Shown: positions 1 through 64,000 of the stretch, one piece after another
How the letters are laid out: each line of letters opens with the position of its first letter
Numbering within the stretch: position 1 is the stretch's first letter
NCBI GenBank assembly: GCA_019753105.1
Contig: JAIELJ010000004.1
Span: 62,001 to 126,000, forward strand
Reading direction: 5' to 3'
From: Hyphomonadaceae bacterium
Lineage (GTDB): Bacteria > Pseudomonadota > Alphaproteobacteria > Caulobacterales > Aquidulcibacteraceae
DNA length: 64,000 nt
Notes under the pieces: generated by a model
What the model was told of the DNA's origin: nothing
Database searches by the model: none
Seen by the model: only the letters and a program-made list of their open reading frames with translations
Translations under genes and position numbers: made by a program

Positions 1-70
1 ATGCGCGCTTTTGCTTGCCATGCACGCCAGAGTTGACTTTAGTGTTCGGGACTACAACGGGAGGACAAGA

Positions 71-808
71 ATGCCTGCCGGCCAGGTCGCGCTCGACTTC
101 ATCGATTTCTGCGAGAAGCAGACCGATCTCTTGGCGATAGAAAATCGCTTCGTTGCAACGCTCAATGCCCTTGGCTTCGAGCACATCGCCTGCGCGTCGC
201 ACGTCGATCCGCTGCGGCCGCGCCCCGGCGCGGTCAGCATCGTCAATTATCCGATGGCGTGGCTGCAGCAATATTCAGCTGAGAATTTCGCATACATCGA
301 TCCGGTATTTCTCGCCGCGCGCATCATGACCGCGCCTTTCAATTGGGATGAGTGCCTCTCCAAGATGCGCCTCGACCGCGCACAGAAGCGCGTGTTGGCC
401 GAGGGCGCCGCTTATGGATTAACTGGCGGCATAACCATCCCGCTCCGCTCACCCGATGTCATCCCCGCATCGTGTTCGTTGGTCGCTGGCGCTGACGGCG
501 TAGAGCCGCTCGATATGGCGCACACTTTGATGGTCGTCGTCTATGGACATGGCGCCATGCATAGACGGCTCAATCCGAATGCCTTGGTTGATCCGGTCGT
601 GCTGCCTTCACGCGAGCGCCAGTGTCTGGCGCTTGCCGGGCAGGGCAAAAGCGACTGGGCGATAGGCGAACTGCTGGGCATCAACGCCCGCACCGCCCAC
701 AATTCTATTGAGCGCGCCAAGAAGCGTTATGGCGTGTCGCACCGCGTACAAGCGGTCGTGCGCGCCGTGTTCGATGGCCAGATCATGCTCGACGATTTGT
801 CGAACTAA
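71..808 (+). CDS. LuxR-family autoinducer-binding transcriptional regulator
   Basis: Quorum-sensing receptor, 245 aa. The N-terminal half has the autoinducer-binding pattern (W64, Y68, D77-P78, W92 in the order expected for TraR/LuxR), and the C-terminal ~60 residues form a LuxR helix-turn-helix beginning at LPSRERQ. It is expected to bind an acyl-homoserine lactone in the cytoplasm and then DNA. The start at 71 is chosen over an upstream codon at 11 because GGGAGGA sits 4-5 nt before it. It lies 90 bp upstream of the cognate luxI-type gene and heads a same-strand run that continues into the lasso-peptide genes. The family is clear; the ligand is not known. Confidence 0.93.
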   Translation: MPAGQVALDFIDFCEKQTDLLAIENRFVATLNALGFEHIACASHVDPLRPRPGAVSIVNYPMAWLQQYSAENFAYIDPVFLAARIMTAPFNWDECLSKMRLDRAQKRVLAEGAAYGLTGGITIPLRSPDVIPASCSLVAGADGVEPLDMAHTLMVVVYGHGAMHRRLNPNALVDPVVLPSRERQCLALAGQGKSDWAIGELLGINARTAHNSIERAKKRYGVSHRVQAVVRAVFDGQIMLDDLSN

Positions 809-830
809 ATCGATTCGTCGCTTGTCAATG

Positions 831-844
831 GGTCCCACGGGACC
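831..844. promoter_or_regulatory. 14-bp palindrome before luxI gene, candidate lux box
   Basis: A perfect inverted repeat, GGTCCC-AC-GGGACC, lies in the 90-bp gap between the luxR and luxI-type genes, 54 bp before the synthase start codon. Position and symmetry fit a LuxR-type operator giving positive feedback on the synthase. There is no T-tract after it, so a terminator is less likely. No match to a named lux box consensus is claimed. Confidence 0.4.
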
Positions 845-898
845 TGTTACGCCATGCGCTCCAGAGCGGCACCCTCCGCGCAATTGCTCGGAGGCAAC

Positions 899-1528
899 AT
901 GATCTACATCGTCACAGCGGAAAACCGGCGGCGCTTCTATCACTTGCTGACGGAGATGCATCGCCAGCGCAAACAAGTGTTCATCGATCAGCTGAAGTGG
1001 CGGCTCGAGGAGAGCGCAGGGCTGGAGATCGACGCCTATGACAGCGAAGATGCAATCTATCTCATTGAGGCGGCGACGCCACGAGGAGGGATCAGCGTCT
1101 CCGCGCGCCTCTTGCCGACAAATCGTCCGCACTTGCTGAGCGATCAATTCCGCGACCTGTGCGGTGCGGGGCCGCCATCAGGTCCCAATGTGTGGGAAGC
1201 AACTCGGTTTTGCCCCGCACCCGATACGGCATCTGGCGCGCCGCGGCGGATGCTGCTGGGACGCATCATCGCCGGCATCATGGAGACTGCGCTCCTCTTT
1301 GGCATTGATGAGGTGACGTACGTAGCGAGCGCCGCGTTGGCGCCGATGGCCAAAGCAGCGGGATGGCAGGTGCGCGCGCTAGGGGCGGGGCGCGGAAAGG
1401 GCCGCGACAAGATCCAAGCCTTCGCCGCGACGATTGACGCCGATGGGCTGAGACGCGTGCGAGCCAACTTCGATATCAGCGCGCCATTGACACGGTTTGC
1501 GCCGGCCGAGGCGGCGCGTGCGGCTTGA
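899..1528 (+). CDS. Acyl-homoserine-lactone synthase (LuxI family)
   Basis: Makes the N-acyl-homoserine lactone signal from S-adenosylmethionine and an acyl donor. The 209-residue product has all the conserved family positions: R24, F28, W34, acidic residues near 46-51, R70, E100 and R103. The start is fixed by GGAGG five bases before ATG 899; longer versions lack this. It sits directly behind its LuxR partner and 16 bp ahead of a dioxygenase gene, so it probably opens the lasso operon. Whether the donor is acyl-ACP or acyl/aryl-CoA cannot be read from sequence. Confidence 0.93.
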   Translation: MIYIVTAENRRRFYHLLTEMHRQRKQVFIDQLKWRLEESAGLEIDAYDSEDAIYLIEAATPRGGISVSARLLPTNRPHLLSDQFRDLCGAGPPSGPNVWEATRFCPAPDTASGAPRRMLLGRIIAGIMETALLFGIDEVTYVASAALAPMAKAAGWQVRALGAGRGKGRDKIQAFAATIDADGLRRVRANFDISAPLTRFAPAEAARAA

Positions 1529-1544
1529 AATTGTGAAAAGCGTC

Positions 1545-2420
1545 ATGACTCTCATCTCAGCCAATTCCGACGATACGCTCACCGGCGATCTCGACGCCCT
1601 GCACCGCGATGGATTTCTCATTCTCGACGGTTTACTGAACGCGGAGGACCTCCGATCGCTGGCTGACGAGCTTGAGCCTTGGCTTCTGCGCACGCCGCGT
1701 TGCGAAGGCGACTTCCATGGCTGGTCGACAACGCGCGTCAATGGACTTTTGTCCAAGGCGCCGTTGGCGCAGCAACTCGCGCTGCATCCGCGCATCCTTG
1801 CGCTTGCAGAAGCAGCGCTCGCGCCGGCGTGTGATTGCATTCGCCTCAACATGACCCAGGCAATTCGCATTCATCCTGGTCAAAAGGCGCAAGCGCCGCA
1901 CCGCGATGAGGAGATGTGGCCCGCCGATCCGAACGGGCAGGTTTGGTCACTCAATGTGATGTGGGCGATCAGCGATTTTACCGAGGCCAACGGCGCAACG
2001 AGGCTCTGGCCGAGGAGCCACGTTGATCGCCTCGGTCGCGCACCGGATCCAAGCCAGGCGATCCAGGGCGTCATGCGCGCAGGCTCCGCGCTCATCTATC
2101 TTGGTGGGCTCACGCACAGCGGCGGCGCCAACCGATCGGATGGCGACCGCACAGGGCTTGTCATCGGCTATTGCGCTGGATGGTTGCGCACGTACGAGGA
2201 GCAGTTTCTCGCCTATCCGCGACAGGTTGTGCGTGATTTCCCAATCGAGCTGCAGCGCCTCATCGGCTATCGCCATCACCGGCCCAATCTCGGCAATTGG
2301 GAAGGCCAAGATCCGATCGAGTATTTGCACAATGATGCGTCCTGCGGCCCGCATCGCGATGCGCTGCCGCCTGCGATCGCTGCTGAACTGAAGGCGGTGA
2401 TGGCGGCTGCTGCCGATTGA
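1545..2420 (+). CDS. Phytanoyl-CoA dioxygenase (PhyH) family oxygenase
   Basis: A 291-residue Fe(II)/2-oxoglutarate-dependent oxygenase. The iron ligands H119-x-D121 and the distal H191 are present, and R202 in the DRTG segment is placed to hold 2-oxoglutarate. PhyH-type enzymes hydroxylate lipids, amino acids or natural products. ATG 1545 is preferred, but a GTG at 1533 is possible; neither has a strong ribosome site. The gene lies between luxI and the GntR gene with gaps of 16 bp and 1 bp, so co-transcription with the lasso genes is likely. A role in hydroxylating the lasso peptide is inference from position; a small metabolite substrate is the alternative. Confidence 0.82.
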   Translation: MTLISANSDDTLTGDLDALHRDGFLILDGLLNAEDLRSLADELEPWLLRTPRCEGDFHGWSTTRVNGLLSKAPLAQQLALHPRILALAEAALAPACDCIRLNMTQAIRIHPGQKAQAPHRDEEMWPADPNGQVWSLNVMWAISDFTEANGATRLWPRSHVDRLGRAPDPSQAIQGVMRAGSALIYLGGLTHSGGANRSDGDRTGLVIGYCAGWLRTYEEQFLAYPRQVVRDFPIELQRLIGYRHHRPNLGNWEGQDPIEYLHNDASCGPHRDALPPAIAAELKAVMAAAAD

Positions 2421-2421
2421 C

Positions 2422-3045
2422 ATGTCGCCGGAAGCCACCAGCGCCGCGCAGCGCGCATACGAAGAGATCAAGGCGCGTGTGCTCGATGGACGCCTTGCCG
2501 TGCGCAGCCGCATTGACGTGGAGGTGCTGGCGCGCGATCTGGGCGTGAGCTCGATGCCGGTGCGTCAGGCGCTGAGCCTGCTCACCTGGGAACGCCTCGT
2601 ACGACCAGGAAAGCATTCCGCCTATGAGGTAGCGCTGTGGTCCGAAACGGAATTGGCTCATCTCTATGAATGGCGCGGCGCTTTGCTTGCCTTGACGACG
2701 CCCGTTGCAGCCTCGGGCTCGGAACTGAACCGTATTGCTCGCACGCAGGTCTATGCTCAGGCCGTCCATGAGGTCATGCGTCTCATCGAGACTGGCGCCA
2801 ACGCCGAGCTACGTCGCGCTGCGATCAACGCCGACGAACGGTTGTGGGCGGCGCGACAAGTGGAAACCGAGATCTTGGGCGATGCCGAAGCCGAGTTTGC
2901 GACGCTGGTCGCGGCGCTAGCGGAGAGGTCGCGGCGCGCATCAACACTGGTGAAGGCATATACCCGCCGGCGCGTGCGGCACGCTGGGGCGTTGCGCGCC
3001 CATGTCGTCCTAAAGGCCGTTCCGAACAATGGCGCGCACGGCTGA
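2422..3045 (+). CDS. GntR-family transcriptional regulator
   Basis: A 207-residue regulator with a winged helix-turn-helix in residues ~8-75 (AYEEIKARVLDG...ARDLGVSSMPVRQALSLL...), the hallmark of the GntR/FadR group. The C-terminal part is helical and probably a degenerate FCD-type effector domain. It starts one base after the stop of the PhyH gene, so translation is coupled, and ends 93 bp before the first lasso precursor. It is a candidate local repressor or activator of the precursor promoter in that gap. Effector unknown. Confidence 0.85.
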   Translation: MSPEATSAAQRAYEEIKARVLDGRLAVRSRIDVEVLARDLGVSSMPVRQALSLLTWERLVRPGKHSAYEVALWSETELAHLYEWRGALLALTTPVAASGSELNRIARTQVYAQAVHEVMRLIETGANAELRRAAINADERLWAARQVETEILGDAEAEFATLVAALAERSRRASTLVKAYTRRRVRHAGALRAHVVLKAVPNNGAHG

Positions 3046-3138
3046 TCTCTCAACTGATCTTCATATTTATCAATTCGGTGATCAAACAAGAAGGCGCGAT
3101 GCTCTTCCTCGGCCATGAACTGGCCGATGGAGGCAACA

Positions 3139-3258
3139 ATGCGTGAAGATCAAGACGACGTGGTGGAACTGGGCGCAGCGACCGAGAAGACGCTCGGCAT
3201 CTATGACCCGATCCGCAAGGAAAATTTCGTCGACCCAGAAGCGCGCGACCTTCAATAG
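3139..3258 (+). CDS. Lasso peptide precursor 1 (A1)
   Basis: A 39-residue ORF with GGAGG five bases before its ATG. It splits into a 19-residue leader ending in ...ATEKTL and a 20-residue core GIYDPIRKENFVDPEARDLQ. Thr at leader position -2, Gly at core position 1 and Glu at core position 9 are the features needed for leader removal and Gly1-Glu9 macrolactam formation. The leader keeps the family spacing G-x5-T, but the usual Tyr-Pro motif is absent. It precedes a second, similar precursor and the B and C processing genes. Too short for most gene callers. Confidence 0.88.
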   Translation: MREDQDDVVELGAATEKTLGIYDPIRKENFVDPEARDLQ

Positions 3259-3291
3259 CGCGCACTCGGCCACGCAATCAGGAGACGAGAC

Positions 3292-3423
3292 ATGTGTGAA
3301 GAAGAAACCTCGCTGGTCGGTGATGACGTCGGCGAACTCGGCGCCGCGACCGAACGGACGCTGGGTGTGTGGGATCCTCTGCTCAAAGAGACCCACGAGA
3401 CGCCCGAAAGCTTCCCGATGTGA
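3292..3423 (+). CDS. Lasso peptide precursor 2 (A2)
   Basis: A 43-residue ORF preceded by AGGAG seven bases before ATG 3292. The leader is 24 residues and ends ...ATERTL; the core is GVWDPLLKETHETPESFPM (19 residues) with Gly1 and Glu9, so a nine-residue ring is predicted. It shares ELGAATE(K/R)TLG and the ring pattern G-hydrophobic-aromatic-D-P with A1, so the two arose by duplication, while the tails differ completely. It lies 33 bp after A1 and is followed by a strong hairpin and the B gene. Confidence 0.9.
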   Translation: MCEEETSLVGDDVGELGAATERTLGVWDPLLKETHETPESFPM

Positions 3424-3429
3424 ACGCCA

Positions 3430-3459
3430 GACGCGGGCGCGCTCTCGCGCGTCCGCGTC
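3430..3459 (+). terminator. Hairpin between lasso A2 and B genes
   Basis: A 12-bp stem with a single G-U pair (3430-3441 with 3448-3459) and a six-base loop lies wholly in the 51-bp gap between the precursor and the B gene, followed by a short pyrimidine tail (TTCTC). Similar hairpins are known between A and B genes of proteobacterial lasso clusters. It probably stabilises precursor mRNA or lowers read-through, giving more substrate than enzyme. Confidence 0.65.
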
Positions 3460-3474
3460 TTCTCGCAGAACTCC

Positions 3475-4104
3475 ATGTACACACTTACACCCAATGTTCG
3501 CGCCTGTGTTGATCAGAGCGTGGTTGTCTTTCTCGACTTGAGGAACGACCGCTATCTGTCAGTGGACTTGCATCGCGCTCCGGCAATCGTGGGCGTATGC
3601 CAAGGTGCGGGACCCAACGCGGCTGCATCGCTCGTAGCGCGTGGCCTCATAGAGGTGACGCCCGCATACTCCCGCGACGGCGCCGGTCTAATCGCGAGCA
3701 CCGATCCCAACTATTTCCGAAGCTGTCGTGTGAGCCTGTCAGATGTCGTCGCGATGCTTGACGCCTGCGTGCGCGCGTCCATGACGGTTCGCGCGCGAAG
3801 GCTGGATCGGGCATTCCGCACTTTTGCCCGCCGCAAGCGCCTCGCTAAATCAGCCACGATCGAACTCGCCGAAATCGTGGGACGCTTTGAGCGCCTCCGG
3901 CCCTGGTATCCTCGCGCGCGCGTCTGCTTGTTCGACTCGCTGGCGCTCATGAACTTCCTTCTCACTTTCGGCCAGAAGCCCGAGATCGTCATGGGCGTTA
4001 GAGCAACGCCGTTCGCGGCGCATTGCTGGGTCGAGAGTGGCGGCGTGTGCCTCAATGACGCGGCGGAGACTTGCCGGTCTTACACGCCCATCGCTTGGGC
4101 ATGA
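3475..4104 (+). CDS. Lasso peptide B protein (RRE fused to leader peptidase)
   Basis: A 209-residue fused B1-B2 protein. Residues ~1-70 look like the PqqD-like recognition element that holds the leader. Residues ~100-209 form the transglutaminase-like cysteine protease with a visible triad C151 (RVCLFDSL), H183 (FAAHCWVE) and D195 (GVCLNDAA). It removes the leader so that Gly1 of the core is free for cyclisation. It begins 51 bp after precursor 2 and stops 6 bp before the cyclase gene. The fused form is the usual one in Proteobacteria. No strong ribosome site is seen before ATG 3475. Confidence 0.9.
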   Translation: MYTLTPNVRACVDQSVVVFLDLRNDRYLSVDLHRAPAIVGVCQGAGPNAAASLVARGLIEVTPAYSRDGAGLIASTDPNYFRSCRVSLSDVVAMLDACVRASMTVRARRLDRAFRTFARRKRLAKSATIELAEIVGRFERLRPWYPRARVCLFDSLALMNFLLTFGQKPEIVMGVRATPFAAHCWVESGGVCLNDAAETCRSYTPIAWA

Positions 4105-4110
4105 GCGGCC

Positions 4111-5877
4111 ATGCGCTACGTGATCTTCAGATGGACGCCGGCAATGCGCGCCGAAGACCGCACCGCTCGTTCTTTGGCGGCGAGATTGGGCAAGGGGTGG
4201 CGCACCTTGATCGATTGGCGCGGCGTTCTCTTGCTTGTGCGCGAGGATGAGCCGGACATCGTTGAGTTGCCGCACGGAAGTGGCGCGGTGCTCGGCCAGA
4301 TATACGCCGGTTCTGAGGCCGATGCTTCGATTGAGGAGGACAGCGAGGCGAGCGCGGCGTCGTTCGCGGAGCTACGCTGGGGCAGCTACATCGCGATCGT
4401 GATTGACCGCGGGCATGACGTCGTTCGGGTGCTACGGTCTCCAGACGGCGCCCATCCATGCTTCGTGACTGAACACGATCGCGTGCACATCGTTTTTTCG
4501 CAGGCGCGCGATTTTGTTGCAATGAAGCCGGAGGTGGAACCCGACCTGGCATTCCTCGCCGCGTTCCTCGCTTACCCGCGCGTCGTGCTGCGCCGGACCG
4601 CTCTTTGGGGTGTGGAAGAGGTTGCGCCGGGCGAAGCCCTCGTTTTCACCAGAACGTCGCGCAGGATAGAGGCTTATTGGGCGCCTTGGCGCCAGACGCC
4701 CATCGCCGGCTTTGAGGAGGGCGTACACGCGTTGCGTGAGAGCGCCGAGACCGTGGCGTCCGTCGTCTCCCAGCAAGACTGCAAAATCCTGCATCGGCTC
4801 TCGGGCGGTTTTGACTCAACCGCCGTACTTGGATTGCTCGCGCGCACATCGACCTCGGAGCGCATTACCTGCATCAACGAATATTGGTCCGATGCCCCGG
4901 AAGGGGATGAGAGAGACATCGCACGTCTGGTTGCCGGTCAGCATGGCGTTTGTCTTATTGAACTCGGCATGGATCCTGGCCGCGTTCACTATGAGCGAAC
5001 GCTGTCGGCGCCGTTCGGCGTGAAGCCAACGTTATCTGTGTTGAGTTTTGCCGACGCTGAGACACAAGCCGCTTACGCCGACGTAGGCGCTTCGATGCTT
5101 ACATCAGGGCGGGGTGGAGACCACGTTTTTCATCGCAGTCGCACGACGATGATCGCGGCGGACGCCGTGCGCGACGGTCGAGGCGATGTGATGTCTATCG
5201 CGGTCGATGTCGCAAGACTGACGCGCCGATCTGTGTGGGGCGTGTTTCAAGCAATGATCGCCCAAGGCGCGCTCCGATTGCCGGGTCCGGCGCAGCCGCG
5301 TTCGGCTGCAGCGACTATGCTGCAGCCGAACTTTGCTGTTCCCGATCTCGCTGATCATCCCTGGATCGCTGGCGCGCGGAAGGCGCCGCCGGCGCGCGCG
5401 ATGAGGATCGGCCATTTACGTGATGCCCTAAGCTATCACGACATCTCCGCATCCATGGGCCGGATGCGACCCTGGCCCTTACTTCTGTCGCAACCCATTG
5501 TGGATGCGTGCCTGCGCATTGCCCCTTACACGATGACGCATGGCGGAACGGATCGATCGCTCGCGCGCGCGGCGTTTGCAGACCTTATCCCGCCTGTGGT
5601 TCACGCGCGCACTCAAAAGGGGGAGACCACGCGCTATTTCGCGGCGGTCCTGGCCTCCAATCGCGATTGGATTGCGGACGTGCTCACTGGCGGCGAACTC
5701 GCAAATTCCGGCTTGGTCGAACCGGGCAAACTCGAAAACTTGGCGCGGACGGATTGGCGACAAGATGGGTTAGCCGCGGACGGGCTCTATTCTCTCATCG
5801 CGGCGGAGGTGTGGCTGCGCACTCTCAAGGCGTGTAAGCGGGTCAGCGCCGCTCATTGTGAGAGCGCGCCGGTCTGA
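4111..5877 (+). CDS. Lasso peptide cyclase C (asparagine synthetase-like)
   Basis: A 588-residue lasso macrocyclase of the asparagine synthetase B fold. The N-terminal glutaminase-like half lacks the catalytic Cys2 (it starts MRYVIF), as expected. The synthetase half carries the pyrophosphate loop SGGFDS at 231-236. It activates the Glu9 side chain of the core as an acyl-AMP and closes the ring with Gly1, trapping the tail. It starts 6 bp after the B gene and its last 25 bp overlap the end of the convergent isopeptidase gene. Confidence 0.92.
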   Translation: MRYVIFRWTPAMRAEDRTARSLAARLGKGWRTLIDWRGVLLLVREDEPDIVELPHGSGAVLGQIYAGSEADASIEEDSEASAASFAELRWGSYIAIVIDRGHDVVRVLRSPDGAHPCFVTEHDRVHIVFSQARDFVAMKPEVEPDLAFLAAFLAYPRVVLRRTALWGVEEVAPGEALVFTRTSRRIEAYWAPWRQTPIAGFEEGVHALRESAETVASVVSQQDCKILHRLSGGFDSTAVLGLLARTSTSERITCINEYWSDAPEGDERDIARLVAGQHGVCLIELGMDPGRVHYERTLSAPFGVKPTLSVLSFADAETQAAYADVGASMLTSGRGGDHVFHRSRTTMIAADAVRDGRGDVMSIAVDVARLTRRSVWGVFQAMIAQGALRLPGPAQPRSAAATMLQPNFAVPDLADHPWIAGARKAPPARAMRIGHLRDALSYHDISASMGRMRPWPLLLSQPIVDACLRIAPYTMTHGGTDRSLARAAFADLIPPVVHARTQKGETTRYFAAVLASNRDWIADVLTGGELANSGLVEPGKLENLARTDWRQDGLAADGLYSLIAAEVWLRTLKACKRVSAAHCESAPV

Positions 5878-7880
5878 CGCGCGCGCAGGGCGCGCCATCG
5901 TTCGATCCGGCCGGGCTCGTTAGCATCGTGCCGCTCGACGCCAGCCAGCCAGAAATCGATCCAGGCTAACGCGCGTTCCTGCGCCATCAATTGATGCTGG
6001 GGCCGCCATTTCACGTGGTACTCGCCCGGATAGATGTAGATCTCACTGACGCGGCCAAGTTCGCGCAATCGGACCGAGAGCGGAAACCCTGTCAGGGCTT
6101 CGTTGTCGGACAGGTTCATCAGAAGCGGCGTACGGATATTCTCCGTGTGATAAATGGTAGCGTTTTCCCGCCACCAAGACGCCCACGGTTCGGGCGTATC
6201 TCCCCAAGGGCCTTCAGCGCCGACGTCTCGATTCGATTGCCGAAAAGTTTCGGCGTTCAGCGGATAGCCGGATGGGTCGACGGGCGGGCTGCTGGAAACT
6301 GCTGCAGCGAAAAGGCGGGTCTGTGAAATCATCCAGAACACCGTCTCAGCGCCGTCGCTGAGGCCGGTAATGGCAATGCGTGAAGGATCGACGATGTTGC
6401 GCGCGCCAATCTGCCGGAGAAGGCGCTCCAGCTGAGTCTGCTTCATCCGTAGTTCTGATCCGTCCAGTTCTGCGACGAGCTGCGATTGAGCCGCCGGCAA
6501 GCGGACCAACAAATCCTGGTTGTCAGTGCGATCGACGCTCAGGACAAAATAGCCGCGCGCTGCAAGCGCATGGATGGGATACTCGCCGCCAACGCCGCCG
6601 CGCAGAAAGCCGCGCGAGCGATATTGCACGACAACCATGGGATAGAGGCGCCCGGCCTGATAGTCGCGGGGCCAGACGAGATGCGCGAAGCCTTGGTTGC
6701 CGTAGGCGTCGTCGGCATCGAGGCGCTCAACGCGCGTGATTGGAAACGCGGACCAGTTTGGATTCGGGTCATAGATCGGGGAGATATCGCCAGAACTCAG
6801 GGACACGGTGACAAGCCGGCGCGGCTGCGACGGGCTTTCGTGCAAGCACACGAGGGCATCGCGCGCGAGCTCGCAATCGAGCAACACTTCGTCCGCGCGG
6901 CGCAGAAGCCGTATCGTGTCGGCGCTGGCGTCCCATACATAGAGCGCGTAGTCCGCGAACCCATGCCCCTCACGCCGCTGAAAGACAATCTCGTCGTGAT
7001 TGGCAATCCAAACCCCCGACATCCGACCGCTGCACTCAGAATGCTCGCAGCGCATGGCGTCCGCGTCGCGCCGCGTCAGGGTGAGTGCAAGCGCGGGAAG
7101 CGTTGCTGGGTCTCCGGGCGTGGCGGGCGCGATGCTGGCGCGTAAGTCACCGGCCTCGTCAGCCGCCACTTGCCCGCTTGGTGCGCCAAAGCCGGTCGCG
7201 GGTAGGAGGGCCTGCGCATCGGCTTCGGTTGCGTCACGCAGCTTTCGACCGTTGGTGTTTATGACGATCGCAGATCGCCCGTCGCGTAGATTCGGATAGG
7301 GGAAGAGGTTGTAGCGCGGTTCGAAATTGTCGTCGGCAAAGAAGCCCAGCCGGCGCTGGCGCTCCGACTGCGCGTTGAGCACTGACCTTGCGGGATAGAG
7401 TTCGACAACAATCTCGTTCGGGCTGAGCCAGGCAAACCTCGCTACATCGCGCTCGCCACCGACGAGGCGACGGTTGGCGCGTCCGTTCGGGCGGATGCGC
7501 CAGAGTTCGATGCCATCGCCGTGGCGCGCAATGTAGGAAATCCACGACCCGTCAGGAGACCAAGCAGGAATTCTGTCGTCGATTGCGCCGCTGTACCGCC
7601 CCGTCGCCGTGCGCAGCACAGCGTCCCCCCCATCGGCAATTGCGCTGGCCTCGCCGCCTGCGGCAGGGATGACCATGAGCGTATATTGATAGCGATCGGC
7701 CTCGATGAGCGTATCGCGCGTGAACACGGCGACCTGGCGTCCGTCTGGTGAGACAGACAATCCAGACTGAAAGCCGCCGACCTCCCGAAGCGAAAGGATG
7801 TCGGTGATGTCCGGCGCCTGAGCGTTGGCGGCGCACGGCGCCAGCAAGAAAGCGCCGATCGCGATGAGCGTTCTCACCAT
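5853..7880 (-). CDS. Lasso peptide isopeptidase (S9 prolyl-oligopeptidase fold, AtxE2-like)
   Basis: Predicted 675-residue enzyme with a signal peptide (MVRTLIAIGAFLLAPCAANAQA), a WD/beta-propeller-like region and a C-terminal alpha/beta-hydrolase domain. The nucleophile is S508 in GLSDG, with E594 (LSDNE) and H622 (GEYHVKW); the 28-residue Glu-to-His spacing matches what I recall for AtxE2. Such enzymes hydrolyse the Gly1-Glu isopeptide bond and linearise imported lasso peptides. ATG 7880 overlaps the end of the receptor gene by 7 bp, so the two are coupled. It converges on the cyclase gene with a 25-bp overlap. A generic S9 peptidase is possible, but the context argues for the lasso role. 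Confidence 0.85.
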   Translation of the reverse strand: MVRTLIAIGAFLLAPCAANAQAPDITDILSLREVGGFQSGLSVSPDGRQVAVFTRDTLIEADRYQYTLMVIPAAGGEASAIADGGDAVLRTATGRYSGAIDDRIPAWSPDGSWISYIARHGDGIELWRIRPNGRANRRLVGGERDVARFAWLSPNEIVVELYPARSVLNAQSERQRRLGFFADDNFEPRYNLFPYPNLRDGRSAIVINTNGRKLRDATEADAQALLPATGFGAPSGQVAADEAGDLRASIAPATPGDPATLPALALTLTRRDADAMRCEHSECSGRMSGVWIANHDEIVFQRREGHGFADYALYVWDASADTIRLLRRADEVLLDCELARDALVCLHESPSQPRRLVTVSLSSGDISPIYDPNPNWSAFPITRVERLDADDAYGNQGFAHLVWPRDYQAGRLYPMVVVQYRSRGFLRGGVGGEYPIHALAARGYFVLSVDRTDNQDLLVRLPAAQSQLVAELDGSELRMKQTQLERLLRQIGARNIVDPSRIAITGLSDGAETVFWMISQTRLFAAAVSSSPPVDPSGYPLNAETFRQSNRDVGAEGPWGDTPEPWASWWRENATIYHTENIRTPLLMNLSDNEALTGFPLSVRLRELGRVSEIYIYPGEYHVKWRPQHQLMAQERALAWIDFWLAGVERHDANEPGRIERWRALRARQTGALSQ

Positions 7881-10837
7881 CGCTGTGACACCTGGAACAT
7901 CACCACACGGCCAAGCGGCGAGGCATTCAGCGTGTCGAAGGCAAGACCTGACGAATTGTTGACGAACGGCGGGTCCTCGTCGGTGAGGTTGCGAATGTCG
8001 AGCGCAAATTCGGTCCAAGAGTCATCGGTACGCCGCCACCTGTAGGAAAGTCGTGCATCATAGGTCAGCCAGGAATCGATCGCGCGGTTCGGCGTACTGA
8101 GATTGTCGCGATAGCCATCGACATAGTTGGCGACCAATGCGCCTCCCCAACCATTGTTGTTGAGCGAGATGCCAGCGCGAGCACGAAGATCAACCGGATT
8201 AAACACGGTGTCGAGCAGCTCGACCGTCGGCAGAGCGGGGTTCGTGCTCCGCGAAAATTCGAGCAGCTTGCTTGCGCTGGCAAAGAGTGACGCCTCGCCG
8301 AACGAGGTGTCGAAGGCGTAACTGGCGCTGAAATCTATGCCGCGGACCTGAAGCGAGCCCAGATTGGTAAGGCGCTCATCCCAAATCGCTTCGATGCCGT
8401 CGGGCGGAACCGCGCCCACGACCTGGTCGACTTGTCCCAAATAGTCAGCGATCTGCTGCGCTGTGGGATTGAAGATTAGATAGCCCACATAGTTCTGCGG
8501 ATTGCGGAAGGCATCGAGCAGATTGCCTGGAGTGGCGATGCGGTTCGCGAAATCGATATCGAAGTATGTCGCCGAGACGCGGAGGCCTTCGGCCCACCCT
8601 GGAGAGTAATCAAAACCGATCGTCCAGGTTTCGGCTTCCTCGGGCTGCAATTGCCGATTGGAGCCAAGCACTTGGAGCAGGCCTGTTGTGCCGTTGGTGG
8701 CGTTGGGATCAATCGATGGCGGCACGGCCTGAATGAGGCCCGCCGTCCCGGTCAGCATCTGCGTGAATTGCGGCGCCTTGAAAGACGTGCCCCATGTCCC
8801 GCGGAACGCCAGATCGTCGAACACATCCCAATGCACGCCGATTTTCGGCGTGGTGGCCGAGCCGAAGTCGGAAGACTCCTCGTAGCGGATCGAAAGGGAG
8901 AGCGTCAGCGCATCGACGAGCGGAATGTTCATGTCCTCGCCGATGATTGGCGCAAGCAATTCGCCAAAGTAGGCGTTGGTCTCGCGCCGCCCGGGGTCTT
9001 GCACGCGCGGCGACGTCACAAGCCCGGCCGCGGAGATCCTGATTTGGTTAGCCGAGAAGGTTTCGCGCCTGTGCTCGGCGCCGACAGCGGCGCGCACTAT
9101 CCCGCCGGGCAATTCAAAGAGCCGTCCATCCGCCTTGAGCGCGTAGGTCACGAGTTCGGAATCGGTGTCTACGAACTGGCTGTTGGTGAGGCCGGCGAGC
9201 ACGGATGCGGGCGTGTTGCCGCCGTCACTGAACGGGTTGAAGGCGGTGGCTTGGCTGGAGCTGGCGAGGGCTAAGTTCAGCGCCGGAAGATCGAGCGCAT
9301 TGCGCGTGTCGTTCTCATCGGCATGCGCCCCATAGGCGACCATCGCTTCCAGGCGCCAGTCAGCGAAGAGCGCGACATCCAGGCCTGTCGCCGCCGCCCA
9401 GGTGCGCGATGACGTATCAATCTGGAGCGGTCCGAGATCGTCGCCAAAATAATAGCCCATGGCGAGCGGACCTTGGCCGGTGAAAAGGCCGTTGCTTTGC
9501 CGATAGAAGTTCGTCGCAGGCACAGAGATAATGGTGTTCGTCTGCGGTCGCTCGGCGTAGCCGCTCCGCTCGGACGTCAACACATCGAGGAAGAGTTCAA
9601 CATCCGGGGTCAGGTCCTGGCGCAAGGACAGGAAGCCGGAATGGCTTTCCTGTTCGGGCAAGAGGAAATTGTCTTCTTGCGTGTTCTGGAGGTTGAGTTG
9701 ACCCGGAAGGAGGTCGGCGACGGTGAGGTTCGTGCCGTCCTGGCCGGATGGAATGCCGAAACTGACCGGCGTCGCGCCGACGCGGATGATGTTTCCCGGA
9801 TTAGCGTTGGTGCGCGAGAAGTTGGTCCCGCCATAGCGCCGAAGATCGGAATCGGCGGCGAAGGACCGCTCCGATGAAGAGAGCGAGTCGCGTTGGCGAT
9901 AATCGTAGCCTGCAATAATTGAACCCGTCGACCACGTCTCGGCCCAAGTCTGCGAGAAGCCGAGTTCGTCGAACCCATCGGCGCCGCCATAGCGTACGAC
10001 CGTTTCCGCGCCTTCAAGGTCGCGGCGAAGAATGATGTTCACGACGCCGCCGACAGCGTCTGCGCCATAGGTTGCCGAGGCGCCGTCGGCTAAAATCTCA
10101 ACCCGCTCGATGGCTGCGATCGGGACGGCGCTGATATCGACAAAGTTGCCGAGGCCAGCGGGCGCGAGCCTGCGGCCATTGAGCAAAGTGAGTGTCGCGT
10201 CCGATCCCAAACCACGCAGGTCAACGCTCGAACCGAGCGCTAGATTACGATTTGGCGCGTTGGAATTGAGCTGTGTGAGTTCGCTTTGGCTGCCAGTATA
10301 AACTTGCGGCATCACCTGCAGCACGTCCTGAAGCGTCGTGCGGCCGCTCTCTTCGATGTCCTCGCGGTTGAGCCCCATCACGTTCGAACCGGCGGGCGGC
10401 GCGCCGCGGATGCGCGTGCCGGTGACGATAATTTCTTCGTCGGTCTCAGTCGCCGCGTACTGGGGGCGGGCGGCTGGCTCCAGCCGAACGATCCGATCGC
10501 CGACGATTTCGATACGCGGCGCCCCATCGGGTAGAAGCGCCGCCAAAGCGGCCTCAGGCGTGAGCCGTCCATGCACTGGACGCGAGGCCATGCCTGTCAC
10601 GTCTCCTTGAGAGAACAAGATTTGCAGCCCGGACTGCTCAGCGAATCGCACGAGCGCGGATGAAAGCGGCTGCTCAGGGATATCGTAGTCACGTTCCGTC
10701 GACTGAGCGCGCGCGCCCGCGTCGGCGGATTGGGCCAGAGCGGGCGTTGCCAAAGCGATTGCTGATACCGAAGCAAGCGCAATAGCCAAAAGCGTACGCA
10801 CACCGTCGCGGCGCGGCTGCGGCGAAATATTCGTCAT
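7874..10837 (-). CDS. TonB-dependent receptor with STN signalling domain
   Basis: A 987-residue outer-membrane receptor. It has a signal peptide ending ATPALA, an STN (secretin/TonB N-terminal) domain at ~48-118, a TonB box (EEIIVTGTR), a plug domain and a long beta-barrel ending in a C-terminal aromatic residue (SQRW). The start follows an AGGGGG ribosome site. The STN domain means the receptor can signal to an anti-sigma FecR when ligand binds. Its coupling to the isopeptidase gene points to uptake of the lasso peptide. The sigma/FecR pair at 17.1-18.6 kb is the likely partner in this window. Confidence 0.92.
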   Translation of the reverse strand: MTNISPQPRRDGVRTLLAIALASVSAIALATPALAQSADAGARAQSTERDYDIPEQPLSSALVRFAEQSGLQILFSQGDVTGMASRPVHGRLTPEAALAALLPDGAPRIEIVGDRIVRLEPAARPQYAATETDEEIIVTGTRIRGAPPAGSNVMGLNREDIEESGRTTLQDVLQVMPQVYTGSQSELTQLNSNAPNRNLALGSSVDLRGLGSDATLTLLNGRRLAPAGLGNFVDISAVPIAAIERVEILADGASATYGADAVGGVVNIILRRDLEGAETVVRYGGADGFDELGFSQTWAETWSTGSIIAGYDYRQRDSLSSSERSFAADSDLRRYGGTNFSRTNANPGNIIRVGATPVSFGIPSGQDGTNLTVADLLPGQLNLQNTQEDNFLLPEQESHSGFLSLRQDLTPDVELFLDVLTSERSGYAERPQTNTIISVPATNFYRQSNGLFTGQGPLAMGYYFGDDLGPLQIDTSSRTWAAATGLDVALFADWRLEAMVAYGAHADENDTRNALDLPALNLALASSSQATAFNPFSDGGNTPASVLAGLTNSQFVDTDSELVTYALKADGRLFELPGGIVRAAVGAEHRRETFSANQIRISAAGLVTSPRVQDPGRRETNAYFGELLAPIIGEDMNIPLVDALTLSLSIRYEESSDFGSATTPKIGVHWDVFDDLAFRGTWGTSFKAPQFTQMLTGTAGLIQAVPPSIDPNATNGTTGLLQVLGSNRQLQPEEAETWTIGFDYSPGWAEGLRVSATYFDIDFANRIATPGNLLDAFRNPQNYVGYLIFNPTAQQIADYLGQVDQVVGAVPPDGIEAIWDERLTNLGSLQVRGIDFSASYAFDTSFGEASLFASASKLLEFSRSTNPALPTVELLDTVFNPVDLRARAGISLNNNGWGGALVANYVDGYRDNLSTPNRAIDSWLTYDARLSYRWRRTDDSWTEFALDIRNLTDEDPPFVNNSSGLAFDTLNASPLGRVVMFQVSQRW

Positions 10838-10889
10838 GTCGTCCCCCTGACGCCGCTCTCGGATGGCGGCTTCGTTGGGAGAGACGCTG

Positions 10890-11189
10890 ATGGAAGCCCA
10901 ATTTAGCAGGCGGGGCGTAAATTTCGTTCGGCCGGACGAAGTGTTGGCGCTGCGCCCGATAAGGCTTGTGAGCGACCCCTTGCGCGCATCAGCGCCTAAA
11001 GCTGTGCGGAACGCGATGCATACTGGTCTTGCTGCTTATCGGGGGCTTTGCCTGCGTGTTGTGGGCTCGCGCGAGGTGTTTGGCTTCGCGGGCCTCGCCG
11101 TTGTCGCAGCGGTCTTGCTCGCGTTCATGCTGGGATATGGGCTTTGGGCCTTTGTCGGCGAGGACATGGCTATCGTTTTCATCCTCTAG
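10890..11189 (+). CDS. Small predicted membrane protein
   Basis: A 99-residue ORF with one clear hydrophobic helix near the C-terminus (FAGLAVVAAVLLAFMLGYGLW). ATG 10890 has GGGAGAG six bases upstream; an earlier in-frame ATG at 10863 has no such site. It is divergent from the TonB receptor with only ~50 bp between them, so the promoters would be shared. No family is recognised. Confidence 0.4.
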   Translation: MEAQFSRRGVNFVRPDEVLALRPIRLVSDPLRASAPKAVRNAMHTGLAAYRGLCLRVVGSREVFGFAGLAVVAAVLLAFMLGYGLWAFVGEDMAIVFIL

Positions 11190-11318
11190 GCGCTGTCAGC
11201 GGCAATAGCGACCATGGCGATTTTTGCGGCGCTCGGCGCGGGCCTTCGGCCGGGGTGGAATGCGCTGCGCTGACTTTGGGGCGGCAGGTGTGTTTCAGTC
11301 AGCGTGCGGCGAGCACGT

Positions 11319-11663
11319 CTATGCGTTGTCGAAAACCAAGCCTGCCGCGCCGTCGCGCTGCCACATCACACGAGCTCGATGCTTGAGGCGCAGCGTGGAC
11401 TCTACCAGAACCACGCAGTGCGGCAGCTCGCGCCGAACAAAAAACTCGATCAGTGCGCCGCGCTCGCTCACGTTCTTGATGACGACAGAAAACCTTTCAC
11501 CGCCGGCGAAGATGAGCGTGCCTTGCCTGAACACAGGTTGCCGCGCAGAGCGCGCGGTTTGAGCAGGCGCGAGAGCAGTGCCGGGAGAGGGGCGCTCGAC
11601 GGCTCGCCGCATCCTCTCGGCCAACCGGCCGGGCGCTTGCGGAGGATTACCTTTCCCGAACAT
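11319..11663 (-). CDS. PilZ-domain protein
   Basis: A 114-residue protein whose C-terminal ~75 residues read as a PilZ domain: an R-rich start (RSARQPVFRQG), a NVSERGALIEF segment matching the (D/N)xSxxG motif, and the alternating beta pattern to the end. PilZ domains bind cyclic di-GMP, here probably as a single-domain effector. The start at 11663 overlaps the end of the preceding gene by 17 bp. The first arginine box is not canonical, so c-di-GMP binding is not certain. Confidence 0.65.
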   Translation of the reverse strand: MFGKGNPPQAPGRLAERMRRAVERPSPGTALAPAQTARSARQPVFRQGTLIFAGGERFSVVIKNVSERGALIEFFVRRELPHCVVLVESTLRLKHRARVMWQRDGAAGLVFDNA

Positions 11664-12099
11664 GGCGCCGATCTTCCGGATGCTTGCATGTGTGGTCGAT
11701 GCGCAGTTTTTCGACGAAGCCCGAGCGCGAAGCCGCAGCTGCGATTTCATCGCCCGCGAAAAGGCCGCCGAGACCTTCGATGGACGCCGCCAGAAACACT
11801 TCCGTGGCTTGTCCGTCGCGTGAATGCCGTTCGCGTAGCCAATATTCGACGCTGCGAGAAGCCTGCGACGAACGGCATACCCAGCCAGAGCGGCGGAGCA
11901 TGAAGAAGTCAATGCTTTGGTGAAGCTTCCGGTAGTGCGCGCGCAAGGCGTCGAGTTGCGCATGCGTGATCTGGGAGAGATCGACGCCGTCGGCGACAAT
12001 GTGAAAGGTGTCGGCGCCAGCCCATGCGAGGTTCTCCGCATGCGCGCGTCCGAGGTCTTGCAACTCGGAGACGGTCACGGCGCCCGTGAACTCGATCAC
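11647..12099 (-). CDS. Conserved hypothetical, SpoIIAA/STAS-like
   Basis: A 150-residue protein starting at a GTG. The N-terminal pattern (FTGAVTVSEL...HIVADGVDLSQIT) resembles the strand-helix layout of SpoIIAA/STAS-like proteins; this is a weak call. The frame is overlapped at its 3' end by the PilZ gene, so the two form a pair. It is divergent from the response regulator at 12395, with ~295 bp between them in which I see no other gene. Its function is unknown, but pairing with PilZ suggests a signalling role. Confidence 0.55.
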   Translation of the reverse strand: MIEFTGAVTVSELQDLGRAHAENLAWAGADTFHIVADGVDLSQITHAQLDALRAHYRKLHQSIDFFMLRRSGWVCRSSQASRSVEYWLRERHSRDGQATEVFLAASIEGLGGLFAGDEIAAAASRSGFVEKLRIDHTCKHPEDRRHVRER

Positions 12100-12394
12100 A
12101 TGCAGCGCCAGACCAGCATTTATGGAAAGGGTAATGGGCAGCGGCGTAACCGTGAAAACCAGCGCGCGCTCCAGAGCGCGACCCAGGAGCCGCCCAGTCC
12201 TATCAGCAAATGTGCTGCGGAGGCGTTAGCGCGACGGCCAGTCCGCAGCAAACCGCGCATGCTCGCAGGAAGCTTCGCAAACAATCTCGCAGAATGCTCG
12301 CAGTGATCGGCGCTGCCGCGAAAAGCATGAGCTTTAAGCCTTCCTTGAGGGCGCGCGCGTCAAGCCTGCCAGCAATTGATACAAGGTGGCCTGC

Positions 12395-12847
12395 ATGCAA
12401 ATTCTCGTCGTCGACGATGACGCTCTCATCACGCTCATGGTGAGCGAAGGTTTGAAGCTGCAGGGGTATGAGGTCGCCATCGCCGAGAACGGTGCGACGG
12501 CGTTGGCCGCTGTGCGCAAACGGCGTCCGGCGCTCATGTTACTGGACGCCGAAATGCCGGTGATGGATGGGTTCGCGGTACTGAAGGCGCTGAAGGCAGA
12601 GCCGGCGCTGAACCATGTGCCCGTGATTATGCTGACAGCGCGCCGGAACGCGCGCGACGTGATGTTGGCGCGTGGTCTCGGCGCGTGCGACTATCTTGCC
12701 AAGCCGTTCGACATCCTTGATCTGTTGCAGCGGGTAAAGACCTGGGCCGGCAAGCGCCCCGGCGTCGGAAGCCCAGCGCGTTCGGGTGAGACGAGTTTGG
12801 TATTTGGCGATGCAAGTCCCGACGCCGCGCAATGGTTCGTGGAGTGA
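12395..12847 (+). CDS. Single-domain response regulator (REC)
   Basis: A 150-residue protein made of one receiver domain. The acidic pocket (VVDDD), phospho-acceptor D51 (LLDAEMP), the conserved Thr (MLTARR) and Lys (LAKPFD) are all present, and no output domain follows. ATG 12395 is preferred over a GTG at 12386 because AAGG lies 8 bp before it. It is followed by a terminator and then the hybrid kinase, with which it probably exchanges phosphate. Confidence 0.88.
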   Translation: MQILVVDDDALITLMVSEGLKLQGYEVAIAENGATALAAVRKRRPALMLLDAEMPVMDGFAVLKALKAEPALNHVPVIMLTARRNARDVMLARGLGACDYLAKPFDILDLLQRVKTWAGKRPGVGSPARSGETSLVFGDASPDAAQWFVE

Positions 12848-12874
12848 AACGGGAGCCGATGGTCTCCCGTTTTC
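12847..12874 (+). terminator. Rho-independent terminator after REC gene
   Basis: A nine-base inverted repeat (AAACGGGAG / CTCCCGTTT) with an eight-base loop starts inside the stop codon of the receiver gene and ends in TTTT. It separates that gene from the hybrid kinase. Confidence 0.8.
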
Positions 12875-12907
12875 CCGGCGTCGAAAGATTCGCGGGGGGC
12901 CGCCCTG

Positions 12908-15900
12908 ATGACCATGCACGCTAACCGGCTGCGAGTTTCGCTGGGCGCGGCTGCACAGCTTTTTGCCCTGGTCGCGGCGTCGGCGCTGGTCGTTTATCTC
13001 AGTCACGAGTTTAGCCGCCACGGCGGCCGCATCGCGTCGATCTGGCCTCTGAACGCCATGTTGCTCGCGATCATGATGCGTCAGGACCGTGCGTTGTGGC
13101 CGGTGATTCTGGCGGCTGGAGGCCTTGCCAATATTGGCGTCAATGTTGCGATGGGTGACACCGCCGTTCGCGCCTTCGGATTGGCTTGCGCCAACCTAGC
13201 CGAGATCTATCTGTGCGCTCGCTTGCTTTGGCGCGAAGGCGCGCGCTTCGACATTACACGGACACGCGAGCTTATTCGGTTCGGATTGGTGGCTGGCGTC
13301 GCGGGCCCGGCGGCGTCGGCTTTCGTCGCCGCTGCGGTGCTCTCTCAATCCGCGTCCTTCATGGATACGCTTGCGACCTGGTATGCTGCCGATGCGCTCG
13401 GCATGCTGATTTTCGCTCCGGCCTTATTAGCCTTCAGCGGACCGCACATGGAAGCGCTCACCCAGGCGCGCACGCGTCTGGGCGTGGCCGTTACGCTCGC
13501 TTTGATCTTGGGCGTGCTTGTTCTGGTGTTCTCGCAGTCAAGTCTTCCAATTCTGTTTCTGGTGCCGCCGGTTCTCATGTTCGCGACGTTCCGGCTTGGC
13601 ATGAGGGGCGCTGCGATCGGCATTCTGTTGACGGCGGTGGTGGCGATCTCGTGCGCCGTGGCGGGGCAGGGGCCAACGCAATTGATCGACGGCTCTGAGC
13701 TTGAGCGGGTCTTTCTCTTGCAGGCTTTCTTGGCGCTGATGTCGCTCTCGACCTTGCCGGTCGCGTCCGCATTGAGTGATGCGGTTCGCACGCGCGCTGA
13801 ATTGGTCACTGCGCGTCAGCGCGCTGAACGCAGCGAAACTAAGTACCGCTCGCTCGCCGATTACTCGACCGACATCGTGGTGCGCCTAGGCCCAGGCGGC
13901 GTCATCGCCTACGCGTCGCCGGCCTGCCGCATCCTGGGCATTGAGCCTGAAGACGCGATTGGCAGGTCAACGCTCGATTTCGTCGCGCCCGAAGACCGCC
14001 CAATCGCGAAGCAGATTCTTGATGACCTTTTCGCCGGGCCCGAACCTGACCGCGCGATCCGCCGCGAGTTTAGGGTCCAGCGCTCCGATGGCTCGCTGAT
14101 GTGGCTGGAGGGAAATCCAAGCATTATCCGCGATGCGGCGGGCGCTCCAGCGGAAGTGATCACAACCTATCGTGACATTACTACGCGCCGCCAACTCGAA
14201 CACGAGCTGTCGCTCGCACGCGCGGCGGCCGAGCAGGCCGCTGAAGCCGTGCGCGACAGCGAGGCGCGTTACCGCGCGATGGCTAACGCTTCGCTCGACA
14301 TGATCGCGCGCATGGGCATGGATGGAACCATTCGATTCGTCAGCCCGAGCGCTCTAGCGATCATGGGCTATGAGCCCGCGGAATTGATCGGCACGCGTAC
14401 GCTCGATTACACGCATCCGGATGATGTAGATGGCGTGAAGAGCTTCTTCCGCGACTTGCTCGCTGAAGGCGCAAGCGCCCAACCGCGTCCTTACGTGTTT
14501 CGCGCCCGGCGCAAGGACGGGCAATTCATCTGGCTCGAAGGCATACCGCGCATCCTCTACGATGCGGAAGGACAGCCGATCGAAATCCAGGATTCCGCCC
14601 GCGACGTGACCGAGCGCAAGCATTTAGAGGCCGCACTGGCCAGGGCCCGCCAAGACGCCGAAGCGGCGACGGCGGCGAAGTCGGAGTTCTTGGCCAATAT
14701 GAGCCATGAATTGCGGACACCGCTCAATAGCATTGTGGGCTTCTCCCATCTCCTCGCGCAAAGCGCGGCGCTAACGCCAGCCGACCGGCGCTATGCGGAG
14801 CTCGCTGCCAGGTCCGGCCAGGACCTGCTGCGGCTCGTCAACGACCTGCTCGATTTCTCCGGTCTTGAAGCTGGCGCGCTAAAGCTTAGCGCGCAGCCGT
14901 TCGACTTGGTGCGTCTGATCGAGCGCAGCGTGGAAAGCTTTCGCCTTGAAGCGGACCGCAAGAGCTTGGCCCTCGGCATCGACATCGACGAGGATGCTGC
15001 GGGGGTCTGGATCGGCGACGAGACACGTATCGGCCAGATATTGCTCAATCTCATCGGCAATGCCTGCAAGTTCACGGAGCGAGGCGAGATTGACGTCAGT
15101 GTCCACGCGACGGGCCAAGCAGATGGAGATCAGACGCTCCGGTTCGTGGTGCGCGATACTGGCATCGGCATCGCGGCGGGTAAGGTCGATGATGTGTTTG
15201 CCCGCTTTGCCCAGGCCGACGCTTCGATCGTGCGCCATTATGGCGGCAGCGGATTGGGCCTCTCCATTTCCAAACACCTGGTCGAGCTGATGGGCGGCGC
15301 AATCGGCGTAGACTCCGTCGAAGGCAAAGGCTCGCGATTTTGGTTTGCACTGCCGCTCAAGCCTGCAAATGGCGAAGGCAGCGCGACGGCGCCACATCCA
15401 TCGACCTCAACTCCAGTGCGCGCGCGCCGGATTCTCATCGCTGATGACGCCGAACTTAATCGCGAACTGGCCGAGGCGTTCCTTGCCGGCGACGGCCACA
15501 TCATCGATTTTGCACTGAATGGCGAGGAAGCCGTGCGCCGGGTGCAAGAGGGCGCCTACGACATCGTGTTCATGGATGTGCAAATGCCGCTTATGTGCGG
15601 GCGCGAGGCGACACGGGCTATTCGTGCGCTACCGGGGTGTGGCGCCTTGGCGATTATCGCCATGACGGCGCAGGCGCTGCCTGAACAGATCGCCGATTGC
15701 TTTGGCGCTGGCATGAACGATTATGTCGCCAAGCCGCTTGCGCCGGATAGCCTTAGATCGATGGTCGCCAAGTGGTCAGGCGCGGGACCCGACTTGGCGC
15801 CGACCACGCAAGCGCTCCCGCCGCAGCTGCTCGCGGACCTGCAAGAGCGCTTCATTGAACGGTCGCGCCTCGATCTTGACCTTGTGCTGGCGCGCGGCTC

Positions 15901-16081
15901 GCAAAGCGACCTGCGCCGTGTGGTTCATCGCGCCGCCGGCACAGCGGGCAGTCTGGGCTTTGCAGCGCTCGGTCTTGCAGCGTTGGCGCTGGATCGGAAG
16001 CTGAGCCACGGCGAGAGGCTCACTGAAGAGGATTTGGCGCCGTTCGTTGCTGCGCTGCAGGATGTCGTCAAGGCCGCATGA
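12908..16081 (+). CDS. MASE1/PAS hybrid sensor histidine kinase with REC and HPt
   Basis: A 1057-residue membrane kinase. The order is: MASE1-type multi-helix sensor (~10-300), two PAS/PAC domains (~315-430 and ~450-570), HisKA with H600 in MSHELRTP, HATPase with N-box ([11 protein letters not shown]) and G-boxes ([14 protein letters not shown]), receiver with D890 (FMDVQMP), and a C-terminal HPt segment with H1007 ([14 protein letters not shown]). It is a complete intramolecular phosphorelay. The ligand sensed by MASE1 is unknown. The OmpR-type regulator 190 bp downstream and the REC protein just upstream are likely outputs. Confidence 0.93.
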
Positions 16082-16088
16082 AAAAAGA

Positions 16089-16120
16089 CCGCGCCGGCTA
16101 CCCGAAGGCAGCCGGCGCGG
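16089..16120 (+). terminator. GC-rich terminator after hybrid kinase
   Basis: A perfect 11-bp stem (CCGCGCCGGCT / AGCCGGCGCGG) with a 10-base loop lies eight bases after the kinase stop codon, with an A-run before and a T-rich stretch after, so it may act in both directions. Confidence 0.75.
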
Positions 16121-16274
16121 AGTCGTCTTGTCGTTCATTGCGCACAGCGTCGGTCGCGAGCAGCGGGGCTGTGGCCGAATTGGCGGCCGCTCACGATGCG
16201 TTGGCAGTTCGTCTTTAGCGGCTTAATCTCGCAATTGCCTCTCGATGAGAGGTCCAATTTGCGGTGAAAAGCAG

Positions 16275-16970
16275 ATGCCGGGCGCGGTTGTTTTGGTTGC
16301 TGAAGACGACGACATCTTGCGCGCCTTCGTTGTTCAGGCGCTGCTGGCGAACGGCTATGCTGTGCGCGAGGCGCCGGACGGGCCGACTGCGCTTGATCTG
16401 GCCTTATCCGCCCCGGCCGATGTGCTGGTGCTTGACCGCAATTTGCCGGGATTGGATGGTCTTGAAGTCCTGCGGGCGTTGAGGGGGCGCGGGGTGCGCA
16501 CGCCGGCGATGTTCTTGACCGCGATCAGCGGTCTTGAAGAGCGTGTTCGAGGCCTCGATTCCGGCGCTGATGATTATCTGGCAAAGCCCTTCGAGATTGA
16601 GGAATTGCTGGCGCGCGTGCGCGCGCTGGCGCGCCGGTCGCCGGTGCTTGCGCCAGAGCTGATTACGTTTGGCCCTTTACGCCTCGACATGACCACTTGG
16701 CGGGCCTTCTTCAACGATAAGGAGCTTCTCCTCACCGCCCAGGACATGACATTGCTCGCACATTTCCTGCGCCGGCCCGGGCAAGTCTTCACGCGCGAAG
16801 TTTTGCTCAGCCAGATGGGCGCTGGCGAAGACATTACGCCGGCTGCGGTCGAGCATGCGCTCAGCCGTCTGCGCAAAAAGCTCGAAGCAGCTGGCGCGGT
16901 TGACGTGATCGAAACCGTCCGCGGCGTTGGCTATCGGCTGAGCCGCAGCTTGACCGAGGCGCCGCAATAG
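16275..16970 (+). CDS. OmpR/PhoB-type response regulator
   Basis: A 231-residue regulator with an N-terminal receiver (acidic pair AEDDD, D54 in LVLDRNLPG, K in LAKPFE) and a C-terminal OmpR winged helix ending in VRGVGYRL. It should bind DNA as a phosphorylated dimer. The start at 16275 keeps a normal receiver N-terminus; ATG 16245 is also possible. It lies on the same strand as the hybrid kinase but behind a terminator, so it has its own promoter. Confidence 0.92.
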   Translation: MPGAVVLVAEDDDILRAFVVQALLANGYAVREAPDGPTALDLALSAPADVLVLDRNLPGLDGLEVLRALRGRGVRTPAMFLTAISGLEERVRGLDSGADDYLAKPFEIEELLARVRALARRSPVLAPELITFGPLRLDMTTWRAFFNDKELLLTAQDMTLLAHFLRRPGQVFTREVLLSQMGAGEDITPAAVEHALSRLRKKLEAAGAVDVIETVRGVGYRLSRSLTEAPQ

Positions 16971-17123
16971 GACGGGCGTGATCTCTGCTCGGCCAGAAGA
17001 GGCGATTTGCTCGACCTTCTCGCGAGTTCGGTTCTAAGCTTCCACGCGAGCGCGGGCGCGGCCGAGGCGAAAGGCCCCGTGGAGCAGGTCACGGCGCTTG
17101 ACTAAGGCGAGCCGGCATGGGGC

Positions 17124-18095
17124 CTAGAGCGTCGCCGTCGAACTCAGCAGGATCTCGTCATCGCGCTGCTCGGCGTTGACGGCGAGGTTGTCGCGCAGAA
17201 GGTCGAGGAACGCGTCAAGATCGTCCGCGCGCACCAAGCCGCCGACCCGTAGATCTGCGAGCGCCGGGTCGGCGAAGACAAAGCGCACGCCGCTCTGGCG
17301 CGTCACGTCCGCCACCGCCTCAGAGAGCGGGGTGTTGTCGAAGGCGAGCATGCCTTCGCGCCAGAGCGTACGGCGCGCGAGTTGCTCCGCGGTGGAAGCG
17401 TCAACGGCCACGTTTTCGCGGCCAATGACGATCTCGCTATTCACGCCCGCCGCAATTGGGGATGTTTGTCCGATCCATGTGCGCCGCGAGGCGCGCGCCC
17501 CGTCCGACAGCAATGCGACGCGCGCGCCCTCTGGAAGCAACTTCACCAGGATCTCGCCGCCAGCGGCCTCGATTTCTCCTGATGGCGTGGCGATCGAAAA
17601 CACGCCGGCGCTGCTCGCCGCGATCGTAAAGAGCGCTTCGCCCGCCAAGAGCCGCGCTTCGCGCCGATCAGCGCGTATGCGCGCCTGAAGCCGCGAACTC
17701 GCGTTCAGCAACACCCGCGTGCCATCGGCCAGATCGACTTCGCGCCGTTCGCCGACGCCGGTCTCAAACGCCTCGGCGGGTCCGCCTGAGAAGGTGACGT
17801 AACTGCCGACCCCGACCACCAATGCGCCCACGCCGAGACTGGCGGCAAACGCTGTGCGACGGCTCAACGAGTGCGGAGCGTCATCAGCTGTCAGATCGAA
17901 GGCGTCGAGACGCGCCAGCAAATCCATCTGGTTCCAGGCGCGGCTGGCGAGTTGAAACGCGGCGCGGTGATCCTCGGATTTGGCAAGCCAACGGCGAAAG
18001 GCGGCGACATCGCGGGCGTCAAACTCGACGCCATCGAACCTGACCACCCAATCGGCGGCCTCACGTCCGATCCGCTTCTCCCGTGGGCTGGTCAT
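17124..18095 (-). CDS. FecR-family anti-sigma factor
   Basis: A 323-residue FecR-like regulator: N-terminal DUF4880 segment (AADWVVRFDGVEF), one transmembrane helix at ~105-125, a periplasmic FecR domain, and a C-terminal STN-like DUF4974 segment (DNTPLSEAVADVTRQSGVRF). It holds the sigma factor until an outer-membrane receptor with an STN domain signals. ATG 18095 overlaps the sigma gene by 35 bp, so the two are coupled. No receptor gene follows; the nearest STN-bearing receptor in the window is the lasso receptor at 7.9-10.8 kb. Confidence 0.9.
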   Translation of the reverse strand: MTSPREKRIGREAADWVVRFDGVEFDARDVAAFRRWLAKSEDHRAAFQLASRAWNQMDLLARLDAFDLTADDAPHSLSRRTAFAASLGVGALVVGVGSYVTFSGGPAEAFETGVGERREVDLADGTRVLLNASSRLQARIRADRREARLLAGEALFTIAASSAGVFSIATPSGEIEAAGGEILVKLLPEGARVALLSDGARASRRTWIGQTSPIAAGVNSEIVIGRENVAVDASTAEQLARRTLWREGMLAFDNTPLSEAVADVTRQSGVRFVFADPALADLRVGGLVRADDLDAFLDLLRDNLAVNAEQRDDEILLSSTATL

Positions 18096-18618
18096 TGCTT
18101 TTCTCGCCCGTCCCGGCTCGTTCGAAGGCCTGCAGCGCCGCCGCGCATTTAGCAAGCGCGCGCGAGAGATAGCGCGGCACGCTGTGGCGGGGAATGCCGA
18201 GCCGTTTGCCGACCTCTTCGTGGCTGAGGCCTTTCAGCTTGAACAAGACCACTGCCAGCCGCTCCTTGCGTGGCAATTGCAGAAACGCGCCCGTGACATG
18301 GGCGAAGCGCTCGCCCTCGATCAGCATCTCTTCGGGCGTCAGCACGGTCTCAGAGCCCAGCCGCTCAAGCCGCTCTTCACTGACGGACGCGACCCCTGCG
18401 CGTGATTGGCGCCGCAGTTCGTCGACTGCCAGATTTTGCGTGAGGCGGGCCAAGTAAGCCCGCGGGTCTTCGACTTCGGAGACATCAATCTCCAGCATTT
18501 TGGTGAAGGCGGCCTGGACAACATCCTCGGCGGCGATGCGCCCGCGGAAGCGCCGCAGCCTTCGCAGCAGACGCGGGCCCTCGGAGGCGAAGAGGCGGGC
18601 GAGGTCAGCCGGCGTCAC
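18061..18618 (-). CDS. ECF sigma factor (FecI-like)
   Basis: A 185-residue ECF sigma factor with region 2 (EDVVQAAFTKMLE, DPRAYLARLTQNLAVDELRR) and region 4 (LPRKERLAVVLFKLKGLSHEEVGKRLG...). Start at GTG 18618 is chosen because GGGAGG lies eight bases upstream; longer frames lack this and run into the previous gene. It overlaps the upstream gene by 14 bp and the FecR gene by 35 bp, giving a three-gene coupled unit. It should activate genes for receptor-mediated import when FecR is triggered. Confidence 0.9.
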   Translation of the reverse strand: MTPADLARLFASEGPRLLRRLRRFRGRIAAEDVVQAAFTKMLEIDVSEVEDPRAYLARLTQNLAVDELRRQSRAGVASVSEERLERLGSETVLTPEEMLIEGERFAHVTGAFLQLPRKERLAVVLFKLKGLSHEEVGKRLGIPRHSVPRYLSRALAKCAAALQAFERAGTGEKSNDQPTGEADRT

Positions 18619-18970
18619 GGCAGGCCTCCCGAAGTTCCGTGAGCCGATCCACCAGCTGATCCAGCTCGCTGACATGCAAGCTCTCGATCAGACCGAGAGC
18701 ATAAGGCGGCTCACCCTGTTCATAGACCACCGCACCCCAGATGAAGTCGCCCTCGGAGATCATTGTTGCGAGAGCGGTGTGATCGCTGGGGGACGCATCA
18801 TTGGCACATCGGAGAATGGCGAGGCGAGTAGGGGAGAGAGCGATCACAAGGTCGTTCGCGTTCCCGGAGTCCCAAACGCGCGCGACAACCCGTAGCGCTG
18901 TATCCGCAAGTCGGGCTTCCAACCTACGTGCCGTGCTAGAAGCCAGATCTTCGGTTTCAGCGGTTCGCAC
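18605..18970 (-). CDS. Hypothetical protein, first gene of the ECF sigma unit
   Basis: A 121-residue soluble protein read from GTG 18970. No family is recognised. The sequence is mostly helical with a beta-rich middle (DLVIALSPTRLAILRC, GDFIWGAVVYEQG). It overlaps the sigma gene and begins only three bases from a 19-bp palindrome, so its expression is probably controlled by the divergent XRE protein. It could set the level of the sigma factor or act as a sensor; this is speculation from position. Confidence 0.6.
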   Translation of the reverse strand: MRTAETEDLASSTARRLEARLADTALRVVARVWDSGNANDLVIALSPTRLAILRCANDASPSDHTALATMISEGDFIWGAVVYEQGEPPYALGLIESLHVSELDQLVDRLTELREACRDAG

Positions 18971-18972
18971 GA

Positions 18973-18991
18973 TGCACCCTATTAGGGTGCA
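18973..18991. promoter_or_regulatory. 19-bp palindrome, probable XRE operator
   Basis: TGCACCCTA-T-TAGGGTGCA is a perfect inverted repeat between the divergent hypothetical/sigma unit and the XRE regulator. It would cover the ribosome site of the leftward gene and lies 49 bp before the preferred XRE start, an autoregulatory arrangement. Confidence 0.6.
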
Positions 18992-19039
18992 AGCTTAAAT
19001 GTGCTTAGCGGGGGTGTCCATCGGTTCGGATGGACGCTT

Positions 19040-19303
19040 GTGCGAAATAGCCTTCGTGATCCTCGCTACAGGGCAGTCATATCTCGATTGATCGAGATTC
19101 GTGACGAACTAGATTTGAGTCAGCGCGAGTTGGCAGAACGGCTGGGCCAATCCCGCTCATATGTCAGCAAGGTCGAAATCTTCGAGCGACGGATGGATTT
19201 CGTGCAGCTGGTAGAATGGCTGCGTGCGCTAGGGGCTGACGAACGCAAATTCCTGTCGGAGATGCTGAAGGACATCCCGGTCCATAAGCGCAAACGGGGA
19301 TGA
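19040..19303 (+). CDS. XRE-family helix-turn-helix regulator
   Basis: A small Cro/CI-type DNA-binding protein (87 residues from GTG 19040, or 100 from GTG 19001). The helix-turn-helix is clear: LDLSQRELAERLGQSRSYVSKVE. The start at 19040 gives the N-terminus usual for this short alphaproteobacterial type (RNSLRDPRYRAVISRL). A perfect palindrome lies just upstream. It sits between the sigma/FecR unit and the defence-like genes and could regulate either side. Confidence 0.82.
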   Translation: MRNSLRDPRYRAVISRLIEIRDELDLSQRELAERLGQSRSYVSKVEIFERRMDFVQLVEWLRALGADERKFLSEMLKDIPVHKRKRG

Positions 19304-19540
19304 CGCTTCACCAGTTACGAGTGCCCCTAATTACCTAGCCCTGGCCGGTCCGTTCAGGGGCAGGAAGGGACATTCGCGAGCCCAGGTGAGCAGATGAAAG
19401 CGGACATTGATCTTAATGTCGAAGACCCCTGCGAAAATCATCAACGCTGCATCCGGTGCGCCGTACACAGCAGCAATTGCAACGAGTTGCGCCGCGGTCC
19501 GTCGCTTGCACGCTTGCACGAAGCGCTCATCCAACGCGGC

Positions 19541-20603
19541 CTAGGACTTTCGATTTCGCTTCTTGGCAGGCTCGCTCACGCCTTTGAGCTTGCCGTGCGC
19601 CTTCAAGATGATCGCCGTCTCGGCGCCATCGATGATGCAATAGCGCCTTGGATTGCGCGGGTCGTAGGCGAGAGCTTCAGCCTGGCGGACAACCGTGTTG
19701 GCGATCTTGTCGCAATGCTGGACGACAATGAGCTGCACCGGTTCGTCGAAGGCGCGGATCAGCTGATCGCCGCGCTTGCCGAGATTGGCGGGGTGCATCT
19801 CGCCCCGAACAGCCGGGCCCTTCAGCAAGAAGGCGGCCGATACGGGTTGACCACCAATTGTGAGCCGATTGGTCTGAAGGTCCGATTTTTCCCCGCCCCA
19901 ATCCTTAGGCACGAACACCTCGCCGATAATCTCGGCAAGCGCTGTTTTCACTTCCGCTTCCGACATCGAGCGCACGGCGTCGAGATCGGCTTTTGTCGGC
20001 GCCGTTGCATCTTCCATGGCGGACCGGAAGGCGTCGATCTGTACAGGATGGACGCGAACTTCGGAGGCGTAGCCGATCGCGATCACGCCGGTCTCGCGCA
20101 CCAATTCGCCAATGATGTAAGGCGAGATCTCGACCTTGCTGCCCTTGAATTCGAACATGCCGGCGATGAGCATGCGCTTGCGGCCGCTGAGGACGTTCAT
20201 CGTGGTGTCGGAGTAATAATGATCGGGCGTGAGTTCGCCCGACGCGGCGAAGAGGTCGGTCCCCAGATTGAGCGTCGCGGAAAACGACGCCGTCGCGTGC
20301 GCGCGTATAGGCTTTGCCCACATCCTTGAACACGCACACATCCCAAGTCATCGCCAGGATGCGTTCGCCGTCGCGCGCCGAGGCGGCCAGTTCTTCCGTC
20401 AGATTGGGAATGGCGCCGGCCTTCAACAGCCGCGAGGCGATGCGGCGCGCGACACGCATGCCATCGACGCGCTGATCCGAGTTCTTGAACAGCGGGACGA
20501 GTTGCGCGGCGTTGGGAATGGCGCTTTCGCCGAGAATTTCGAGCCGGCGCGTGTTCAGATAATAGGGCGATAGCGCCAGGTCTCTCTCGTCAGCCTCAGT
20601 CAC
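19541..20603 (-). pseudogene. Frameshifted gene downstream of the IetAS-like pair
   Basis: Two overlapping frames make one protein of about 350 residues. The N-terminal part (from GTG 20603, ALSPYYLNTRRLEILGES...) runs to about 20285, and the C-terminal part continues in the next frame (ATLNLGTDLFAASGELTPDHYY...) to 19541. A one-base shift at the A4/CC run near 20279-20286 joins them. No family is recognised. The start overlaps the stop of the preceding gene as GTGA, so it belongs to the same operon. It may be a sequencing error, a real mutation or programmed shifting. Confidence 0.6.
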
Positions 20604-20962
20604 GGCAGCGGCTCCCAATCCTCGTCATACAGATATACGGTGTTTCCGCTTCGGCTGGTCAGAAGCGGCATGTAGCGTCTGCGATACTTCTTGCCCTCGA
20701 ACTCGACGACCGATTTGCTCTGTGCGTTGGGCCAGAGCGCGTCCAGCTTCGCGCAGAGCTCCTCGTGCTCGGTGCGCGGAAGATCGCCTTGTGCCTTGAG
20801 CGCACTCGTCAGCGCATGGACGCGCTTAAACGTGTCCATCCGCTCTGAGCGATACTTCTCCGGATTGCCGCTCATGTCGTTGGTCCAGGCCTCTTGCACG
20901 CGCGCGTACTCGGCCTTGGCCTGTTCAAGCTCTTCCAAAGTTGCGCGGCTGGCTTCCGTCAT
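20600..20962 (-). CDS. Hypothetical protein between IetS-like gene and frameshifted gene
   Basis: A 120-residue protein, unrecognised. The N-terminal half is a charged helix (TLEELEQAKAEYARVQEAW...) that may be a short coiled coil; the C-terminal half is beta-rich (KKYRRRYMPLLTSRSGNTVYLYDEDWEPLP). It starts 14 bp after the subtilisin stop codon and overlaps the next gene by 4 bp, so it is part of the same four-gene unit. It may be an accessory or immunity component of the protease system. Confidence 0.65.
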   Translation of the reverse strand: MTEASRATLEELEQAKAEYARVQEAWTNDMSGNPEKYRSERMDTFKRVHALTSALKAQGDLPRTEHEELCAKLDALWPNAQSKSVVEFEGKKYRRRYMPLLTSRSGNTVYLYDEDWEPLP

Positions 20963-20976
20963 GGGTCAGCCGCTCC

Positions 20977-23574
20977 TTAGATCTGAATGCGTTCGCGGGC
21001 GCGGATGAGGTTCTGCGCCTCGATCGCGGCCATGACGTCGTCATAGATCGGCAAGCCGATATCGGCGCCGACTTCGATCGTCATCGCGACGGCGTAATAG
21101 ATGTCCATCTTGGCCGACAGCGCGCCGGGATAGGTTTCCCGGCACGAGACGCGCAGACTGATGAGATCATCCTCGCCGTGCGAGATGGCGCGCGCGCCGT
21201 CGAACTTTTGGCTCCAGATCGTACCCCGGCATGCGAGCGCTTCCATGGGCTGGGCCGATTGGGCGTCGACGCCCAGCGCATAGCCATTGTCGATGAGGTC
21301 GTCGATGAAGAGCTCAGCTTGGCGATAGAGCCGGCGCGTCGCTTGCACCGGCGTGAACCACGCGACCGTGCCGGTGATGATGCGCCGTTCGATGCTGGGC
21401 GAGAGACAATCGGGCGGGGCGAATTGATAGACGATGCCTTGGTTTTTCCGGATGACGCCGACATCGAGCAGCGTGATGCGCTGATCGGTGGATGCGAGCG
21501 CACGATCGGCGTCGACGAGGCCGTAGCCGAAGAGATCAGAGACAGCGCGCCGCTCTTGGGTGGGGTTGCGCGGTGATTGCGCCACGAGCTGCATCGCAAA
21601 TTGACCGGCTGGCCCCCAAGCGGCGGCGTGTCCGATCAGACATTTCGCCAATAGCGCGGATTGGCGCCGGTCGAGGCCTTCGGGAAACGCGCCGTCTTCG
21701 ACCATGAGATTGTCGACGGCGCGCACGCTCAAGCGCGTGGCGAGCGCTGCTGCATTGCTGGAGCCGTGCGAACGCCCGACCGGGAAAGGCTCTGCCGCAG
21801 CGACTGGCGCGCCGGCCGATTGTTGGCCGGAGAGGATTTCCGCTGGCGACCATTTCAGTGCTGGGCCGGATGCGGTGGCCCGCAACGTGCCCAATGTGCG
21901 CCCGCCGGGCATAAGCACGTCGGGCTTCATGGCGTTGGCGATGCCCGGGCCGCCGCGTGTGATGAGCGAAGGCGCGCCGGTGAGCGTGATCGGGTCCTTC
22001 AGTGTGTTCGGCAGCGAAGGCGCTGAGCCCACTTCTCCATGCGCTGCGCCAATGGTGAAGACATTGATGCCCTCAGCAGGCGAGAGCACGGGGCGCGTGG
22101 CGCGGCTCGCGATCAGCGCACGCATCGCGGCGCTGTTCATCGCCTCGCTGCCTGCGTCGTCGGCGGCGTTGTAATCGGCGAAGTCTTGCAGCAGCAATTC
22201 GCTTGAATCATTGCCGGTCGAGACGATGAAGAGGACGCCCGCGTGCGTGGCCCACCAATCGAGCAAGCGCGCCCATCCCGAGACGGGGCCCGCGCCGGCG
22301 GGACGATTGCGGTCGCCGAGCGAGACATTGACGACGAAGACATCGGCGGCGGCCGGATCAGGGTTTTCGCCGAAGAATTGGTTGAGCGCGTCATGGACGA
22401 TCTCAACGGTGAGCTTGTCGGCGTCGAATTGTTCGAGGACCTTTCCGTCCGAGCCTGGCGCCGAGACGTGCGTCAGAACCGGCCGCACCAGCACGCGCGA
22501 AGGCAGGGGCGGTTCGTTAGCGGGCAATTCACCGAGCGCGATCAATGACGAGATGGCCGTGCCGTGGCGCCGATTGGCGACGATGACGCGGTTGGCGGCG
22601 TCGTCGGGATCCAGCACGACAAGGCGATCGCGCAGCAAGGGATGCTCTGTGATCGGCATGCCGTCGAGCACGGCCGCGCGCGGCGCGCGCGTCGGCGCCT
22701 GACGCTCGGGGCCGTAGGCAAGCGGTGCGTCGGGCAAGCCCAAAAGCGGTTCGGCCTGCACGACGGAATGCGGCTCAATCAAAAAGATATCGTCGCTTTC
22801 GCTCGGGCCGCCGGCGACGCGTTCGGCGATGGCGCGGGCGGTGTCGGGCGAAACCTCGACCAAGAAGCCGTGATAGCGGATCTGAGGCAGATTGGATTCG
22901 CGTAGGACGACGGCGTCTTCGCCCAGTGCTTCCAGCATGCGTTCGCGCGCGCCTGAGGTGCCGCCAGGATAGATTTCTATCTCAAGCCGCATGCGCGCAT
23001 CCGGTGCGTTGTGCAGGCGCTCCATGATCGAAGCGGCGGTTGCGTTGGAAACGCGTTCGCGCATGCTCCACGGGCGAATGTCGATCAAGAGTTCGAAGAG
23101 ATGCCGGATCGGCGTCAGGCCGTAATCGAAGTCTTCTTCGTTGGCGAAGCGATCATAGAGGCTGACGAGGGCGCGGAACGCGTCTTCGTTCGGCATCGTG
23201 ACATAGAGACGCCCGTCGAGTTGGCGGCCGACGCCTTCGTCATAGAAGAAAATGTTGTCGGGCTCGAAGCGTTCGGCGGCTTCGATCACGAAGTTGAGGC
23301 CGGCTTTCTCGATGGCTTCGTGAATGCGCTGAATGGGTTCGGCGGTGACGAAGACGAGGCCGCGATTGGGCGCAAGGCCTGTAGGGTCGGAGCGGAGGGC
23401 GGCGATATCGGCGTCGGAGCTGAGCGCATCGCGAAGGCGCTCGAACATGGCGTCAAATCGTTCGCGTTGGGTGGCGACGCCGGGACGCGATACGCGCGGA
23501 AATTTTGGCGGCTTACTCTTCCAGCGGTCGTCGGCGACGGGCTCCGGAAGGCGTTGATGGGGACGTTGCGACAT
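20977..23574 (-). CDS. S8 subtilisin-like protease, IetS-like
   Basis: An 865-residue cytoplasmic subtilase without a signal peptide. The triad is visible: D304 (AVLDG), H337 (RRHGTAISS) and S606 (GSSNAAA), with oxyanion N455 (STGND). The ~290 residues before the catalytic domain and ~200 after it are typical of the IetS-type partner rather than secreted subtilisins. ATG 23574 lies inside the end of the AAA ATPase gene (62-bp overlap). IetA/IetS were described as a Ti-plasmid stability pair and later as an anti-phage system. Confidence 0.82.
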   Translation of the reverse strand: MSQRPHQRLPEPVADDRWKSKPPKFPRVSRPGVATQRERFDAMFERLRDALSSDADIAALRSDPTGLAPNRGLVFVTAEPIQRIHEAIEKAGLNFVIEAAERFEPDNIFFYDEGVGRQLDGRLYVTMPNEDAFRALVSLYDRFANEEDFDYGLTPIRHLFELLIDIRPWSMRERVSNATAASIMERLHNAPDARMRLEIEIYPGGTSGARERMLEALGEDAVVLRESNLPQIRYHGFLVEVSPDTARAIAERVAGGPSESDDIFLIEPHSVVQAEPLLGLPDAPLAYGPERQAPTRAPRAAVLDGMPITEHPLLRDRLVVLDPDDAANRVIVANRRHGTAISSLIALGELPANEPPLPSRVLVRPVLTHVSAPGSDGKVLEQFDADKLTVEIVHDALNQFFGENPDPAAADVFVVNVSLGDRNRPAGAGPVSGWARLLDWWATHAGVLFIVSTGNDSSELLLQDFADYNAADDAGSEAMNSAAMRALIASRATRPVLSPAEGINVFTIGAAHGEVGSAPSLPNTLKDPITLTGAPSLITRGGPGIANAMKPDVLMPGGRTLGTLRATASGPALKWSPAEILSGQQSAGAPVAAAEPFPVGRSHGSSNAAALATRLSVRAVDNLMVEDGAFPEGLDRRQSALLAKCLIGHAAAWGPAGQFAMQLVAQSPRNPTQERRAVSDLFGYGLVDADRALASTDQRITLLDVGVIRKNQGIVYQFAPPDCLSPSIERRIITGTVAWFTPVQATRRLYRQAELFIDDLIDNGYALGVDAQSAQPMEALACRGTIWSQKFDGARAISHGEDDLISLRVSCRETYPGALSAKMDIYYAVAMTIEVGADIGLPIYDDVMAAIEAQNLIRARERIQI

Positions 23575-24646
23575 TGGCGGTCAAATTCCGAGAAGGGCCT
23601 GACCGAAGGAGCCATTCGTTGCGCGCTTCGTCTGCTATTTCGGTGAGGGTCTTTTTCTTTCCCTCAAGCACGACACGGCGGCGTACGGACAGAGCAAGTT
23701 CTTCGGCGTCTGAATATGAAGCCTGCCCAAGCGCTTGCAGCAGCTGCTTGATGCCGGCGGCGGGCATTCGCCCGGCCGGCGCTATCGCGTCTTTAAAATA
23801 AGCCTGAATATCTGCATCGCTTGGTGTCGGAAGCTCTAAACGGATTTGGAAGCGGCGCCAAACCGCTTCGTCCAACATTTGGGGATGGTTGGTGGCCGCG
23901 ATCAAGAGGCAGGTCGCGGGAAGCTCGTCGATTTGCGTCAGCAACGAAGTCAAAACACGTTTGATCTCGCCGGTTTCGTTGGCGTCGCCGCGTTCTTTGG
24001 CGATCGCGTCCATCTCATCGAAGAAGAGAACGCACGGCATGGATTGGGCGATCTCGAAGACGCGCCGCAAGCGTGACGCTGTTTCGCCGAGATAGCTGGC
24101 GATCAGGCCGTCATAGCGGACGACCAGGAAAAGACGCCCGAGCTCGGCCGCAATTGCTTCTGCGAGGCTCGTTTTTCCGTTGCCTGGCGGGCCCACGAGA
24201 AGCAAGCGATTGCGCGGCTCTAAGCCATTGGCGCGCAATTCGTTTCCGCGTGATTGCTCGCCGATGAGCGAGCGCACGAGCGGGATCACTTCCTGAGGAA
24301 GTCGCACTGTGTCGAGGCGACGGCGCGCGGTGCGTTCAGCAACTGCGGGCGCGTTTGGAATGGCTTCTCCGCCGCGCGGCGACGGCGAGAAAGAAGTTGC
24401 GCGCGGCATCGCGCGTGCTGGCGGCGCCGAAACCGAAGATGTTGCGGCGGGAGATGGCGTAGTCGCGGGCGAAGCCGCAGAAGCTGCGGCGCCCGCATCG
24501 AGCGCTTTCAAAATCTTCGCCGCGACGCCGCCGCGCTTGTTGGCTTTCTCTTCGGCGATCATCCGTTGAGCCGTGCTCTTCACGCGCGGGGTGTCGCCGG
24601 CGGCGCCGGCACGAACGAGTTCAAGAACGAGATCAGTGCGAGGCAT
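23513..24646 (-). CDS. AAA+ ATPase, IetA-like
   Basis: A 377-residue ATPase. Residues 1-50 form a small helical domain (DLVLELVRAG...), residues ~51-105 an Ala/Pro/Ser-rich linker, then an AAA+ module with Walker A GPPGNGKT (152-159), Walker B FFDE (208-211) and sensor-1 Asn in AATNHP. It is translationally coupled to the subtilisin gene by a 62-bp overlap. By analogy with IetAS, the ATPase may control or present substrate to the protease during plasmid or phage challenge. Confidence 0.83.
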   Translation of the reverse strand: MPRTDLVLELVRAGAAGDTPRVKSTAQRMIAEEKANKRGGVAAKILKALDAGAAASAASPATTPSPAATSSVSAPPARAMPRATSFSPSPRGGEAIPNAPAVAERTARRRLDTVRLPQEVIPLVRSLIGEQSRGNELRANGLEPRNRLLLVGPPGNGKTSLAEAIAAELGRLFLVVRYDGLIASYLGETASRLRRVFEIAQSMPCVLFFDEMDAIAKERGDANETGEIKRVLTSLLTQIDELPATCLLIAATNHPQMLDEAVWRRFQIRLELPTPSDADIQAYFKDAIAPAGRMPAAGIKQLLQALGQASYSDAEELALSVRRRVVLEGKKKTLTEIADEARNEWLLRSGPSRNLTANVATSPSTPSGARRRRPLEE

Positions 24647-24879
24647 GGTTCACTCAAAAATCGCAATCGCGCCTCGCGGCAGGTCGCAATCTATCTCGAT
24701 TCCGCACGGAGGCTCCCGTGGTGAACGCACCCGAAATGAAGATCGCGCCGCGCCGCCGCATTCAGCGCCGCGGAGGCGATTACTACGAAAAAACAGACAA
24801 AAAGTCAAGAACATAACGCGAACGAGCACGCGTGGGGGCGCGTTCGGCTTTGGCCAGAGCTTCCAAAATATCTCCTCGA

Positions 24880-25794
24880 CTACCGCGTGAGCTCCGCGTC
24901 GACGACCTGCGGCAAGGTAAACATAGTATCATCGGACGCTTCGAGCGAGACTTCCTTCCGATACCGAAGGACACGCTTTGGCGATCGCTGCGCGGCGGTC
25001 ATTTCAAGTGTCGGAATGCCTTGCGCAAGCGCGTCGATCAAGGTGGGGTCGCCGAAGAATCCGCAAACACGCAAATTATGATTCCATTCGAGCGCCCAGC
25101 TCCAGATGTGTTCCGTTTCTGATTTCTTCTTCATCGCGAGCTTGAAGAAGCCGTCCGCCCCGATGGCATGAATCCGCCAGTCCCAAGATGCTGTGGTCTG
25201 CATAAACCAGAGAGACTGCGGATTCCCCCAATCGGGCTTGCGCGTTTCGTTGAGCGGCGCGAAGTCTCCCGGCATGAAGCCGCCCTTGCTGGAGGGCGTG
25301 TCGAACGTGATCCAATAGAAGAACGCCGCGACCTGCATGCGCGCGAGCTCAAAGATGCGTTCCTCGGCCGCCTGCGGCGGCATGTCGAACTTGAACCCAA
25401 TTGAAGCCGGTCCCCACTGACCCTTGATCTCCAGCGGTTCTTCCCCGTGAGCGACCGGCTTTCCGGTGCGGCGGCTTATGGCGCGCGCTGCCTTTCGTTC
25501 GACCTCGGCCCGCAATCGAGGATCATCTACGGCGAGTTCGCCCCATGCGTCCGGGTGCATGGAGATGATCGAGAGATCGTTTTCAAGATTGGCCTTGTCG
25601 CCATTGCATCGCCTGCAGGCCTGGACAATGAGATTCCACTGCCCATCCAGAATGCCCTTCGGGACAAACCTGCGCCCGATGACGTGCTCCTTCTCCCCGG
25701 GACGCTCGGCGTTGAGCTCGCCACGGCAATATGGGCAAGTGACGTTTGCGAGCAGGATCGCTCGGTTCGGCGGCATTTCATTAAGCGTCGTCAT
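24880..25794 (-). CDS. HNH endonuclease-like protein
   Basis: A 304-residue protein with an N-terminal zinc-type HNH domain: CPYC near residue 18, EHVIGRRF carrying the catalytic His, then CRRCNGDKANLEND. The remaining ~220 residues are rich in Trp and Phe and have no recognised fold. ATG 25794 is chosen because it begins just before the zinc motif. It lies 230 bp upstream of the IetAS-like operon on the same strand and is divergent from the CoiA-like gene. A restriction-type DNA nuclease role is likely; the target is unknown. Confidence 0.78.
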   Translation of the reverse strand: MTTLNEMPPNRAILLANVTCPYCRGELNAERPGEKEHVIGRRFVPKGILDGQWNLIVQACRRCNGDKANLENDLSIISMHPDAWGELAVDDPRLRAEVERKAARAISRRTGKPVAHGEEPLEIKGQWGPASIGFKFDMPPQAAEERIFELARMQVAAFFYWITFDTPSSKGGFMPGDFAPLNETRKPDWGNPQSLWFMQTTASWDWRIHAIGADGFFKLAMKKKSETEHIWSWALEWNHNLRVCGFFGDPTLIDALAQGIPTLEMTAAQRSPKRVLRYRKEVSLEASDDTMFTLPQVVDAELTR

Positions 25795-25909
25795 TTCCCA
25801 ATCCGGATCGAGCGCGAGGGTCCAATATAGCGCGTCTGAGCAAAGATTCTGCCGGCGCGCCGGTGCGGGGCGCATTGGCGTCGAGTCACGCCCCGCGTAA
25901 ATTCAAGCA

Positions 25910-27766
25910 ATGTCGGCGGACTCGGCGATTCCGGATTTGAAACGACTCTGCGGGACCACGCGCCCGGCATCGGGTGGGCTCAAAGTGCCATTCGCGCGCT
26001 GCGCCGATGGCGTGGCGCGTCACGTGAGCAATGTACCCGATCGCGCCATGGGACCGTTCGTCTGCCTCGATTGCGGGGAAGTTGTCTCACTGAGACGACC
26101 GAAGGACAGAAGGGCGCATTTCACGCATCGGCCGGATTCTATGTGCGTCGGTGAAACGGCGCTTCACCGCTACGCCAAGGAATTGCTGGCCCGCGAGAAG
26201 ACGTTGAGCGTGCCGCGCCTCAGTGTGAGCGGTGAAGGCGTCGAAGAAGTGATCTGTGAGGCGGGCGTGCACGTGTTCGCGAGCGTTGACGTCGAGCGAG
26301 CCGTCGATTCATTTCAGCCGGACGCCATCGCGTATCTGCAGAACACGAAGCTCGCTGTCGAATTTCTCGTCACCCACGCGGTGGACGCGACCAAGAAAGC
26401 GAAGGTCGCGTCCGGCGACATGTCGATGATCGAAGTCGATTTGTCGCCTGTTCGTGCAGGCCGCCTCGACGGCGCTGCTTTGGATCAAGCGATCCTGCAC
26501 TCAGCGCCGCGTCGCTGGGTGCATCATCGTCGTAGCGCGGACGTTGAAGCGACGGTTCGCGCCAAAGTTGACGCAAAGCGCGCCGATCGCGGCCGTCGTC
26601 TTGCGGGGCACATTGGCCGCAAGCGGCGCGCTTCGGCGCCCGCAGGCTGGCGCAGCGTCGCCAAGCAAGGCGTCGCGGAGGCAAAATTGGAGGCGCATGT
26701 CGGCCTCGACGTCATTGGACAGCATTGGTTCGCGGTCTCGCCCGTCGCTTGGCAGACAGAAGCGTTGTTCACGCATGTCGTGAAGCCCAGTCAGCTCTAT
26801 TCGCCTGGTTCAGCGTTGCGCGTTGCGAGCAGTTGGGAGGCGCGGGGTGACCTGTCGCGCGCCCTGCCGCCCTGGATGATTAGACAAGATCTTAGCGACT
26901 ACGCCGCGGACCGCTTGGCTGAAGCAGGTTTTGACCAGGTGAATTTCGCGAGCCCGCATGCAGCTGTTGCGAACTACTTTGCTCAATTGGTCGATCGCGG
27001 CTTGCTGACCTACAATGTGGAAGAGCGCTCCTTCTATATCGCCGCCGCTCTTCACGGGCGATTGCACCGAGCGTCGGAAACCAAGAGCCGCGTCATCTTG
27101 CTGCTGGAGGCCGCCGGCAATGCGAACGCCGAACGGGCATGTTCGGAATGGCGTCGCACAGTGCTGGACGCGGGATTGTCTCCCGACGAGATGATCGATA
27201 CGGGCGGCGCCGCGTACAGCGCGATGCAGGAGCGACTTGCCGCGCTGCGGAAAATGGAGCGCGGCCATTCACGTTTTGTCACGGACGACCTGTGCGGTCT
27301 TCCTGTGGAAAGCCTTCGCGACCTCCATGTCTCGCGCATCGCGCGCGAGGATGAGGAGCGCTGCCGCCGGCAGCAAGAGGCCAAGGTGGAGCGAATAGTG
27401 CGCATGCAGAGGCTCGCGGATGCGGGGCTCGGCGGCGACGCCGCTGCTTGGCTCGCGCGCACTGTGGAGGGGCGCACCGAGACCCTGCTCGACTGGGCGG
27501 GCGAAGGAGATCAGCAATTCGGCGATATTCGCCGTTTGTTGGAACGCGAATGCGATGACCGTGAGCGGAAGAACGAGCGCGCACGCGCCGTGGCGGCGCT
27601 GCAACAGAAGCTGGTCAGCGCAGCCGAACACGCGTTTCGCGATCCGGAGAAAGCGCGCGTATTCTTGAACGCGTCTCATCCAAGCTTGGGCGGACAACGG
27701 CCGCTTGAATATTGCTCCAACCAGCACGCGCTTCAGCATGTCATGAGGATGCTGCCTCGGCGCTGA
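25910..27766 (+). CDS. Large CoiA-like nuclease protein
   Basis: A 618-residue protein whose first ~180 residues match the competence CoiA layout: a zinc-like segment C52-x2-C55...H70-x2-H73 (CLDCGEVV, AHFTH) and a PD-(D/E)xK-like nuclease core (QPDAIAY with D138, LAVEFLVTH with E151). The remaining ~430 residues are long, charged and mostly helical, with no recognised domain, so the protein is longer than typical CoiA. Its position between an HNH nuclease and a PHP/ATPase gene suggests defence rather than DNA uptake. Confidence 0.65.
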   Translation: MSADSAIPDLKRLCGTTRPASGGLKVPFARCADGVARHVSNVPDRAMGPFVCLDCGEVVSLRRPKDRRAHFTHRPDSMCVGETALHRYAKELLAREKTLSVPRLSVSGEGVEEVICEAGVHVFASVDVERAVDSFQPDAIAYLQNTKLAVEFLVTHAVDATKKAKVASGDMSMIEVDLSPVRAGRLDGAALDQAILHSAPRRWVHHRRSADVEATVRAKVDAKRADRGRRLAGHIGRKRRASAPAGWRSVAKQGVAEAKLEAHVGLDVIGQHWFAVSPVAWQTEALFTHVVKPSQLYSPGSALRVASSWEARGDLSRALPPWMIRQDLSDYAADRLAEAGFDQVNFASPHAAVANYFAQLVDRGLLTYNVEERSFYIAAALHGRLHRASETKSRVILLLEAAGNANAERACSEWRRTVLDAGLSPDEMIDTGGAAYSAMQERLAALRKMERGHSRFVTDDLCGLPVESLRDLHVSRIAREDEERCRRQQEAKVERIVRMQRLADAGLGGDAAAWLARTVEGRTETLLDWAGEGDQQFGDIRRLLERECDDRERKNERARAVAALQQKLVSAAEHAFRDPEKARVFLNASHPSLGGQRPLEYCSNQHALQHVMRMLPRR

Positions 27767-27838
27767 GGACTAGGATGCCGCTCCTTGATTGCAACTGCCA
27801 CGTGCTAGACTTTGCCCGACTCAGATACGGGCAGCGCC

Positions 27839-30790
27839 ATGGCAGACAAGTCGATAGGTGCGGTCTGGCAGCGGTGGGATCCCCACATTCATGCGCCGGG
27901 CACGCTTTTCTCGGACAAGTTCAAAGGACCGAATGCGTGGGATGAATATCTCACGGCGATCGAGGCGTCCGAACCGCGCGTGCGCGCGCTAGGCGTCACC
28001 GACTATTATGGCCTTGAGCTTTATGAGGAGGTTGTCGCTCACAAGAAGGCGGGCCGGCTGCGTGATGTCGACCTCATCTTTCCGAACGTGGAGCTTCGCT
28101 TGGCGGTTGGCCTTCCGAAGGGAAGTGCGATCAACATCCATCTTCTGATCTCACCAGAGGACCGTGATCATGTCGATCGCGCGAAGGAATTCCTCCAGGG
28201 GCTGACATTCGATGGCTGCCGCTGCGACCGGGCGGGGCTCATACGGTTGGGCAACAAGCAACAATCCGGTCTCTCGGACGCGCAGGCGCTTGAAGAGGGC
28301 GCAAAGCAATTCAAGGTAAGCTTAGATGAGCTGGAGTCGACTTGGTTCGGCAGCGATTGGGCCAAGCAACACATTCTGATCGCGGTGGCGGCGAGCAACA
28401 ATGACGGCACGGCTGGTCTAAAGGCCGATGGCTTCGCGGCTTTGCGGGTGCGGATTGAACGGCTCGCGCGCATCATCTTCGCCAGTCAGCCCGCCCAACG
28501 TCTGTTTTGGCTGGGACAAACTCAAAAAAACAGCATCGACGAAATTCGCTCGAAATGGAACGGGCCCAAGCCCTGCCTGCACGGGTCGGATGCGCACGAA
28601 CGCGACAAGGTCGCCGCGCCAGACCTCGACAGATTCTGCTGGCTCAAGGGTGAGGTGACGTTTGACGCGCTCCGGCACGCTTGCATCGAGCCCGAGCTGC
28701 GCGTCGCTATCGGGCCCCAGCCCCCAACCGGCGCTTTCGCAAACCAAACCATCCGCAACTTCCGGATCACTGGAGCTCCGTGGTTGAAGTCGGGCGCCCA
28801 GCCGATCAATGCTGGCCTGGTTGCGATCATCGGGGCGCGAGGTTCAGGCAAGACTGCTCTCGCTGATCTGATCGCTGCCGGCGCTCACTCGCAGCGCGAA
28901 GATCCGGATGCACGATCTTTCATCGCGCGGGCCCAGAAGCATCGGCTGCTGGATACGGCGTGCGTGACGTTGGATTGGGCCAACGGGGAGACGACAGAGC
29001 AGGACATCTCCGATCTCGATCTGGACCCCGATCGCGTCCAATATTTGCCGCAACATTTTGTCGATCAACTCTGCTCCGCGGAGGGAGAGAAAGACGCGCT
29101 CCTCGCGGAGGTTGAACGCGTCGTCTATCAATCGCACCCAAGCGGTGACCGATTGGGCACGACGGACTTTAAAGAGTTGCGTGATCAACGCATCGAAGAT
29201 GCGGTGCTAAAGCGAGGGCGTTCAGAGGGGCAGATCGCCGATCGGTCGGCGCAAATTGAAGAAGAGCTCAAGAAGAAGGCCACTGTTGAGGATCTAACGA
29301 AGCAAATCGCTGATCGGCGTGCTCAGCATAAGCGCGAAACCGATGAGCGCGCCGGCGTGCTGAAGCGGGGGAAGGCGAGCGACGCAGCCCGGCTGGCTGA
29401 AGTGCAGAGCGCCATCGACCGAGCCCAGGGCAGGGTTGAAGCTGCTGAGCGGCGCCAACGAGCGATCCGCTCGATTGGCGCGGAAGTGGAAAATTCGAAG
29501 CGCGTCCTCATTCCCGAGGCGCGTCAACGTGTGCGCCGCCACCAAGAAGCCTCCGGCCTCAATCCCACCGAATTGGACGCCTTTGACCTCGATTTCGAAG
29601 GCGACGTTGATGCGATCTTGCGAACTCAGAAGGACGCATCAGCGCAGGCGTTCAAGAAGGTCGCCGGCGATGAAGTGGCCGCGCTGGACGCCTCTAAACC
29701 TGTGCCGCCGCCGTATTTTGCCGACAATGCCAGTCTCGATGAGCAACCGCGCGCGCTTCTGAACGCGGAGGCCGAGCGGCTTCGCGTTCTGGCCGGTATT
29801 GATCAAGACAATGCGAAACAATTGGAGAAGCTGAATACGCGAATCCAGCAAAGCGAGGCAGCGATCGCCCAATTGGAGCGTCGCCTGAAGGACGCGGAAG
29901 GTGCTGAGGCGCGCGCCAATGTTCACCGCGACAAACGACGGGATGCCTACACGGAGGTGTTCGAAGCGATAGAAGAGGAAGAGGCCGAGCTGACGGCCCT
30001 CTACGCGCCGCTGGACAAGATATTGAAGTCCAAAACTGGCACGCTGAAGCGCCTCCGCCTATCGGTTGAAAGGCGCGTTGATATTGCGCAATGGGCGGAG
30101 GCTGGGGAGGAGCTCATTGACCTCCGCAAGAGCGGAGCCTTCAAAGGCGAAGGCGCGATCGCAGCCGCCGCTCAAGAGCATTTGGCGGAAGCGTGGCGCA
30201 CCGGAGCTCCCGCAGACGTGGCCGCGGCGATGTCGAAATTCAGGGGCGAGTTTCAAGATGCGTTTCTGAAGCAGTCGACTGCGAACCCGAAGAAGCCCGC
30301 TGACTGGCGTGAATGGGGAAAGCGGTTCTCCGAGTGGCTCTACGGCACCAGCCATATACGGGTGGTGTATGGCATCGAGTACGACGGCATCCGCATCGAG
30401 CAATTGTCCTCGGGTACTCGCGGAATAGTCCTCCTCCTCATGTACCTCGCGCTCGATACGGATGACGATCGTCCGCTGATTATCGATCAGCCCGAGGAGA
30501 ACTTAGATCCCAAATCGATCTATGAAGAGCTTGTGCCGCTGTTTCGGGAGGCCAAGGCACGGCGCCAGATTATCATCGTCACGCACAACGCCAATCTGGT
30601 CGTCAACACCGACGCCGATCAGGTTATCGTGGCTGAGTGCGGCCCCCACAGCGCGGGCAAGCTCCCAGACATTACCTATTCCAGCGGAAGCCTAGAAACG
30701 GCCGCGATACGGAGCAAAGTCTGCGCTATCTTAGAGGGTGGAGAGAGAGCGTTCACCGATCGCGCCAAGCGGCTACGTTTCACGCTCTAA
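27839..30790 (+). CDS. PHP-domain/SMC-like ATPase fusion (TrlF-like)
   Basis: A 983-residue protein. Residues 1-260 form a PHP metal-dependent phosphoesterase domain (H16-I-H18, GVTDYY, then GSDAH at 249-253). An ABC/SMC-type ATPase follows: Walker A GARGSGKT at 332-339, a long coiled-coil from ~450 to ~760, signature LSSGTRG, Walker B LIIDQPEENLDP and switch His in VTHNANL. It resembles proteins annotated as TrlF-family AAA-like ATPases. ATG 27839 is preferred over a TTG at 27812. A nuclease/ATPase defence role is inferred from architecture and neighbours. Confidence 0.8.
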   Translation: MADKSIGAVWQRWDPHIHAPGTLFSDKFKGPNAWDEYLTAIEASEPRVRALGVTDYYGLELYEEVVAHKKAGRLRDVDLIFPNVELRLAVGLPKGSAINIHLLISPEDRDHVDRAKEFLQGLTFDGCRCDRAGLIRLGNKQQSGLSDAQALEEGAKQFKVSLDELESTWFGSDWAKQHILIAVAASNNDGTAGLKADGFAALRVRIERLARIIFASQPAQRLFWLGQTQKNSIDEIRSKWNGPKPCLHGSDAHERDKVAAPDLDRFCWLKGEVTFDALRHACIEPELRVAIGPQPPTGAFANQTIRNFRITGAPWLKSGAQPINAGLVAIIGARGSGKTALADLIAAGAHSQREDPDARSFIARAQKHRLLDTACVTLDWANGETTEQDISDLDLDPDRVQYLPQHFVDQLCSAEGEKDALLAEVERVVYQSHPSGDRLGTTDFKELRDQRIEDAVLKRGRSEGQIADRSAQIEEELKKKATVEDLTKQIADRRAQHKRETDERAGVLKRGKASDAARLAEVQSAIDRAQGRVEAAERRQRAIRSIGAEVENSKRVLIPEARQRVRRHQEASGLNPTELDAFDLDFEGDVDAILRTQKDASAQAFKKVAGDEVAALDASKPVPPPYFADNASLDEQPRALLNAEAERLRVLAGIDQDNAKQLEKLNTRIQQSEAAIAQLERRLKDAEGAEARANVHRDKRRDAYTEVFEAIEEEEAELTALYAPLDKILKSKTGTLKRLRLSVERRVDIAQWAEAGEELIDLRKSGAFKGEGAIAAAAQEHLAEAWRTGAPADVAAAMSKFRGEFQDAFLKQSTANPKKPADWREWGKRFSEWLYGTSHIRVVYGIEYDGIRIEQLSSGTRGIVLLLMYLALDTDDDRPLIIDQPEENLDPKSIYEELVPLFREAKARRQIIIVTHNANLVVNTDADQVIVAECGPHSAGKLPDITYSSGSLETAAIRSKVCAILEGGERAFTDRAKRLRFTL

Positions 30791-30979
30791 GCATGAGGGC
30801 CGGTGAGCCGACCTCGAAAGGTTGGAAGACGCACTGCTCAAGTTCGAGTTGCGTTGCAAATTTGAAGAGCGGTGCGACAGATCAAAACGCATTGCGGCGT
30901 TATCAAGAGTGTGGAGTGCACCCGAAAAATGTGAAACGTGCACGAAAGTCGGATGGCCGACGGTCGGACTTATTCTGAA

Positions 30980-31420
30980 CTAAGCGTATTCTCCATCTTC
31001 GAAGCGAAGGAATCGGTCTGCTTTGTCTCGGTCATAATGCGAAGCGAGGTGTTGCTGAAAGGCGATGTTTTCGTTGTGCGAAGCGGAGATGAGGTCTCGA
31101 AGTAGGAGCGCGTTGGTGAGCGCTGCGCCCGATAGAGCATCTCGGTCGATGGTGACACCTTCCGCGTCAGTTTCGGTGAAGTAAGAGTGCATCTTGCCCA
31201 GCACGCCAACAACGATGTCAGAAACCTGGATACCGGCTTCGTGTTCAGAATCGGCGAACCGGTAGTTCACGAAGGGAGAGCCACCGGTTATGAGGGGGAC
31301 GGCGGCCAAGGATTCGCGGATTGTCTGCTCATTGTCGAAGACGTGGGTTGACGGTTTGAACAGGATAACGCGTCCTCGGTAGCCGAGCCCAAGGTGCAGC
31401 AGGCGCTTGAACTGCTCCAT
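30980..31420 (-). pseudogene. Possible DUF3800-like C-terminal remnant
   Basis: An open frame of 146 codons whose middle part (FVNYRFADSEHEAGIQVSDIVVGVLGKM) resembles the end of DUF3800 proteins, a family common in mobile and defence regions. No N-terminal half is present: a stop codon lies ten codons before the first ATG, and the neighbouring frame (VEFEIELRVAP) could be a displaced piece. It is most likely a broken gene at the edge of the defence-like region. Confidence 0.4.
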
Positions 31421-31720
31421 GGCGCTACGCGCAATTCGATTTCGAATTCAACCTGGCGCAGCTCTGAGTGGTGGGCGAAAATCAAGACCTCGGGCGCCCT
31501 CAATGATTGTTTTGAGGCGTTCAAGACGATCTCTGATGCGAAGTCCGCCGTGTCGAAGGGCGCCGATGCCTCATTCGAACTGCTCGTGAAAGTGAATCAG
31601 GCGCTCCGGCGCATTTCCACGTTTGAACCGTCAAAGGTCGTTCCGCAGGTCTCGTCATCGACGGTCGATGTTTCGTCGCTGTCGCCACCGACCGCCGAAC
31701 AGCAACAGCATCCGAACTGA
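31394..31720 (+). CDS. Doubtful small ORF
   Basis: A 108-codon frame from GTG 31394 that overlaps the start of the DUF3800-like remnant. The C-terminal half has a protein-like composition (FEAFKTISDAKSAVSKG...ending in a Ser/Pro/Gln-rich tail), but no family is recognised and no ribosome site is seen. It may be the end of another degraded gene. Confidence 0.25.
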   Translation: MQQALELLHGATRNSISNSTWRSSEWWAKIKTSGALNDCFEAFKTISDAKSAVSKGADASFELLVKVNQALRRISTFEPSKVVPQVSSSTVDVSSLSPPTAEQQQHPN

Positions 31721-31951
31721 ATCTCACTTCTAACGCAGCCCGCGTCAGCGATCGCCGCCCGATAGGGTCGAGACGCGCTTCTCTTTCATCACACGCGCGG
31801 CTCGATCGCGCAGCGACAAGAGCGCGGCCCGCGCTGAGCGCGGGCGACGCCCAAATAATTCTCTAGCCCGCTGCTCATTCCCCCTTCCTCAAGCCTCTCT
31901 CTCCAGATCATGTCTGCCCGTACCTTCACCAGACCGCCAGCAAGAGCGATT
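31721..31951. other. No gene seen
   Basis: This stretch between the doubtful ORF and the Sel1-repeat gene has no convincing frame, repeat or hairpin with a T-tract. It probably holds the 3' ends of flanking transcripts only. Confidence 0.4.
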
Positions 31952-33151
31952 TTATTGCCCCAAGGACCTCAATTGCTGGCGAGCCCAATCTCTGGTTCCC
32001 TCAGTGGTGAGAGGATGAGCAACCAAGCGTTCAAGGGAAGCACGCGCCTCACTGCTAGTTTCAGCGGTGTCCACAAACACCAAGTGCGCCAATGGCAGAT
32101 CGCCCGCGCGCTCAGCATAGTCACGCGCCCGAGCCTCATCTCTGGGAACGCCTTGGCCACCCAAGTAGATTGCGCCCAATTCTGCGTTGGCTGAACGATG
32201 CCCCTGAGCGGCAGCCAGCTCCAAGAAACGCAACCCTTCGCTGGGAGATGCTGAGGTTCCTTCGCCGTCTCGGTATGCACGACCGACCTGAAATTGACCG
32301 GCAGCATTGCCTGCATCGGCTGCTGCTCGGAAAAACCCGAATGCGGCGCTCGCATCTTGTGGAGCGCGACCCCCTTCGAGGTGTGCCCACCCCAGTCGCA
32401 CGTTTGCCATCGGCTCCGTTACTGATGCTTCTCTTAGGAGCTCCAATCCTCGCGCAACAACAGTTTCCGGTGAGACGATCATGAGGAGTGGCTCGCACAT
32501 GAGCAGGGCTTCTCCAGCTAACGTCTGCACCTTGGGATCGTCACTTTGTAAGATTTCCAACGATACGGCGCGGTGTCGCTCAATTTCAGTTTCGGCCAAA
32601 CCAGACGCAGCATCGCCAAAACCTGACGCTTGTACCATCGGATCGCTGGGATTTTCCGCCATGATGGCGAGGGAGAACAAAGCGCAGTCGTCAGCCGTAA
32701 GGCTACTGGCCTGTAGCCCTCTCCAGAATTCGTCCGGATGGCGCTCCATTAGATCGGCAACGAGACTTTCGCGCAGCATGATACGCTGAGCCGCCTCTTC
32801 GACCTCTGCCTCAATTCGGTTACTTGCCGTGGACCCACTCGAATACAGAGCGGCGCCGCCTGCCAAGCCGATGATTCCGACCACACAACTGGACGCGATG
32901 GTGACGAGTCTGCCGCGCCAGGCTCGCCAGAGTGTTACCCTTGACGCCGCCAATGGATTTGAAGCGAGAGCAAACGCAACGCCGGCGAGGCCAGCCACAG
33001 CAATCCCAAGGACGCCGCCCCATTGCTGAACGGGCGCAAAACTGCGCGCCGCCTCCGGTGCTAGGAGAAAAGCCATGAGAAGACACGCGCCACCCGCCAA
33101 CAGCGCAGCGATGCTAAGAACCCAAAGCGCGACCGTGCCTACGAGTTTCAT
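31952..33151 (-). CDS. Membrane protein with Sel1-like repeats
   Basis: A 399-residue protein. Three hydrophobic helices occupy residues ~1-110 (MKLVGTVALWVLSIAALLAGG..., GVLGIAVAGLAGVAFAL, SCVVGIIGLAGGAALY). From ~250 onward there are Sel1-type tetratricopeptide repeats with the usual A-x2-G-x2-Y/W and LG/VG signatures (NVRLGWAHLEGGRAPQD, QFQVGRAYRDGEG, NAELGAIYLGGQG). These usually serve protein-protein contacts. Start at ATG 33151 follows a G-rich ribosome site. Partner unknown. Confidence 0.8.
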   Translation of the reverse strand: MKLVGTVALWVLSIAALLAGGACLLMAFLLAPEAARSFAPVQQWGGVLGIAVAGLAGVAFALASNPLAASRVTLWRAWRGRLVTIASSCVVGIIGLAGGAALYSSGSTASNRIEAEVEEAAQRIMLRESLVADLMERHPDEFWRGLQASSLTADDCALFSLAIMAENPSDPMVQASGFGDAASGLAETEIERHRAVSLEILQSDDPKVQTLAGEALLMCEPLLMIVSPETVVARGLELLREASVTEPMANVRLGWAHLEGGRAPQDASAAFGFFRAAADAGNAAGQFQVGRAYRDGEGTSASPSEGLRFLELAAAQGHRSANAELGAIYLGGQGVPRDEARARDYAERAGDLPLAHLVFVDTAETSSEARASLERLVAHPLTTEGTRDWARQQLRSLGQ

Positions 33152-33493
33152 ATCCGCCCCCAATGCTGGGAAGCGTAATTTCGCGACGCGGCAAACGTCA
33201 ACTGGTTGCAGCGCACGTGCTCAACCCGAACGGCCCACGGATGAGCAGTAGCGGGACAGTGCGATAACTTTTGAAGGGCGACTTTCGGCGACGGCGTGCC
33301 GGATTGACGGGTAGGGCGCGATTGGCTGCATGAGAGCGGGCGCGCCATTCGGAAAAAATGTCGGATGGCGCACGACTGGCCCAACACGGCCGTTCGCTTG
33401 TTAGGCAGAGCTTACCAAGGGACCACCTTTGCCGCAGGATTTCGACTTGCTTACTTCCGTTCTGGGCTGTGGGATGCGCGATAGGTGGGCGTT
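33152..33493. other. Intergenic region between divergent genes
   Basis: About 340 bp between the Sel1 gene and the CPBP gene. No frame with protein-like composition was found; it must hold both promoters, but no clear -35/-10 pair or operator could be assigned. Confidence 0.4.
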
Positions 33494-34150
33494 GTGATTG
33501 TCGACTGGATGGCGCTCGGGCTTGCGCTCTTGGGGATGCCGCTTGTTCTTTGGATGGCCCGCAGCTTCGAGGCAGACACCCTGTCTGTGCGGACTCGGCT
33601 TTTGTTTTGGCTGGTCGCGTCCGTTGTCGTTGGTCTGCTCATCGGATCTCCTGCGAACCAACAAATGCTGTCGATGTTGGGCGCTGATCAGCTTTCAGCA
33701 GATACGCTCTACTGGGGGCTTGGTGGCGCATTGGCGGTTCTCGCCGCATCTGGCCTCGCCATTGGGCTGCAACGCATTCTAAAGCTCCCCGTCGGCGACC
33801 GTGAGAATTTCGCTGAGATCGCCGCGCGTCCATGGCCGCTTCGCTTGTTTCTGGTGACGACGGCGGCGGGCGTGGAAGAACTGCTCTATCGCGGCGTGGG
33901 CATCGGCGTGGGAGCCGCGCTAACGGGAGATACGCATCTCGCCTCAGCCCTGTCGCTTGCTGCGTTTACGGCCGCCCATTTGCGTTGGAAGTGGTCGCAT
34001 CTGCCAACGGTTGCAGCGGCAGGTGCAGTGCTGACTGCGCTTTTTCTTGTTAGCGGCGATCTCTGGGCATGCGTGTTGGCGCACTTCGTTGTGGATGCGC
34101 TAGGCCTGCTTCTCGCGCCAGCTATAATGAAGGCGCGCCGATCCGGGTGA
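33494..34150 (+). CDS. CPBP (CAAX/Abi) family intramembrane metalloprotease
   Basis: A ~218-residue multi-helix membrane protein. The family motifs are visible: E128-E129-x3-R133 in AGVEELLYRG, His in AFTAAHLRW and a third motif AHFVVDALG. These residues line the intramembrane active site in CAAX-type proteases; some bacterial members give self-immunity to bacteriocins. The start at GTG 33494 has AGGTGGG upstream; GTG 33485 and ATG 33509 are alternatives. It stands alone. A decayed CPBP gene lies 2 kb away. Confidence 0.82.
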   Translation: MIVDWMALGLALLGMPLVLWMARSFEADTLSVRTRLLFWLVASVVVGLLIGSPANQQMLSMLGADQLSADTLYWGLGGALAVLAASGLAIGLQRILKLPVGDRENFAEIAARPWPLRLFLVTTAAGVEELLYRGVGIGVGAALTGDTHLASALSLAAFTAAHLRWKWSHLPTVAAAGAVLTALFLVSGDLWACVLAHFVVDALGLLLAPAIMKARRSG

Positions 34151-34295
34151 CATGACTAGCGGCTGTATCCGGCGAACTCAGGCCGTTTCGTCAGACCGGG
34201 GCGACTGACCGCGATGGAGCGGCTAGGCCGCTCGCGGAAGTTGCCTGGATAGCCTAGCTTGGCCCATTCCAGTCACCCGCACTTGCGCTCTGCCG

Positions 34296-34320
34296 GTCCG
34301 CTTCTGGCCCGGAAGCGGAC
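34296..34320. repeat. Extragenic palindrome (GTCCGCTTC type)
   Basis: Arms GTCCGCTTC and GAAGCGGAC are perfectly complementary around a seven-base centre, in the gap between the CPBP and pentapeptide genes, followed by ATTCG. A degenerate copy with the same layout (GGTCCGTT...AAGGGACATTCG) lies near 19346-19376. Similar elements are scattered between genes in other proteobacterial genomes, as I recall. Confidence 0.5.
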
Positions 34321-34396
34321 ATTCGACGCCGAGACAAATAATTGAACTGACGGTAGCGTTGTCATGATTGGCGGCTGATGAGCGAAGGGTGCGACG

Positions 34397-34906
34397 GTGG
34401 CAAATCGGCTGGACTACGAGGCTTCTTGCCGCCGACTAAATTTGGTGCCCGCGCCGCCGGTTCCAAAGCACAAGCCTCACTGCGATGATGAGGAGCCGCT
34501 TGGGGTCCAATTCTTCCGCACGCTCGTTGAGGGCGACCACTCTGGGCTCACACTCCCTCGAACATATTTCGGGCGTTCTGAAATCAAAAACGCTTCGTTC
34601 TTCAATACCGATCTGCAAGAATCCAACCTCTGCTGGAATGACTTTACCGACGTGGACTTTGGCGAAAGCGATTTGAGCCAATCAGACCTTCGCGCGTCAA
34701 TGTTTGAAAATGTGTCCTTCTCCCGATCCAATCTTGAGGGTGCCGATTTGCGAAGATCAGACTTCATCAACTGCCGATTTGACGGGGCGTCCATGAAGGG
34801 CGCGATCCTGTCGAGGCGGCTAGGCAAGGCTGTGTCCCTGTCCCTTCTTCAACGCATGGCGATAAGCTGGACCGATGATGATGGCGATGAGCCGGATGGC
34901 GGCTAA
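34397..34906 (+). CDS. Pentapeptide-repeat protein
   Basis: A 169-residue protein starting at GTG 34397 with GAAGGG upstream. Residues ~55-140 consist of tandem A(D/N)LXX-type pentapeptides (SFFNT DLQES NLCWN DFTDV DFGES DLSQS DLRAS...), predicted to fold as a right-handed quadrilateral beta helix. The flanks are non-repetitive. Members of this group can protect targets such as gyrase or act as immunity or scaffold proteins; the role here is unknown. It stands alone with no clear operon partner. Confidence 0.85.
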   Translation: MANRLDYEASCRRLNLVPAPPVPKHKPHCDDEEPLGVQFFRTLVEGDHSGLTLPRTYFGRSEIKNASFFNTDLQESNLCWNDFTDVDFGESDLSQSDLRASMFENVSFSRSNLEGADLRRSDFINCRFDGASMKGAILSRRLGKAVSLSLLQRMAISWTDDDGDEPDGG

Positions 34907-35093
34907 CGGCGAAATCAGGACGGTGGCTGGCGGCTGACGCCAGCGTCACATTTTGAGCGACCAAGTCATTCGTGTTTCGAACGCTGAGATGGACGTTGGC
35001 CCAATCTGCCAGATGGGGTGGTGTGCCTTGCGCACACCTGTCTGCGTCACGTGTGGAGTCGAGTGAGCAATATTGCACAGTGTTCGTGTTCGT

Positions 35094-35315
35094 ATGGGCG
35101 TACGCAAGAGCATGAGCTTCGATCTAACCGACAGCGATGACGAGTACATGTGTCGGTTCGTCGAACAGGTCCTTAAGAACTACGCTGGCGGAGGGGTGGG
35201 TCTCCGCGAGGCCCGGTCGGACCTGGCCCACGTTATGGTTTTGGGGGCTGTCGGTGACGAGGCAGCGTTCAAAAAATACATACGGCTGCCGGCCGATGAA
35301 CGCGCGCGCGTGTGA
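35094..35315 (+). CDS. Small hypothetical protein
   Basis: A 73-residue frame (MGVRKSMSFDLTDSDDEYMCRFVEQVLKNY...) with an acidic, helical composition. The start could also be ATG 35112. No family is recognised and no strong ribosome site is seen. Its codon use looks like that of the neighbours, which favours a real gene. Confidence 0.45.
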   Translation: MGVRKSMSFDLTDSDDEYMCRFVEQVLKNYAGGGVGLREARSDLAHVMVLGAVGDEAAFKKYIRLPADERARV

Positions 35316-35410
35316 CCCGGCGCCGGCTGGTCGCGCCGGCTGACAGGGGCGTCGTCGCGCTCCCCGCTTGCGCCTCGTTCAACACCACGCCATTGCCGGC
35401 GCTCAGAGCA

Positions 35411-35620
35411 TTACGTGTTTTGACGTCTCATCGCGACGCGGAGCGCCCTGAGCCTAGTCCGTTGGTTTGGCGGCTCCAGTACATCTCGCGCTTCGATGAA
35501 GCCTTCGCGGTGAAGCGCGAGCTCAATAGCGTGGGGCGTCGCGAAACGTCCCGTCGCAGCAAGCTCGTCCGCGCGCCTGATGATGTAAGATCGTCGTGAC
35601 TCCTGAATTTCTCGTGGCAT
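35411..35620 (-). CDS. Small conserved hypothetical protein
   Basis: A 69-residue basic helical protein. The pattern MP-x-EI-x4-R-x-YI-x2-RA-x-ELA-x-TGRF-x5-IE-x2-L-x4-GF-x-EAR matches a short protein often seen in alphaproteobacterial genomes, of unknown function. AAGGTGAG precedes the ATG. It is a single-gene unit. Confidence 0.6.
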   Translation of the reverse strand: MPREIQESRRSYIIRRADELAATGRFATPHAIELALHREGFIEARDVLEPPNQRTRLRALRVAMRRQNT

Positions 35621-35963
35621 TTCTCACCTTACCTTGGAGCACCAGGTCAAAGAGCTGCCCTGTTTTTGCCTGAGGGTCTGTACGCTACTGTTCAGAGGAA
35701 CCGCGATGATATCCGGCGGTGACCGGTTTCGGCGAGATTGCGCCGTGGCGCCTCTGATGTGGTAACGGCAGGAATTGAGCGCGCCCCCGCCATTCGAGCA
35801 ATCGATGAATGCCCGGGCTGCGGCTCAACTCGCCGGTCTGCATCCAGTACAGTGCACTCTTGCATCAAGGTCAGGCGTTGGCTTCGAGCATGGCGGTGGC
35901 TCAAAGTGACTCGGTCTAGCGAAAACTGGTTTGTCGAAGCCCCCGGCGATCTTCAGCGTATAG
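35621..35963. other. No intact gene seen
   Basis: About 340 bp before the CPBP remnant. Frames are short and uneven in composition. It may hold decayed 5' sequence of that gene, but no recognisable piece could be placed. Confidence 0.35.
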
Positions 35964-36334
35964 AAGCTTGCTTTAGTGGTGTGGCGTACGCTCCCCACGC
36001 TGCACTACAGTCGGGGCCAGGAGCCGCGCATCACGGCCAGCGTCTTTCTGTTTTCAGCCTTCGCATGCCTTTGGGCGCTCAAGGCGCGCAATATCTGGGT
36101 GTCATGGGATGGCACGTAGGGTGGAATTGGCTGCTCGCGACGGGCTTTGAATTGCCGGTTACCGGACTTGACGCGGGCGTGTCGGCGCTTCTGGTGAAGC
36201 TTGTGCCCGACGGGCCGGATATCCTGACTGGTGGCTCGCAGGGGCCAGAAGGCAGCGTGGTTTGTTTGACGTTCTTTGTTGGCGCGATCGCAACGCTGCT
36301 CTGGCGGCTGCGGAACAGCGCCCAAGTCAGTTAG
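35964..36334 (+). pseudogene. CPBP-family protease remnant
   Basis: The C-terminal ~120 residues of a CPBP protein are spread over two frames. The first piece (LALVVWRTLPTLHYSR...FLFSAFACLWALKARNIWVS) carries the His of motif 2 and breaks near 36104. The second (MGWHVGWNWLLATGFELPVTG...ILTGGSQGPEG) carries the HxGWN motif in the next frame. The EExxxR motif and N-terminus are missing. The fold order matches the family, so this is a decayed gene and not two small genes. Confidence 0.65.
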
Positions 36335-36525
36335 CAAAACGGAACGCGCCTGAAATTCCTGCGACGACTTACGGCGAAATGGCAATATGTTGCTAAGTCA
36401 TTTGGCGACGATCGGGAGACTAGGCATTCGAGAAATTCGTCGCGGTGACGTACGCTGGCCCAGACTAGTCGGCGCCACCAGGCTGGGGCGGCGAAGGCCA
36501 TTCTGAAGCAGAGGCGCACAGACCC

Positions 36526-36957
36526 ATGTTCGCACCCGAAGTAGAGCGCTGGCTCAAGTCCAACAGCACGCCGCATTATCGGCAATTTGTCGAAGGCGCG
36601 CGGTCCGAGACCGCCACTCTGCTACAGGACATCGGAATCTCGGCCAACAGCGAACTCGCGCATTTCTACACCCGCTTCGGCGCGTGGACGTGCCGTGGCT
36701 GGTATGATCTCAACGAACCCGACCAGATCGCCGAGGCGACGCAGTACGCACAAGATGAGTTGGGCGTGCCGGCGGGTTTCGTCGCCTTAACCGGCTTTGA
36801 AGGCGAGGGCGTGGTGCTCTATGCGCTCAAAACTGGCGAGGTTTACGACGTAGAGCTTCACAGGTTGGAGCAATTGCTGGACGGATCGCTGGCGCCGATC
36901 GCGAGGACGTTTGAAGGCTACCTGCGATGGTGCATGAGTCAGCAGGAGAAGCGCTGA
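36526..36957 (+). CDS. SMI1/KNR4 (SUKH)-like protein
   Basis: A 143-residue protein whose pattern fits the SUKH superfamily: SELAHFYTRFGAW, GWYDLNEPDQIAEAT, a GFEGEGVVLYAL strand pair, GEVYDVELH and a C-terminal FEGYLRW helix. Such proteins often act as immunity factors to polymorphic toxins. No toxin gene is adjacent; the gene stands alone among degraded sequence, so it may be an orphan immunity gene. Confidence 0.65.
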   Translation: MFAPEVERWLKSNSTPHYRQFVEGARSETATLLQDIGISANSELAHFYTRFGAWTCRGWYDLNEPDQIAEATQYAQDELGVPAGFVALTGFEGEGVVLYALKTGEVYDVELHRLEQLLDGSLAPIARTFEGYLRWCMSQQEKR

Positions 36958-37104
36958 CCCTGATTCGCGTAAGGCAGTTTCCCGCGAACATAGGTCATTG
37001 CCGCACTCGTTAAGTCACGGTCCGCAATGGCCAGTCGCGAAACTCTGCCCGATGCCGTACGCTGGCCTTAGCGGCCCGCAGAAATAGGCCAATGATCCTC
37101 CGTG

Positions 37105-37437
37105 TCACCAGCTTGCCCCGTCGCACGTCTTGACTGGTGTCTCATCCCACGCGCCTAGCGGAAGCATCCGCGCGTTTACAGCCATGCGGTCGTAGCTTTT
37201 GTCCACCGCTACCCACCACATCAGGCATCGGCAGGTCTTGCAGTGGTGCATTTCTAACATTCGATCGCCGCGCATATAGACATCGGTCGGCCCAGTCGTC
37301 GTCACTTTCGTCGGCGCGTAATAGGCCCATAGCCCGCCTGAGCGGCGGCAGATGCCACAATTGCACTCCGTCACTTCGGCCAGCGCGCCATCCACGGTGT
37401 AGCGGACCGCGCCGCAATCGCATGTGCCTTCGAGCAT
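37105..37437 (-). CDS. GFA-family (Mss4-like) zinc protein
   Basis: A 110-residue protein with the zinc-binding pattern of the glutathione-dependent formaldehyde-activating family: CDCGAVRY, CNCGICRRSGG, then HHCKTCRCLMWW. Most family members have no proven enzyme activity. ATG 37437 is preferred over a TTG at 37464. It is divergent from the lipoprotein gene at 37639. Confidence 0.85.
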   Translation of the reverse strand: MLEGTCDCGAVRYTVDGALAEVTECNCGICRRSGGLWAYYAPTKVTTTGPTDVYMRGDRMLEMHHCKTCRCLMWWVAVDKSYDRMAVNARMLPLGAWDETPVKTCDGASW

Positions 37438-37638
37438 GGGCGTAGCTTTTCGAAAAGACGCCAAGTGTTAGAGAGATTTTGTACCTGAGAGAAATTGGCT
37501 ATCGCAAGGGTCGCATTTGACTGTCGCGTCTGAGCGCGGCGAAAAACCGACGCGCACCGGCTTGCGGTGGCTGACCTGATTGGTTTGAAATCTAGCGGTG
37601 CAGCGGCTCCGTCAACAGCCCGGCTGACCGAGGAAGAT

Positions 37639-38115
37639 ATGGCTATGGACAACCTGGACCGGCGTTCGTTGTTGTTGGCGCCGGCTGTACTTACGGCGTG
37701 CGCCAGCCAAACGGGCGCCGAGCCCCAAAGCGCAGAGTCCGTTCTCATCAGTTTTCTTCGAGCATTCGAAGATTGTGATCTTCCGAGGATGGAGGCCGCG
37801 TTCGCGGAGGACGCGACCTATTTTGACCGCGCACTGGCTACCGAAACACAGGACCTTTCCAGCTATCGGCGTGGCCGCGGCATGCCCGCCGGCATGCGCC
37901 GCCTCGCACAGCAATTGCCGACGACAAGGCCAGGACCGCCTTATCATCGACTGACGCCCGAAGATTTACTCATCCAGGAAGTGGGTGACGTTGCGGTGTG
38001 CAGCTTCCATTTGCCATCGCAAAGCGCCCTGGGACGACGCACAATCATTTTGCGAAGACGGGCTGGACGATGGAAGATTATGCACATTCACGCTTCCAAC
38101 ATCGAACAGGCCTGA
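37639..38115 (+). CDS. NTF2-like (SnoaL/DUF4440-type) lipoprotein
   Basis: A 158-residue protein with an N-terminal signal and lipobox-like VLTAC (DRRSLLLAPAVLTAC), followed by an NTF2-fold pattern: helix SVLISFLRAFEDCDLPRMEAAFAEDATYF, and terminal strands ending GRWKIMHIHAS. GAGGAAG precedes ATG 37639. Members bind small molecules or act as enzymes in many pathways; nothing here fixes the ligand. Likely anchored to a membrane facing the periplasm. Confidence 0.68.
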   Translation: MAMDNLDRRSLLLAPAVLTACASQTGAEPQSAESVLISFLRAFEDCDLPRMEAAFAEDATYFDRALATETQDLSSYRRGRGMPAGMRRLAQQLPTTRPGPPYHRLTPEDLLIQEVGDVAVCSFHLPSQSALGRRTIILRRRAGRWKIMHIHASNIEQA

Positions 38116-38230
38116 CCCACAGTGGCCCAACGCTGTCGCGGGATTGCGCGTGCGACTTTGGCTCCCACCGGCAATGCCGCAACTGGAGCTCGCACACGCG
38201 CAAGCGTCGGCAAAAGCAATGTTTCAGCCG

Positions 38231-38740
38231 CTAGTGCTTGCCGGTCCTGAAGTCAGCTGGGATCGGACAATTGGTGCAGACGCGATCATCGCACAGGCGA
38301 CAAAGGGTGCGGCGCTGAAGATCTGAGGTTTCCATCGATGACAGCACCTTGTGCAGCAGCGCCGCCAAGGTTTCCTGCTCTGGCCCAGTCAGCGGCAGCA
38401 GCAGCGGTCGGATCACGGCAAGGCGTCCCTTGAGCAAGTGTTCGCGCAGGGTTTTGCCGCGGCGGGTAAGATAAAGGGCGATCGCGCGTTGGTCGCGGCC
38501 CTTGCGACGTTCAACGAGGCCGTCGGCAACAAGCCGATCGATCAAGCGAACCGAACCAGGGTGGGATAGACCAAGGATGCGCCGCAATTGGTCGTTGGAT
38601 GGGCCAAGGCCGTATCCGATGACGACGACAGCGGCGGGGGTCTCGCCGGCGTGACTGAGGATGGCGCGCGCCATTTCCTCGATCCGGTCGGCGACGAGGA
38701 GCCCCACGACGCCCAAGAGATTAGCGGTACGGTCAACCAT
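38231..38740 (-). CDS. MarR-family transcriptional regulator
   Basis: A 169-residue MarR protein: winged helix with QLRRILGLSHPGSVRLIDRLVADGLVERRKGRDQRAIALYLT, flanked by dimerisation helices, and a Cys-rich tail (CRLCDDRVCTNC) unusual for the family that might sense oxidation or bind metal. It is divergent from an NTF2-like gene, with two palindromes in the 91-bp gap. ATG 38740 has GGGAG immediately adjacent, which is tight, so translation may be weak. Confidence 0.88.
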   Translation of the reverse strand: MVDRTANLLGVVGLLVADRIEEMARAILSHAGETPAAVVVIGYGLGPSNDQLRRILGLSHPGSVRLIDRLVADGLVERRKGRDQRAIALYLTRRGKTLREHLLKGRLAVIRPLLLPLTGPEQETLAALLHKVLSSMETSDLQRRTLCRLCDDRVCTNCPIPADFRTGKH

Positions 38741-38751
38741 CTCCCGATTAT

Positions 38752-38768
38752 ATGTGCGCCCCGCACAT
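38752..38768. promoter_or_regulatory. MarR operator, proximal site
   Basis: ATGTGCG-CCC-CGCACAT, an inverted repeat with a three-base centre, lies 12 bp upstream of the MarR start. It shares its half-site with the second palindrome 30 bp away. Confidence 0.65.
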
Positions 38769-38781
38769 TTACAACTTGACC

Positions 38782-38802
38782 TTATGTGCGCTGCGCACAT
38801 AA
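38782..38802. promoter_or_regulatory. MarR operator, distal site
   Basis: A 21-bp perfect palindrome with arms TTATGTGCGC and GCGCACATAA around a single T, 30 bp before the NTF2-like gene. Together with the proximal site it should let the MarR protein repress both divergent genes. Confidence 0.7.
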
Positions 38803-38831
38803 TTGCCTCAAGTCCCGCAATGGAGAGCAGC

Positions 38832-39233
38832 ATGTCCGACATCGCGTCCCTTACGCCTGAACACCGGGATTTCTACGAGCGCTTCAAGTCGTTTTGGGCT
38901 GCGCCCAGCGGTCCGCGCGTGGCCGAGCTCATAGCGCCCGACGCCAAGATTCACTTCACCGGCAATCCGACGATGTCTGGGGCTGAGTATGTCGACTACA
39001 TGAGCGGTATGCTTGCTGCGTTCCCCGGCATGACCGTGACACCTCTCGACTGCGCCGGAAACGGCGACATGCTCTATATTGCATGGGAGACCTCAAGCCT
39101 CATTCATGGCAAGCCGCGCGAGTTTCTCGGCGTCGATCGCTTTCGGATCGTCAATGGCATGGCTGTCGAGGAGCAGGTCATTTTTGATTCAGCCGTGCTT
39201 CAGCCGGAAGGCCGGCCTGGCATCGATCACTGA
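38832..39233 (+). CDS. SnoaL-like NTF2-fold protein
   Basis: A 133-residue protein of the SnoaL/NTF2 type: helix HRDFYERFKSFWAAPSGPRVAELIAPDAKIHFTG, SGAEYVDYMSGMLAAFPGMTVTPLD, then strands DMLYIAWETSS and a VDRFRIVNGMAVEEQVIFD end. GGAG precedes ATG 38832. It is divergent from the MarR gene across two operators, so it is probably the regulated target. It may be a detoxifying isomerase or cyclase; substrate unknown. Confidence 0.8.
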   Translation: MSDIASLTPEHRDFYERFKSFWAAPSGPRVAELIAPDAKIHFTGNPTMSGAEYVDYMSGMLAAFPGMTVTPLDCAGNGDMLYIAWETSSLIHGKPREFLGVDRFRIVNGMAVEEQVIFDSAVLQPEGRPGIDH

Positions 39234-39408
39234 TGAACCCGCAAGCGCTCGACAAGGGAACTTCGCCGCACTTCACTCGGGCTAGTGGACGCAAAAATGG
39301 CCCGAAGAATGACCCTCCGTCGAAATCCATTCCCGGCGATGGCTGGGCCGAATAGAGCACCATCACCGCGGCCAGCCTTTTGAACGACAAGGGATAGATA
39401 CGAGGTGT

Positions 39409-40650
39409 CTATTCCGACGACCGTCGTGGGATGAATGCTTGCGCGATTCGGTCAGTCGCTAACACGAGATCGTCGACGCTCGTTGCGCCCTTGTTCATCA
39501 TCAGCGATATAACGATCCCGTATTCTGGAAAAACCACGAAAACGGAACTGCTGCCGACCGCCGTGCCGGCGTGATGGTGCGCGATCGTTGTGAGTGCGCC
39601 GTCGTAAAGCGTCCATTCGCCGGTGCGCCAACCAAGCGCGTAGTACGCCCCGCCGTGCGCATTGCGCCCGCCTTCGGGCACTGTGACAAGCATTGCCCTG
39701 GTTGCGGCGGAGAGCAGCCGATCGTCCAGCATAGCGGCGCCGAAGCGCACCATATCAGTCGGCGTCGAGAGCAGCCCGCCAGACGGCCAGCGGATGCTGT
39801 TGTCGACCGGGAACGCGCGCTTGTAGCTCCCATCCTCGACCTCGTAGAACGTTGCACGATCCGATTCAGCGCCCGCGACCGAGTCGAGACCACTTTGTGT
39901 CATGCCAAGCGGCGCGAAAACGGCGCGTTGAAGATAAGCGCCGAAGTCTTCACCGCTGGCGTGCTCTACAGCAGCGCCTGCCAAGTTGTAGCCGAGACTC
40001 GTATAGGCGAAGCTGGTGTCCGGCTGAAACATGAGCGGCGCGTCGGCGATCAAGTCGATCGCCGCCTCGACGTCGGCGAAACGGCGCTGGTTCAAGTGTT
40101 CCCAAGCTGGGAAGCAGAAGCACATGCCATAATCACGCAAGCCCGCGCGGTGACTCATCACTTGGCGCAATGTTATCGGCCAGCGCTTCTGAGGAAAACG
40201 CGGGACATAAGTTTGGATCGGCGCATCGAGATTGAGGCGTTGTTGATCGATCAATGTAGCGACCGCAACGGCAGTGACCGCCTTTGACGTGCTGCCCAGG
40301 CGAAACCGTGTCGAGAGTTCCGCAGGCCGCAACGCTTCGACGTCGGCGTAGCCCACGACAGAGCGCCAAACGATCGCGCCATTGATTGAGACCGCCGCCG
40401 AAAGCGCCGGCGCCTGAAGCTCGGCGCGCGCGGCCTCCAGTGCGGCCTGCGCCGCGCGGGCCTGTTCGCCGTAGCGCCGATCAACCACTTCCGACTGAAC
40501 TGGATACGCGCCCGCCGGCAACGTCGACCAATCCAGACGATAGACAAAAACCGGCTCGAATAGCTTATATGCGATCGGCACAGTCACCGTGATCACGCCC
40601 AGGAGAAGCGCAATCCCGAGCAATCGGCGCTTTGACTTGGTCTTGCTCAT
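39409..40650 (-). CDS. Serine hydrolase (class C beta-lactamase/PBP-like), membrane-anchored
   Basis: A 413-residue protein with an uncleaved-type N-terminal helix ([19 protein letters not shown]) and a beta-lactamase fold: S120-T-S-K123 nucleophile motif, [10 protein letters not shown], and a second motif around YTSLGYN. It likely acts in the periplasm on peptidoglycan stems, D-amino-acid peptides or esters. It overlaps the XRE gene by 4 bp (ATGA) and is last in a three-gene unit with that regulator and a membrane protein. Confidence 0.88.
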
Positions 40651-40892
40651 TGGTTCTTCCTCGTTGCGCTCTCTGGCTGCGTTCCGTTCCAAAAGAAGAG
40701 GTCGTCGACGCCGCAGCCGAAGACGCCCGCCAAGCGCATGGCGAGCTCCAGCGATGGCGCGTAGCGGCCTGTCTCCAGCGCCACGATCGTCTGACGTGTG
40801 ACGCCGACGGCCTGGGCTAAGGTTTGCTGCGTCATCTGCCCATGATCAAAACGCATACGCCGCAAGTGGTTGCCGATCGGCGGGGCGGTCAT
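40647..40892 (-). CDS. XRE-family regulator
   Basis: An 81-residue Cro/CI-type protein: [51 protein letters not shown]. This short type usually ends with a D-LFF segment, as here. It overlaps the membrane-protein gene by 4 bp and the hydrolase gene by 4 bp. Such XRE genes coupled to a membrane partner are a common bacterial module; the partner may sense the signal. Confidence 0.88.
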
Positions 40893-41503
40893 TGCTCCCC
40901 GCCTGCGGCCGCTTGTGCATCGCGCGCGTAGGCGATGAGCTGCGCCAAATACTGCGCCAGCGCCGAAATCACGATGAGCGCGATGAGCAAATTGGCGATG
41001 AAGAAGTGAGAAAACGGCGCGCGCAAGTCCGGCGGCGCAAAGCCGAGGAAGAATAGCAGGATGAGAAGCTCCACGATAAGCGTCGTGTAACTCACGCGTA
41101 ACCCCGCGGCAGCGAATCCGCGATCGCGTTCATCGCGCTCCCGATCGCCGCCGTGAAATACCAAAGCGCTGACGACGATCGCCGCCAGAATGGTCCAGGA
41201 ATCTGTCGCCAGCGAATTGCCGCTGCCGACGTGAAGGTCGATGCTTGGATGAGCGAGCGAGGTCAGCATGTGACCACACCCGATCGCAGCGCTCGCAAGC
41301 CTATGCCACACGACGCGTTCGGGACCGCTTGGATCCGCGCCGTGCTGCTTGAGGCGCTCCCAACGCAAGCGCGCTGCGACGGCCCAACCAAGCAGGACGG
41401 CTGCGCCAATCCATCCGGTGGAGACGCCATAGTTGATCGAGATCCAAGCGAGCACCCAGCCCAAGCCCAACGCTGCGGCGGAAAATCCGATCACTTTGAG
41501 CAA
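40889..41503 (-). CDS. Membrane partner protein of the XRE regulator
   Basis: A 204-residue integral membrane protein with about five helices and a cytosolic RERDERDRG loop after the third, a layout like DUF2178-type partners of small XRE regulators. It is the first gene of the unit with the XRE regulator and serine hydrolase. A role in sequestering or controlling the XRE protein is inference from this recurring pairing. Confidence 0.7.
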
Positions 41504-42069
41504 TGAGACACCCTTCCCTCAGCATGTCTGGTATAGAAGACATAATGTCCGGTCAAGCGGACCTTTCGGTTCGATACCTTGGGCTGGGTCGCATTGCTGA
41601 TCGGCGCGCCACTGTTTCCGCGCCGCTTCCGTTAGGTGGCGGCTTCTTCGGCGATGGCCGCTGTCGCGTCATCACGGCTGTTCGGCGACAACGCCGTTTC
41701 GGAGTGCGGGTGGGACCAGGTCGTTCGACGGCCCAAGGCGGCCACGAGCTTTTTGATGCTGAACATGCGCCAGATTTTCTTTGTCTGGCCCGAGATCTGC
41801 GCGTTGACGCCCACTTGGGTTGTGGTCAGTGCAAGCGCCTCACTTAGGCTTCACGCAAGTACGCGCCGCTCGTCCTCGTCTGAGCCAATCAAAATGACCT
41901 TTCTAATCTTGCCACCTGAAGGAGGAGAGAGGTCATTGGCGCCGCCGGTGACGTTGGCCGCGCGCGGCGCACCCCCTCGCAAGTGTAGGCGCCTCACAAA
42001 TGCCGGCGGAGCATCCCAAGGGGACGCTGTCCGAGGCATCGATAGGGGCACGCCGGGCCGGCGTGGATG
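41504..42069. other. 566-bp region without a convincing gene
   Basis: All frames here have uneven composition and no recognisable family. One - strand frame at 41632-41766 (MFSIKKLVAALGRR...) is the most protein-like but has no ribosome site. Promoter sequences for the 41503 unit must lie at its left end. Confidence 0.35.
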
Positions 42070-42453
42070 TCAGGCGCTCAGTATCAGGGCGGTCGCAGCG
42101 AACGCGCCTATGAGAACGAGCAGCGGCCAGCCGATGTGTCGGCCGTGACTCGCGAACGCATCGATTAAGCCGGCGCCCCCAATGCCGATCGCGGTTACAG
42201 CGAGCAATGCAGTTGCGCTTCGATCGTTTGCGCCAAGGCTTGACCAAAGGGCCACGGCGATGACCAGAAAAAGAACAGACATGAAGTGCCAAACGCCCCG
42301 TAGAAGCAAGCGCGCGAGGTCGTCTGCGAGGAGCCCATGTCTCTCGAGAAGCAACGGCCCGATCAGCCGCCGCTCACCCAGCAGGGAATGCACAAACGCC
42401 GTTGCCAAGAGCGAGACGATGCATAGCAACGTGAAGACATCCTCCGGGCTCAT
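42070..42453 (-). CDS. Small membrane protein
   Basis: A 127-residue protein with four predicted helices (FTLLCIVSLLATAFVHSLL, GVWHFMSVLFLVIAVALW, ALLAVTAIGIGGAGLI, WPLLVLIGAFAATALIL). The conserved-looking His residues in HSLLGERR and VWHFM could bind a cofactor. No family is named. It follows the cytochrome b-like gene on the same strand after 127 bp and is probably its operon partner. Confidence 0.65.
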   Translation of the reverse strand: MSPEDVFTLLCIVSLLATAFVHSLLGERRLIGPLLLERHGLLADDLARLLLRGVWHFMSVLFLVIAVALWSSLGANDRSATALLAVTAIGIGGAGLIDAFASHGRHIGWPLLVLIGAFAATALILSA

Positions 42454-42580
42454 AAGGACACTTTCTTGATGGAGGGCGTCACCGCAAAAAGGCTTCCAGC
42501 GCGCTGAACACATCCCGCGTGCGCTCCGCGATCGGGCTGGGGCGTGCGCCGAGGGAAGAGTGCAGATGTCAACAGATCTG

Positions 42581-43231
42581 TCACCGAAAGAGCGCTCCAA
42601 AGAAAGCGCCATAGCTCGACGGGATGTCCACGCGCGCAAGGACGCCGGCGAGCATGAGCGAGATGAGCACGCCTGCGACTGTCCCCCCAGCAATGCACCC
42701 TGTGAGCACTGCGTTTCGGACCCGCCCGTCGAGCCGCCAATAGAGCGCGCAACCAACATGTGTTGTGAGCGCGATAACCGCCAGCGTGTAATAGGGCGCA
42801 AAGAACAGCCACCAAGCGTGCGTGTGAAAGCCTGCGGCTGCAAAGCGAAAGTCGGTGTCGATCCCCGCCATCCGTCCAGCCAAAACAGCACCCACATGGA
42901 TCGCAAGAAAGCCCAGCAGGACAGCACCGGATGCAAGTTGAAGCGTGGCTACCATTCCTTTGCGGGCGCGCCAGCGGCGACGCAAAAGCAGAGCCCCGCT
43001 CGTCATCTGCCAGGCCACCATGGCGAGCAGCGTCGCCTCGACGAGGGGGGCGCGATAGACGCGCCGCGCGGCCGTCATATATGTCAGATGCACGTTCTCG
43101 CCAGCGAGCCCGGCGAGATGATTGGCAATGTGCACGACAAGAAACACCCCAAGCAAGAACGCTGACACGCGGTGAAGTGTTCGAAGTCGCGGCGTTCGGT
43201 CTGCATTGGCGGCGACGCGCGGCGGCTTCAT
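42581..43231 (-). CDS. Cytochrome b-like membrane protein (SdhC/FrdC-type fold)
   Basis: A 216-residue protein with five or six helices and well-placed His residues (LHRVSAF, VVHIANHL, AIHVGAVL, TTHVGCAL), consistent with a di-haem cytochrome b of the succinate dehydrogenase/fumarate reductase type. No flavoprotein or iron-sulphur subunit is near, so it is not a complete dehydrogenase. It is divergent from a TetR gene with two palindromes between, so its expression is probably repressed by that protein. Confidence 0.68.
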   Translation of the reverse strand: MKPPRVAANADRTPRLRTLHRVSAFLLGVFLVVHIANHLAGLAGENVHLTYMTAARRVYRAPLVEATLLAMVAWQMTSGALLLRRRWRARKGMVATLQLASGAVLLGFLAIHVGAVLAGRMAGIDTDFRFAAAGFHTHAWWLFFAPYYTLAVIALTTHVGCALYWRLDGRVRNAVLTGCIAGGTVAGVLISLMLAGVLARVDIPSSYGAFFGALFR

Positions 43232-43318
43232 GGCCCAACTCCCACGAGCGCGCTCAACGCGCCAAGAACGTCCATAGCGGCAAAGCGAACGCTCTCTGCA
43301 GCGCTGTTTGGCCACGTC

Positions 43319-43334
43319 CATACGGGGCCGTATG
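43319..43334. promoter_or_regulatory. TetR operator, site 1
   Basis: CATACGG-GG-CCGTATG is a perfect 16-bp palindrome in the gap between the cytochrome b-like gene and the TetR gene. Confidence 0.65.
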
Positions 43335-43364
43335 TTAGGATTCGGGCTTTGACTTGCGCAACAC

Positions 43365-43380
43365 CATACGGGTGCGTATG
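43365..43380. promoter_or_regulatory. TetR operator, site 2
   Basis: CATACG-GGTG-CGTATG repeats the half-site of site 1 with the same 16-bp length, 46 bp further on and ending 8 bp before the TetR start, so it should block that gene's own translation start region. Confidence 0.65.
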
Positions 43381-43388
43381 TTTGACGC

Positions 43389-44030
43389 ATGACGGCACGA
43401 GCCAATCAGCCAAAAGCCAAGCGCGAAGGTCGTATCCTGCGCCTCTCTGCCGAGGACTGGGTTGCGGCGGGCTTCCGCGCGCTGGTGGCCGGCGGAGCCA
43501 GCGCGCTCAAGGTCGAGCCTCTGTCACGCAGTCTTGGCGCAACTAAGGGATCTTTTTACTGGCATTTTTCCGACGGCGCCGATCTGCGGACGCAAATGAT
43601 CAAGCTCTGGCGGCGGCTTGGCGAAGCTGAAATTACGGGCGCAATCCGTGCGCGTGGTTTAAAGGGACGCGCTGCACTTGCGGCCCTCATCGAACGCATT
43701 TCGGTCGTGCCGCACGACCAATTGGGCGGCGCAGCGGTGGAGCCGGCGATCAGGGCGTGGGCGCTTGAAGACTTGGTCGTGGCGCGCGCCGTCGCCGATA
43801 TGGACAAGCTGCGAATAGATGTGCTGCGAGAGTTCTTTGCCCAGACAGGCCTAACGACCGCGCAGGCGATGCTGAAGGCCAAGATTTTTTACGCCTCGGT
43901 CGTGGGGCTGGAAATGCTCCGTCTTACAAGCGGCGCCGATATGCGCGCCTGCCTTATGGCTGAGCTCGACACATTGTTGGCCGCGCCACGGCAAGGGCCG
44001 AAGCGCCCCAAAAGAGCGAGGACTGATTGA
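43389..44030 (+). CDS. TetR/AcrR-family transcriptional regulator
   Basis: A 213-residue regulator. The N-terminal domain has the TetR helix-turn-helix (SALKVEPLSRSLGATKGSFYWHFSDGADLRTQMI). The C-terminal ~140 helical residues form the ligand/dimer domain. Two 16-bp palindromes lie between it and the divergent cytochrome b-like gene. The inducer is unknown. Confidence 0.9.
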   Translation: MTARANQPKAKREGRILRLSAEDWVAAGFRALVAGGASALKVEPLSRSLGATKGSFYWHFSDGADLRTQMIKLWRRLGEAEITGAIRARGLKGRAALAALIERISVVPHDQLGGAAVEPAIRAWALEDLVVARAVADMDKLRIDVLREFFAQTGLTTAQAMLKAKIFYASVVGLEMLRLTSGADMRACLMAELDTLLAAPRQGPKRPKRARTD

Positions 44031-44173
44031 CCAGCTGACTAAGCGCGGCCGCCGTGCAGTTCGCCAGAAGGGCTGCATGCTCGGCTGGCTCAAAGCCGGT
44101 AATCGCGCGGTCGCAAAGACCAAGCTTGATCGATGCCTATGGCGGCGTTGGCCGAGCGCGCGCCTGCTGCGGT

Positions 44174-45577
44174 TCATGCAGCACCCCGGTTCTGAGCTTG
44201 GCTCGACCTAGGCAGACACAAAGCGACGCGCGTGCCTTTGCCCAGGGTGCTCTCCATCGATAGTTTGCTTCCAAGCGCTCTGGCGATCGCCCGGGCAAGC
44301 GTCAGGCCAAGTCCCAGTCCGTCATGAGCGCGTGTTGTTGAGCCGTCGGCTTGACTCATGGGTTCGAAAATGCGCTGACGCTCCGCTTCATTGAGGCCAG
44401 GACCGGTGTCGGCGACCGCCAGCTCAACGCCATCTGTCAAGCGGCGCGCGGAAAAGGTAATGACGCCATTGGTGCAGAATTTCGCTGCGTTCTCGGCCAG
44501 GCACGCCAAGCATTCCAGAACCCGTTCGCTGTCAGCGTTGATGGTCTCTGACGCCAGCTCGGTGTCAACAACGACTTGATTGCCAGATTTGCTCGCCGCC
44601 GCGGCGATGCTTGTAGCGGCTGCGCTCAAAAGAGCGCCGATCTCGATATCATGCGGATCTAGATCTATCGCGCCGGCGTCCAGTTTCGATATCTCAATCA
44701 CCCGGTTGACCATCCGCAGCAATGAGCTTCCAGCAGCAGCGACATTGGCCGCATCTTGTGAATCGGCGCTCCCCGCCCGGATGTCTTCTTCCAACAGGCC
44801 CGCATATCCGATGATGTGATTGATCGGGGTGCGCAATTCATGGGTTACAGCGTGCAGGAAATGGCCTTTCGCGCGAGCAAGCGTCTCGGCTGCCTCGCGC
44901 GCGGCCTTTTCTTTGGTGATGTTCACCAAGAGCGTGTTGCGATCGAATGCAAAGATTGCCGCAGCGCTGATCAGATAGAGCAGAGCCAGCGATGCGGATA
45001 GCGCTTCGAGCGACACGCCGAGTTGGATGACTGGCAGTATAAGCGCTGCAGCCAGCGGCGGGATAAGGCCAAGAATGAGCAAACGCCTATGGTTTGCCAA
45101 GTAAACGAAGACATGGATGGCCGTCCCACCGGCCCAGGCGATCGCAAGAATAGCGCCGAGCGTTGTTCCCGACTGCCAAACCAAGAAAGGAAAAGCGCCG
45201 AATAGAGCCGCGCCAAATGCAACGACCCCAGCTTGTCGTAGACTAGCTTGCTTAGGGTCGCGATCATAGACCGGCCACACCAGCCTATTGGTCAAGAATG
45301 GTGCAAGCCAAAGCTCCCACACCGTGACCAGAGCCAGCCAGACCAATAACCAGGCGACCGGCGTCACCAAGCTTGCCGCGAGCCCCGCCAGAAGGGCGAA
45401 CGCAAGCCTGAAAGAAAAGCCACGCCTGCTCATCGCGTCCGCATCGCGCGGCGAGGCATGTGCTGGCGCCGCCGATTCCCAAAATGCCGCTGCCATGACG
45501 AGGACCTCAAGGGCGATTCGCACAAATGCTAGCGCCACGCTGGGTCGTTGCCTAACGAACGGCGCCAGTCGTTTCAC
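44174..45577 (-). CDS. Membrane sensor histidine kinase
   Basis: A ~467-residue kinase. About seven hydrophobic helices fill residues ~15-215, followed by HisKA with His in FLHAVTHELRTPINHIIGY and an HATPase domain with N-box ECLACLAENAAKFC, DTGPGL and GLGLGLTLARAIA. No receiver follows. The start is uncertain: GTG 45577 is given, with others inside the upstream gene. It overlaps the HWE kinase gene by 26 bp, so both kinases may be made together. No response regulator is adjacent. Confidence 0.85.
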   Translation of the reverse strand: MKRLAPFVRQRPSVALAFVRIALEVLVMAAAFWESAAPAHASPRDADAMSRRGFSFRLAFALLAGLAASLVTPVAWLLVWLALVTVWELWLAPFLTNRLVWPVYDRDPKQASLRQAGVVAFGAALFGAFPFLVWQSGTTLGAILAIAWAGGTAIHVFVYLANHRRLLILGLIPPLAAALILPVIQLGVSLEALSASLALLYLISAAAIFAFDRNTLLVNITKEKAAREAAETLARAKGHFLHAVTHELRTPINHIIGYAGLLEEDIRAGSADSQDAANVAAAGSSLLRMVNRVIEISKLDAGAIDLDPHDIEIGALLSAAATSIAAAASKSGNQVVVDTELASETINADSERVLECLACLAENAAKFCTNGVITFSARRLTDGVELAVADTGPGLNEAERQRIFEPMSQADGSTTRAHDGLGLGLTLARAIARALGSKLSMESTLGKGTRVALCLPRSSQAQNRGAA

Positions 45578-46724
45578 CCACGCGCGACGCGTAGCGCCTT
45601 CTAGTATTCTGTGGTCGCCACGGTCGCCATTGTCGCGACGTACAGATCGAGCCCGGGACACAGCGGCGAGATCGCTTCGAAGCGTTCGCAGCCTTAAAGC
45701 GGGGCTTGGGCTGCTGAGAGGGCTCGTGGGCTTGAGACCAAGCGGTCGAAAGTAAGGTTTTCAAGGGCGCTCTGAACTTGAATGAGGCGGTGACGGCGTT
45801 CTCGGTTATCTGATAGTCCACCTGAGTGTCTTCTGAGCCGCTGAACGCCGCACGAATGAGTGTGCTGCCAAATCCTGAGCGCGAAGGTGGATCGGCTTTG
45901 CTCGATCGACTCTCTTGCCAGTGCAAGGCGCATTGGCGTTCCTCGCATGTCCAAAACACTTCAATGCGGCCGTCGGGGCAGTGCAAGGCGCCGTATTTGA
46001 GCGCGTTGGTTCCAAGTTCGTAGAGAGCCAGCGTCAAGCCACTCGCCAGGCTCGCGGAAATAAACGTCTGCGGGCCTCGCGTGATTTGCAGCGCGGCGCT
46101 GTCCGAGAACGGCTCAAGCGCAGAGTCAATGAGCGTACCAAGGTCAACGGCGTCGGAGGCGGCGGTGATGAGGACGCTCTGCGCTCTGCTCAGCGCCGCA
46201 AGTCGCTCATCGAAGGCGTGACCGAACTCGTCGAGCGACTGCGTCCGGCGCAGCGCTTGTTTCGCAAGTGCTTGCGTCACGGTGATCAAATTCTTGATCC
46301 GGTGCACGCTCTCTCGGGCTGCGAGTGCGCCGGCTTGTTCGCTTGCGCGCAAACGGTGCAGCAAGAGTCTGGCAAAGCCGCTCACCAACGCCATGAGTGA
46401 GCCTGTGACGACGTAAACTCCAATGCTCAATGCATCGCGGGTTGTTTGCAGAGCGAAGCTCCCGTAGGGCCAGACGAAGGACCACCAAGCGATGGTGATG
46501 CTGAGAGCGCAGGCGAAGAGGCCGGCGCGGATACCGCCAACGAACCCCGCTACAACGATGGCTGGACTGAACGTTATATAGGGAGGAAGGGGCGCCCCCG
46601 CCCAGGCATCCAGCGGCAGGCGCACCAAAGCTGCAACGCCGACGCAGACCGTGGCTGCGACGAAGGCCATCGGGCTCGAGACACGCGGAAGTCGCGCGAG
46701 AATCTCCTCCGCCGGTAACTGCAC
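45552..46724 (-). CDS. HWE-type sensor histidine kinase
   Basis: A ~390-residue kinase. N-terminal helices (MAFVAATVCVGVAALVRLP..., FVGGIRAGLFACALSITIAWWSF) look like a DUF4118 module. The kinase core is HWE/HisKA_2: ESVHRIKNLITVTQALA with the phospho-His, ELGTNALKYGAL N-box, WQES and GFGSTLI. The fold should end near TASFKF, but ~70 more residues of low-complexity basic sequence follow, overlapping the next gene. GTG 46724 with a G-run before it is preferred; ATG 46670 is possible. Confidence 0.82.
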   Translation of the reverse strand: MQLPAEEILARLPRVSSPMAFVAATVCVGVAALVRLPLDAWAGAPLPPYITFSPAIVVAGFVGGIRAGLFACALSITIAWWSFVWPYGSFALQTTRDALSIGVYVVTGSLMALVSGFARLLLHRLRASEQAGALAARESVHRIKNLITVTQALAKQALRRTQSLDEFGHAFDERLAALSRAQSVLITAASDAVDLGTLIDSALEPFSDSAALQITRGPQTFISASLASGLTLALYELGTNALKYGALHCPDGRIEVFWTCEERQCALHWQESRSSKADPPSRSGFGSTLIRAAFSGSEDTQVDYQITENAVTASFKFRAPLKTLLSTAWSQAHEPSQQPKPRFKAANASKRSRRCVPGSICTSRQWRPWRPQNTRRRYASRVGETTGAVR

Positions 46725-47451
46725 TCGCCCCCCGTTGTGGCCCGCTTTTGTTAAAAATAGCGGTCGCTGCGGCGCCGGCAAGACTGACCCGCATCGGGAG
46801 GCCAGCGCGCGCGACAAACTTTGCGTGCGCAATCTTGATCCGGCCCGCAACTTTATCCCTGCGAGGAACTCACGGGCCCACTTGATCCAGGCGCCGCGTG
46901 CAATGTGCGCGACATAAACTCATACCGTCGCTTGCAGCCCTGGTGAGCGCCAGGCCAGCGCTGGTGCGCATCGTCGTCAGCATAGCGGCGGGATTGATCC
47001 GCCGTTTCTGAACTCTCGAAAATTTCTCTTTCGGCGATGTTGAAAGCGCAATGCGGCCGCCCAACAGCGCTGGCGCTCGATCCGGCGACAGCCACGCGCG
47101 CCCCGACCAATCTGGAAGCGATGTTGGCGCTGCCCCCAGCAGCGTGAGCCAATGCGGGGTCTCGCTCTCTTCATCGCCGGGAACCAGGCCGCGCGCCTTC
47201 ATGTCCGATGCTGGGCGATGAAATTGTCTGGCCGGTTAGAGAGATCGACATGCTCTCGCCGCGAAAGTCCTCGCTCCGGCGAACCACTCAGCCGTTCGCT
47301 TTTCGCGCATCGCCGGCAAGTTTCCGTTGAGACGCCGGCGCACTCGGCCCGAGAGATTCGAAAGAGCGTGTCGATGAGCCAGAAGTGGCCCTTATCCGCC
47401 GCTCAAGATTGGCCAGCTGCTTGCAAAGATGCGTAGGTTCACCGGCGCCCA
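46725..47451. other. 727-bp region without a recognised gene
   Basis: Between the HWE kinase start and the end of a serine hydrolase gene there is no frame with protein-like composition on either strand. No strong terminator or tandem repeat was found. It may hold a long leader or a small RNA, but nothing direct supports that. Confidence 0.35.
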
Positions 47452-48888
47452 TTAGCGGAAAGCGAGACTAAGGTGGCGACTAGCGCTCAACCGCGCCTCG
47501 TGGGCGCCGCCCTGCGTTGCTCGCAGATCGTAGACGCCGACTGGGGTGACCATGGCGGCGCGATCAATTGCGCCGTCGGATGAAACGGCGATGATCTGTA
47601 GCTCGGTTGCGTCCCGCTGCGGGAACGCATTGAGCCAGTCGCCGAAGGCGTTGGTCGCGGAAATGCGGCCACGGCAAACGCCATGGTCCAATTCGAACCG
47701 CACCGTACCGCGGATGGCTTGATTGCCGAAGCGACCCTCAAATCGCGTCGCCGCAAGCGGGCAGGGCGCAGCCACGTTCGAAGCGGAAGGGCTGCGAAAC
47801 GGCGCGGCCAGCATCATGGCCGTCTGTTCGATCGACGCCGTCCACAGGGCGTTTGACAACACGCTGACGCTGTCGCCGCTTTCAGGATAGAGTACGAGCG
47901 CGCTGCGCGCGCCATCGGTCACCCCGGCATGGTGGACGATACGCGCGCCGTCCTGGTCGCGGCCGATGCGCCAGCCAAAGCCCACGGCGGCATCGGCGTC
48001 TTCCATCACGATCGAGCCATCACTCAGCGTCGCCGGCGTCCACATCGTGTCGCGCGTCGCCTGCGAGATGATGGCGCCTGAGAGCACGCGGGCGCCGAAC
48101 AGCGCCAGGTCGCGTGACGAGCCGCGAAAGCCGGCGCCGCCCCAGGAATAGGAATAATCGTGCGGCGCGATGGGCGTGACGCCACCAGCGATATCGTAAT
48201 TGATCGTGGCGTTTGGATCGCCGCCTATGTCCGGCCGGATGTCGAGGTCGTATAACAGCACGCGCGCCGCGTAGTCGAGGAATGGTTCGTCCGCGCTTTC
48301 TTCGACCACCGCACTGAGGAGGGTGTAGCCGAACGAGCTATAAGTGTAGGCAGCGCCCGGTTCGGCGAGCAGGGTTCGGCCGGAAAACACCCCGACGGCG
48401 TCAGCGGTCGTGGCGAAGCGTACGCCGCCGCGCTCGGAATCTCTGTTCTGATAGTGCGGGATGCCGGATGTATGCGCCGCCAATTGCCGCGCGCTGATCG
48501 CCGGCCAGGTATCGGGAAGGTAGCGCACGATGGAGCGCACCGGCGCATCGAGGTCGAGCCGGCCGTCTTGGGCAAGCCGCGCCGCCGCAGTTGCGGTGAT
48601 CAATTTGGAGACGCTGGCGAGACGGAAGGTCGTGTCTGCGTCGACGTGCAGGCGGCGCTCGACATCGCGCAAACCCGCCGCGCCCAACCAGACGACCTCG
48701 CCGTTGCGGACGAGGGCCGCCGACATGCCGGGCACGCCATTGGCCTCGACCAACGCCTCCAAGATGGTGTCTGAGATGCGCGCCGCACTGGCGCGCCCGG
48801 TCTCGGCCGTTGCGCTTGACCCGAGCGCCAAGGCGCAAAGCGCGCCCGCCGCCAGAGGGCCGAACGTGTAGCGGAGGGATTTGTGCAT
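47452..48888 (-). CDS. Secreted serine hydrolase (class C beta-lactamase-like)
   Basis: A 478-residue protein with a signal peptide (FGPLAAGALCALALGSSATAET). The nucleophile motif is S92-V-S-K95; a second motif is YSSFGYTLL, and a C-terminal ~110-residue beta domain follows the lactamase fold. It probably cleaves D-peptides or esters in the periplasm. It is divergent from a winged-helix membrane regulator gene with 118 bp between, so that regulator is the likely controller. Confidence 0.88.
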   Translation of the reverse strand: MHKSLRYTFGPLAAGALCALALGSSATAETGRASAARISDTILEALVEANGVPGMSAALVRNGEVVWLGAAGLRDVERRLHVDADTTFRLASVSKLITATAAARLAQDGRLDLDAPVRSIVRYLPDTWPAISARQLAAHTSGIPHYQNRDSERGGVRFATTADAVGVFSGRTLLAEPGAAYTYSSFGYTLLSAVVEESADEPFLDYAARVLLYDLDIRPDIGGDPNATINYDIAGGVTPIAPHDYSYSWGGAGFRGSSRDLALFGARVLSGAIISQATRDTMWTPATLSDGSIVMEDADAAVGFGWRIGRDQDGARIVHHAGVTDGARSALVLYPESGDSVSVLSNALWTASIEQTAMMLAAPFRSPSASNVAAPCPLAATRFEGRFGNQAIRGTVRFELDHGVCRGRISATNAFGDWLNAFPQRDATELQIIAVSSDGAIDRAAMVTPVGVYDLRATQGGAHEARLSASRHLSLAFR

Positions 48889-49006
48889 CCGTCTTGTCCT
48901 TGATGAGCAATGGCGCGGGCGCCTTGTTGAGGCCGCGAGGAGCGCCCATAAGCCCTGCGCCGGCAAGAAAAGCTTGGTGAAGTTCGGAAAAGATCACGCA
49001 ACATCA

Positions 49007-50236
49007 ATGTCTTCGACCGATAGCGCCGCCGCCGAAAGACTGGACTTATGCATCCGCACGCAACGCGTTCGCTTCGCCGGGCGCGAAGCGAAGCTGCCGG
49101 ATCTGTCGTTTCGTCTGCTCCAGCTGCTGAGCCAACGGGCGCCAGCGGCGGTGAGTTACGACGATATTGAAGCCGTGGTTTGGGCCGCGCACGTGACCCG
49201 CGAGACCATAAAGCAACGGGCCAAGCTCTTACGCGACGCGCTGGTCGCGTTGGGCTTGCCAGAAGACGCGATCGCCGCCGTGCGTTCGGTCGGTTACCGA
49301 TTGACCGTCCCGGCCGGCGTCTATGAGGCCCCCGTACGCGGCGCAGTCCTTGGGCGGCTCCGCGACTGGCGCGCGTTCGCGGCGGCGGGCGGGTTTGTTG
49401 TGACGATCGCCATTGTGGCGTTGATCGCTAGCGGGCTTTGGCGTCAGCCGCCGAACGCGCTTCAAATAGAGATCGTCCAGACGCAGGCATCGCCCAACTT
49501 TGACCCCCAGACCCTGAGCGATGTTTCCCGGGACTTGGCCAATTATCTCGCGCGCGTGGAGGGCGTCGATGTGCTGGCGGATGCATCGTCGGCAGGACGA
49601 GCAAGCGACCTCATCGTCGATTTCGCGATCACGGGGCCAGCGACGGACGCCCGTCTTTCGCTGCGGCTGATTGATCGGCACAGCGGCCTCATCCTGTGGG
49701 CTGAAGACTATCGGTTCGCCGCCTCGGATTACGACCGTTCGCTGGCGCACTTCGCCAGCAATGTGCACGCCAATGTGGAAACGCTCAGCCTTAAGCTCGG
49801 GCGCAACGGCCAAGAGCGCCAGCCGCGCGCGGCGAAGGAGGAGTACGATGCGATCCTTGCTTTAGCCCGCGGCGCCGGAGAACAGGAGTTGCTGGCCGCG
49901 CAACGGCGATTGGACGTGTTGCTGGCGCAGCGACCTGGGTTTGCTCTGGCGCGTGCGCTGCGTGTTCGCGTCTTGGCTGATTTGGTTTTGCGCTACGGTC
50001 ACGATCCGCGCCTGGCCGCGAGCGCCGTCACTGAGGCGCGTTCGCTGGTCGAGACTTATCCTTTCGCGGCGGATTTCAAGTACACGCTGGCGCGCGCTCA
50101 GTTAGCGGCGGGCGACCGGGCCGGCGCCTTGCAAAACCTCTATGCCGCAGCGCGCGCCCTCCCGTTCCTCGAACGCGATATCCTGGTGTTGGAACGCGAG
50201 ATCGCTGCAACGGGCTCGGCCGCGCCGTCGCGCTGA
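49007..50236 (+). CDS. Winged-helix transmembrane regulator (CadC/ToxR-like)
   Basis: A 409-residue protein. Residues ~10-105 form an OmpR-type winged helix (KLPDLSFRLLQLLSQRAPAAVSYDDIEAVVW...AIAAVRSVGYRLTV). A transmembrane helix (FAAAGGFVVTIAIVALIASGLW) follows, and the C-terminal ~270 residues are periplasmic and TPR-like. Such proteins bind promoters from the membrane and respond to periplasmic signals without phosphorylation. The divergent serine hydrolase gene is the expected target. Confidence 0.85.
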   Translation: MSSTDSAAAERLDLCIRTQRVRFAGREAKLPDLSFRLLQLLSQRAPAAVSYDDIEAVVWAAHVTRETIKQRAKLLRDALVALGLPEDAIAAVRSVGYRLTVPAGVYEAPVRGAVLGRLRDWRAFAAAGGFVVTIAIVALIASGLWRQPPNALQIEIVQTQASPNFDPQTLSDVSRDLANYLARVEGVDVLADASSAGRASDLIVDFAITGPATDARLSLRLIDRHSGLILWAEDYRFAASDYDRSLAHFASNVHANVETLSLKLGRNGQERQPRAAKEEYDAILALARGAGEQELLAAQRRLDVLLAQRPGFALARALRVRVLADLVLRYGHDPRLAASAVTEARSLVETYPFAADFKYTLARAQLAAGDRAGALQNLYAAARALPFLERDILVLEREIAATGSAAPSR

Positions 50237-50255
50237 GCATCTGCAGGATGGTCCG

Positions 50256-50849
50256 TCACCTCCGCACGGCAATGGGCCGAGAGGATCGGCGCATGCGGAT
50301 TCCGCGCACAGACTCTGTCAATTTGTGCACGATCCGGTCTAACGATTTTCCCGCCGACCCGAGACTGAACACGGCTGCAAGATCGGCCGGACGGGTCTCG
50401 GCATACAACATCGAAATGTCGCCGCCCTGGGAATGTCCGATCAGCAGAACCTTTTCGGCGCTGGCGAGGCGCCGCTCGCGCAATGCCTCAATCACAAAAG
50501 CGATATTGGCGGCGCCGCGTTCCCAGATCGGGCGGCGCAACGTTGCGATGTCGCCGGAGCTTGCCGGGGCTTCGTCGCCTTCCAAGTCGTGCTGGATTGC
50601 GGCGACGACATAGCCGCGTGCGGCTAGGTGCGACGCCAAAAAACTATAAGCGTCTGGCGGCGCGCCATAACCGGACGACAGGACGGCGAGCGGTCGCGGG
50701 TTGTCGTCGGCGCCATAGATAATGACTGGGATGCTGCGCTGCCTTTCGAGGTCGAAGAAATCGAGCCGTTCCGGGGTGCGCCAAGTCGGGGTTACGCACG
50801 CGCTCGCGATGAGAAGCGCTGACATTATCAATACTTGGACAGGCTTCAT
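50256..50849 (-). CDS. Alpha/beta-hydrolase lipoprotein, probably C-terminally truncated
   Basis: A 197-residue protein with a lipobox (LLIASAC) and an alpha/beta-hydrolase core: SSGYGAPPDAYSFLASHLAARGYVVAAIQHD and nucleophile GHSQGG. Only ~55 residues follow the nucleophile, too few for the catalytic acid and His, and the last ~20 are Arg-rich (IRMRRSSRPIAVRR). The gene is therefore likely truncated or frameshifted. Related lipases are esterase or PAF-acetylhydrolase-like. Confidence 0.62.
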   Translation of the reverse strand: MKPVQVLIMSALLIASACVTPTWRTPERLDFFDLERQRSIPVIIYGADDNPRPLAVLSSGYGAPPDAYSFLASHLAARGYVVAAIQHDLEGDEAPASSGDIATLRRPIWERGAANIAFVIEALRERRLASAEKVLLIGHSQGGDISMLYAETRPADLAAVFSLGSAGKSLDRIVHKLTESVRGIRMRRSSRPIAVRR

Positions 50850-50899
50850 GTTTTGCCGTGTTTCACACGTCGACCCCTTAATCTGGGCGACGCCATTGC

Positions 50900-51358
50900 T
50901 CAACGTGCGGCGTTCTCGGTCATTCCGAGTCCCTTGCCAAGAACAAGTCGGACCAGCAGGTAGCAAAGTAAGCCGACGGGGCCGAACAGGAAAACGAGAA
51001 GCAACGCGGGGATGATCGTCAAATGCGGTAAACCAAGACGAAACGCGTCACGCGCGATCCAGGCGCCGACAAAAAGGTCGAACACCAGATAGTGCGTCCA
51101 GCCCAAGATGATGCCGTTAGGGTGGCTAAACAGCGCCGTCACGCCGCCCAGTGAGGTCAAGTGGCCCTGGGGTGAGGCCTGACCAAAGAAAATCGCTGCG
51201 CAAGCGCTGGCAATGTAGATGAAGCCAAGCGCAATTGGATAAAGTCCTGAATGGACGGTCGCTTTCGTCAGACCCGCTCGTGGAAGAAGCAACAGCAGCG
51301 CCCATGCGGGAACGACGGATGCATTCAATGCAAGATACGCTATTTCCCACGTCATCAT
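50900..51358 (-). CDS. ABA4-like membrane protein
   Basis: A 152-residue protein with four helices: an N-terminal pair, FSHPNGIILGWTHYLVFDLFVGAWIARDA, and IIPALLLVFLFGPVGLLCYLLVR. These phrases match the ABA4/DUF4281 family, named after a plant protein needed for neoxanthin synthesis; bacterial members are of unknown role. ATG 51355 or 51358 may be used. It is a single gene. Confidence 0.8.
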   Translation of the reverse strand: MMTWEIAYLALNASVVPAWALLLLLPRAGLTKATVHSGLYPIALGFIYIASACAAIFFGQASPQGHLTSLGGVTALFSHPNGIILGWTHYLVFDLFVGAWIARDAFRLGLPHLTIIPALLLVFLFGPVGLLCYLLVRLVLGKGLGMTENAAR

Positions 51359-51468
51359 GCTCGCTCCCGGCCGCCATGTTTCAAGGCCGCCCCTAGTTCT
51401 GGCTTGGATTCGCTGCTTTGCACTTCGAGTTTGCGTCCGCTGGCCGCCTCACTGCGCGCCGACATTGT

Positions 51469-52347
51469 CTAGCCATTTCCCCGGTCATAGCCGAATAGCG
51501 CGCCCGACTTCGCTAGAGGCTCAATGGCCAGTATGTGCCACGCACCGAACACCACCATGACGCGCGGGTGTGCTGTACTCATCTCTCGGATCACGCTGCA
51601 TAAGCGCTGATCGCGCAACTCGTGCGAGAGGCGCGCGAGGTGGTTGAGCGGGCCGCGCTCGACAAGCGGCGATGCCATCTCGTAATTCCATGGCCGCGTA
51701 CTTGGCGGGTACCCAACAACGCGCTCAAACGCGGCCTCGAAACCGCTCCACGAACGATGCGCGGGATTGTCGGGCAAGCCATTGGCGACGAGATATGTTC
51801 GGTGAAATTCAGCGTACTCGTTTGCGGAGGCGCCAAGATCGCCTCCCATGCCGACGATCAATCGTTGCGCTGTCAAGAAAACGAGTGCGGCTTCGACTCC
51901 CGAGCGCTCCGCGAGCAGCGGGAATTCCTCCGCTTCGCGCAAATCGCCAGATCGCATTGGAATGCCGCGGACGTAAGCGAGATGCGCCGCAAAGCCGATA
52001 TCGCCGGCGGCCGCAATTGCAGCTTGACGATCGCCGAGCGCGCGTGGCGCGACGTTTTCGTGCACAAGACAATCGGGCGCAAAGGCTGCGAAAGCGCGCT
52101 CAAGTGCGTCGAATAGGGGATCTGCTGGGTCACGGCTATGCACGACTCCCAGCAAAGCAATCGCGCGCGCACCGTTTTGGACAGTGACGACATAAGGGTT
52201 TTCCGAAGGCCGGCCTTCGCTGTCGAGCGGCAGCTCTAGATAGGAGCGGGGCCGGTTCATGCCGGCGCAGCCCGCGGCTGCGAGCAGCAAGAGCGCCCAG
52301 CGCCGCGATGGCAAGGTGTGCCACGCGGCTCGGAAATTGCGGCTCAT
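51469..52347 (-). CDS. TraB/TIKI-like lipoprotein
   Basis: A 292-residue protein with a signal and lipobox-like LLLAAAGCAG. The core begins AIALLGVVHSRDPADPLFDALERAFAAFAPDCLVHE and ends VMVVFGAWHILAIEPL; the paired GxxH-type motifs at both ends are like the TraB/GumN/TIKI metallopeptidase fold. This is a distant resemblance. It overlaps the serine hydrolase gene by 4 bp and is the last gene of the GlxA-hydrolase unit. Confidence 0.55.
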   Translation of the reverse strand: MSRNFRAAWHTLPSRRWALLLLAAAGCAGMNRPRSYLELPLDSEGRPSENPYVVTVQNGARAIALLGVVHSRDPADPLFDALERAFAAFAPDCLVHENVAPRALGDRQAAIAAAGDIGFAAHLAYVRGIPMRSGDLREAEEFPLLAERSGVEAALVFLTAQRLIVGMGGDLGASANEYAEFHRTYLVANGLPDNPAHRSWSGFEAAFERVVGYPPSTRPWNYEMASPLVERGPLNHLARLSHELRDQRLCSVIREMSTAHPRVMVVFGAWHILAIEPLAKSGALFGYDRGNG

Positions 52348-53768
52348 GGGCGTTGCATTTCTCCGACCAAGGCGCGCAACACATTGAGAGTGGGGTCATC
52401 GTCATTGTAATTGCCGCCGGTCATGACGATGACTGCGTCGAGCGAAGGGACCACGTAGATGCGTTGGCCGCCATTGCCCATCGCCGCATGAACGATGATC
52501 GGTGCAGCGCCCGGTTCGCTCTCGACCGCAAACGTCCACCAGAATCTTGAATAGCGCCGCCAAGATCCAACTGCGGTCGTCGCGTTAAAGGTTTCATCGA
52601 TCCAGCGGCTGTCGATGACGCGCCGGCCATCCGCGATGCCGCCATTGAGGTAAAGACGCCCGAAGCGCAGCATGTCGCGCGGCCGCATCTGCAGCGCCGC
52701 GACATGGCCGTCGCCTTTCCAGGTCGGGCTGAAATCCCATTGTAGACGCGCCACATCGATTCCGATGCGCGCAAACAGGTGCTGGGCGGCGTAATTGGTG
52801 AGCGATTGGCCGCTTCTGATCTCAATCAGGCGCCCAACGGCGATGACGGCGCCAGAGCAATAATGGCCGGTGTTCGCATTCACCGGCGCTGCCGGGAGCG
52901 CCAACAAGAAGCGCACCCAATCCTCATCACGCATCATTTCGAGTTCGCGTCCAGGAGAGGTCTCGTCGAAATCGTCGCAAGCAAGCCCTGTCCGCATGTC
53001 GAGGACATCGCGCAAAGCGACGGTCTCCAACCCTGACGTAAGCGTCACGCCATAGTGCTGGGCGAGCGACGACCAGATCGGTTCGTCCAAGCGGATCAGA
53101 TTTTGTGCGACAGCGATTGCCGCGAGTGCGCCGTGAAAGCTCTTGGTCGCCGAGCGCAAATCGTGGGTTTCGTCGGCAGTGTAACCGTAGAAATATTCCT
53201 CGAGCACCAGGCGGTCATGACGATAGACCAAAAGCGCATGCACGCCTTCATACGCCTGATCGCGCGTAAGTCTGGCGATCAGATCGGCGGCGGCTTCGGG
53301 ACGGATATTGGCGTGGGCAAGGCCCGCCGTCTCGATGCCGGCCTCAGCGCGCGGCCGCGCATAGACCCATGTCTCACCGCTCGGACGCGGCGCGAGCAGC
53401 GCTCGCACGCGCGCCGGCACCTCGGCGCTGAGGCGCGCATATCGGCCGTTGTCGTCAGACGCGGCGATAATGGTTCCCCGCTCATCGCGCTCGAAGCTGA
53501 CTTCCGCGCCGGCGCTGTTGCGCCATGCCGCTCCATCCTGACGCAGTGGATAGACTTCCCTGCCAATGACAGCAGCGAGTCCGGCTTCATCCTGGACCAG
53601 CCAAATGACGCCTGAAGGCGTCTGGTAGGTCCCTTCCGCCGCCGCAGGCATAAGGACGGTTTGTGCAGGGGCGCTCCTCGAAGTCGTAGGCGAGGCGCAG
53701 GCAGCAGCGAGCGCGCACGCCGTCAAGACGCTGATCGCAAGCTGGCGCTGAAATGTTGGTGACGTCAT
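52344..53768 (-). CDS. Serine hydrolase lipoprotein (class C beta-lactamase-like)
   Basis: A 474-residue protein with a lipobox (ACALAAAC), an N-terminal beta-rich extension of ~120 residues and then a beta-lactamase-like domain with S206-A-T-K209 and the YCSGA motif. It is coupled to the GlxA-type regulator upstream (4-bp overlap) and the TraB-like gene downstream (4-bp overlap). Likely a periplasmic peptidase or esterase under control of that regulator. Confidence 0.88.
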   Translation of the reverse strand: MTSPTFQRQLAISVLTACALAAACASPTTSRSAPAQTVLMPAAAEGTYQTPSGVIWLVQDEAGLAAVIGREVYPLRQDGAAWRNSAGAEVSFERDERGTIIAASDDNGRYARLSAEVPARVRALLAPRPSGETWVYARPRAEAGIETAGLAHANIRPEAAADLIARLTRDQAYEGVHALLVYRHDRLVLEEYFYGYTADETHDLRSATKSFHGALAAIAVAQNLIRLDEPIWSSLAQHYGVTLTSGLETVALRDVLDMRTGLACDDFDETSPGRELEMMRDEDWVRFLLALPAAPVNANTGHYCSGAVIAVGRLIEIRSGQSLTNYAAQHLFARIGIDVARLQWDFSPTWKGDGHVAALQMRPRDMLRFGRLYLNGGIADGRRVIDSRWIDETFNATTAVGSWRRYSRFWWTFAVESEPGAAPIIVHAAMGNGGQRIYVVPSLDAVIVMTGGNYNDDDPTLNVLRALVGEMQRP

Positions 53769-54739
53769 TTACGTTTAACTCTCACAGGGGAGGCGTCAAA
53801 GCGGCGCCGATACTCGGATGGCGAAAGCGCAAAGCGCTTCTCGAATGCGCGCCTGAACGTATCAGCCGAGCCGAAACCGTGGGCGGCTGCGACCTGTTCG
53901 AGCCCGGCGCGCGTGTCCGTCAAGCTGGTCCGCGCGCCATCCAAGCGAAGCTGCAAAATGTAACGCGCGGGCGAGAGGCCGAACTCCTCGCGAAACAAGC
54001 GGCTGAACTGGCGCGCGCTGAGGCCGGCGCGGGCGGCGAGCGTTTCGATGGAAAGATCTTTTCCGAGGTTGGCCGCAGCAAAGGTACAAACGTCGCGCAG
54101 CCGGCCAGATGCTGACGCCTGCAGCTTCAGCGGTTCGGAAAATTGCGCCTGACCGCCGACGCGGCGCAAATAAACAACCAGTTCGCGCGCAACATTGATC
54201 GCTGCGCGCGGACCATGATCACGTTCGATTATAGCGAGGGCAAGATCAATTCCGGCAGCGATGCCGGCGGACGAACAATACTTTCCGTCAGCAATATAGA
54301 GCACATCGGGATCAACCGTGAGCGCAGGAAAGCGGCGCGCGAGATCGGCGGCGAAACGCCAATGCGTTGCGACCCGCTTGCCGTTGAACAAACCCGCTTG
54401 TGCAACGCCATATGCGCCAGTGCAGACTGACGCGATGCGCGCAAAACGGCCATGGTGCAGCGCCAGCCAGCCGGCCGCACGTTCCAGCGTGTGCGGGCGC
54501 CGCAGTCCCGCCCCGCCTGGAACAATCAAGAGATCGAGCTTTGGCGGCTGCTTGGGCAAGACCGCACCACGCAGGCCAAGGCCTGATTCCGATGTCACTT
54601 CCGCGCCATTCAACGACCAGGCAATCATGTCGTAGAGCGGCTCGCCATCCTGGCTGCGCGTCGCGGCGAATGCTTCGGCTGGTCCGGCTGCGTCCAAGGC
54701 GTTGACGCCGTCGAAAAGTAAAAGTCCCACCCGTCGCAT
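53765..54739 (-). CDS. GlxA-family regulator (DJ-1/PfpI + AraC)
   Basis: A 324-residue protein. Residues 1-190 form a DJ-1/PfpI domain with a nucleophile-elbow Cys (IASVCTGAYG); residues ~220-315 form an AraC domain with two helix-turn-helix motifs (SIETLAARAGLSARQFSRLFREEFG, LEQVAAAHGFGSADTFRRAFEKRFALSPSEYRRRF). It is first in a three-gene coupled unit with the serine hydrolase and TraB-like protein. Some relatives sense amine or amidase substrates. Confidence 0.92.
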   Translation of the reverse strand: MRRVGLLLFDGVNALDAAGPAEAFAATRSQDGEPLYDMIAWSLNGAEVTSESGLGLRGAVLPKQPPKLDLLIVPGGAGLRRPHTLERAAGWLALHHGRFARIASVCTGAYGVAQAGLFNGKRVATHWRFAADLARRFPALTVDPDVLYIADGKYCSSAGIAAGIDLALAIIERDHGPRAAINVARELVVYLRRVGGQAQFSEPLKLQASASGRLRDVCTFAAANLGKDLSIETLAARAGLSARQFSRLFREEFGLSPARYILQLRLDGARTSLTDTRAGLEQVAAAHGFGSADTFRRAFEKRFALSPSEYRRRFDASPVRVKRK

Positions 54740-54955
54740 CAGGCGGTTTTAGCGCGGCCCGTGGACGTCCCAAAGGACGAAGAACCGACCATTTGAGACA
54801 CACGCTGAATCTCGCGCGCCGCCTTGGCGCCGTGGTCGGATTGGCCAAAACGAGCCTGGCGCGATGCAACCGCTTTCAGCGTCTCGACGCGTGCCTTGCT
54901 TCGGCGTTAGTGAGGCAAGGGGGCAGGCGCAAGGATCGTCCTTGCGGCTTTGGCA

Positions 54956-56032
54956 ATGGGAATGCTCATGCGGCTTGGCGTGCCGAGTGCCGTGCTTTTG
55001 GTTTTTGCGCTGCAGGCGCTTATTCTAGCGGCGGCGCTCGCCCTCAGCGGCGGCAACCGCCGCGCCAATTTCTATCTCTGTGCTCTGATGATTGTGTGCG
55101 CCGGTATGGCTGCGCCTTTCATTATCGGCTATGCGGGCGGCTACGATACTTGGCCGTGGCTGAGCTTTGCCCCGTTTGCTTGGCCGCTGGCTCTTGGACC
55201 GCTGGTTTACGGCCACGTCGTAGCGCTCGCCCAAGACCGGGACATTTCGCGCTGGCATTTTGCGCCGGCGCTCGCCTACGGCCTCTATCAGACAATCATG
55301 TTTGTGCAGCCGCTGGGGGCCAAGAATTGGGTCGATGTCCACATCCAAGAGCCCTTCCTTACGCCGCTGCTCAGCCTTGCCGTTCCAGCATCGTTGCTGG
55401 TCTATGCTGTGCTGGGCTGGCGGGTGGCGCAGGGTTTTGAGACCTGGCTTCGCAATCGCCGGCGGCGAGAGACCCCGGCGCGGCGGCTTCGCGTGCCGCT
55501 GGCGGTCCTTTCAATCCTGGCGCTGACCCGGCTCGGCTTTGCGGTGTTCGATCTGAGCATCCGTGCGCTCAACTATTTCGATCTCTTCAGTTTCTACCTT
55601 GGGCTGGGAATACTCTCCACCTGGCTCGGCGTGGATGCTTGGCGCAACGCCGCGCGAACGTCGCCATCGCTTGCGCCGGCGCCGGACCGCGACTGGGCCA
55701 AACAAGGGCGGCTTTGGATTGAAACGATCGAGAAGGACGGGTTTTGGCGCGACGCTGAGGCCAGTCTCGACAGTATCGCCCGGGCCCTGGGCACCAATCG
55801 CACCAGCTTATCGCGCGCCCTCAACGCGGCCGGCGAGGGGCTAAGCGATGTGCTCAACCGACTGCGGACAAGCGAGGCAAGCCGACGGCTTCTAACCGAG
55901 CCCGACGCCGATGTTTTGTTCATCGCGCTTGAATCCGGCTTCGGGTCCAAGGCGGCGTTCAACCGCGCCTTCAAGGCCCGTTTTGGCGTGACGCCGTCGC
56001 AATACCGCCAGTTTGAGGGTCGCAAAGCGTAA
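54956..56032 (+). CDS. Membrane-bound AraC-family regulator
   Basis: A 358-residue protein with about seven transmembrane helices (residues ~10-225) and a C-terminal AraC domain (LDSIARALGTNRTSLSRALNAAGE...ESGFGSKAAFNRAFKARFGVTPSQYRQF). Such 7TM-AraC proteins probably sense a ligand at the membrane. ATG 54956 is the first of three closely spaced candidates (54962, 54968). It precedes an S41 peptidase gene by 80 bp on the same strand. Confidence 0.88.
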   Translation: MGMLMRLGVPSAVLLVFALQALILAAALALSGGNRRANFYLCALMIVCAGMAAPFIIGYAGGYDTWPWLSFAPFAWPLALGPLVYGHVVALAQDRDISRWHFAPALAYGLYQTIMFVQPLGAKNWVDVHIQEPFLTPLLSLAVPASLLVYAVLGWRVAQGFETWLRNRRRRETPARRLRVPLAVLSILALTRLGFAVFDLSIRALNYFDLFSFYLGLGILSTWLGVDAWRNAARTSPSLAPAPDRDWAKQGRLWIETIEKDGFWRDAEASLDSIARALGTNRTSLSRALNAAGEGLSDVLNRLRTSEASRRLLTEPDADVLFIALESGFGSKAAFNRAFKARFGVTPSQYRQFEGRKA

Positions 56033-56112
56033 AGAAACGCGTTTACGGGCCGATCTGAGGCGATGTTCTGCGCGCAGCCAAGCACTGAGCTCCTCCCTGA
56101 CATGGAGCACAG

Positions 56113-57579
56113 ATGATGATGCAAGCATCGAGGCGAGACCTTTTGGCCGGTGTAGCAGCGGGCGCGGGGCTTGCGTTGATACCGAGTGCTGCAGCGGCCC
56201 AGGAGCTGACGTTTGCTCCGGCGGCGCTCCGCGAAGACTTGGCGGTGCTGGAGCGCGCGTGGACCACAATGCATCCAGGACTGCTCCGCTACAACACGCC
56301 CGCCAGCATCGCGCGCCTTTTTGCCGAGGCGCGTGATTGGGCGAACGCCGAACGGTCCTTGGGAGCTTTCTTCGTCGAACTCGCCAGGGTGTCGGCGGCT
56401 GTGCGCTGTGGTCACACCTTTCCCAATCCTTCCAATCAGGGCCGGCGGGCGCGTGAAACACTGATTGAGCCCACCCGGTGCGTGCCTTTCGCCTTTCGTT
56501 GGATTGAGGGGGAGATGATCGTGACGGCCGCCATGGCGGACACGGGGCTGAGAGCCGGAGACCGCGTGCTGCGTTTGGACGGGGTCTCAAGCAGAACCTT
56601 GAGGCGTCGGCTGATGCCGCTGATGCGGGCCGACGGTGGCAATGATGCAAAACGCATTGTGCTCATGAGCGTCGATCCAAAGGACGATCACGCCACCTTT
56701 GACCTTTATCGCGGCCTCGTATTTGGAGCCGGCGCGGCGTGCGAGGTCGAGATTGTCCGCCAAGGCGCGCGCTCGCGTCTTTCTGTTTCAACAGTGACGG
56801 CGGACGCGCGCCGCGCGGCGCTGGGGCAAAATGGACCCAACGAGAATTGGTCTTTTTCGATCGAAGAAGGCATCGGCCGACTGACCATGCCCGATTGGGC
56901 GCTCTACGATTCAGAGTGGGACTGGCGAGGCTTTATTGACGAGAGCGTCGATCAGCTGATCGATGCCCAGGCGCGGGGCTTGATCGTAGACTTACGCAGC
57001 AATGAGGGGGGTCTGGGCTGCGGCGATACGCTTCTGGAGCGCTTGATCGAGCAGCCGCTGGCGCCGCAGCGTTCGCGCACCCGGGTGCGCTATCGCCGCG
57101 CGCCGGCCGATCTTGATCCGTATTTGGAAACCTGGGATCCCTCCTTCAAAGACTGGGGTGAAGCTGCGGTCGGTCCGGACGCAGACGGCTTCTACGACCT
57201 ACGCCGTGCAGATGAAGTTGAGCAGCCGCTTGTGCCTCGCGGCCGGCGCTTTAACGGCGATCTGGTTGTTTTGACCGATGCTTCGATGAGTTCAGCGACG
57301 TTTCAGTTTGCCCAGAAGGTCAAGGACAATCGTTTGGGCGTGCTTGTCGGCGAAACCACAGGCGGCAGCCGCCGCGGAATCAATGGCGGCGCCTATTTCT
57401 TCTTTCGCCTTCCGAACTCACGACTGGAAGTCGATCTGCCCTTGATCGGGTACTTTCCAGAAACGCCGCAGCCGGACGAGGGCACTTTGCCCGATCGCCA
57501 CGTGACGCAGACTGCAGCCGATCTCGCAATAGGGTTCGACCGCGTGGCTGACGTCGCTCTTGGCATGCTTGGACGGTGA
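56113..57579 (+). CDS. S41-family peptidase, Tat-exported
   Basis: A 488-residue protein with a twin-arginine signal (SRRDLLAGVAAGAGLALIPSAAAAQ). A PDZ-like segment (ADTGLRAGDRVLRLDG) is followed by the S41 domain: GIGRLTMPDWALY, GLIVDLRSNEGG, and the Ser in TDASMSSATFQFAQKVKDNRLG, with a Lys following in CtpA spacing. It probably trims periplasmic proteins. The upstream membrane AraC gene is its likely regulator. Confidence 0.87.
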   Translation: MMMQASRRDLLAGVAAGAGLALIPSAAAAQELTFAPAALREDLAVLERAWTTMHPGLLRYNTPASIARLFAEARDWANAERSLGAFFVELARVSAAVRCGHTFPNPSNQGRRARETLIEPTRCVPFAFRWIEGEMIVTAAMADTGLRAGDRVLRLDGVSSRTLRRRLMPLMRADGGNDAKRIVLMSVDPKDDHATFDLYRGLVFGAGAACEVEIVRQGARSRLSVSTVTADARRAALGQNGPNENWSFSIEEGIGRLTMPDWALYDSEWDWRGFIDESVDQLIDAQARGLIVDLRSNEGGLGCGDTLLERLIEQPLAPQRSRTRVRYRRAPADLDPYLETWDPSFKDWGEAAVGPDADGFYDLRRADEVEQPLVPRGRRFNGDLVVLTDASMSSATFQFAQKVKDNRLGVLVGETTGGSRRGINGGAYFFFRLPNSRLEVDLPLIGYFPETPQPDEGTLPDRHVTQTAADLAIGFDRVADVALGMLGR

Positions 57580-57603
57580 AGCGGTTGGGGAGCGTGTTTA
57601 TCA

Positions 57604-58071
57604 TCAGCGCCGGGACGCTTTGCGAATCCGTGCGGAGAACGAGCGGCGCTCCAAGGCAGAGATAGCAGCGGCAAGCATTTCGCGCAGAGGCGCGTCGATA
57701 TCTTGCTCGATTGATTGGGCCGCAGCTTCGGTTGCGGCCCACCGGGCGCGGAGGTGAGGCAACATTGCGTGGGCTTTCTTGGTCAACTCGGCGCGCCGCT
57801 CGCGCGCGTCGACGCCGACGCTGAGCTTTACTAGGCCCGCGTCAATCATGCGCGACACGGTCTGACTCGCCGCCGAGTGCGAGACCCTTGAAGCATTGGC
57901 GATCTCGCGCACGGTGCGCGCGCCGCCGTCTTCGAGCGCGCGCATGACCGGTGTAAAGCGCGGAACATAGTCTAGCCCGTCCTCGGCGTAGATCTGTTCA
58001 AGCTCGCCATCGGTCAGATCCTGCAAACGGCGCAAGAGCGTGCCCAGCCCTATCGTTTCATTGCGCGCCAT
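57604..58071 (-). CDS. MarR-family transcriptional regulator
   Basis: A 155-residue MarR protein: the winged helix TVREIANASRVSHSAASQTVSRMIDAGLVKLSVGVDARERRAELT is typical, including the D-x-R-x3-AEL wing. It is divergent from a second S41 peptidase gene, with a 14-bp palindrome centred between them. Confidence 0.9.
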   Translation of the reverse strand: MARNETIGLGTLLRRLQDLTDGELEQIYAEDGLDYVPRFTPVMRALEDGGARTVREIANASRVSHSAASQTVSRMIDAGLVKLSVGVDARERRAELTKKAHAMLPHLRARWAATEAAAQSIEQDIDAPLREMLAAAISALERRSFSARIRKASRR

Positions 58072-58083
58072 CAGGCGATGATG

Positions 58084-58097
58084 TATAAGCGCTTATA
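58084..58097. promoter_or_regulatory. 14-bp palindrome, MarR operator
   Basis: TATAAGC-GCTTATA is a perfect palindrome 12 bp from the MarR start and 15 bp from the S41 start, so bound MarR would block both divergent genes. Confidence 0.6.
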
Positions 58098-58112
58098 TAT
58101 CTGGTGACAAGC

Positions 58113-59108
58113 ATGACTAAGTTGGCGATGGGGAAAGTTCTTTGCATTTTGGTTTGGCTCGCGATTGCGGCGCCGGGCGAGGCGCAAACCTTGAATGCGC
58201 GGGAGCGCAGCGCGGTCATTGCCGGCGCCGCCGAGCTTATTGAAACTCGGTACGTCCATCCCGCCGAAGGGCGCGCCATTGCGCGCGCCTTGCGCCGCAA
58301 CGGGCGCGCGCTGGAGCAGACCGACCCGCAGGCTTTTGCGGCGGCGCTGACGCTGCTGCTGCGTCAATTGTCACAAGACGGGCATTTCGCCGTTGAATAT
58401 CGCGCTGCGGTCGCCGCCGATACTGGACAAACGGAAGCCGACCACGCCGCGGCCGAAGCGGAGCGCTATTATGGCGTTGGCGTAAACCACGGGTTCGAGG
58501 CGGTTCGACGTTTGGAGGGTGGGGTCGGATATCTTGACTTGAGAGTGTTTGCGCCGCCCGAATGGGGCGCCGATCTTGCCGAAGCGGCGATGGCGTTTCT
58601 GGCGCAATCGCCGGCGCTGATTATCGATCTTCGCCGCAATGGCGGCGGCCACGGCGACATGGCGCTGCTGCTTGCGGCTTATCTTTTCGATGAGCCAGTT
58701 GAAATGAGCGGGACCTATGATCGTCCGAGCGATGTGCTGACTCGCGCCTTTACGCCTCCCGTTTCGCCCCGCCGCCGCTTCGGGGAGAATAAGCCCGTCT
58801 ACATTCTGATCTCACGCCGGACATTTTCCGCCGCTGAAGGGTTCGCGTACGATGTGCAGGCCCGCGGCCGTGCGATCGTTGTCGGCGAACCATCAGGCGG
58901 CGGCGCTCATCCTTTCGAATATCGTGCGATCAATGAGTGCTTCATTCTGAGCTTGCCAGAAGGACGCTCCGTTAATCCGATCACCAATAGCGACTGGCAA
59001 GGGACAGGGGTGGAGCCGGATGTACACGTTTCTGCCGATGACGCTTTAGACGTGGCGCTTCGGCTTGCCCTCCAAGCGGTCGCCCAGCGCGAAGACCGAG
59101 CTGGCTAG
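58113..59108 (+). CDS. S41-family peptidase (IRBP-like)
   Basis: A 331-residue exported protein with a signal peptide (GKVLCILVWLAIAAPGEAQ). The S41 core has SPALIIDLRRNGGGHGDM, RTFSAAEGFAYDVQARGRAIVVGEPSGGGAHP with the probable Ser nucleophile in FSAAEG. There is no PDZ domain, so it belongs to the tricorn/IRBP-like branch. ATG 58113 is preferred to GTG 58104. It is controlled by the divergent MarR. Confidence 0.87.
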   Translation: MTKLAMGKVLCILVWLAIAAPGEAQTLNARERSAVIAGAAELIETRYVHPAEGRAIARALRRNGRALEQTDPQAFAAALTLLLRQLSQDGHFAVEYRAAVAADTGQTEADHAAAEAERYYGVGVNHGFEAVRRLEGGVGYLDLRVFAPPEWGADLAEAAMAFLAQSPALIIDLRRNGGGHGDMALLLAAYLFDEPVEMSGTYDRPSDVLTRAFTPPVSPRRRFGENKPVYILISRRTFSAAEGFAYDVQARGRAIVVGEPSGGGAHPFEYRAINECFILSLPEGRSVNPITNSDWQGTGVEPDVHVSADDALDVALRLALQAVAQREDRAG

Positions 59109-59121
59109 ATTCTCACCTCCG

Positions 59122-60564
59122 CTATCCCGTTCTTTGCGCGCGCAAGCTTCGTCCTCTGAGGAAGATTTCCCTGACCGGTCCATTGCCAGCGAGCGAATAG
59201 CCGACATCTACCGGGCCGGTTTGAGGGACCAATAAGCCAGCTTCGCCGACAAAAAGCGGCGTCCCTTCGCCCTCTGCGCTCTCGCCGATAAAGAGGCGTC
59301 CAGCACGGTCGGTAAGGTAGATGATGACGTCGGGCGCGTCGTCGAGCGCGTAGGCCCCCGCGAGGCGGCTACGATCAGAGGCCGATAGATCCACCGCCTC
59401 CAGCACCCGTGCAAAGTCATGCGGCCAGTTGTAGGCCAGCGCTATGCCGCGCACGACTTCGAACAGAAGCGGCACGGCTGAATCGGAATTTGCCATGACA
59501 ACGGCGCCATGGCCGGTCTCCGCAAACCCGACAGCGTAGGAACGATAACCCGCCGATCCGCCTTTGTGCTCGAAGCGTTGCAGCGGTCCGTCGGCAACGA
59601 TTTCGAAGCCAAGTCCGTAAGGCGAGTTTGGCTGGCGCGTGCGCATGTCGCGCCATGTGCTCGCTCCGAGCCGAGCGCTGCTCCTCTGCAAGCGTCCGAT
59701 CAGCGTTGCGAGGTCGCGTGCGTTCGACCAAAGGCCGCCGGCGAACGCCACGCTGATGTCACGCCACCCGCCATCCATCACTGCACCGTTGGAGTCGTGC
59801 CCGCTTGCTGCATTGCTCGGAGCGAGTGCGTATGTGCTCGACACCATGCCGACTGAGCGGCAAAAAATCTCGTCAAAGCGCTCGCGCTGGGCGAGATGCT
59901 CTTCATAGATCAGCTGAAGAACGGCGTAGCCGGCGCCTGAGTACTGAAACCGCGACCCCGGCACAAATTCTACGCCAACGGGTTGGCCGCCTTCGACCCC
60001 GCCGTTGGTCAGCACCTCCACAAGCGAGGGGAGTGGCGCGCCGCGCGCGACATCTGGCACGCCATGCATGCCGAGCCCCGAGGTGTGGGACAAAAGCCGC
60101 CGCACGGTAATCTTTTCATCGCGGGTGTAGGGACTGTCGGGGAGCTGAAAGCCGCTCATGAGGGTGTTGACATCAACGTCGAGCGGGAGCCGGCCACGTT
60201 CGACTTCGCGCATGATGCCAATCGCAGCGATAGGTTTGCCAATGGACGCGGCTTGAAAGAGCGTCTCGCCATCGACGACCTCCGCGTCGCTTACTCTCAA
60301 CTTGCCGAAGCCGCGATCGAAAACGACCTGTCCGTTCTCAACGATGGCTATCGAGACGCCGGGAACGCCAAGCGCGGCCATACGCTGCTCAAGCGTCCAT
60401 CGCACCGGCTCGTCGGCCCTTTCGGCGTCTGGACGTAATGAGCGTAGTGCAACAAGCGGCCGCTGCGATGTGGCGGAAGTGGTCGCGCAACCGCCAAGCG
60501 CCAGGCCAGACAATGAAAGCCCGAGCTGGCGGCGGGTGAGCGGCGTGAAGTTAGTGCTGACCAT
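59122..60564 (-). CDS. Serine hydrolase lipoprotein (class C beta-lactamase-like)
   Basis: A 480-residue protein with a lipobox (LGLSLSGLALGGCA) also preceded by a twin-arginine pair (TRRQLGL). The nucleophile motif is S107-I-G-K110, then SHTSGLGMHG and a YSGAGY motif. A C-terminal beta domain (~90 residues) follows. It is divergent from an AraC regulator gene that begins within ~65 bp, so that regulator probably controls it. Confidence 0.88.
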   Translation of the reverse strand: MVSTNFTPLTRRQLGLSLSGLALGGCATTSATSQRPLVALRSLRPDAERADEPVRWTLEQRMAALGVPGVSIAIVENGQVVFDRGFGKLRVSDAEVVDGETLFQAASIGKPIAAIGIMREVERGRLPLDVDVNTLMSGFQLPDSPYTRDEKITVRRLLSHTSGLGMHGVPDVARGAPLPSLVEVLTNGGVEGGQPVGVEFVPGSRFQYSGAGYAVLQLIYEEHLAQRERFDEIFCRSVGMVSSTYALAPSNAASGHDSNGAVMDGGWRDISVAFAGGLWSNARDLATLIGRLQRSSARLGASTWRDMRTRQPNSPYGLGFEIVADGPLQRFEHKGGSAGYRSYAVGFAETGHGAVVMANSDSAVPLLFEVVRGIALAYNWPHDFARVLEAVDLSASDRSRLAGAYALDDAPDVIIYLTDRAGRLFIGESAEGEGTPLFVGEAGLLVPQTGPVDVGYSLAGNGPVREIFLRGRSLRAQRTG

Positions 60565-60625
60565 GGCGGATGATGATAAGCTCTGTCAGATGAGCTGTAT
60601 TGAACGAAGCGGCCCAGTGGCTCTT

Positions 60626-61441
60626 ATGCAGGCGCGGAAGCCGCCGGAAAGTTTGGCGCCGTGGATTGCCGGTTTCTCTGAACGGTTCGACACATTCGGA
60701 GGGCCGGCGATAGAGTTGCCGGTCGGACACTGCACGCTACAAGTCATGTTGGCTGATGATTATTTGGTCGAGCGCGGCCCAAGCGAGCGTCTGTCGCGCG
60801 CGCCAAGAATGGGTTTTTGGGGAGCGCATATCCAGCCTAGACGGGCCTTTGGCGGCGCCCGCGTGCATGCATTCGTTGTTCATCTGACCGCGCGGGGCGC
60901 ACGGGCTCTGAGCGGACTGAACTTTGGCGAGAGCCTTTGCCGGGTCCTTGATCTGCGCGAAATCGCGCCGTCTAACGTCGGCGCACACGCATTATACGAT
61001 AGTTTGAGCGCCAGCCGCTCGTTCTCACAGCGGGTGGACGCATTTAAGTCGGCGCTCGCGCCGAGGCTAATCGCTTGCGAGAGTGATCGCGTTTGCGAAT
61101 TGATTGATCTGTTGTCCATAAAGCCGCCACGCCGTGTCGATGACATCGCCGCTCAAGCGCAGTTGAGCCCGCGCGCTCTCCGGCGCTTTTTCGAAACGCA
61201 GATGGGGCTTTCTGCCCGCCATTATCTCTCATTGTTGAGATTTGAGCGGCTGTTACGCAACGTTCATCCCGATCCGTGGATGGAGCGCGCGCATCACGGT
61301 CCGGACTACGCAGATCAGGCGCACGCTTGCCGCGAGTTCAAGCGCTTTTCGGGTATGACGCAATCGCAGTATCGCGCGCTCAAGCGGATGGCTGGCGACA
61401 AGCTCGTCCATACGCTTGTCGCCACCACTTCGGGCAATTAG
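60626..61441 (+). CDS. AraC-family regulator
   Basis: A ~271-residue protein. The N-terminal half resembles the DUF6597 cupin-like domain common in this AraC group (PESLAPWIAGFSERFDTFGGPAIELPVGHCTLQVML). The C-terminal half has AraC helix-turn-helix (VDDIAAQAQLSPRALRRFFETQMGLSARHYLSLLRFER...). ATG 60626 leaves room for the divergent promoter; ATG 60590 is possible and ATG 60563 would overlap the divergent start. Its last 4 bp overlap the convergent hydrolase gene. Confidence 0.85.
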   Translation: MQARKPPESLAPWIAGFSERFDTFGGPAIELPVGHCTLQVMLADDYLVERGPSERLSRAPRMGFWGAHIQPRRAFGGARVHAFVVHLTARGARALSGLNFGESLCRVLDLREIAPSNVGAHALYDSLSASRSFSQRVDAFKSALAPRLIACESDRVCELIDLLSIKPPRRVDDIAAQAQLSPRALRRFFETQMGLSARHYLSLLRFERLLRNVHPDPWMERAHHGPDYADQAHACREFKRFSGMTQSQYRALKRMAGDKLVHTLVATTSGN

Positions 61442-62526
61442 CGCGACGCGTCGATCCAGTGTTCAGCTAAGCGCTGCGCGAAAACATCCAGGTCACTTCT
61501 ATTGGTGTTCGCGACCAAGATGATGCTGACGTTCTGGTCCAAGAGACGGTAAAGCACCGCGTTCGCGCCCATGATTGAGCCCGGGCGCTTGGCCACATGG
61601 TAGGTTCGCCCGTGACGCTGGAACGAATAAACCCAAAGTCCAAGTCCATACTCGTCGAGAGCCGGCGTCAAAAGGTCTCTGCGTCGACGTGCTGACAGTA
61701 AGGGGCTGTCAAACAGCGCCTCAGCGAAATGCGCCAAGTCTCGCGCGGTCGAGTACATGGCGCCAGCGGCGCGCCAGTTTTCCCAGTAGACCGGCATATC
61801 GCGTTGAAAAACGTGGGTGTCGGGTCGATCAAAATACGTCGATGCAAGACCGGGATTGACCGCGTTCCATGTGAGCACCCCTGTGTCGTTGAGGTTTAGC
61901 GGAACAATGAAGCGCTCTTGAAGCAGTTCCTCGAACGACCGTCCGGTGACACGGCGAAGGATCTCCTCGACTAAAAAATAGTCGGCGTTGTTGTAGTCGA
62001 ACACAGTGCCCGGCGGATGCGCGAGCGGGCCAGTGCAGCAAAGCGCCAAAGTTTCTTCAAGCGTCATTGGGCGTTGATAGTTGGGAAGGCCACGCCCAAA
62101 GGCCTCATCGAGGCTGCCGATGTTGTCGAACTGAGGCAGACCAGAGGTATGATTGAGGAGTTGGCGTAAAGTGACGCCGCCGATGCTGACGTCTTCCCCA
62201 ATATAGGCGCTGATCGGCGCGTCCAGCTCCAGGCGGCCTTGGTCTACGAGTTGAAGCACCAACGCTGATGTAAAGAGCTTGGTGATGGAGGCGACCGGAA
62301 AGCGGGTATCGTGCGTAATCGGCGCACCAAAGGCCCGTTCCGCAACGCCGAAGCTTTCCTCATGGATGGTGCGGCCTTCCTGGGAGATCAGCACTGTCCC
62401 CGAGAACTGGGTTTCTTGCGCGTGCTCGCGAATGTAGGCGGAGACGCTGTCCGTTTGCGCCGAAGCTGCGCTTAGCGGCAAAGCAACCGCCACCATAAAA
62501 CCTGCCAAAATCGACCGCCACGCCAT
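61438..62526 (-). CDS. Secreted serine hydrolase (class C beta-lactamase-like)
   Basis: A 362-residue protein with a signal peptide (MAWRSILAGFMVAVALPLSAASAQ). Motifs: S80-I-T-K83, NHTSGLPQFD and DYNNADYFLVEE (YxN-type). It is the shortest of the five such enzymes here and lacks an extra C-terminal domain. It converges with the AraC gene (4-bp overlap). Confidence 0.88.
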   Translation of the reverse strand: MAWRSILAGFMVAVALPLSAASAQTDSVSAYIREHAQETQFSGTVLISQEGRTIHEESFGVAERAFGAPITHDTRFPVASITKLFTSALVLQLVDQGRLELDAPISAYIGEDVSIGGVTLRQLLNHTSGLPQFDNIGSLDEAFGRGLPNYQRPMTLEETLALCCTGPLAHPPGTVFDYNNADYFLVEEILRRVTGRSFEELLQERFIVPLNLNDTGVLTWNAVNPGLASTYFDRPDTHVFQRDMPVYWENWRAAGAMYSTARDLAHFAEALFDSPLLSARRRRDLLTPALDEYGLGLWVYSFQRHGRTYHVAKRPGSIMGANAVLYRLLDQNVSIILVANTNRSDLDVFAQRLAEHWIDASR

Positions 62527-62580
62527 AATGATCGCTCCTTAGGAAAGCCCAGTGCGCTAAAGACGGATCGCCGTAAGGAT

Positions 62581-62620
62581 TTGGAGGCAGCATGAATTTG
62601 TTTGTTTGGGGCGCCTCCAA
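62581..62620 (+). promoter_or_regulatory. Leader hairpin before the membrane protein/ECF sigma operon
   Basis: TTGGAGGC (62581-62588) pairs perfectly with GCCTCCAA (62613-62620). The left arm contains a strong GGAGG followed by an ATG at 62592 (a 50-odd-codon frame of no recognised family), so the stem could hide that ribosome site. It may be a translational switch or chance. Confidence 0.3.
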
Positions 62621-62667
62621 AAAAGGGTCGAACGCCGTCTACTGTCGGCTAGGAAAGGAAGTCCGGG

Positions 62668-63033
62668 ATGGGCGTTGCAGTATTTTGGGCAGCATTGGCA
62701 TCGGTAACCATCGCGATGGTTATCGGTGGCGTGATCGGCCGGTTGGCTAGCGAGCGCACGATCCGTGAAGCCATCGAGAAGGGTTTGGTGAACGATGGCC
62801 AGACGGTGCGTGAACTGATGCAGGAGCGTGGGCCGTCCTGGCCGCACCGCCTGATCATCATGGGGATCATTGTCGTTTTCGGCGCGCTGGGTGTGGCTGT
62901 CTTTGCCTGGTCGCTCGCGGCGCAGGAGCCGGACTCGACGCGCGCGCTTCTCGGTATTGCAGGGTTTACGTTGCTTCTGGGCATAGGCTTCTTGGCGGCT
63001 GGCATTTGGCTGCTGCGGTCACAGCCGCGGTAG
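62668..63033 (+). CDS. Membrane protein upstream of ECF sigma
   Basis: A 121-residue protein with an N-terminal helix (VFWAALASVTIAMVIGGVIG), a cytosolic middle with RTIREAIEKGLVNDG, and two more helices. The layout recalls small membrane proteins (DUF6249-like) found next to ECF sigma genes. AGGAAAGGAAG precedes ATG 62668. It is followed by the sigma gene after 47 bp. Confidence 0.75.
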   Translation: MGVAVFWAALASVTIAMVIGGVIGRLASERTIREAIEKGLVNDGQTVRELMQERGPSWPHRLIIMGIIVVFGALGVAVFAWSLAAQEPDSTRALLGIAGFTLLLGIGFLAAGIWLLRSQPR

Positions 63034-63080
63034 ATCGCGACGTGGTTGAGAGCGCCGGCGAAACTGAGGAGGCGAAAGAC

Positions 63081-63590
63081 GTGCTGCTCGCTATGGCCGG
63101 TGATAGTCGGGCGTTTGCCCGTCTTGTCGCTGCCTGCCAACCTTGGCTCCTCAGACTTTTGTGGCGCATCCTGGGAGACATTCACGCCGCTGAAGATGCG
63201 GCCCAACTCAGCTTCGTTAAAGCTTGGTCCAACCTTCATCGGCTTGAACGGCCCGAGCGCTTCCGAAGCTGGCTGCGCGCCATTGCAGTGCGCAATGCGT
63301 TCGACGCCCGCAGAAAGTACATGCCGGCGGCCTCGCTCGACGATCTCGAAGACGCTGCCGATACGCGTTTCACGGTCGAGCGACAGGATCAGCAAGTCGA
63401 TCTCGCGCAGGCGTTGTCACGGCTCAGTGTGGCGCAGCGCGCCTGCGTGCTGCTCTCTCAAGCCGAAGGCCTCACCCACCCGGAGATCGCCGAACTCTTG
63501 GGAGCCCCTATCGGCACTGTTAAATCGCATGTGGCGCGGGGGCTGGCGATACTCCGCCAGTCCCTCGCCGATTGGAGAACGCATCGATGA
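63081..63590 (+). CDS. ECF sigma factor
   Basis: A 169-residue ECF sigma factor: region 2 (LLWRILGDIHAAEDAAQLSFVKAWSNL, RFRSWLRAIAVRNAFDARRK) and region 4 (LSVAQRACVLLSQAEGLTHPEIAELLGAPIGTVKSHVARGLAILRQSL). AGGAGG lies eight bases before GTG 63081; GTG 63042 is also possible. It overlaps the next gene as ATGA, the usual coupling for a sigma and its regulator. Confidence 0.9.
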   Translation: MLLAMAGDSRAFARLVAACQPWLLRLLWRILGDIHAAEDAAQLSFVKAWSNLHRLERPERFRSWLRAIAVRNAFDARRKYMPAASLDDLEDAADTRFTVERQDQQVDLAQALSRLSVAQRACVLLSQAEGLTHPEIAELLGAPIGTVKSHVARGLAILRQSLADWRTHR

Positions 63591-63892
63591 ACGAACGACA
63601 ATTCGATGACGCGTTCGCGCGTCTGCTTGATGAAGCGCCGCCGACCAGCGCCGATCTCAGCAAACCCGTCAAAAACACGGTCGACCGCAGACGCGTCGCC
63701 GAGCTTGTGACGCGCATAGCCGTTTGCGCCGTGTTTGCGGCTGTTTGCGGATTCTTCTTCGCGTCGATCTCAAGCACCGCTGCGGCCTATTGGGGCGAGG
63801 CCTGGCTCGTGATGGTCCCGTTGGCATGCATCGGCCTACTGGTTTGGGCTGCGCTCATTGAAGTGCTGACGCTCTGCTTTGCGCGCGCGTAG
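63587..63892 (+). CDS. Small membrane protein, possible anti-sigma partner
   Basis: A 101-residue protein with an N-terminal cytosolic part (MNERQFDDAFARLLDEAPP) and two helices (ICVAVFAAVCGFFF-like and VMVPLACIGLLVWAALIEVLTL). Its start overlaps the sigma stop as ATGA. No zinc or FecR motif is seen, so the anti-sigma role is inferred from position only. Confidence 0.7.
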   Translation: MNERQFDDAFARLLDEAPPTSADLSKPVKNTVDRRRVAELVTRIAVCAVFAAVCGFFFASISSTAAAYWGEAWLVMVPLACIGLLVWAALIEVLTLCFARA

Positions 63893-63935
63893 CAGAGGCG
63901 ATTTCGACGCCGACATCCCGAACCTTGGTGACTTC

Positions 63936-64000
63936 ATGATACGCTTCTTGCTTCACATGTTTTTCTGCGTCTGCGCTGCCGCTTGGTTCATTACGCTCCC
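63936..64000 (+). CDS. Start of an exported protein, cut by the window edge
   Basis: The frame from ATG 63936 begins with a hydrophobic stretch (MIRFLLHMFFCVCAAAWFIT) like a signal peptide or membrane anchor. Only 21 codons are inside the window, 43 bp after the previous gene, so it is probably the fourth gene of the sigma operon. Confidence 0.35.
   Translation, partial: MIRFLLHMFFCVCAAAWFITL

Follow-up and report, generated by a model that had tools for sequence, protein, structure and literature searches.

To our knowledge, no natural role has been established for isopeptidase-type lasso peptides. In the available parts of the literature (PMC9266682; for sphingocin, PMC11006600), proteobacterial clusters of this type (benenodin, astexin, subterisin and sphingocin) are described with a gntR gene before the precursor, the genes A-B-C, an isopeptidase, a TonB receptor and a sigma/anti-sigma pair. 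The available portion of PMC6963729 calls lasso-peptide gene expression poorly understood; it describes capABCD of Burkholderia thailandensis without a luxI and suggests that the AHL effect on capistruin expression is indirect and negative, via the global regulator ScmR. A luxR-luxI-phyH module is known from sphingomonads, including a "topology T" of luxR-luxR-luxI-phyH-X-virB (PMC3704786 and PMC4288048, in the sections available), and the word lasso is absent from the main texts of both papers.

The window, the whole stretch of 64,000 nt analysed here (Hyphomonadaceae bacterium GCA_019753105.1, contig JAIELJ010000004.1, 62,001 to 126,000, forward strand), resembles the isopeptidase-type clusters in gene content, but has a complete luxR-luxI-phyH in front, and its receptor is parted from fecR by a 6.2-kb insertion. 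With the sphingomonad module it shares three genes and their order, and the double luxR recurs, beside VirB4, in five related clusters of the luxI family f1. In the model proposed below, AHLs would influence lasso expression, as has been suggested for capistruin. While luxR-luxI-phyH and isopeptidase-type clusters were each known already, we found no description of their combination with cassette exchange, as a quorum sensing (QS)-headed, swappable lasso cluster, in the open-access literature searched. Nor did this search contradict the earlier note, which knew of no characterised lasso cluster with its own luxR/luxI, but on plasmid pCHQ1 of Sphingobium indicum UT26S a distance of roughly 12 kb separates luxI-phyH, with no luxR annotated beside it, from a benenodin-type cluster.

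Genes of the window

As summarized in Table 1, eight genes lie on the plus strand in the order luxR, luxI, phyH, gntR, A1, A2, B and C, separated by gaps of 90, 16, 1, 93, 33, 51 and 6 bp, and the earlier note's account of this run, with gaps of 1 to 93 bp, agreed with the coordinates and gene families to the base. The phyH gene is directly 3' of luxI, as in the luxR-luxI-phyH module, and the C end is met by an isopeptidase of AtxE2 type and a TonB receptor, both convergent with it. Among the points absent from that note, phyH accompanies the QS pair, and gntR is standard in isopeptidase-type clusters.

Profile searches gave TraI and TraR as the closest curated models for LuxI and LuxR. LuxI residues R24, F28, W34, D45, D48, R70, E100 and R103, which we take to be conserved catalytic residues, were invariant among the 11 sequences compared, and judged from their sequences both proteins have full domains and look intact. 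The HxD motif of PhyH could be read in PHRDEE.

Lasso precursors carry a leader Thr at position -2 and a Gly1 followed by Glu or Asp at positions 7 to 9. Both A1 and A2 conform to this rule, the leader reading ELGAATE(K/R)T and the cores having the form G-IYDPIRK-E... and G-VWDPLLK-E... (Gly1 to Glu9), and their family scores lie under the curated cut-offs, including that of A1 against the benenodin model (0.0031; A2 gave no match). Many relatives have the same leader motif and core type at the equivalent position. The gntR gene precedes the precursors, and a sigma/anti-sigma pair is present beyond the insertion; together with B/C and the isopeptidase/receptor, these features mark the locus as a putative AtxE2-type (benenodin-like) lasso cluster.

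Two ideas were rejected. The hairpin between A2 and B is not a shared conserved control element, as z was below -2 in 7/24 clusters (mean -1.1), and luxRI is not a substitute for the sigma/anti-sigma pair, as luxI-less clusters had suggested, since many luxI clusters and the window have FecR and sigma.

Table 1. Coordinates of the lasso unit in the window, with the matches on which each assignment rests
Feature	Position	Strand	Evidence
luxR	71..808	+	Pfam Autoind_bind 2.8e-24 and GerE HTH 9.8e-9; TraR closest curated model
lux-box-like imperfect palindrome AATGGGTCCCACGGGACCTGTT	827..848	+	predicted site, 72 bp ahead of luxI ATG
luxI (AHL synthase)	899..1528	+	Pfam Autoind_synth 1.4e-25
phyH, Fe(II)/2-oxoglutarate dioxygenase, luxI-linked type	1545..2420	+	Pfam PhyH 2.1e-27; dioxygenases of known structure match
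gntR-type regulator	2422..3045	+	Pfam GntR 1.9e-10
lasso precursor A1, core GIYDPIRKENFVDPEARDLQ	3139..3258	+	Subterisin 2.3e-5, under curated cut-off
lasso precursor A2, core GVWDPLLKETHETPESFPM	3292..3423	+	Subterisin 0.0079, under curated cut-off
hairpin between A2 and B	3429..3460	+	dG -30 for 3424-3474
lasso B, B2 protease	3475..4104	+	NF033537 2.9e-20 over residues 88-207; N-terminal part unmatched
lasso C, macrolactam cyclase	4111..5877	+	Asn_synthase 2.2e-19
AtxE2-type lasso isopeptidase	5853..7880	-	NF033523 566 bits (cut-off 400); AtxE2 structure 5txc 2e-83
TonB-dependent receptor, N-terminal part then plug and barrel	7874..10837	-	weak STN match, 17.8 bits (cut-off 28.4)
FecR (anti-sigma) of lasso unit	17124..18155	-	Pfam FecR 1.1e-14; 89% aligned to sister cluster's FecR
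ECF-type sigma factor of lasso unit	18061..18675	-	Pfam sigma-70 regions 2 and 4

Pairing of luxI with lasso genes in relatives

All three luxI genes of the source genome adjoin its three lasso clusters, whose isopeptidases, three over the cut-off, lie 5.0 to 6.3 kb from luxI. Among 299 genomes of the window's taxonomic order, 113 luxI matches were found; with 4 low-scoring ones left out, lasso B/C stood beside luxI at 42 of the 109 loci inspected (by family, f1 25/53, f2 13/31, f5 4/8, f3 0/10 and f4 0/7). Conversely, a luxI lay within 9 kb of 29/43 isopeptidases over the cut-off (29/299 genomes of this draw), one of the 29 probably belonging to a neighbouring cluster, and for 7 of the 14 isopeptidases lacking such a luxI the contig breaks off on the side concerned. 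These order counts omit the loci named individually, because many are the same contigs. The pairing of luxI with isopeptidases thus exceeds chance, and its conservation in relatives, the lack of which the earlier note named as one half of a refutation, was found. Outside the order, none of 20 loci inspected (of 67 matches) had lasso B/C beside luxI; an even class-wide draw was uninformative for isopeptidases, with one in 2/385 genomes, one of the two being the window's own, and the order of the other gave 1/5. That the pairing reflects chance or an assembly artefact can be regarded as refuted: many relatives are draft metagenome genomes, but two linked clusters (L084 and L088, with receptor and cyclase, respectively, as two ORFs) lie on the complete chromosome CP096134.1, and others are on complete plasmids or in the isolates Marinicaulis flavus and Aquisalinus luteolus (L099, L102).

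The arrangement on one strand held within one family. While luxI, phyH, gntR, B and C share one strand in the 25 f1 clusters (B was not called in L051, and luxR falls outside the stretch in L068), luxR-luxI-phyH is divergent from the lasso genes in f5 and f2, and precursor-B-C is not downstream of luxI in these families or in sphingomonad plasmids. The recurrent families of f2 were luxR, luxI, phyH, a TPR/LicD gene, B, C, isopeptidase and receptor (each in 8 to 13 of 13 loci), and no further family occurred in more than 4/13. At least four named, complete Sphingomonadales plasmids carry the same genes; in these four, gntR is followed by sigma-fecR-receptor-isopeptidase (with a HEPN gene interposed in the plasmid of Novosphingobium PP1Y), and precursor-B-C stands at the far end, so read-through into the precursors is not a general rule. 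The luxI-phyH of PP1Y plasmid Lpl is part of a lasso unit, and its LuxI (Lpl262) is listed in the available sections of the sphingomonad QS literature (PMC3704786/PMC4288048). Lasso-linked LuxI proteins do not form a single clade (AU p 2.8e-54, for groups picked after the first tree); the first tree labels 17 contig-edge rows apart, and the second comprises 69 author-chosen rows.

Palindrome, flanking genes and cassette exchange

Using a matrix derived from these same palindrome sites, the window site scored 22.4 leave-one-out (19.8 with the sister site also left out) against 10.5 (10.2) at the next-best place in the window, and the best match in the 10 kb upstream, which hold mobilisation genes, was 1.0. 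The top palindrome upstream of luxI started 72 to 83 bp before it at 18/25 f1 and 4/4 f5 loci. The plain palindrome test ranked a different palindrome first in the window, at -26, and likewise another one, nearer luxI, in L073; p exceeded 0.05 in L036, L064, L069, L071 and L112, f2 loci were mostly not significant, and three plasmid loci were not significant (p 0.39 to 0.77). With one palindrome standing out 72 bp before luxI, a candidate lux box can be proposed there, and luxI with the genes that follow it is probably AHL-controlled; AHL control of the peptide is inferred. A second palindrome near the precursors was rejected, as own-box scans of 31 loci (two of them from genomes represented a second time) yielded a lone match, with 5 mismatches and some 0.5 kb upstream of the B gene of L182, and no clear second site between luxR-luxI-phyH and the lasso genes in f5 or f2.

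The TraI/TraR pair places Ti-plasmid conjugation and transfer under AHL control. Like this pair, the window's AHL genes adjoin transfer genes: ParB and ArdC scored over the cut-off and a relaxase slightly under it (23.7 vs 24.6). VirB4/TraG lie far off on the same contig, at 138-143 kb. Unlike in the Ti plasmid, the palindrome and gene order point towards the lasso genes. Beside luxR, 16 of the 25 f1 clusters have ParB/ArdC/TraF/Toprim/relaxase genes, 7 have a VirB4 gene and 2 have neither, and the PP1Y unit is flanked by traG and trb genes. Across 28 clusters (24 of them f1, near-copies included), LuxI distances tracked those of ParB (r 0.82, n=14), relaxase (0.77, n=10) and TraF (0.67, n=15), and weakly those of C (0.24) and B (0.27; both n=24); PhyH distances tracked LuxI (0.82), and PhyH blocks followed C at only 0.11-0.38. 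The QS genes thus abut mobilisation/conjugation genes and co-diverge with these rather than with the lasso enzymes, which counts against AHL control of the lasso unit and is absent from the earlier note. That note's reading, production tied to population density, is partly supported, by the conserved pairing, the intact-looking LuxI/LuxR and the palindrome on the lasso side.

Clusters with LuxI 92-99% identical can have B and C at 23-36% identity. The receptor is a chimera: the N-terminal part follows the QS side, the plug and barrel follow the lasso enzymes. The lasso genes act as an exchangeable cassette behind the QS genes, which suggests that density-linked peptide production moves as a modular, mobile unit. 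Pairwise GntR identity falls in between, at 42-73% for seven same-head pairs and 89% for L064/L070, which puts the left breakpoint at varying points around gntR; co-travelling of the GntR C-terminal domain with the lasso enzymes was unsupported by a block test.

Proposed unit and rival readings

We consider it fairly probable that the locus is an AtxE2-type lasso unit under AHL quorum sensing, built of a regulatory frame and an exchangeable cassette. The frame would comprise, on the left, luxR-luxI-phyH (gntR variably), abutting mobilisation or type IV secretion genes, and on the right the N-terminal signalling part of the receptor, fecR and the sigma gene; the cassette would be precursor(s)-B-C-isopeptidase-receptor plug/barrel. 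At high density, LuxR bound to the AHL made by LuxI would bind the palindrome and raise luxI-phyH-gntR, and read-through into A1-A2-B-C would yield lasso peptide when producers are crowded; the 93-bp gap before A1, with space for a separate promoter, counts against this step. GntR may contribute a local layer of precursor control. The receptor would re-import the peptide, the isopeptidase would open it, and the receptor N-terminal part with FecR and sigma would report its uptake. PhyH most likely would modify the AHL or its acyl precursor. That it is instead a lasso-peptide tailoring hydroxylase, whereby luxI-phyH would be linked to the cluster, is quite improbable: CanE offers a precedent for an Fe/2OG hydroxylase with a lasso peptide substrate (a title in the reference list of PMC9266682), but PhyH follows LuxI rather than C, and some stretches carry luxI-phyH but no lasso genes, e.g., that of L166 (18 kb), luxI-phyH being known from sphingomonads too (PMC3704786, available part).

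The mobile neighbours bear on two further readings. The QS pair could belong to a mobile element and time its transfer, with the lasso genes as adjoining cargo, as the co-divergence, the genes beside luxR, the TraI/TraR models and the PP1Y flanks would fit. We regard this as unlikely, given that the window palindrome lies on the luxI-phyH-gntR-A-B-C side and has no counterpart across the 10 kb of upstream mobilisation genes, that a lasso cassette recurs behind the frame despite repeated exchange, and that the pairing persists in f2, where the flanks vary and all six mobilisation genes searched for are absent. A dual control, in which AHL coordinates element transfer and lasso production and the peptide serves the element, e.g., by favouring carriers, is possible if somewhat doubtful: co-divergence with mobile genes combined with a lasso-side palindrome argues for it, as do fecR/sigma-side palindromes in L048, L055, L059 and L070, though not in the window, but the window's mobilisation genes have no palindrome, and luxI is some 75-80 kb away from the type IV secretion genes detected on this contig.

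Within the frame-and-cassette reading, it is conceivable, with the chances nearly even, that a mobile QS frame swaps a lasso "key and lock", the precursor, synthases, isopeptidase and matching receptor barrel changing together as a block, with the density sensor and the receptor N-terminal signalling part/FecR/sigma staying constant, so that one AHL circuit would serve changing private peptide/receptor pairs. Such swapping can be likened to that of effectors behind constant secretion genes. Cassette exchange and the chimeric receptor predict a barrel specific for the peptide of its own cluster and an N-terminal part that serves in signalling only. The conserved AHL circuit points to an inducer to try on silent lasso clusters in the named isolates and plasmids, and lasso genes are a possible target for the luxR-luxI-phyH modules described in the sphingomonad papers.

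Gene content, flanks and arrangements

The earlier note described a lasso operon headed by an AHL luxR/luxI pair, and the gene order, single strand and gaps that it gave were accurate, the intergenic gaps from luxR to C being, in order, 90, 16, 1, 93, 33, 51, and 6 bp. The first base of the window corresponds to base 62001 of contig C6 in a 3.87-Mb genome. Eight key residues of its LuxI were invariant across 11 aligned sequences. Neither precursor reached the curated cut-off for the Subterisin or the benenodin family, but the same leader pattern was found at the same location in many relatives. An STN match in the N-terminal part of the receptor was also under its cut-off.

Features of the window's cluster and of the DNA directly upstream
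Feature	Position	Strand	Remark
luxR, luxI, phyH, gntR, two lasso precursors, B, C	71-5877	+	in that order
Lux-box-like match (predicted site)	827-848
AtxE2-type isopeptidase	3' of C	-	566 bits, cut-off 400
TonB-dependent receptor	beyond isopeptidase	-	plug begins at residue 153
6.2-kb insertion	10909-17124		between the receptor and its fecR/sigma genes
Relaxase, TraF, SSB, Toprim, ArdC, ParB genes	1558-9779 of locus L034		immediately preceding the window's luxR; three checked in Pfam

Genes for a hybrid histidine kinase and two response regulators lie within the 6.2-kb insertion, on the opposite strand; the sister cluster L066 is without this insertion. Type IV secretion genes lie on the window's contig about 75-80 kb from luxI. 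Among the 25 clusters of the window's luxI family (f1), ParB/ArdC/TraF/Toprim/relaxase genes stood beside luxR in 16, VirB4 in 7 and neither in 2, a tally for which overlapping named loci were used as flanks. Two tandem luxR genes beside VirB4 were observed at five loci (L036, L051, L054, L055, and L122), whose clusters resemble the sphingomonad 'topology T'.

ARRANGEMENTS

The f1 clusters read luxR-luxI-phyH-gntR-A-B-C, converging on isopeptidase-receptor(-fecR-sigma), while gntR-A-B-C is divergent from luxR-luxI-phyH in f5, and a TPR/LicD gene and A-B-C are divergent from luxR-luxI-phyH in f2. The TPR/LicD-type gene, between luxR and the lasso genes (e.g., 6372-7811 in the f2 locus L142), was present in 13/13 f2 clusters and at no other fetched locus. 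On sphingomonad plasmids the layout is luxR-luxI-phyH-gntR-sigma-fecR-receptor-isopeptidase, converging on C-B-A, which amounts to an inversion of the block after gntR; the PP1Y plasmid has a HEPN gene inserted after gntR. The gene order of isopeptidase-type lasso clusters, including gntR and sigma/anti-sigma genes, is described in sections of PMC9266682, and phyH adjoining luxI in Novosphingobium and other sphingomonads is described in sections of PMC3704786 and PMC4288048, from whose main texts the word 'lasso' is absent. Judged by title and abstract start, none of the open-access matches listed described luxI in a lasso cluster.

In the LuxI tree, lasso-linked proteins were scattered over separate parts, and a topology forcing them together was rejected (p-AU 2.8e-54, with groups named after the first tree was seen and with long branches present). 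These separate positions and the rejected monophyly suggest that the link between luxI and lasso genes probably arose, or was re-formed, more than once.

Divergence of the luxR-luxI-phyH head and the lasso cassette

Within f1 (n = 10-24), LuxI distances correlated with those of LuxR (0.78), PhyH (0.82), and GntR (0.72) and of the mobile genes ParB (0.82), relaxase (0.77), TraF (0.67), and ArdC (0.47); the correlations with B (0.27), C (0.24), isopeptidase (0.29), and receptor (0.36) were weak, though each still had p of 0.0025 or less. Distances of C correlated with those of B (0.88), isopeptidase (0.91), receptor (0.91), and GntR (0.35). The receptor is split along the same lines, as residues 1-160 track LuxI (0.58-0.65) and the remainder tracks C (0.52-0.85).

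Individual pairs illustrate both combinations. L061 and L045 share 96% identity in LuxI, 84% in receptor residues 1-160, and 85% in FecR, but 23-38% in B, in C, in the isopeptidase, and in the barrel of the receptor; L064 and L070 share 65% in LuxI and 37% in receptor residues 1-160, but 84-94% in B, in C, in the isopeptidase, and in the remainder of the receptor. In the latter pair, between blocks 121 and 161, receptor identity climbs abruptly from 32% to 100%, approximately where the plug starts in the window's receptor, while in other pairs it falls off more gradually. With fixed thresholds, 28 clusters gave 15 pairs with the same head and a different cassette, 7 sharing both, and 4 with the same cassette and a different head, the pairs being non-independent. 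The window aligns with its closest sister, L066, at 85% DNA identity over the upstream part, gntR included, as far as base 3198, where the local alignment stops near the leader/core border of A1; similarity resumes in the N-terminal part of the receptor (67%) and, beyond the insertion, in fecR (89%) and sigma.

Candidate lux box and proposed control

The top palindrome upstream of luxI begins 72-83 bp before the luxI start in 18/25 f1 and 4/4 f5 loci, and its halves covary between loci. The palindrome test gave p over 0.05 in L036, L064, L069, L071, and L112, and in the plain test another palindrome, 22-26 bp before luxI, ranked first at the window locus and L073. A matrix derived from such sites themselves also matched L034, L036, L064, and L073 and, more weakly, L069 and L071. 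With its own site left out, the window's predicted site scored 22.4 versus 10.5 for the next best place, and 19.8 versus 10.2 with the closest sister left out too; over the 10-kb stretch of mobilisation genes preceding luxR, the highest score was 1.0. No significant palindrome was found in most f2 loci or in the three plasmid loci tested. When 31 loci were scanned with their own boxes, a single 5-mismatch match (L182) fell near the precursors, and 3-mismatch copies occurred on the fecR/sigma side in L048 (3636), L055 (17889), L059 (5630), and L070 (3364).

As a working model, we consider an AHL-controlled lasso unit reasonably probable, our confidence being held slightly down because the window's palindrome was not ranked first in the plain test. 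LuxR-AHL would raise expression of luxI-phyH-gntR and, in f1, probably of A-B-C by read-through, such that the lasso peptide would be made at density. After re-import via the receptor, the isopeptidase would open the peptide, and the N-terminal part of the receptor together with FecR and sigma would report its uptake. Since f5, f2, and the plasmids are without the read-through layout, coupling through GntR or sigma may be what holds in general. The main alternative, that the quorum-sensing pair controls transfer of the element, is supported by the co-divergence of LuxI with the mobile genes and seems to us less likely than the working model, and the two may both be true, with AHL controlling element transfer as well as lasso production.

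Distribution of luxI-linked lasso clusters

The pairing of luxI with lasso B/C proved to be conserved in related genomes. The luxI search of the order returned 113 matches in 84/299 genomes, and lasso B or C lay in the fetched stretch at 42 of the 109 loci inspected (f1, 25/53; f2, 13/31; f5, 4/8; f3, 0/10; f4, 0/7), some of the other 67 stopping at contig edges. Outside the order, lasso genes stood beside none of the 20 luxI loci inspected among 67 matches. Over-cut-off isopeptidases numbered 43, in 29/299 genomes, with luxI within 9 kb of 29 of them (one such luxI probably belonging to an adjoining cluster); for 7 of the remaining 14, a contig edge cuts the luxI side, and in three of these seven phyH was the outermost gene found. 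The window's genome has three luxI and three such isopeptidases, every luxI lying 5.0-6.3 kb from one of them. Named carriers include Marinicaulis flavus, Aquisalinus luteolus, and a Terricaulis sp. genome (locus L087), and the complete Hyphomonadaceae chromosome CP096134.1 has two luxI-linked lasso clusters.

Among Sphingomonadales, luxR-luxI-phyH-gntR and lasso genes were found together on plasmids of Novosphingobium sp. PP1Y, Sphingopyxis indica, Blastomonas sp. RAC04, and Novosphingobium sp. ES2-1, and in Novosphingobium sp. THN1 luxI lies ~8 kb from C, judged by coordinates only. Of the 32 plasmid records having a C-like match, at least 5 thus show the linkage. Two plasmid lasso clusters had no luxI within the stretch seen, and of four further plasmid luxI regions inspected, lasso genes were present only in that of S. 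indica. Plasmid pCHQ1 of Sphingobium indicum UT26S has luxI-phyH with no annotated luxR (L232, 5904-7438) at ~12 kb from a lasso cluster of the benenodin type.

Some lasso clusters appear decayed, with a fragmented cyclase and no B found (L051/L087) or the isopeptidase in two pieces (L083/L122), and their luxR-luxI-phyH genes are still open. At L096/L177, mobilisation genes and luxR-luxI-phyH-gntR have no lasso genes behind them, representing an empty or lost cassette. Genome G122 carries, near its first unit, a second, truncated one (L109) consisting of sigma-fecR-receptor-isopeptidase and a cyclase remnant.
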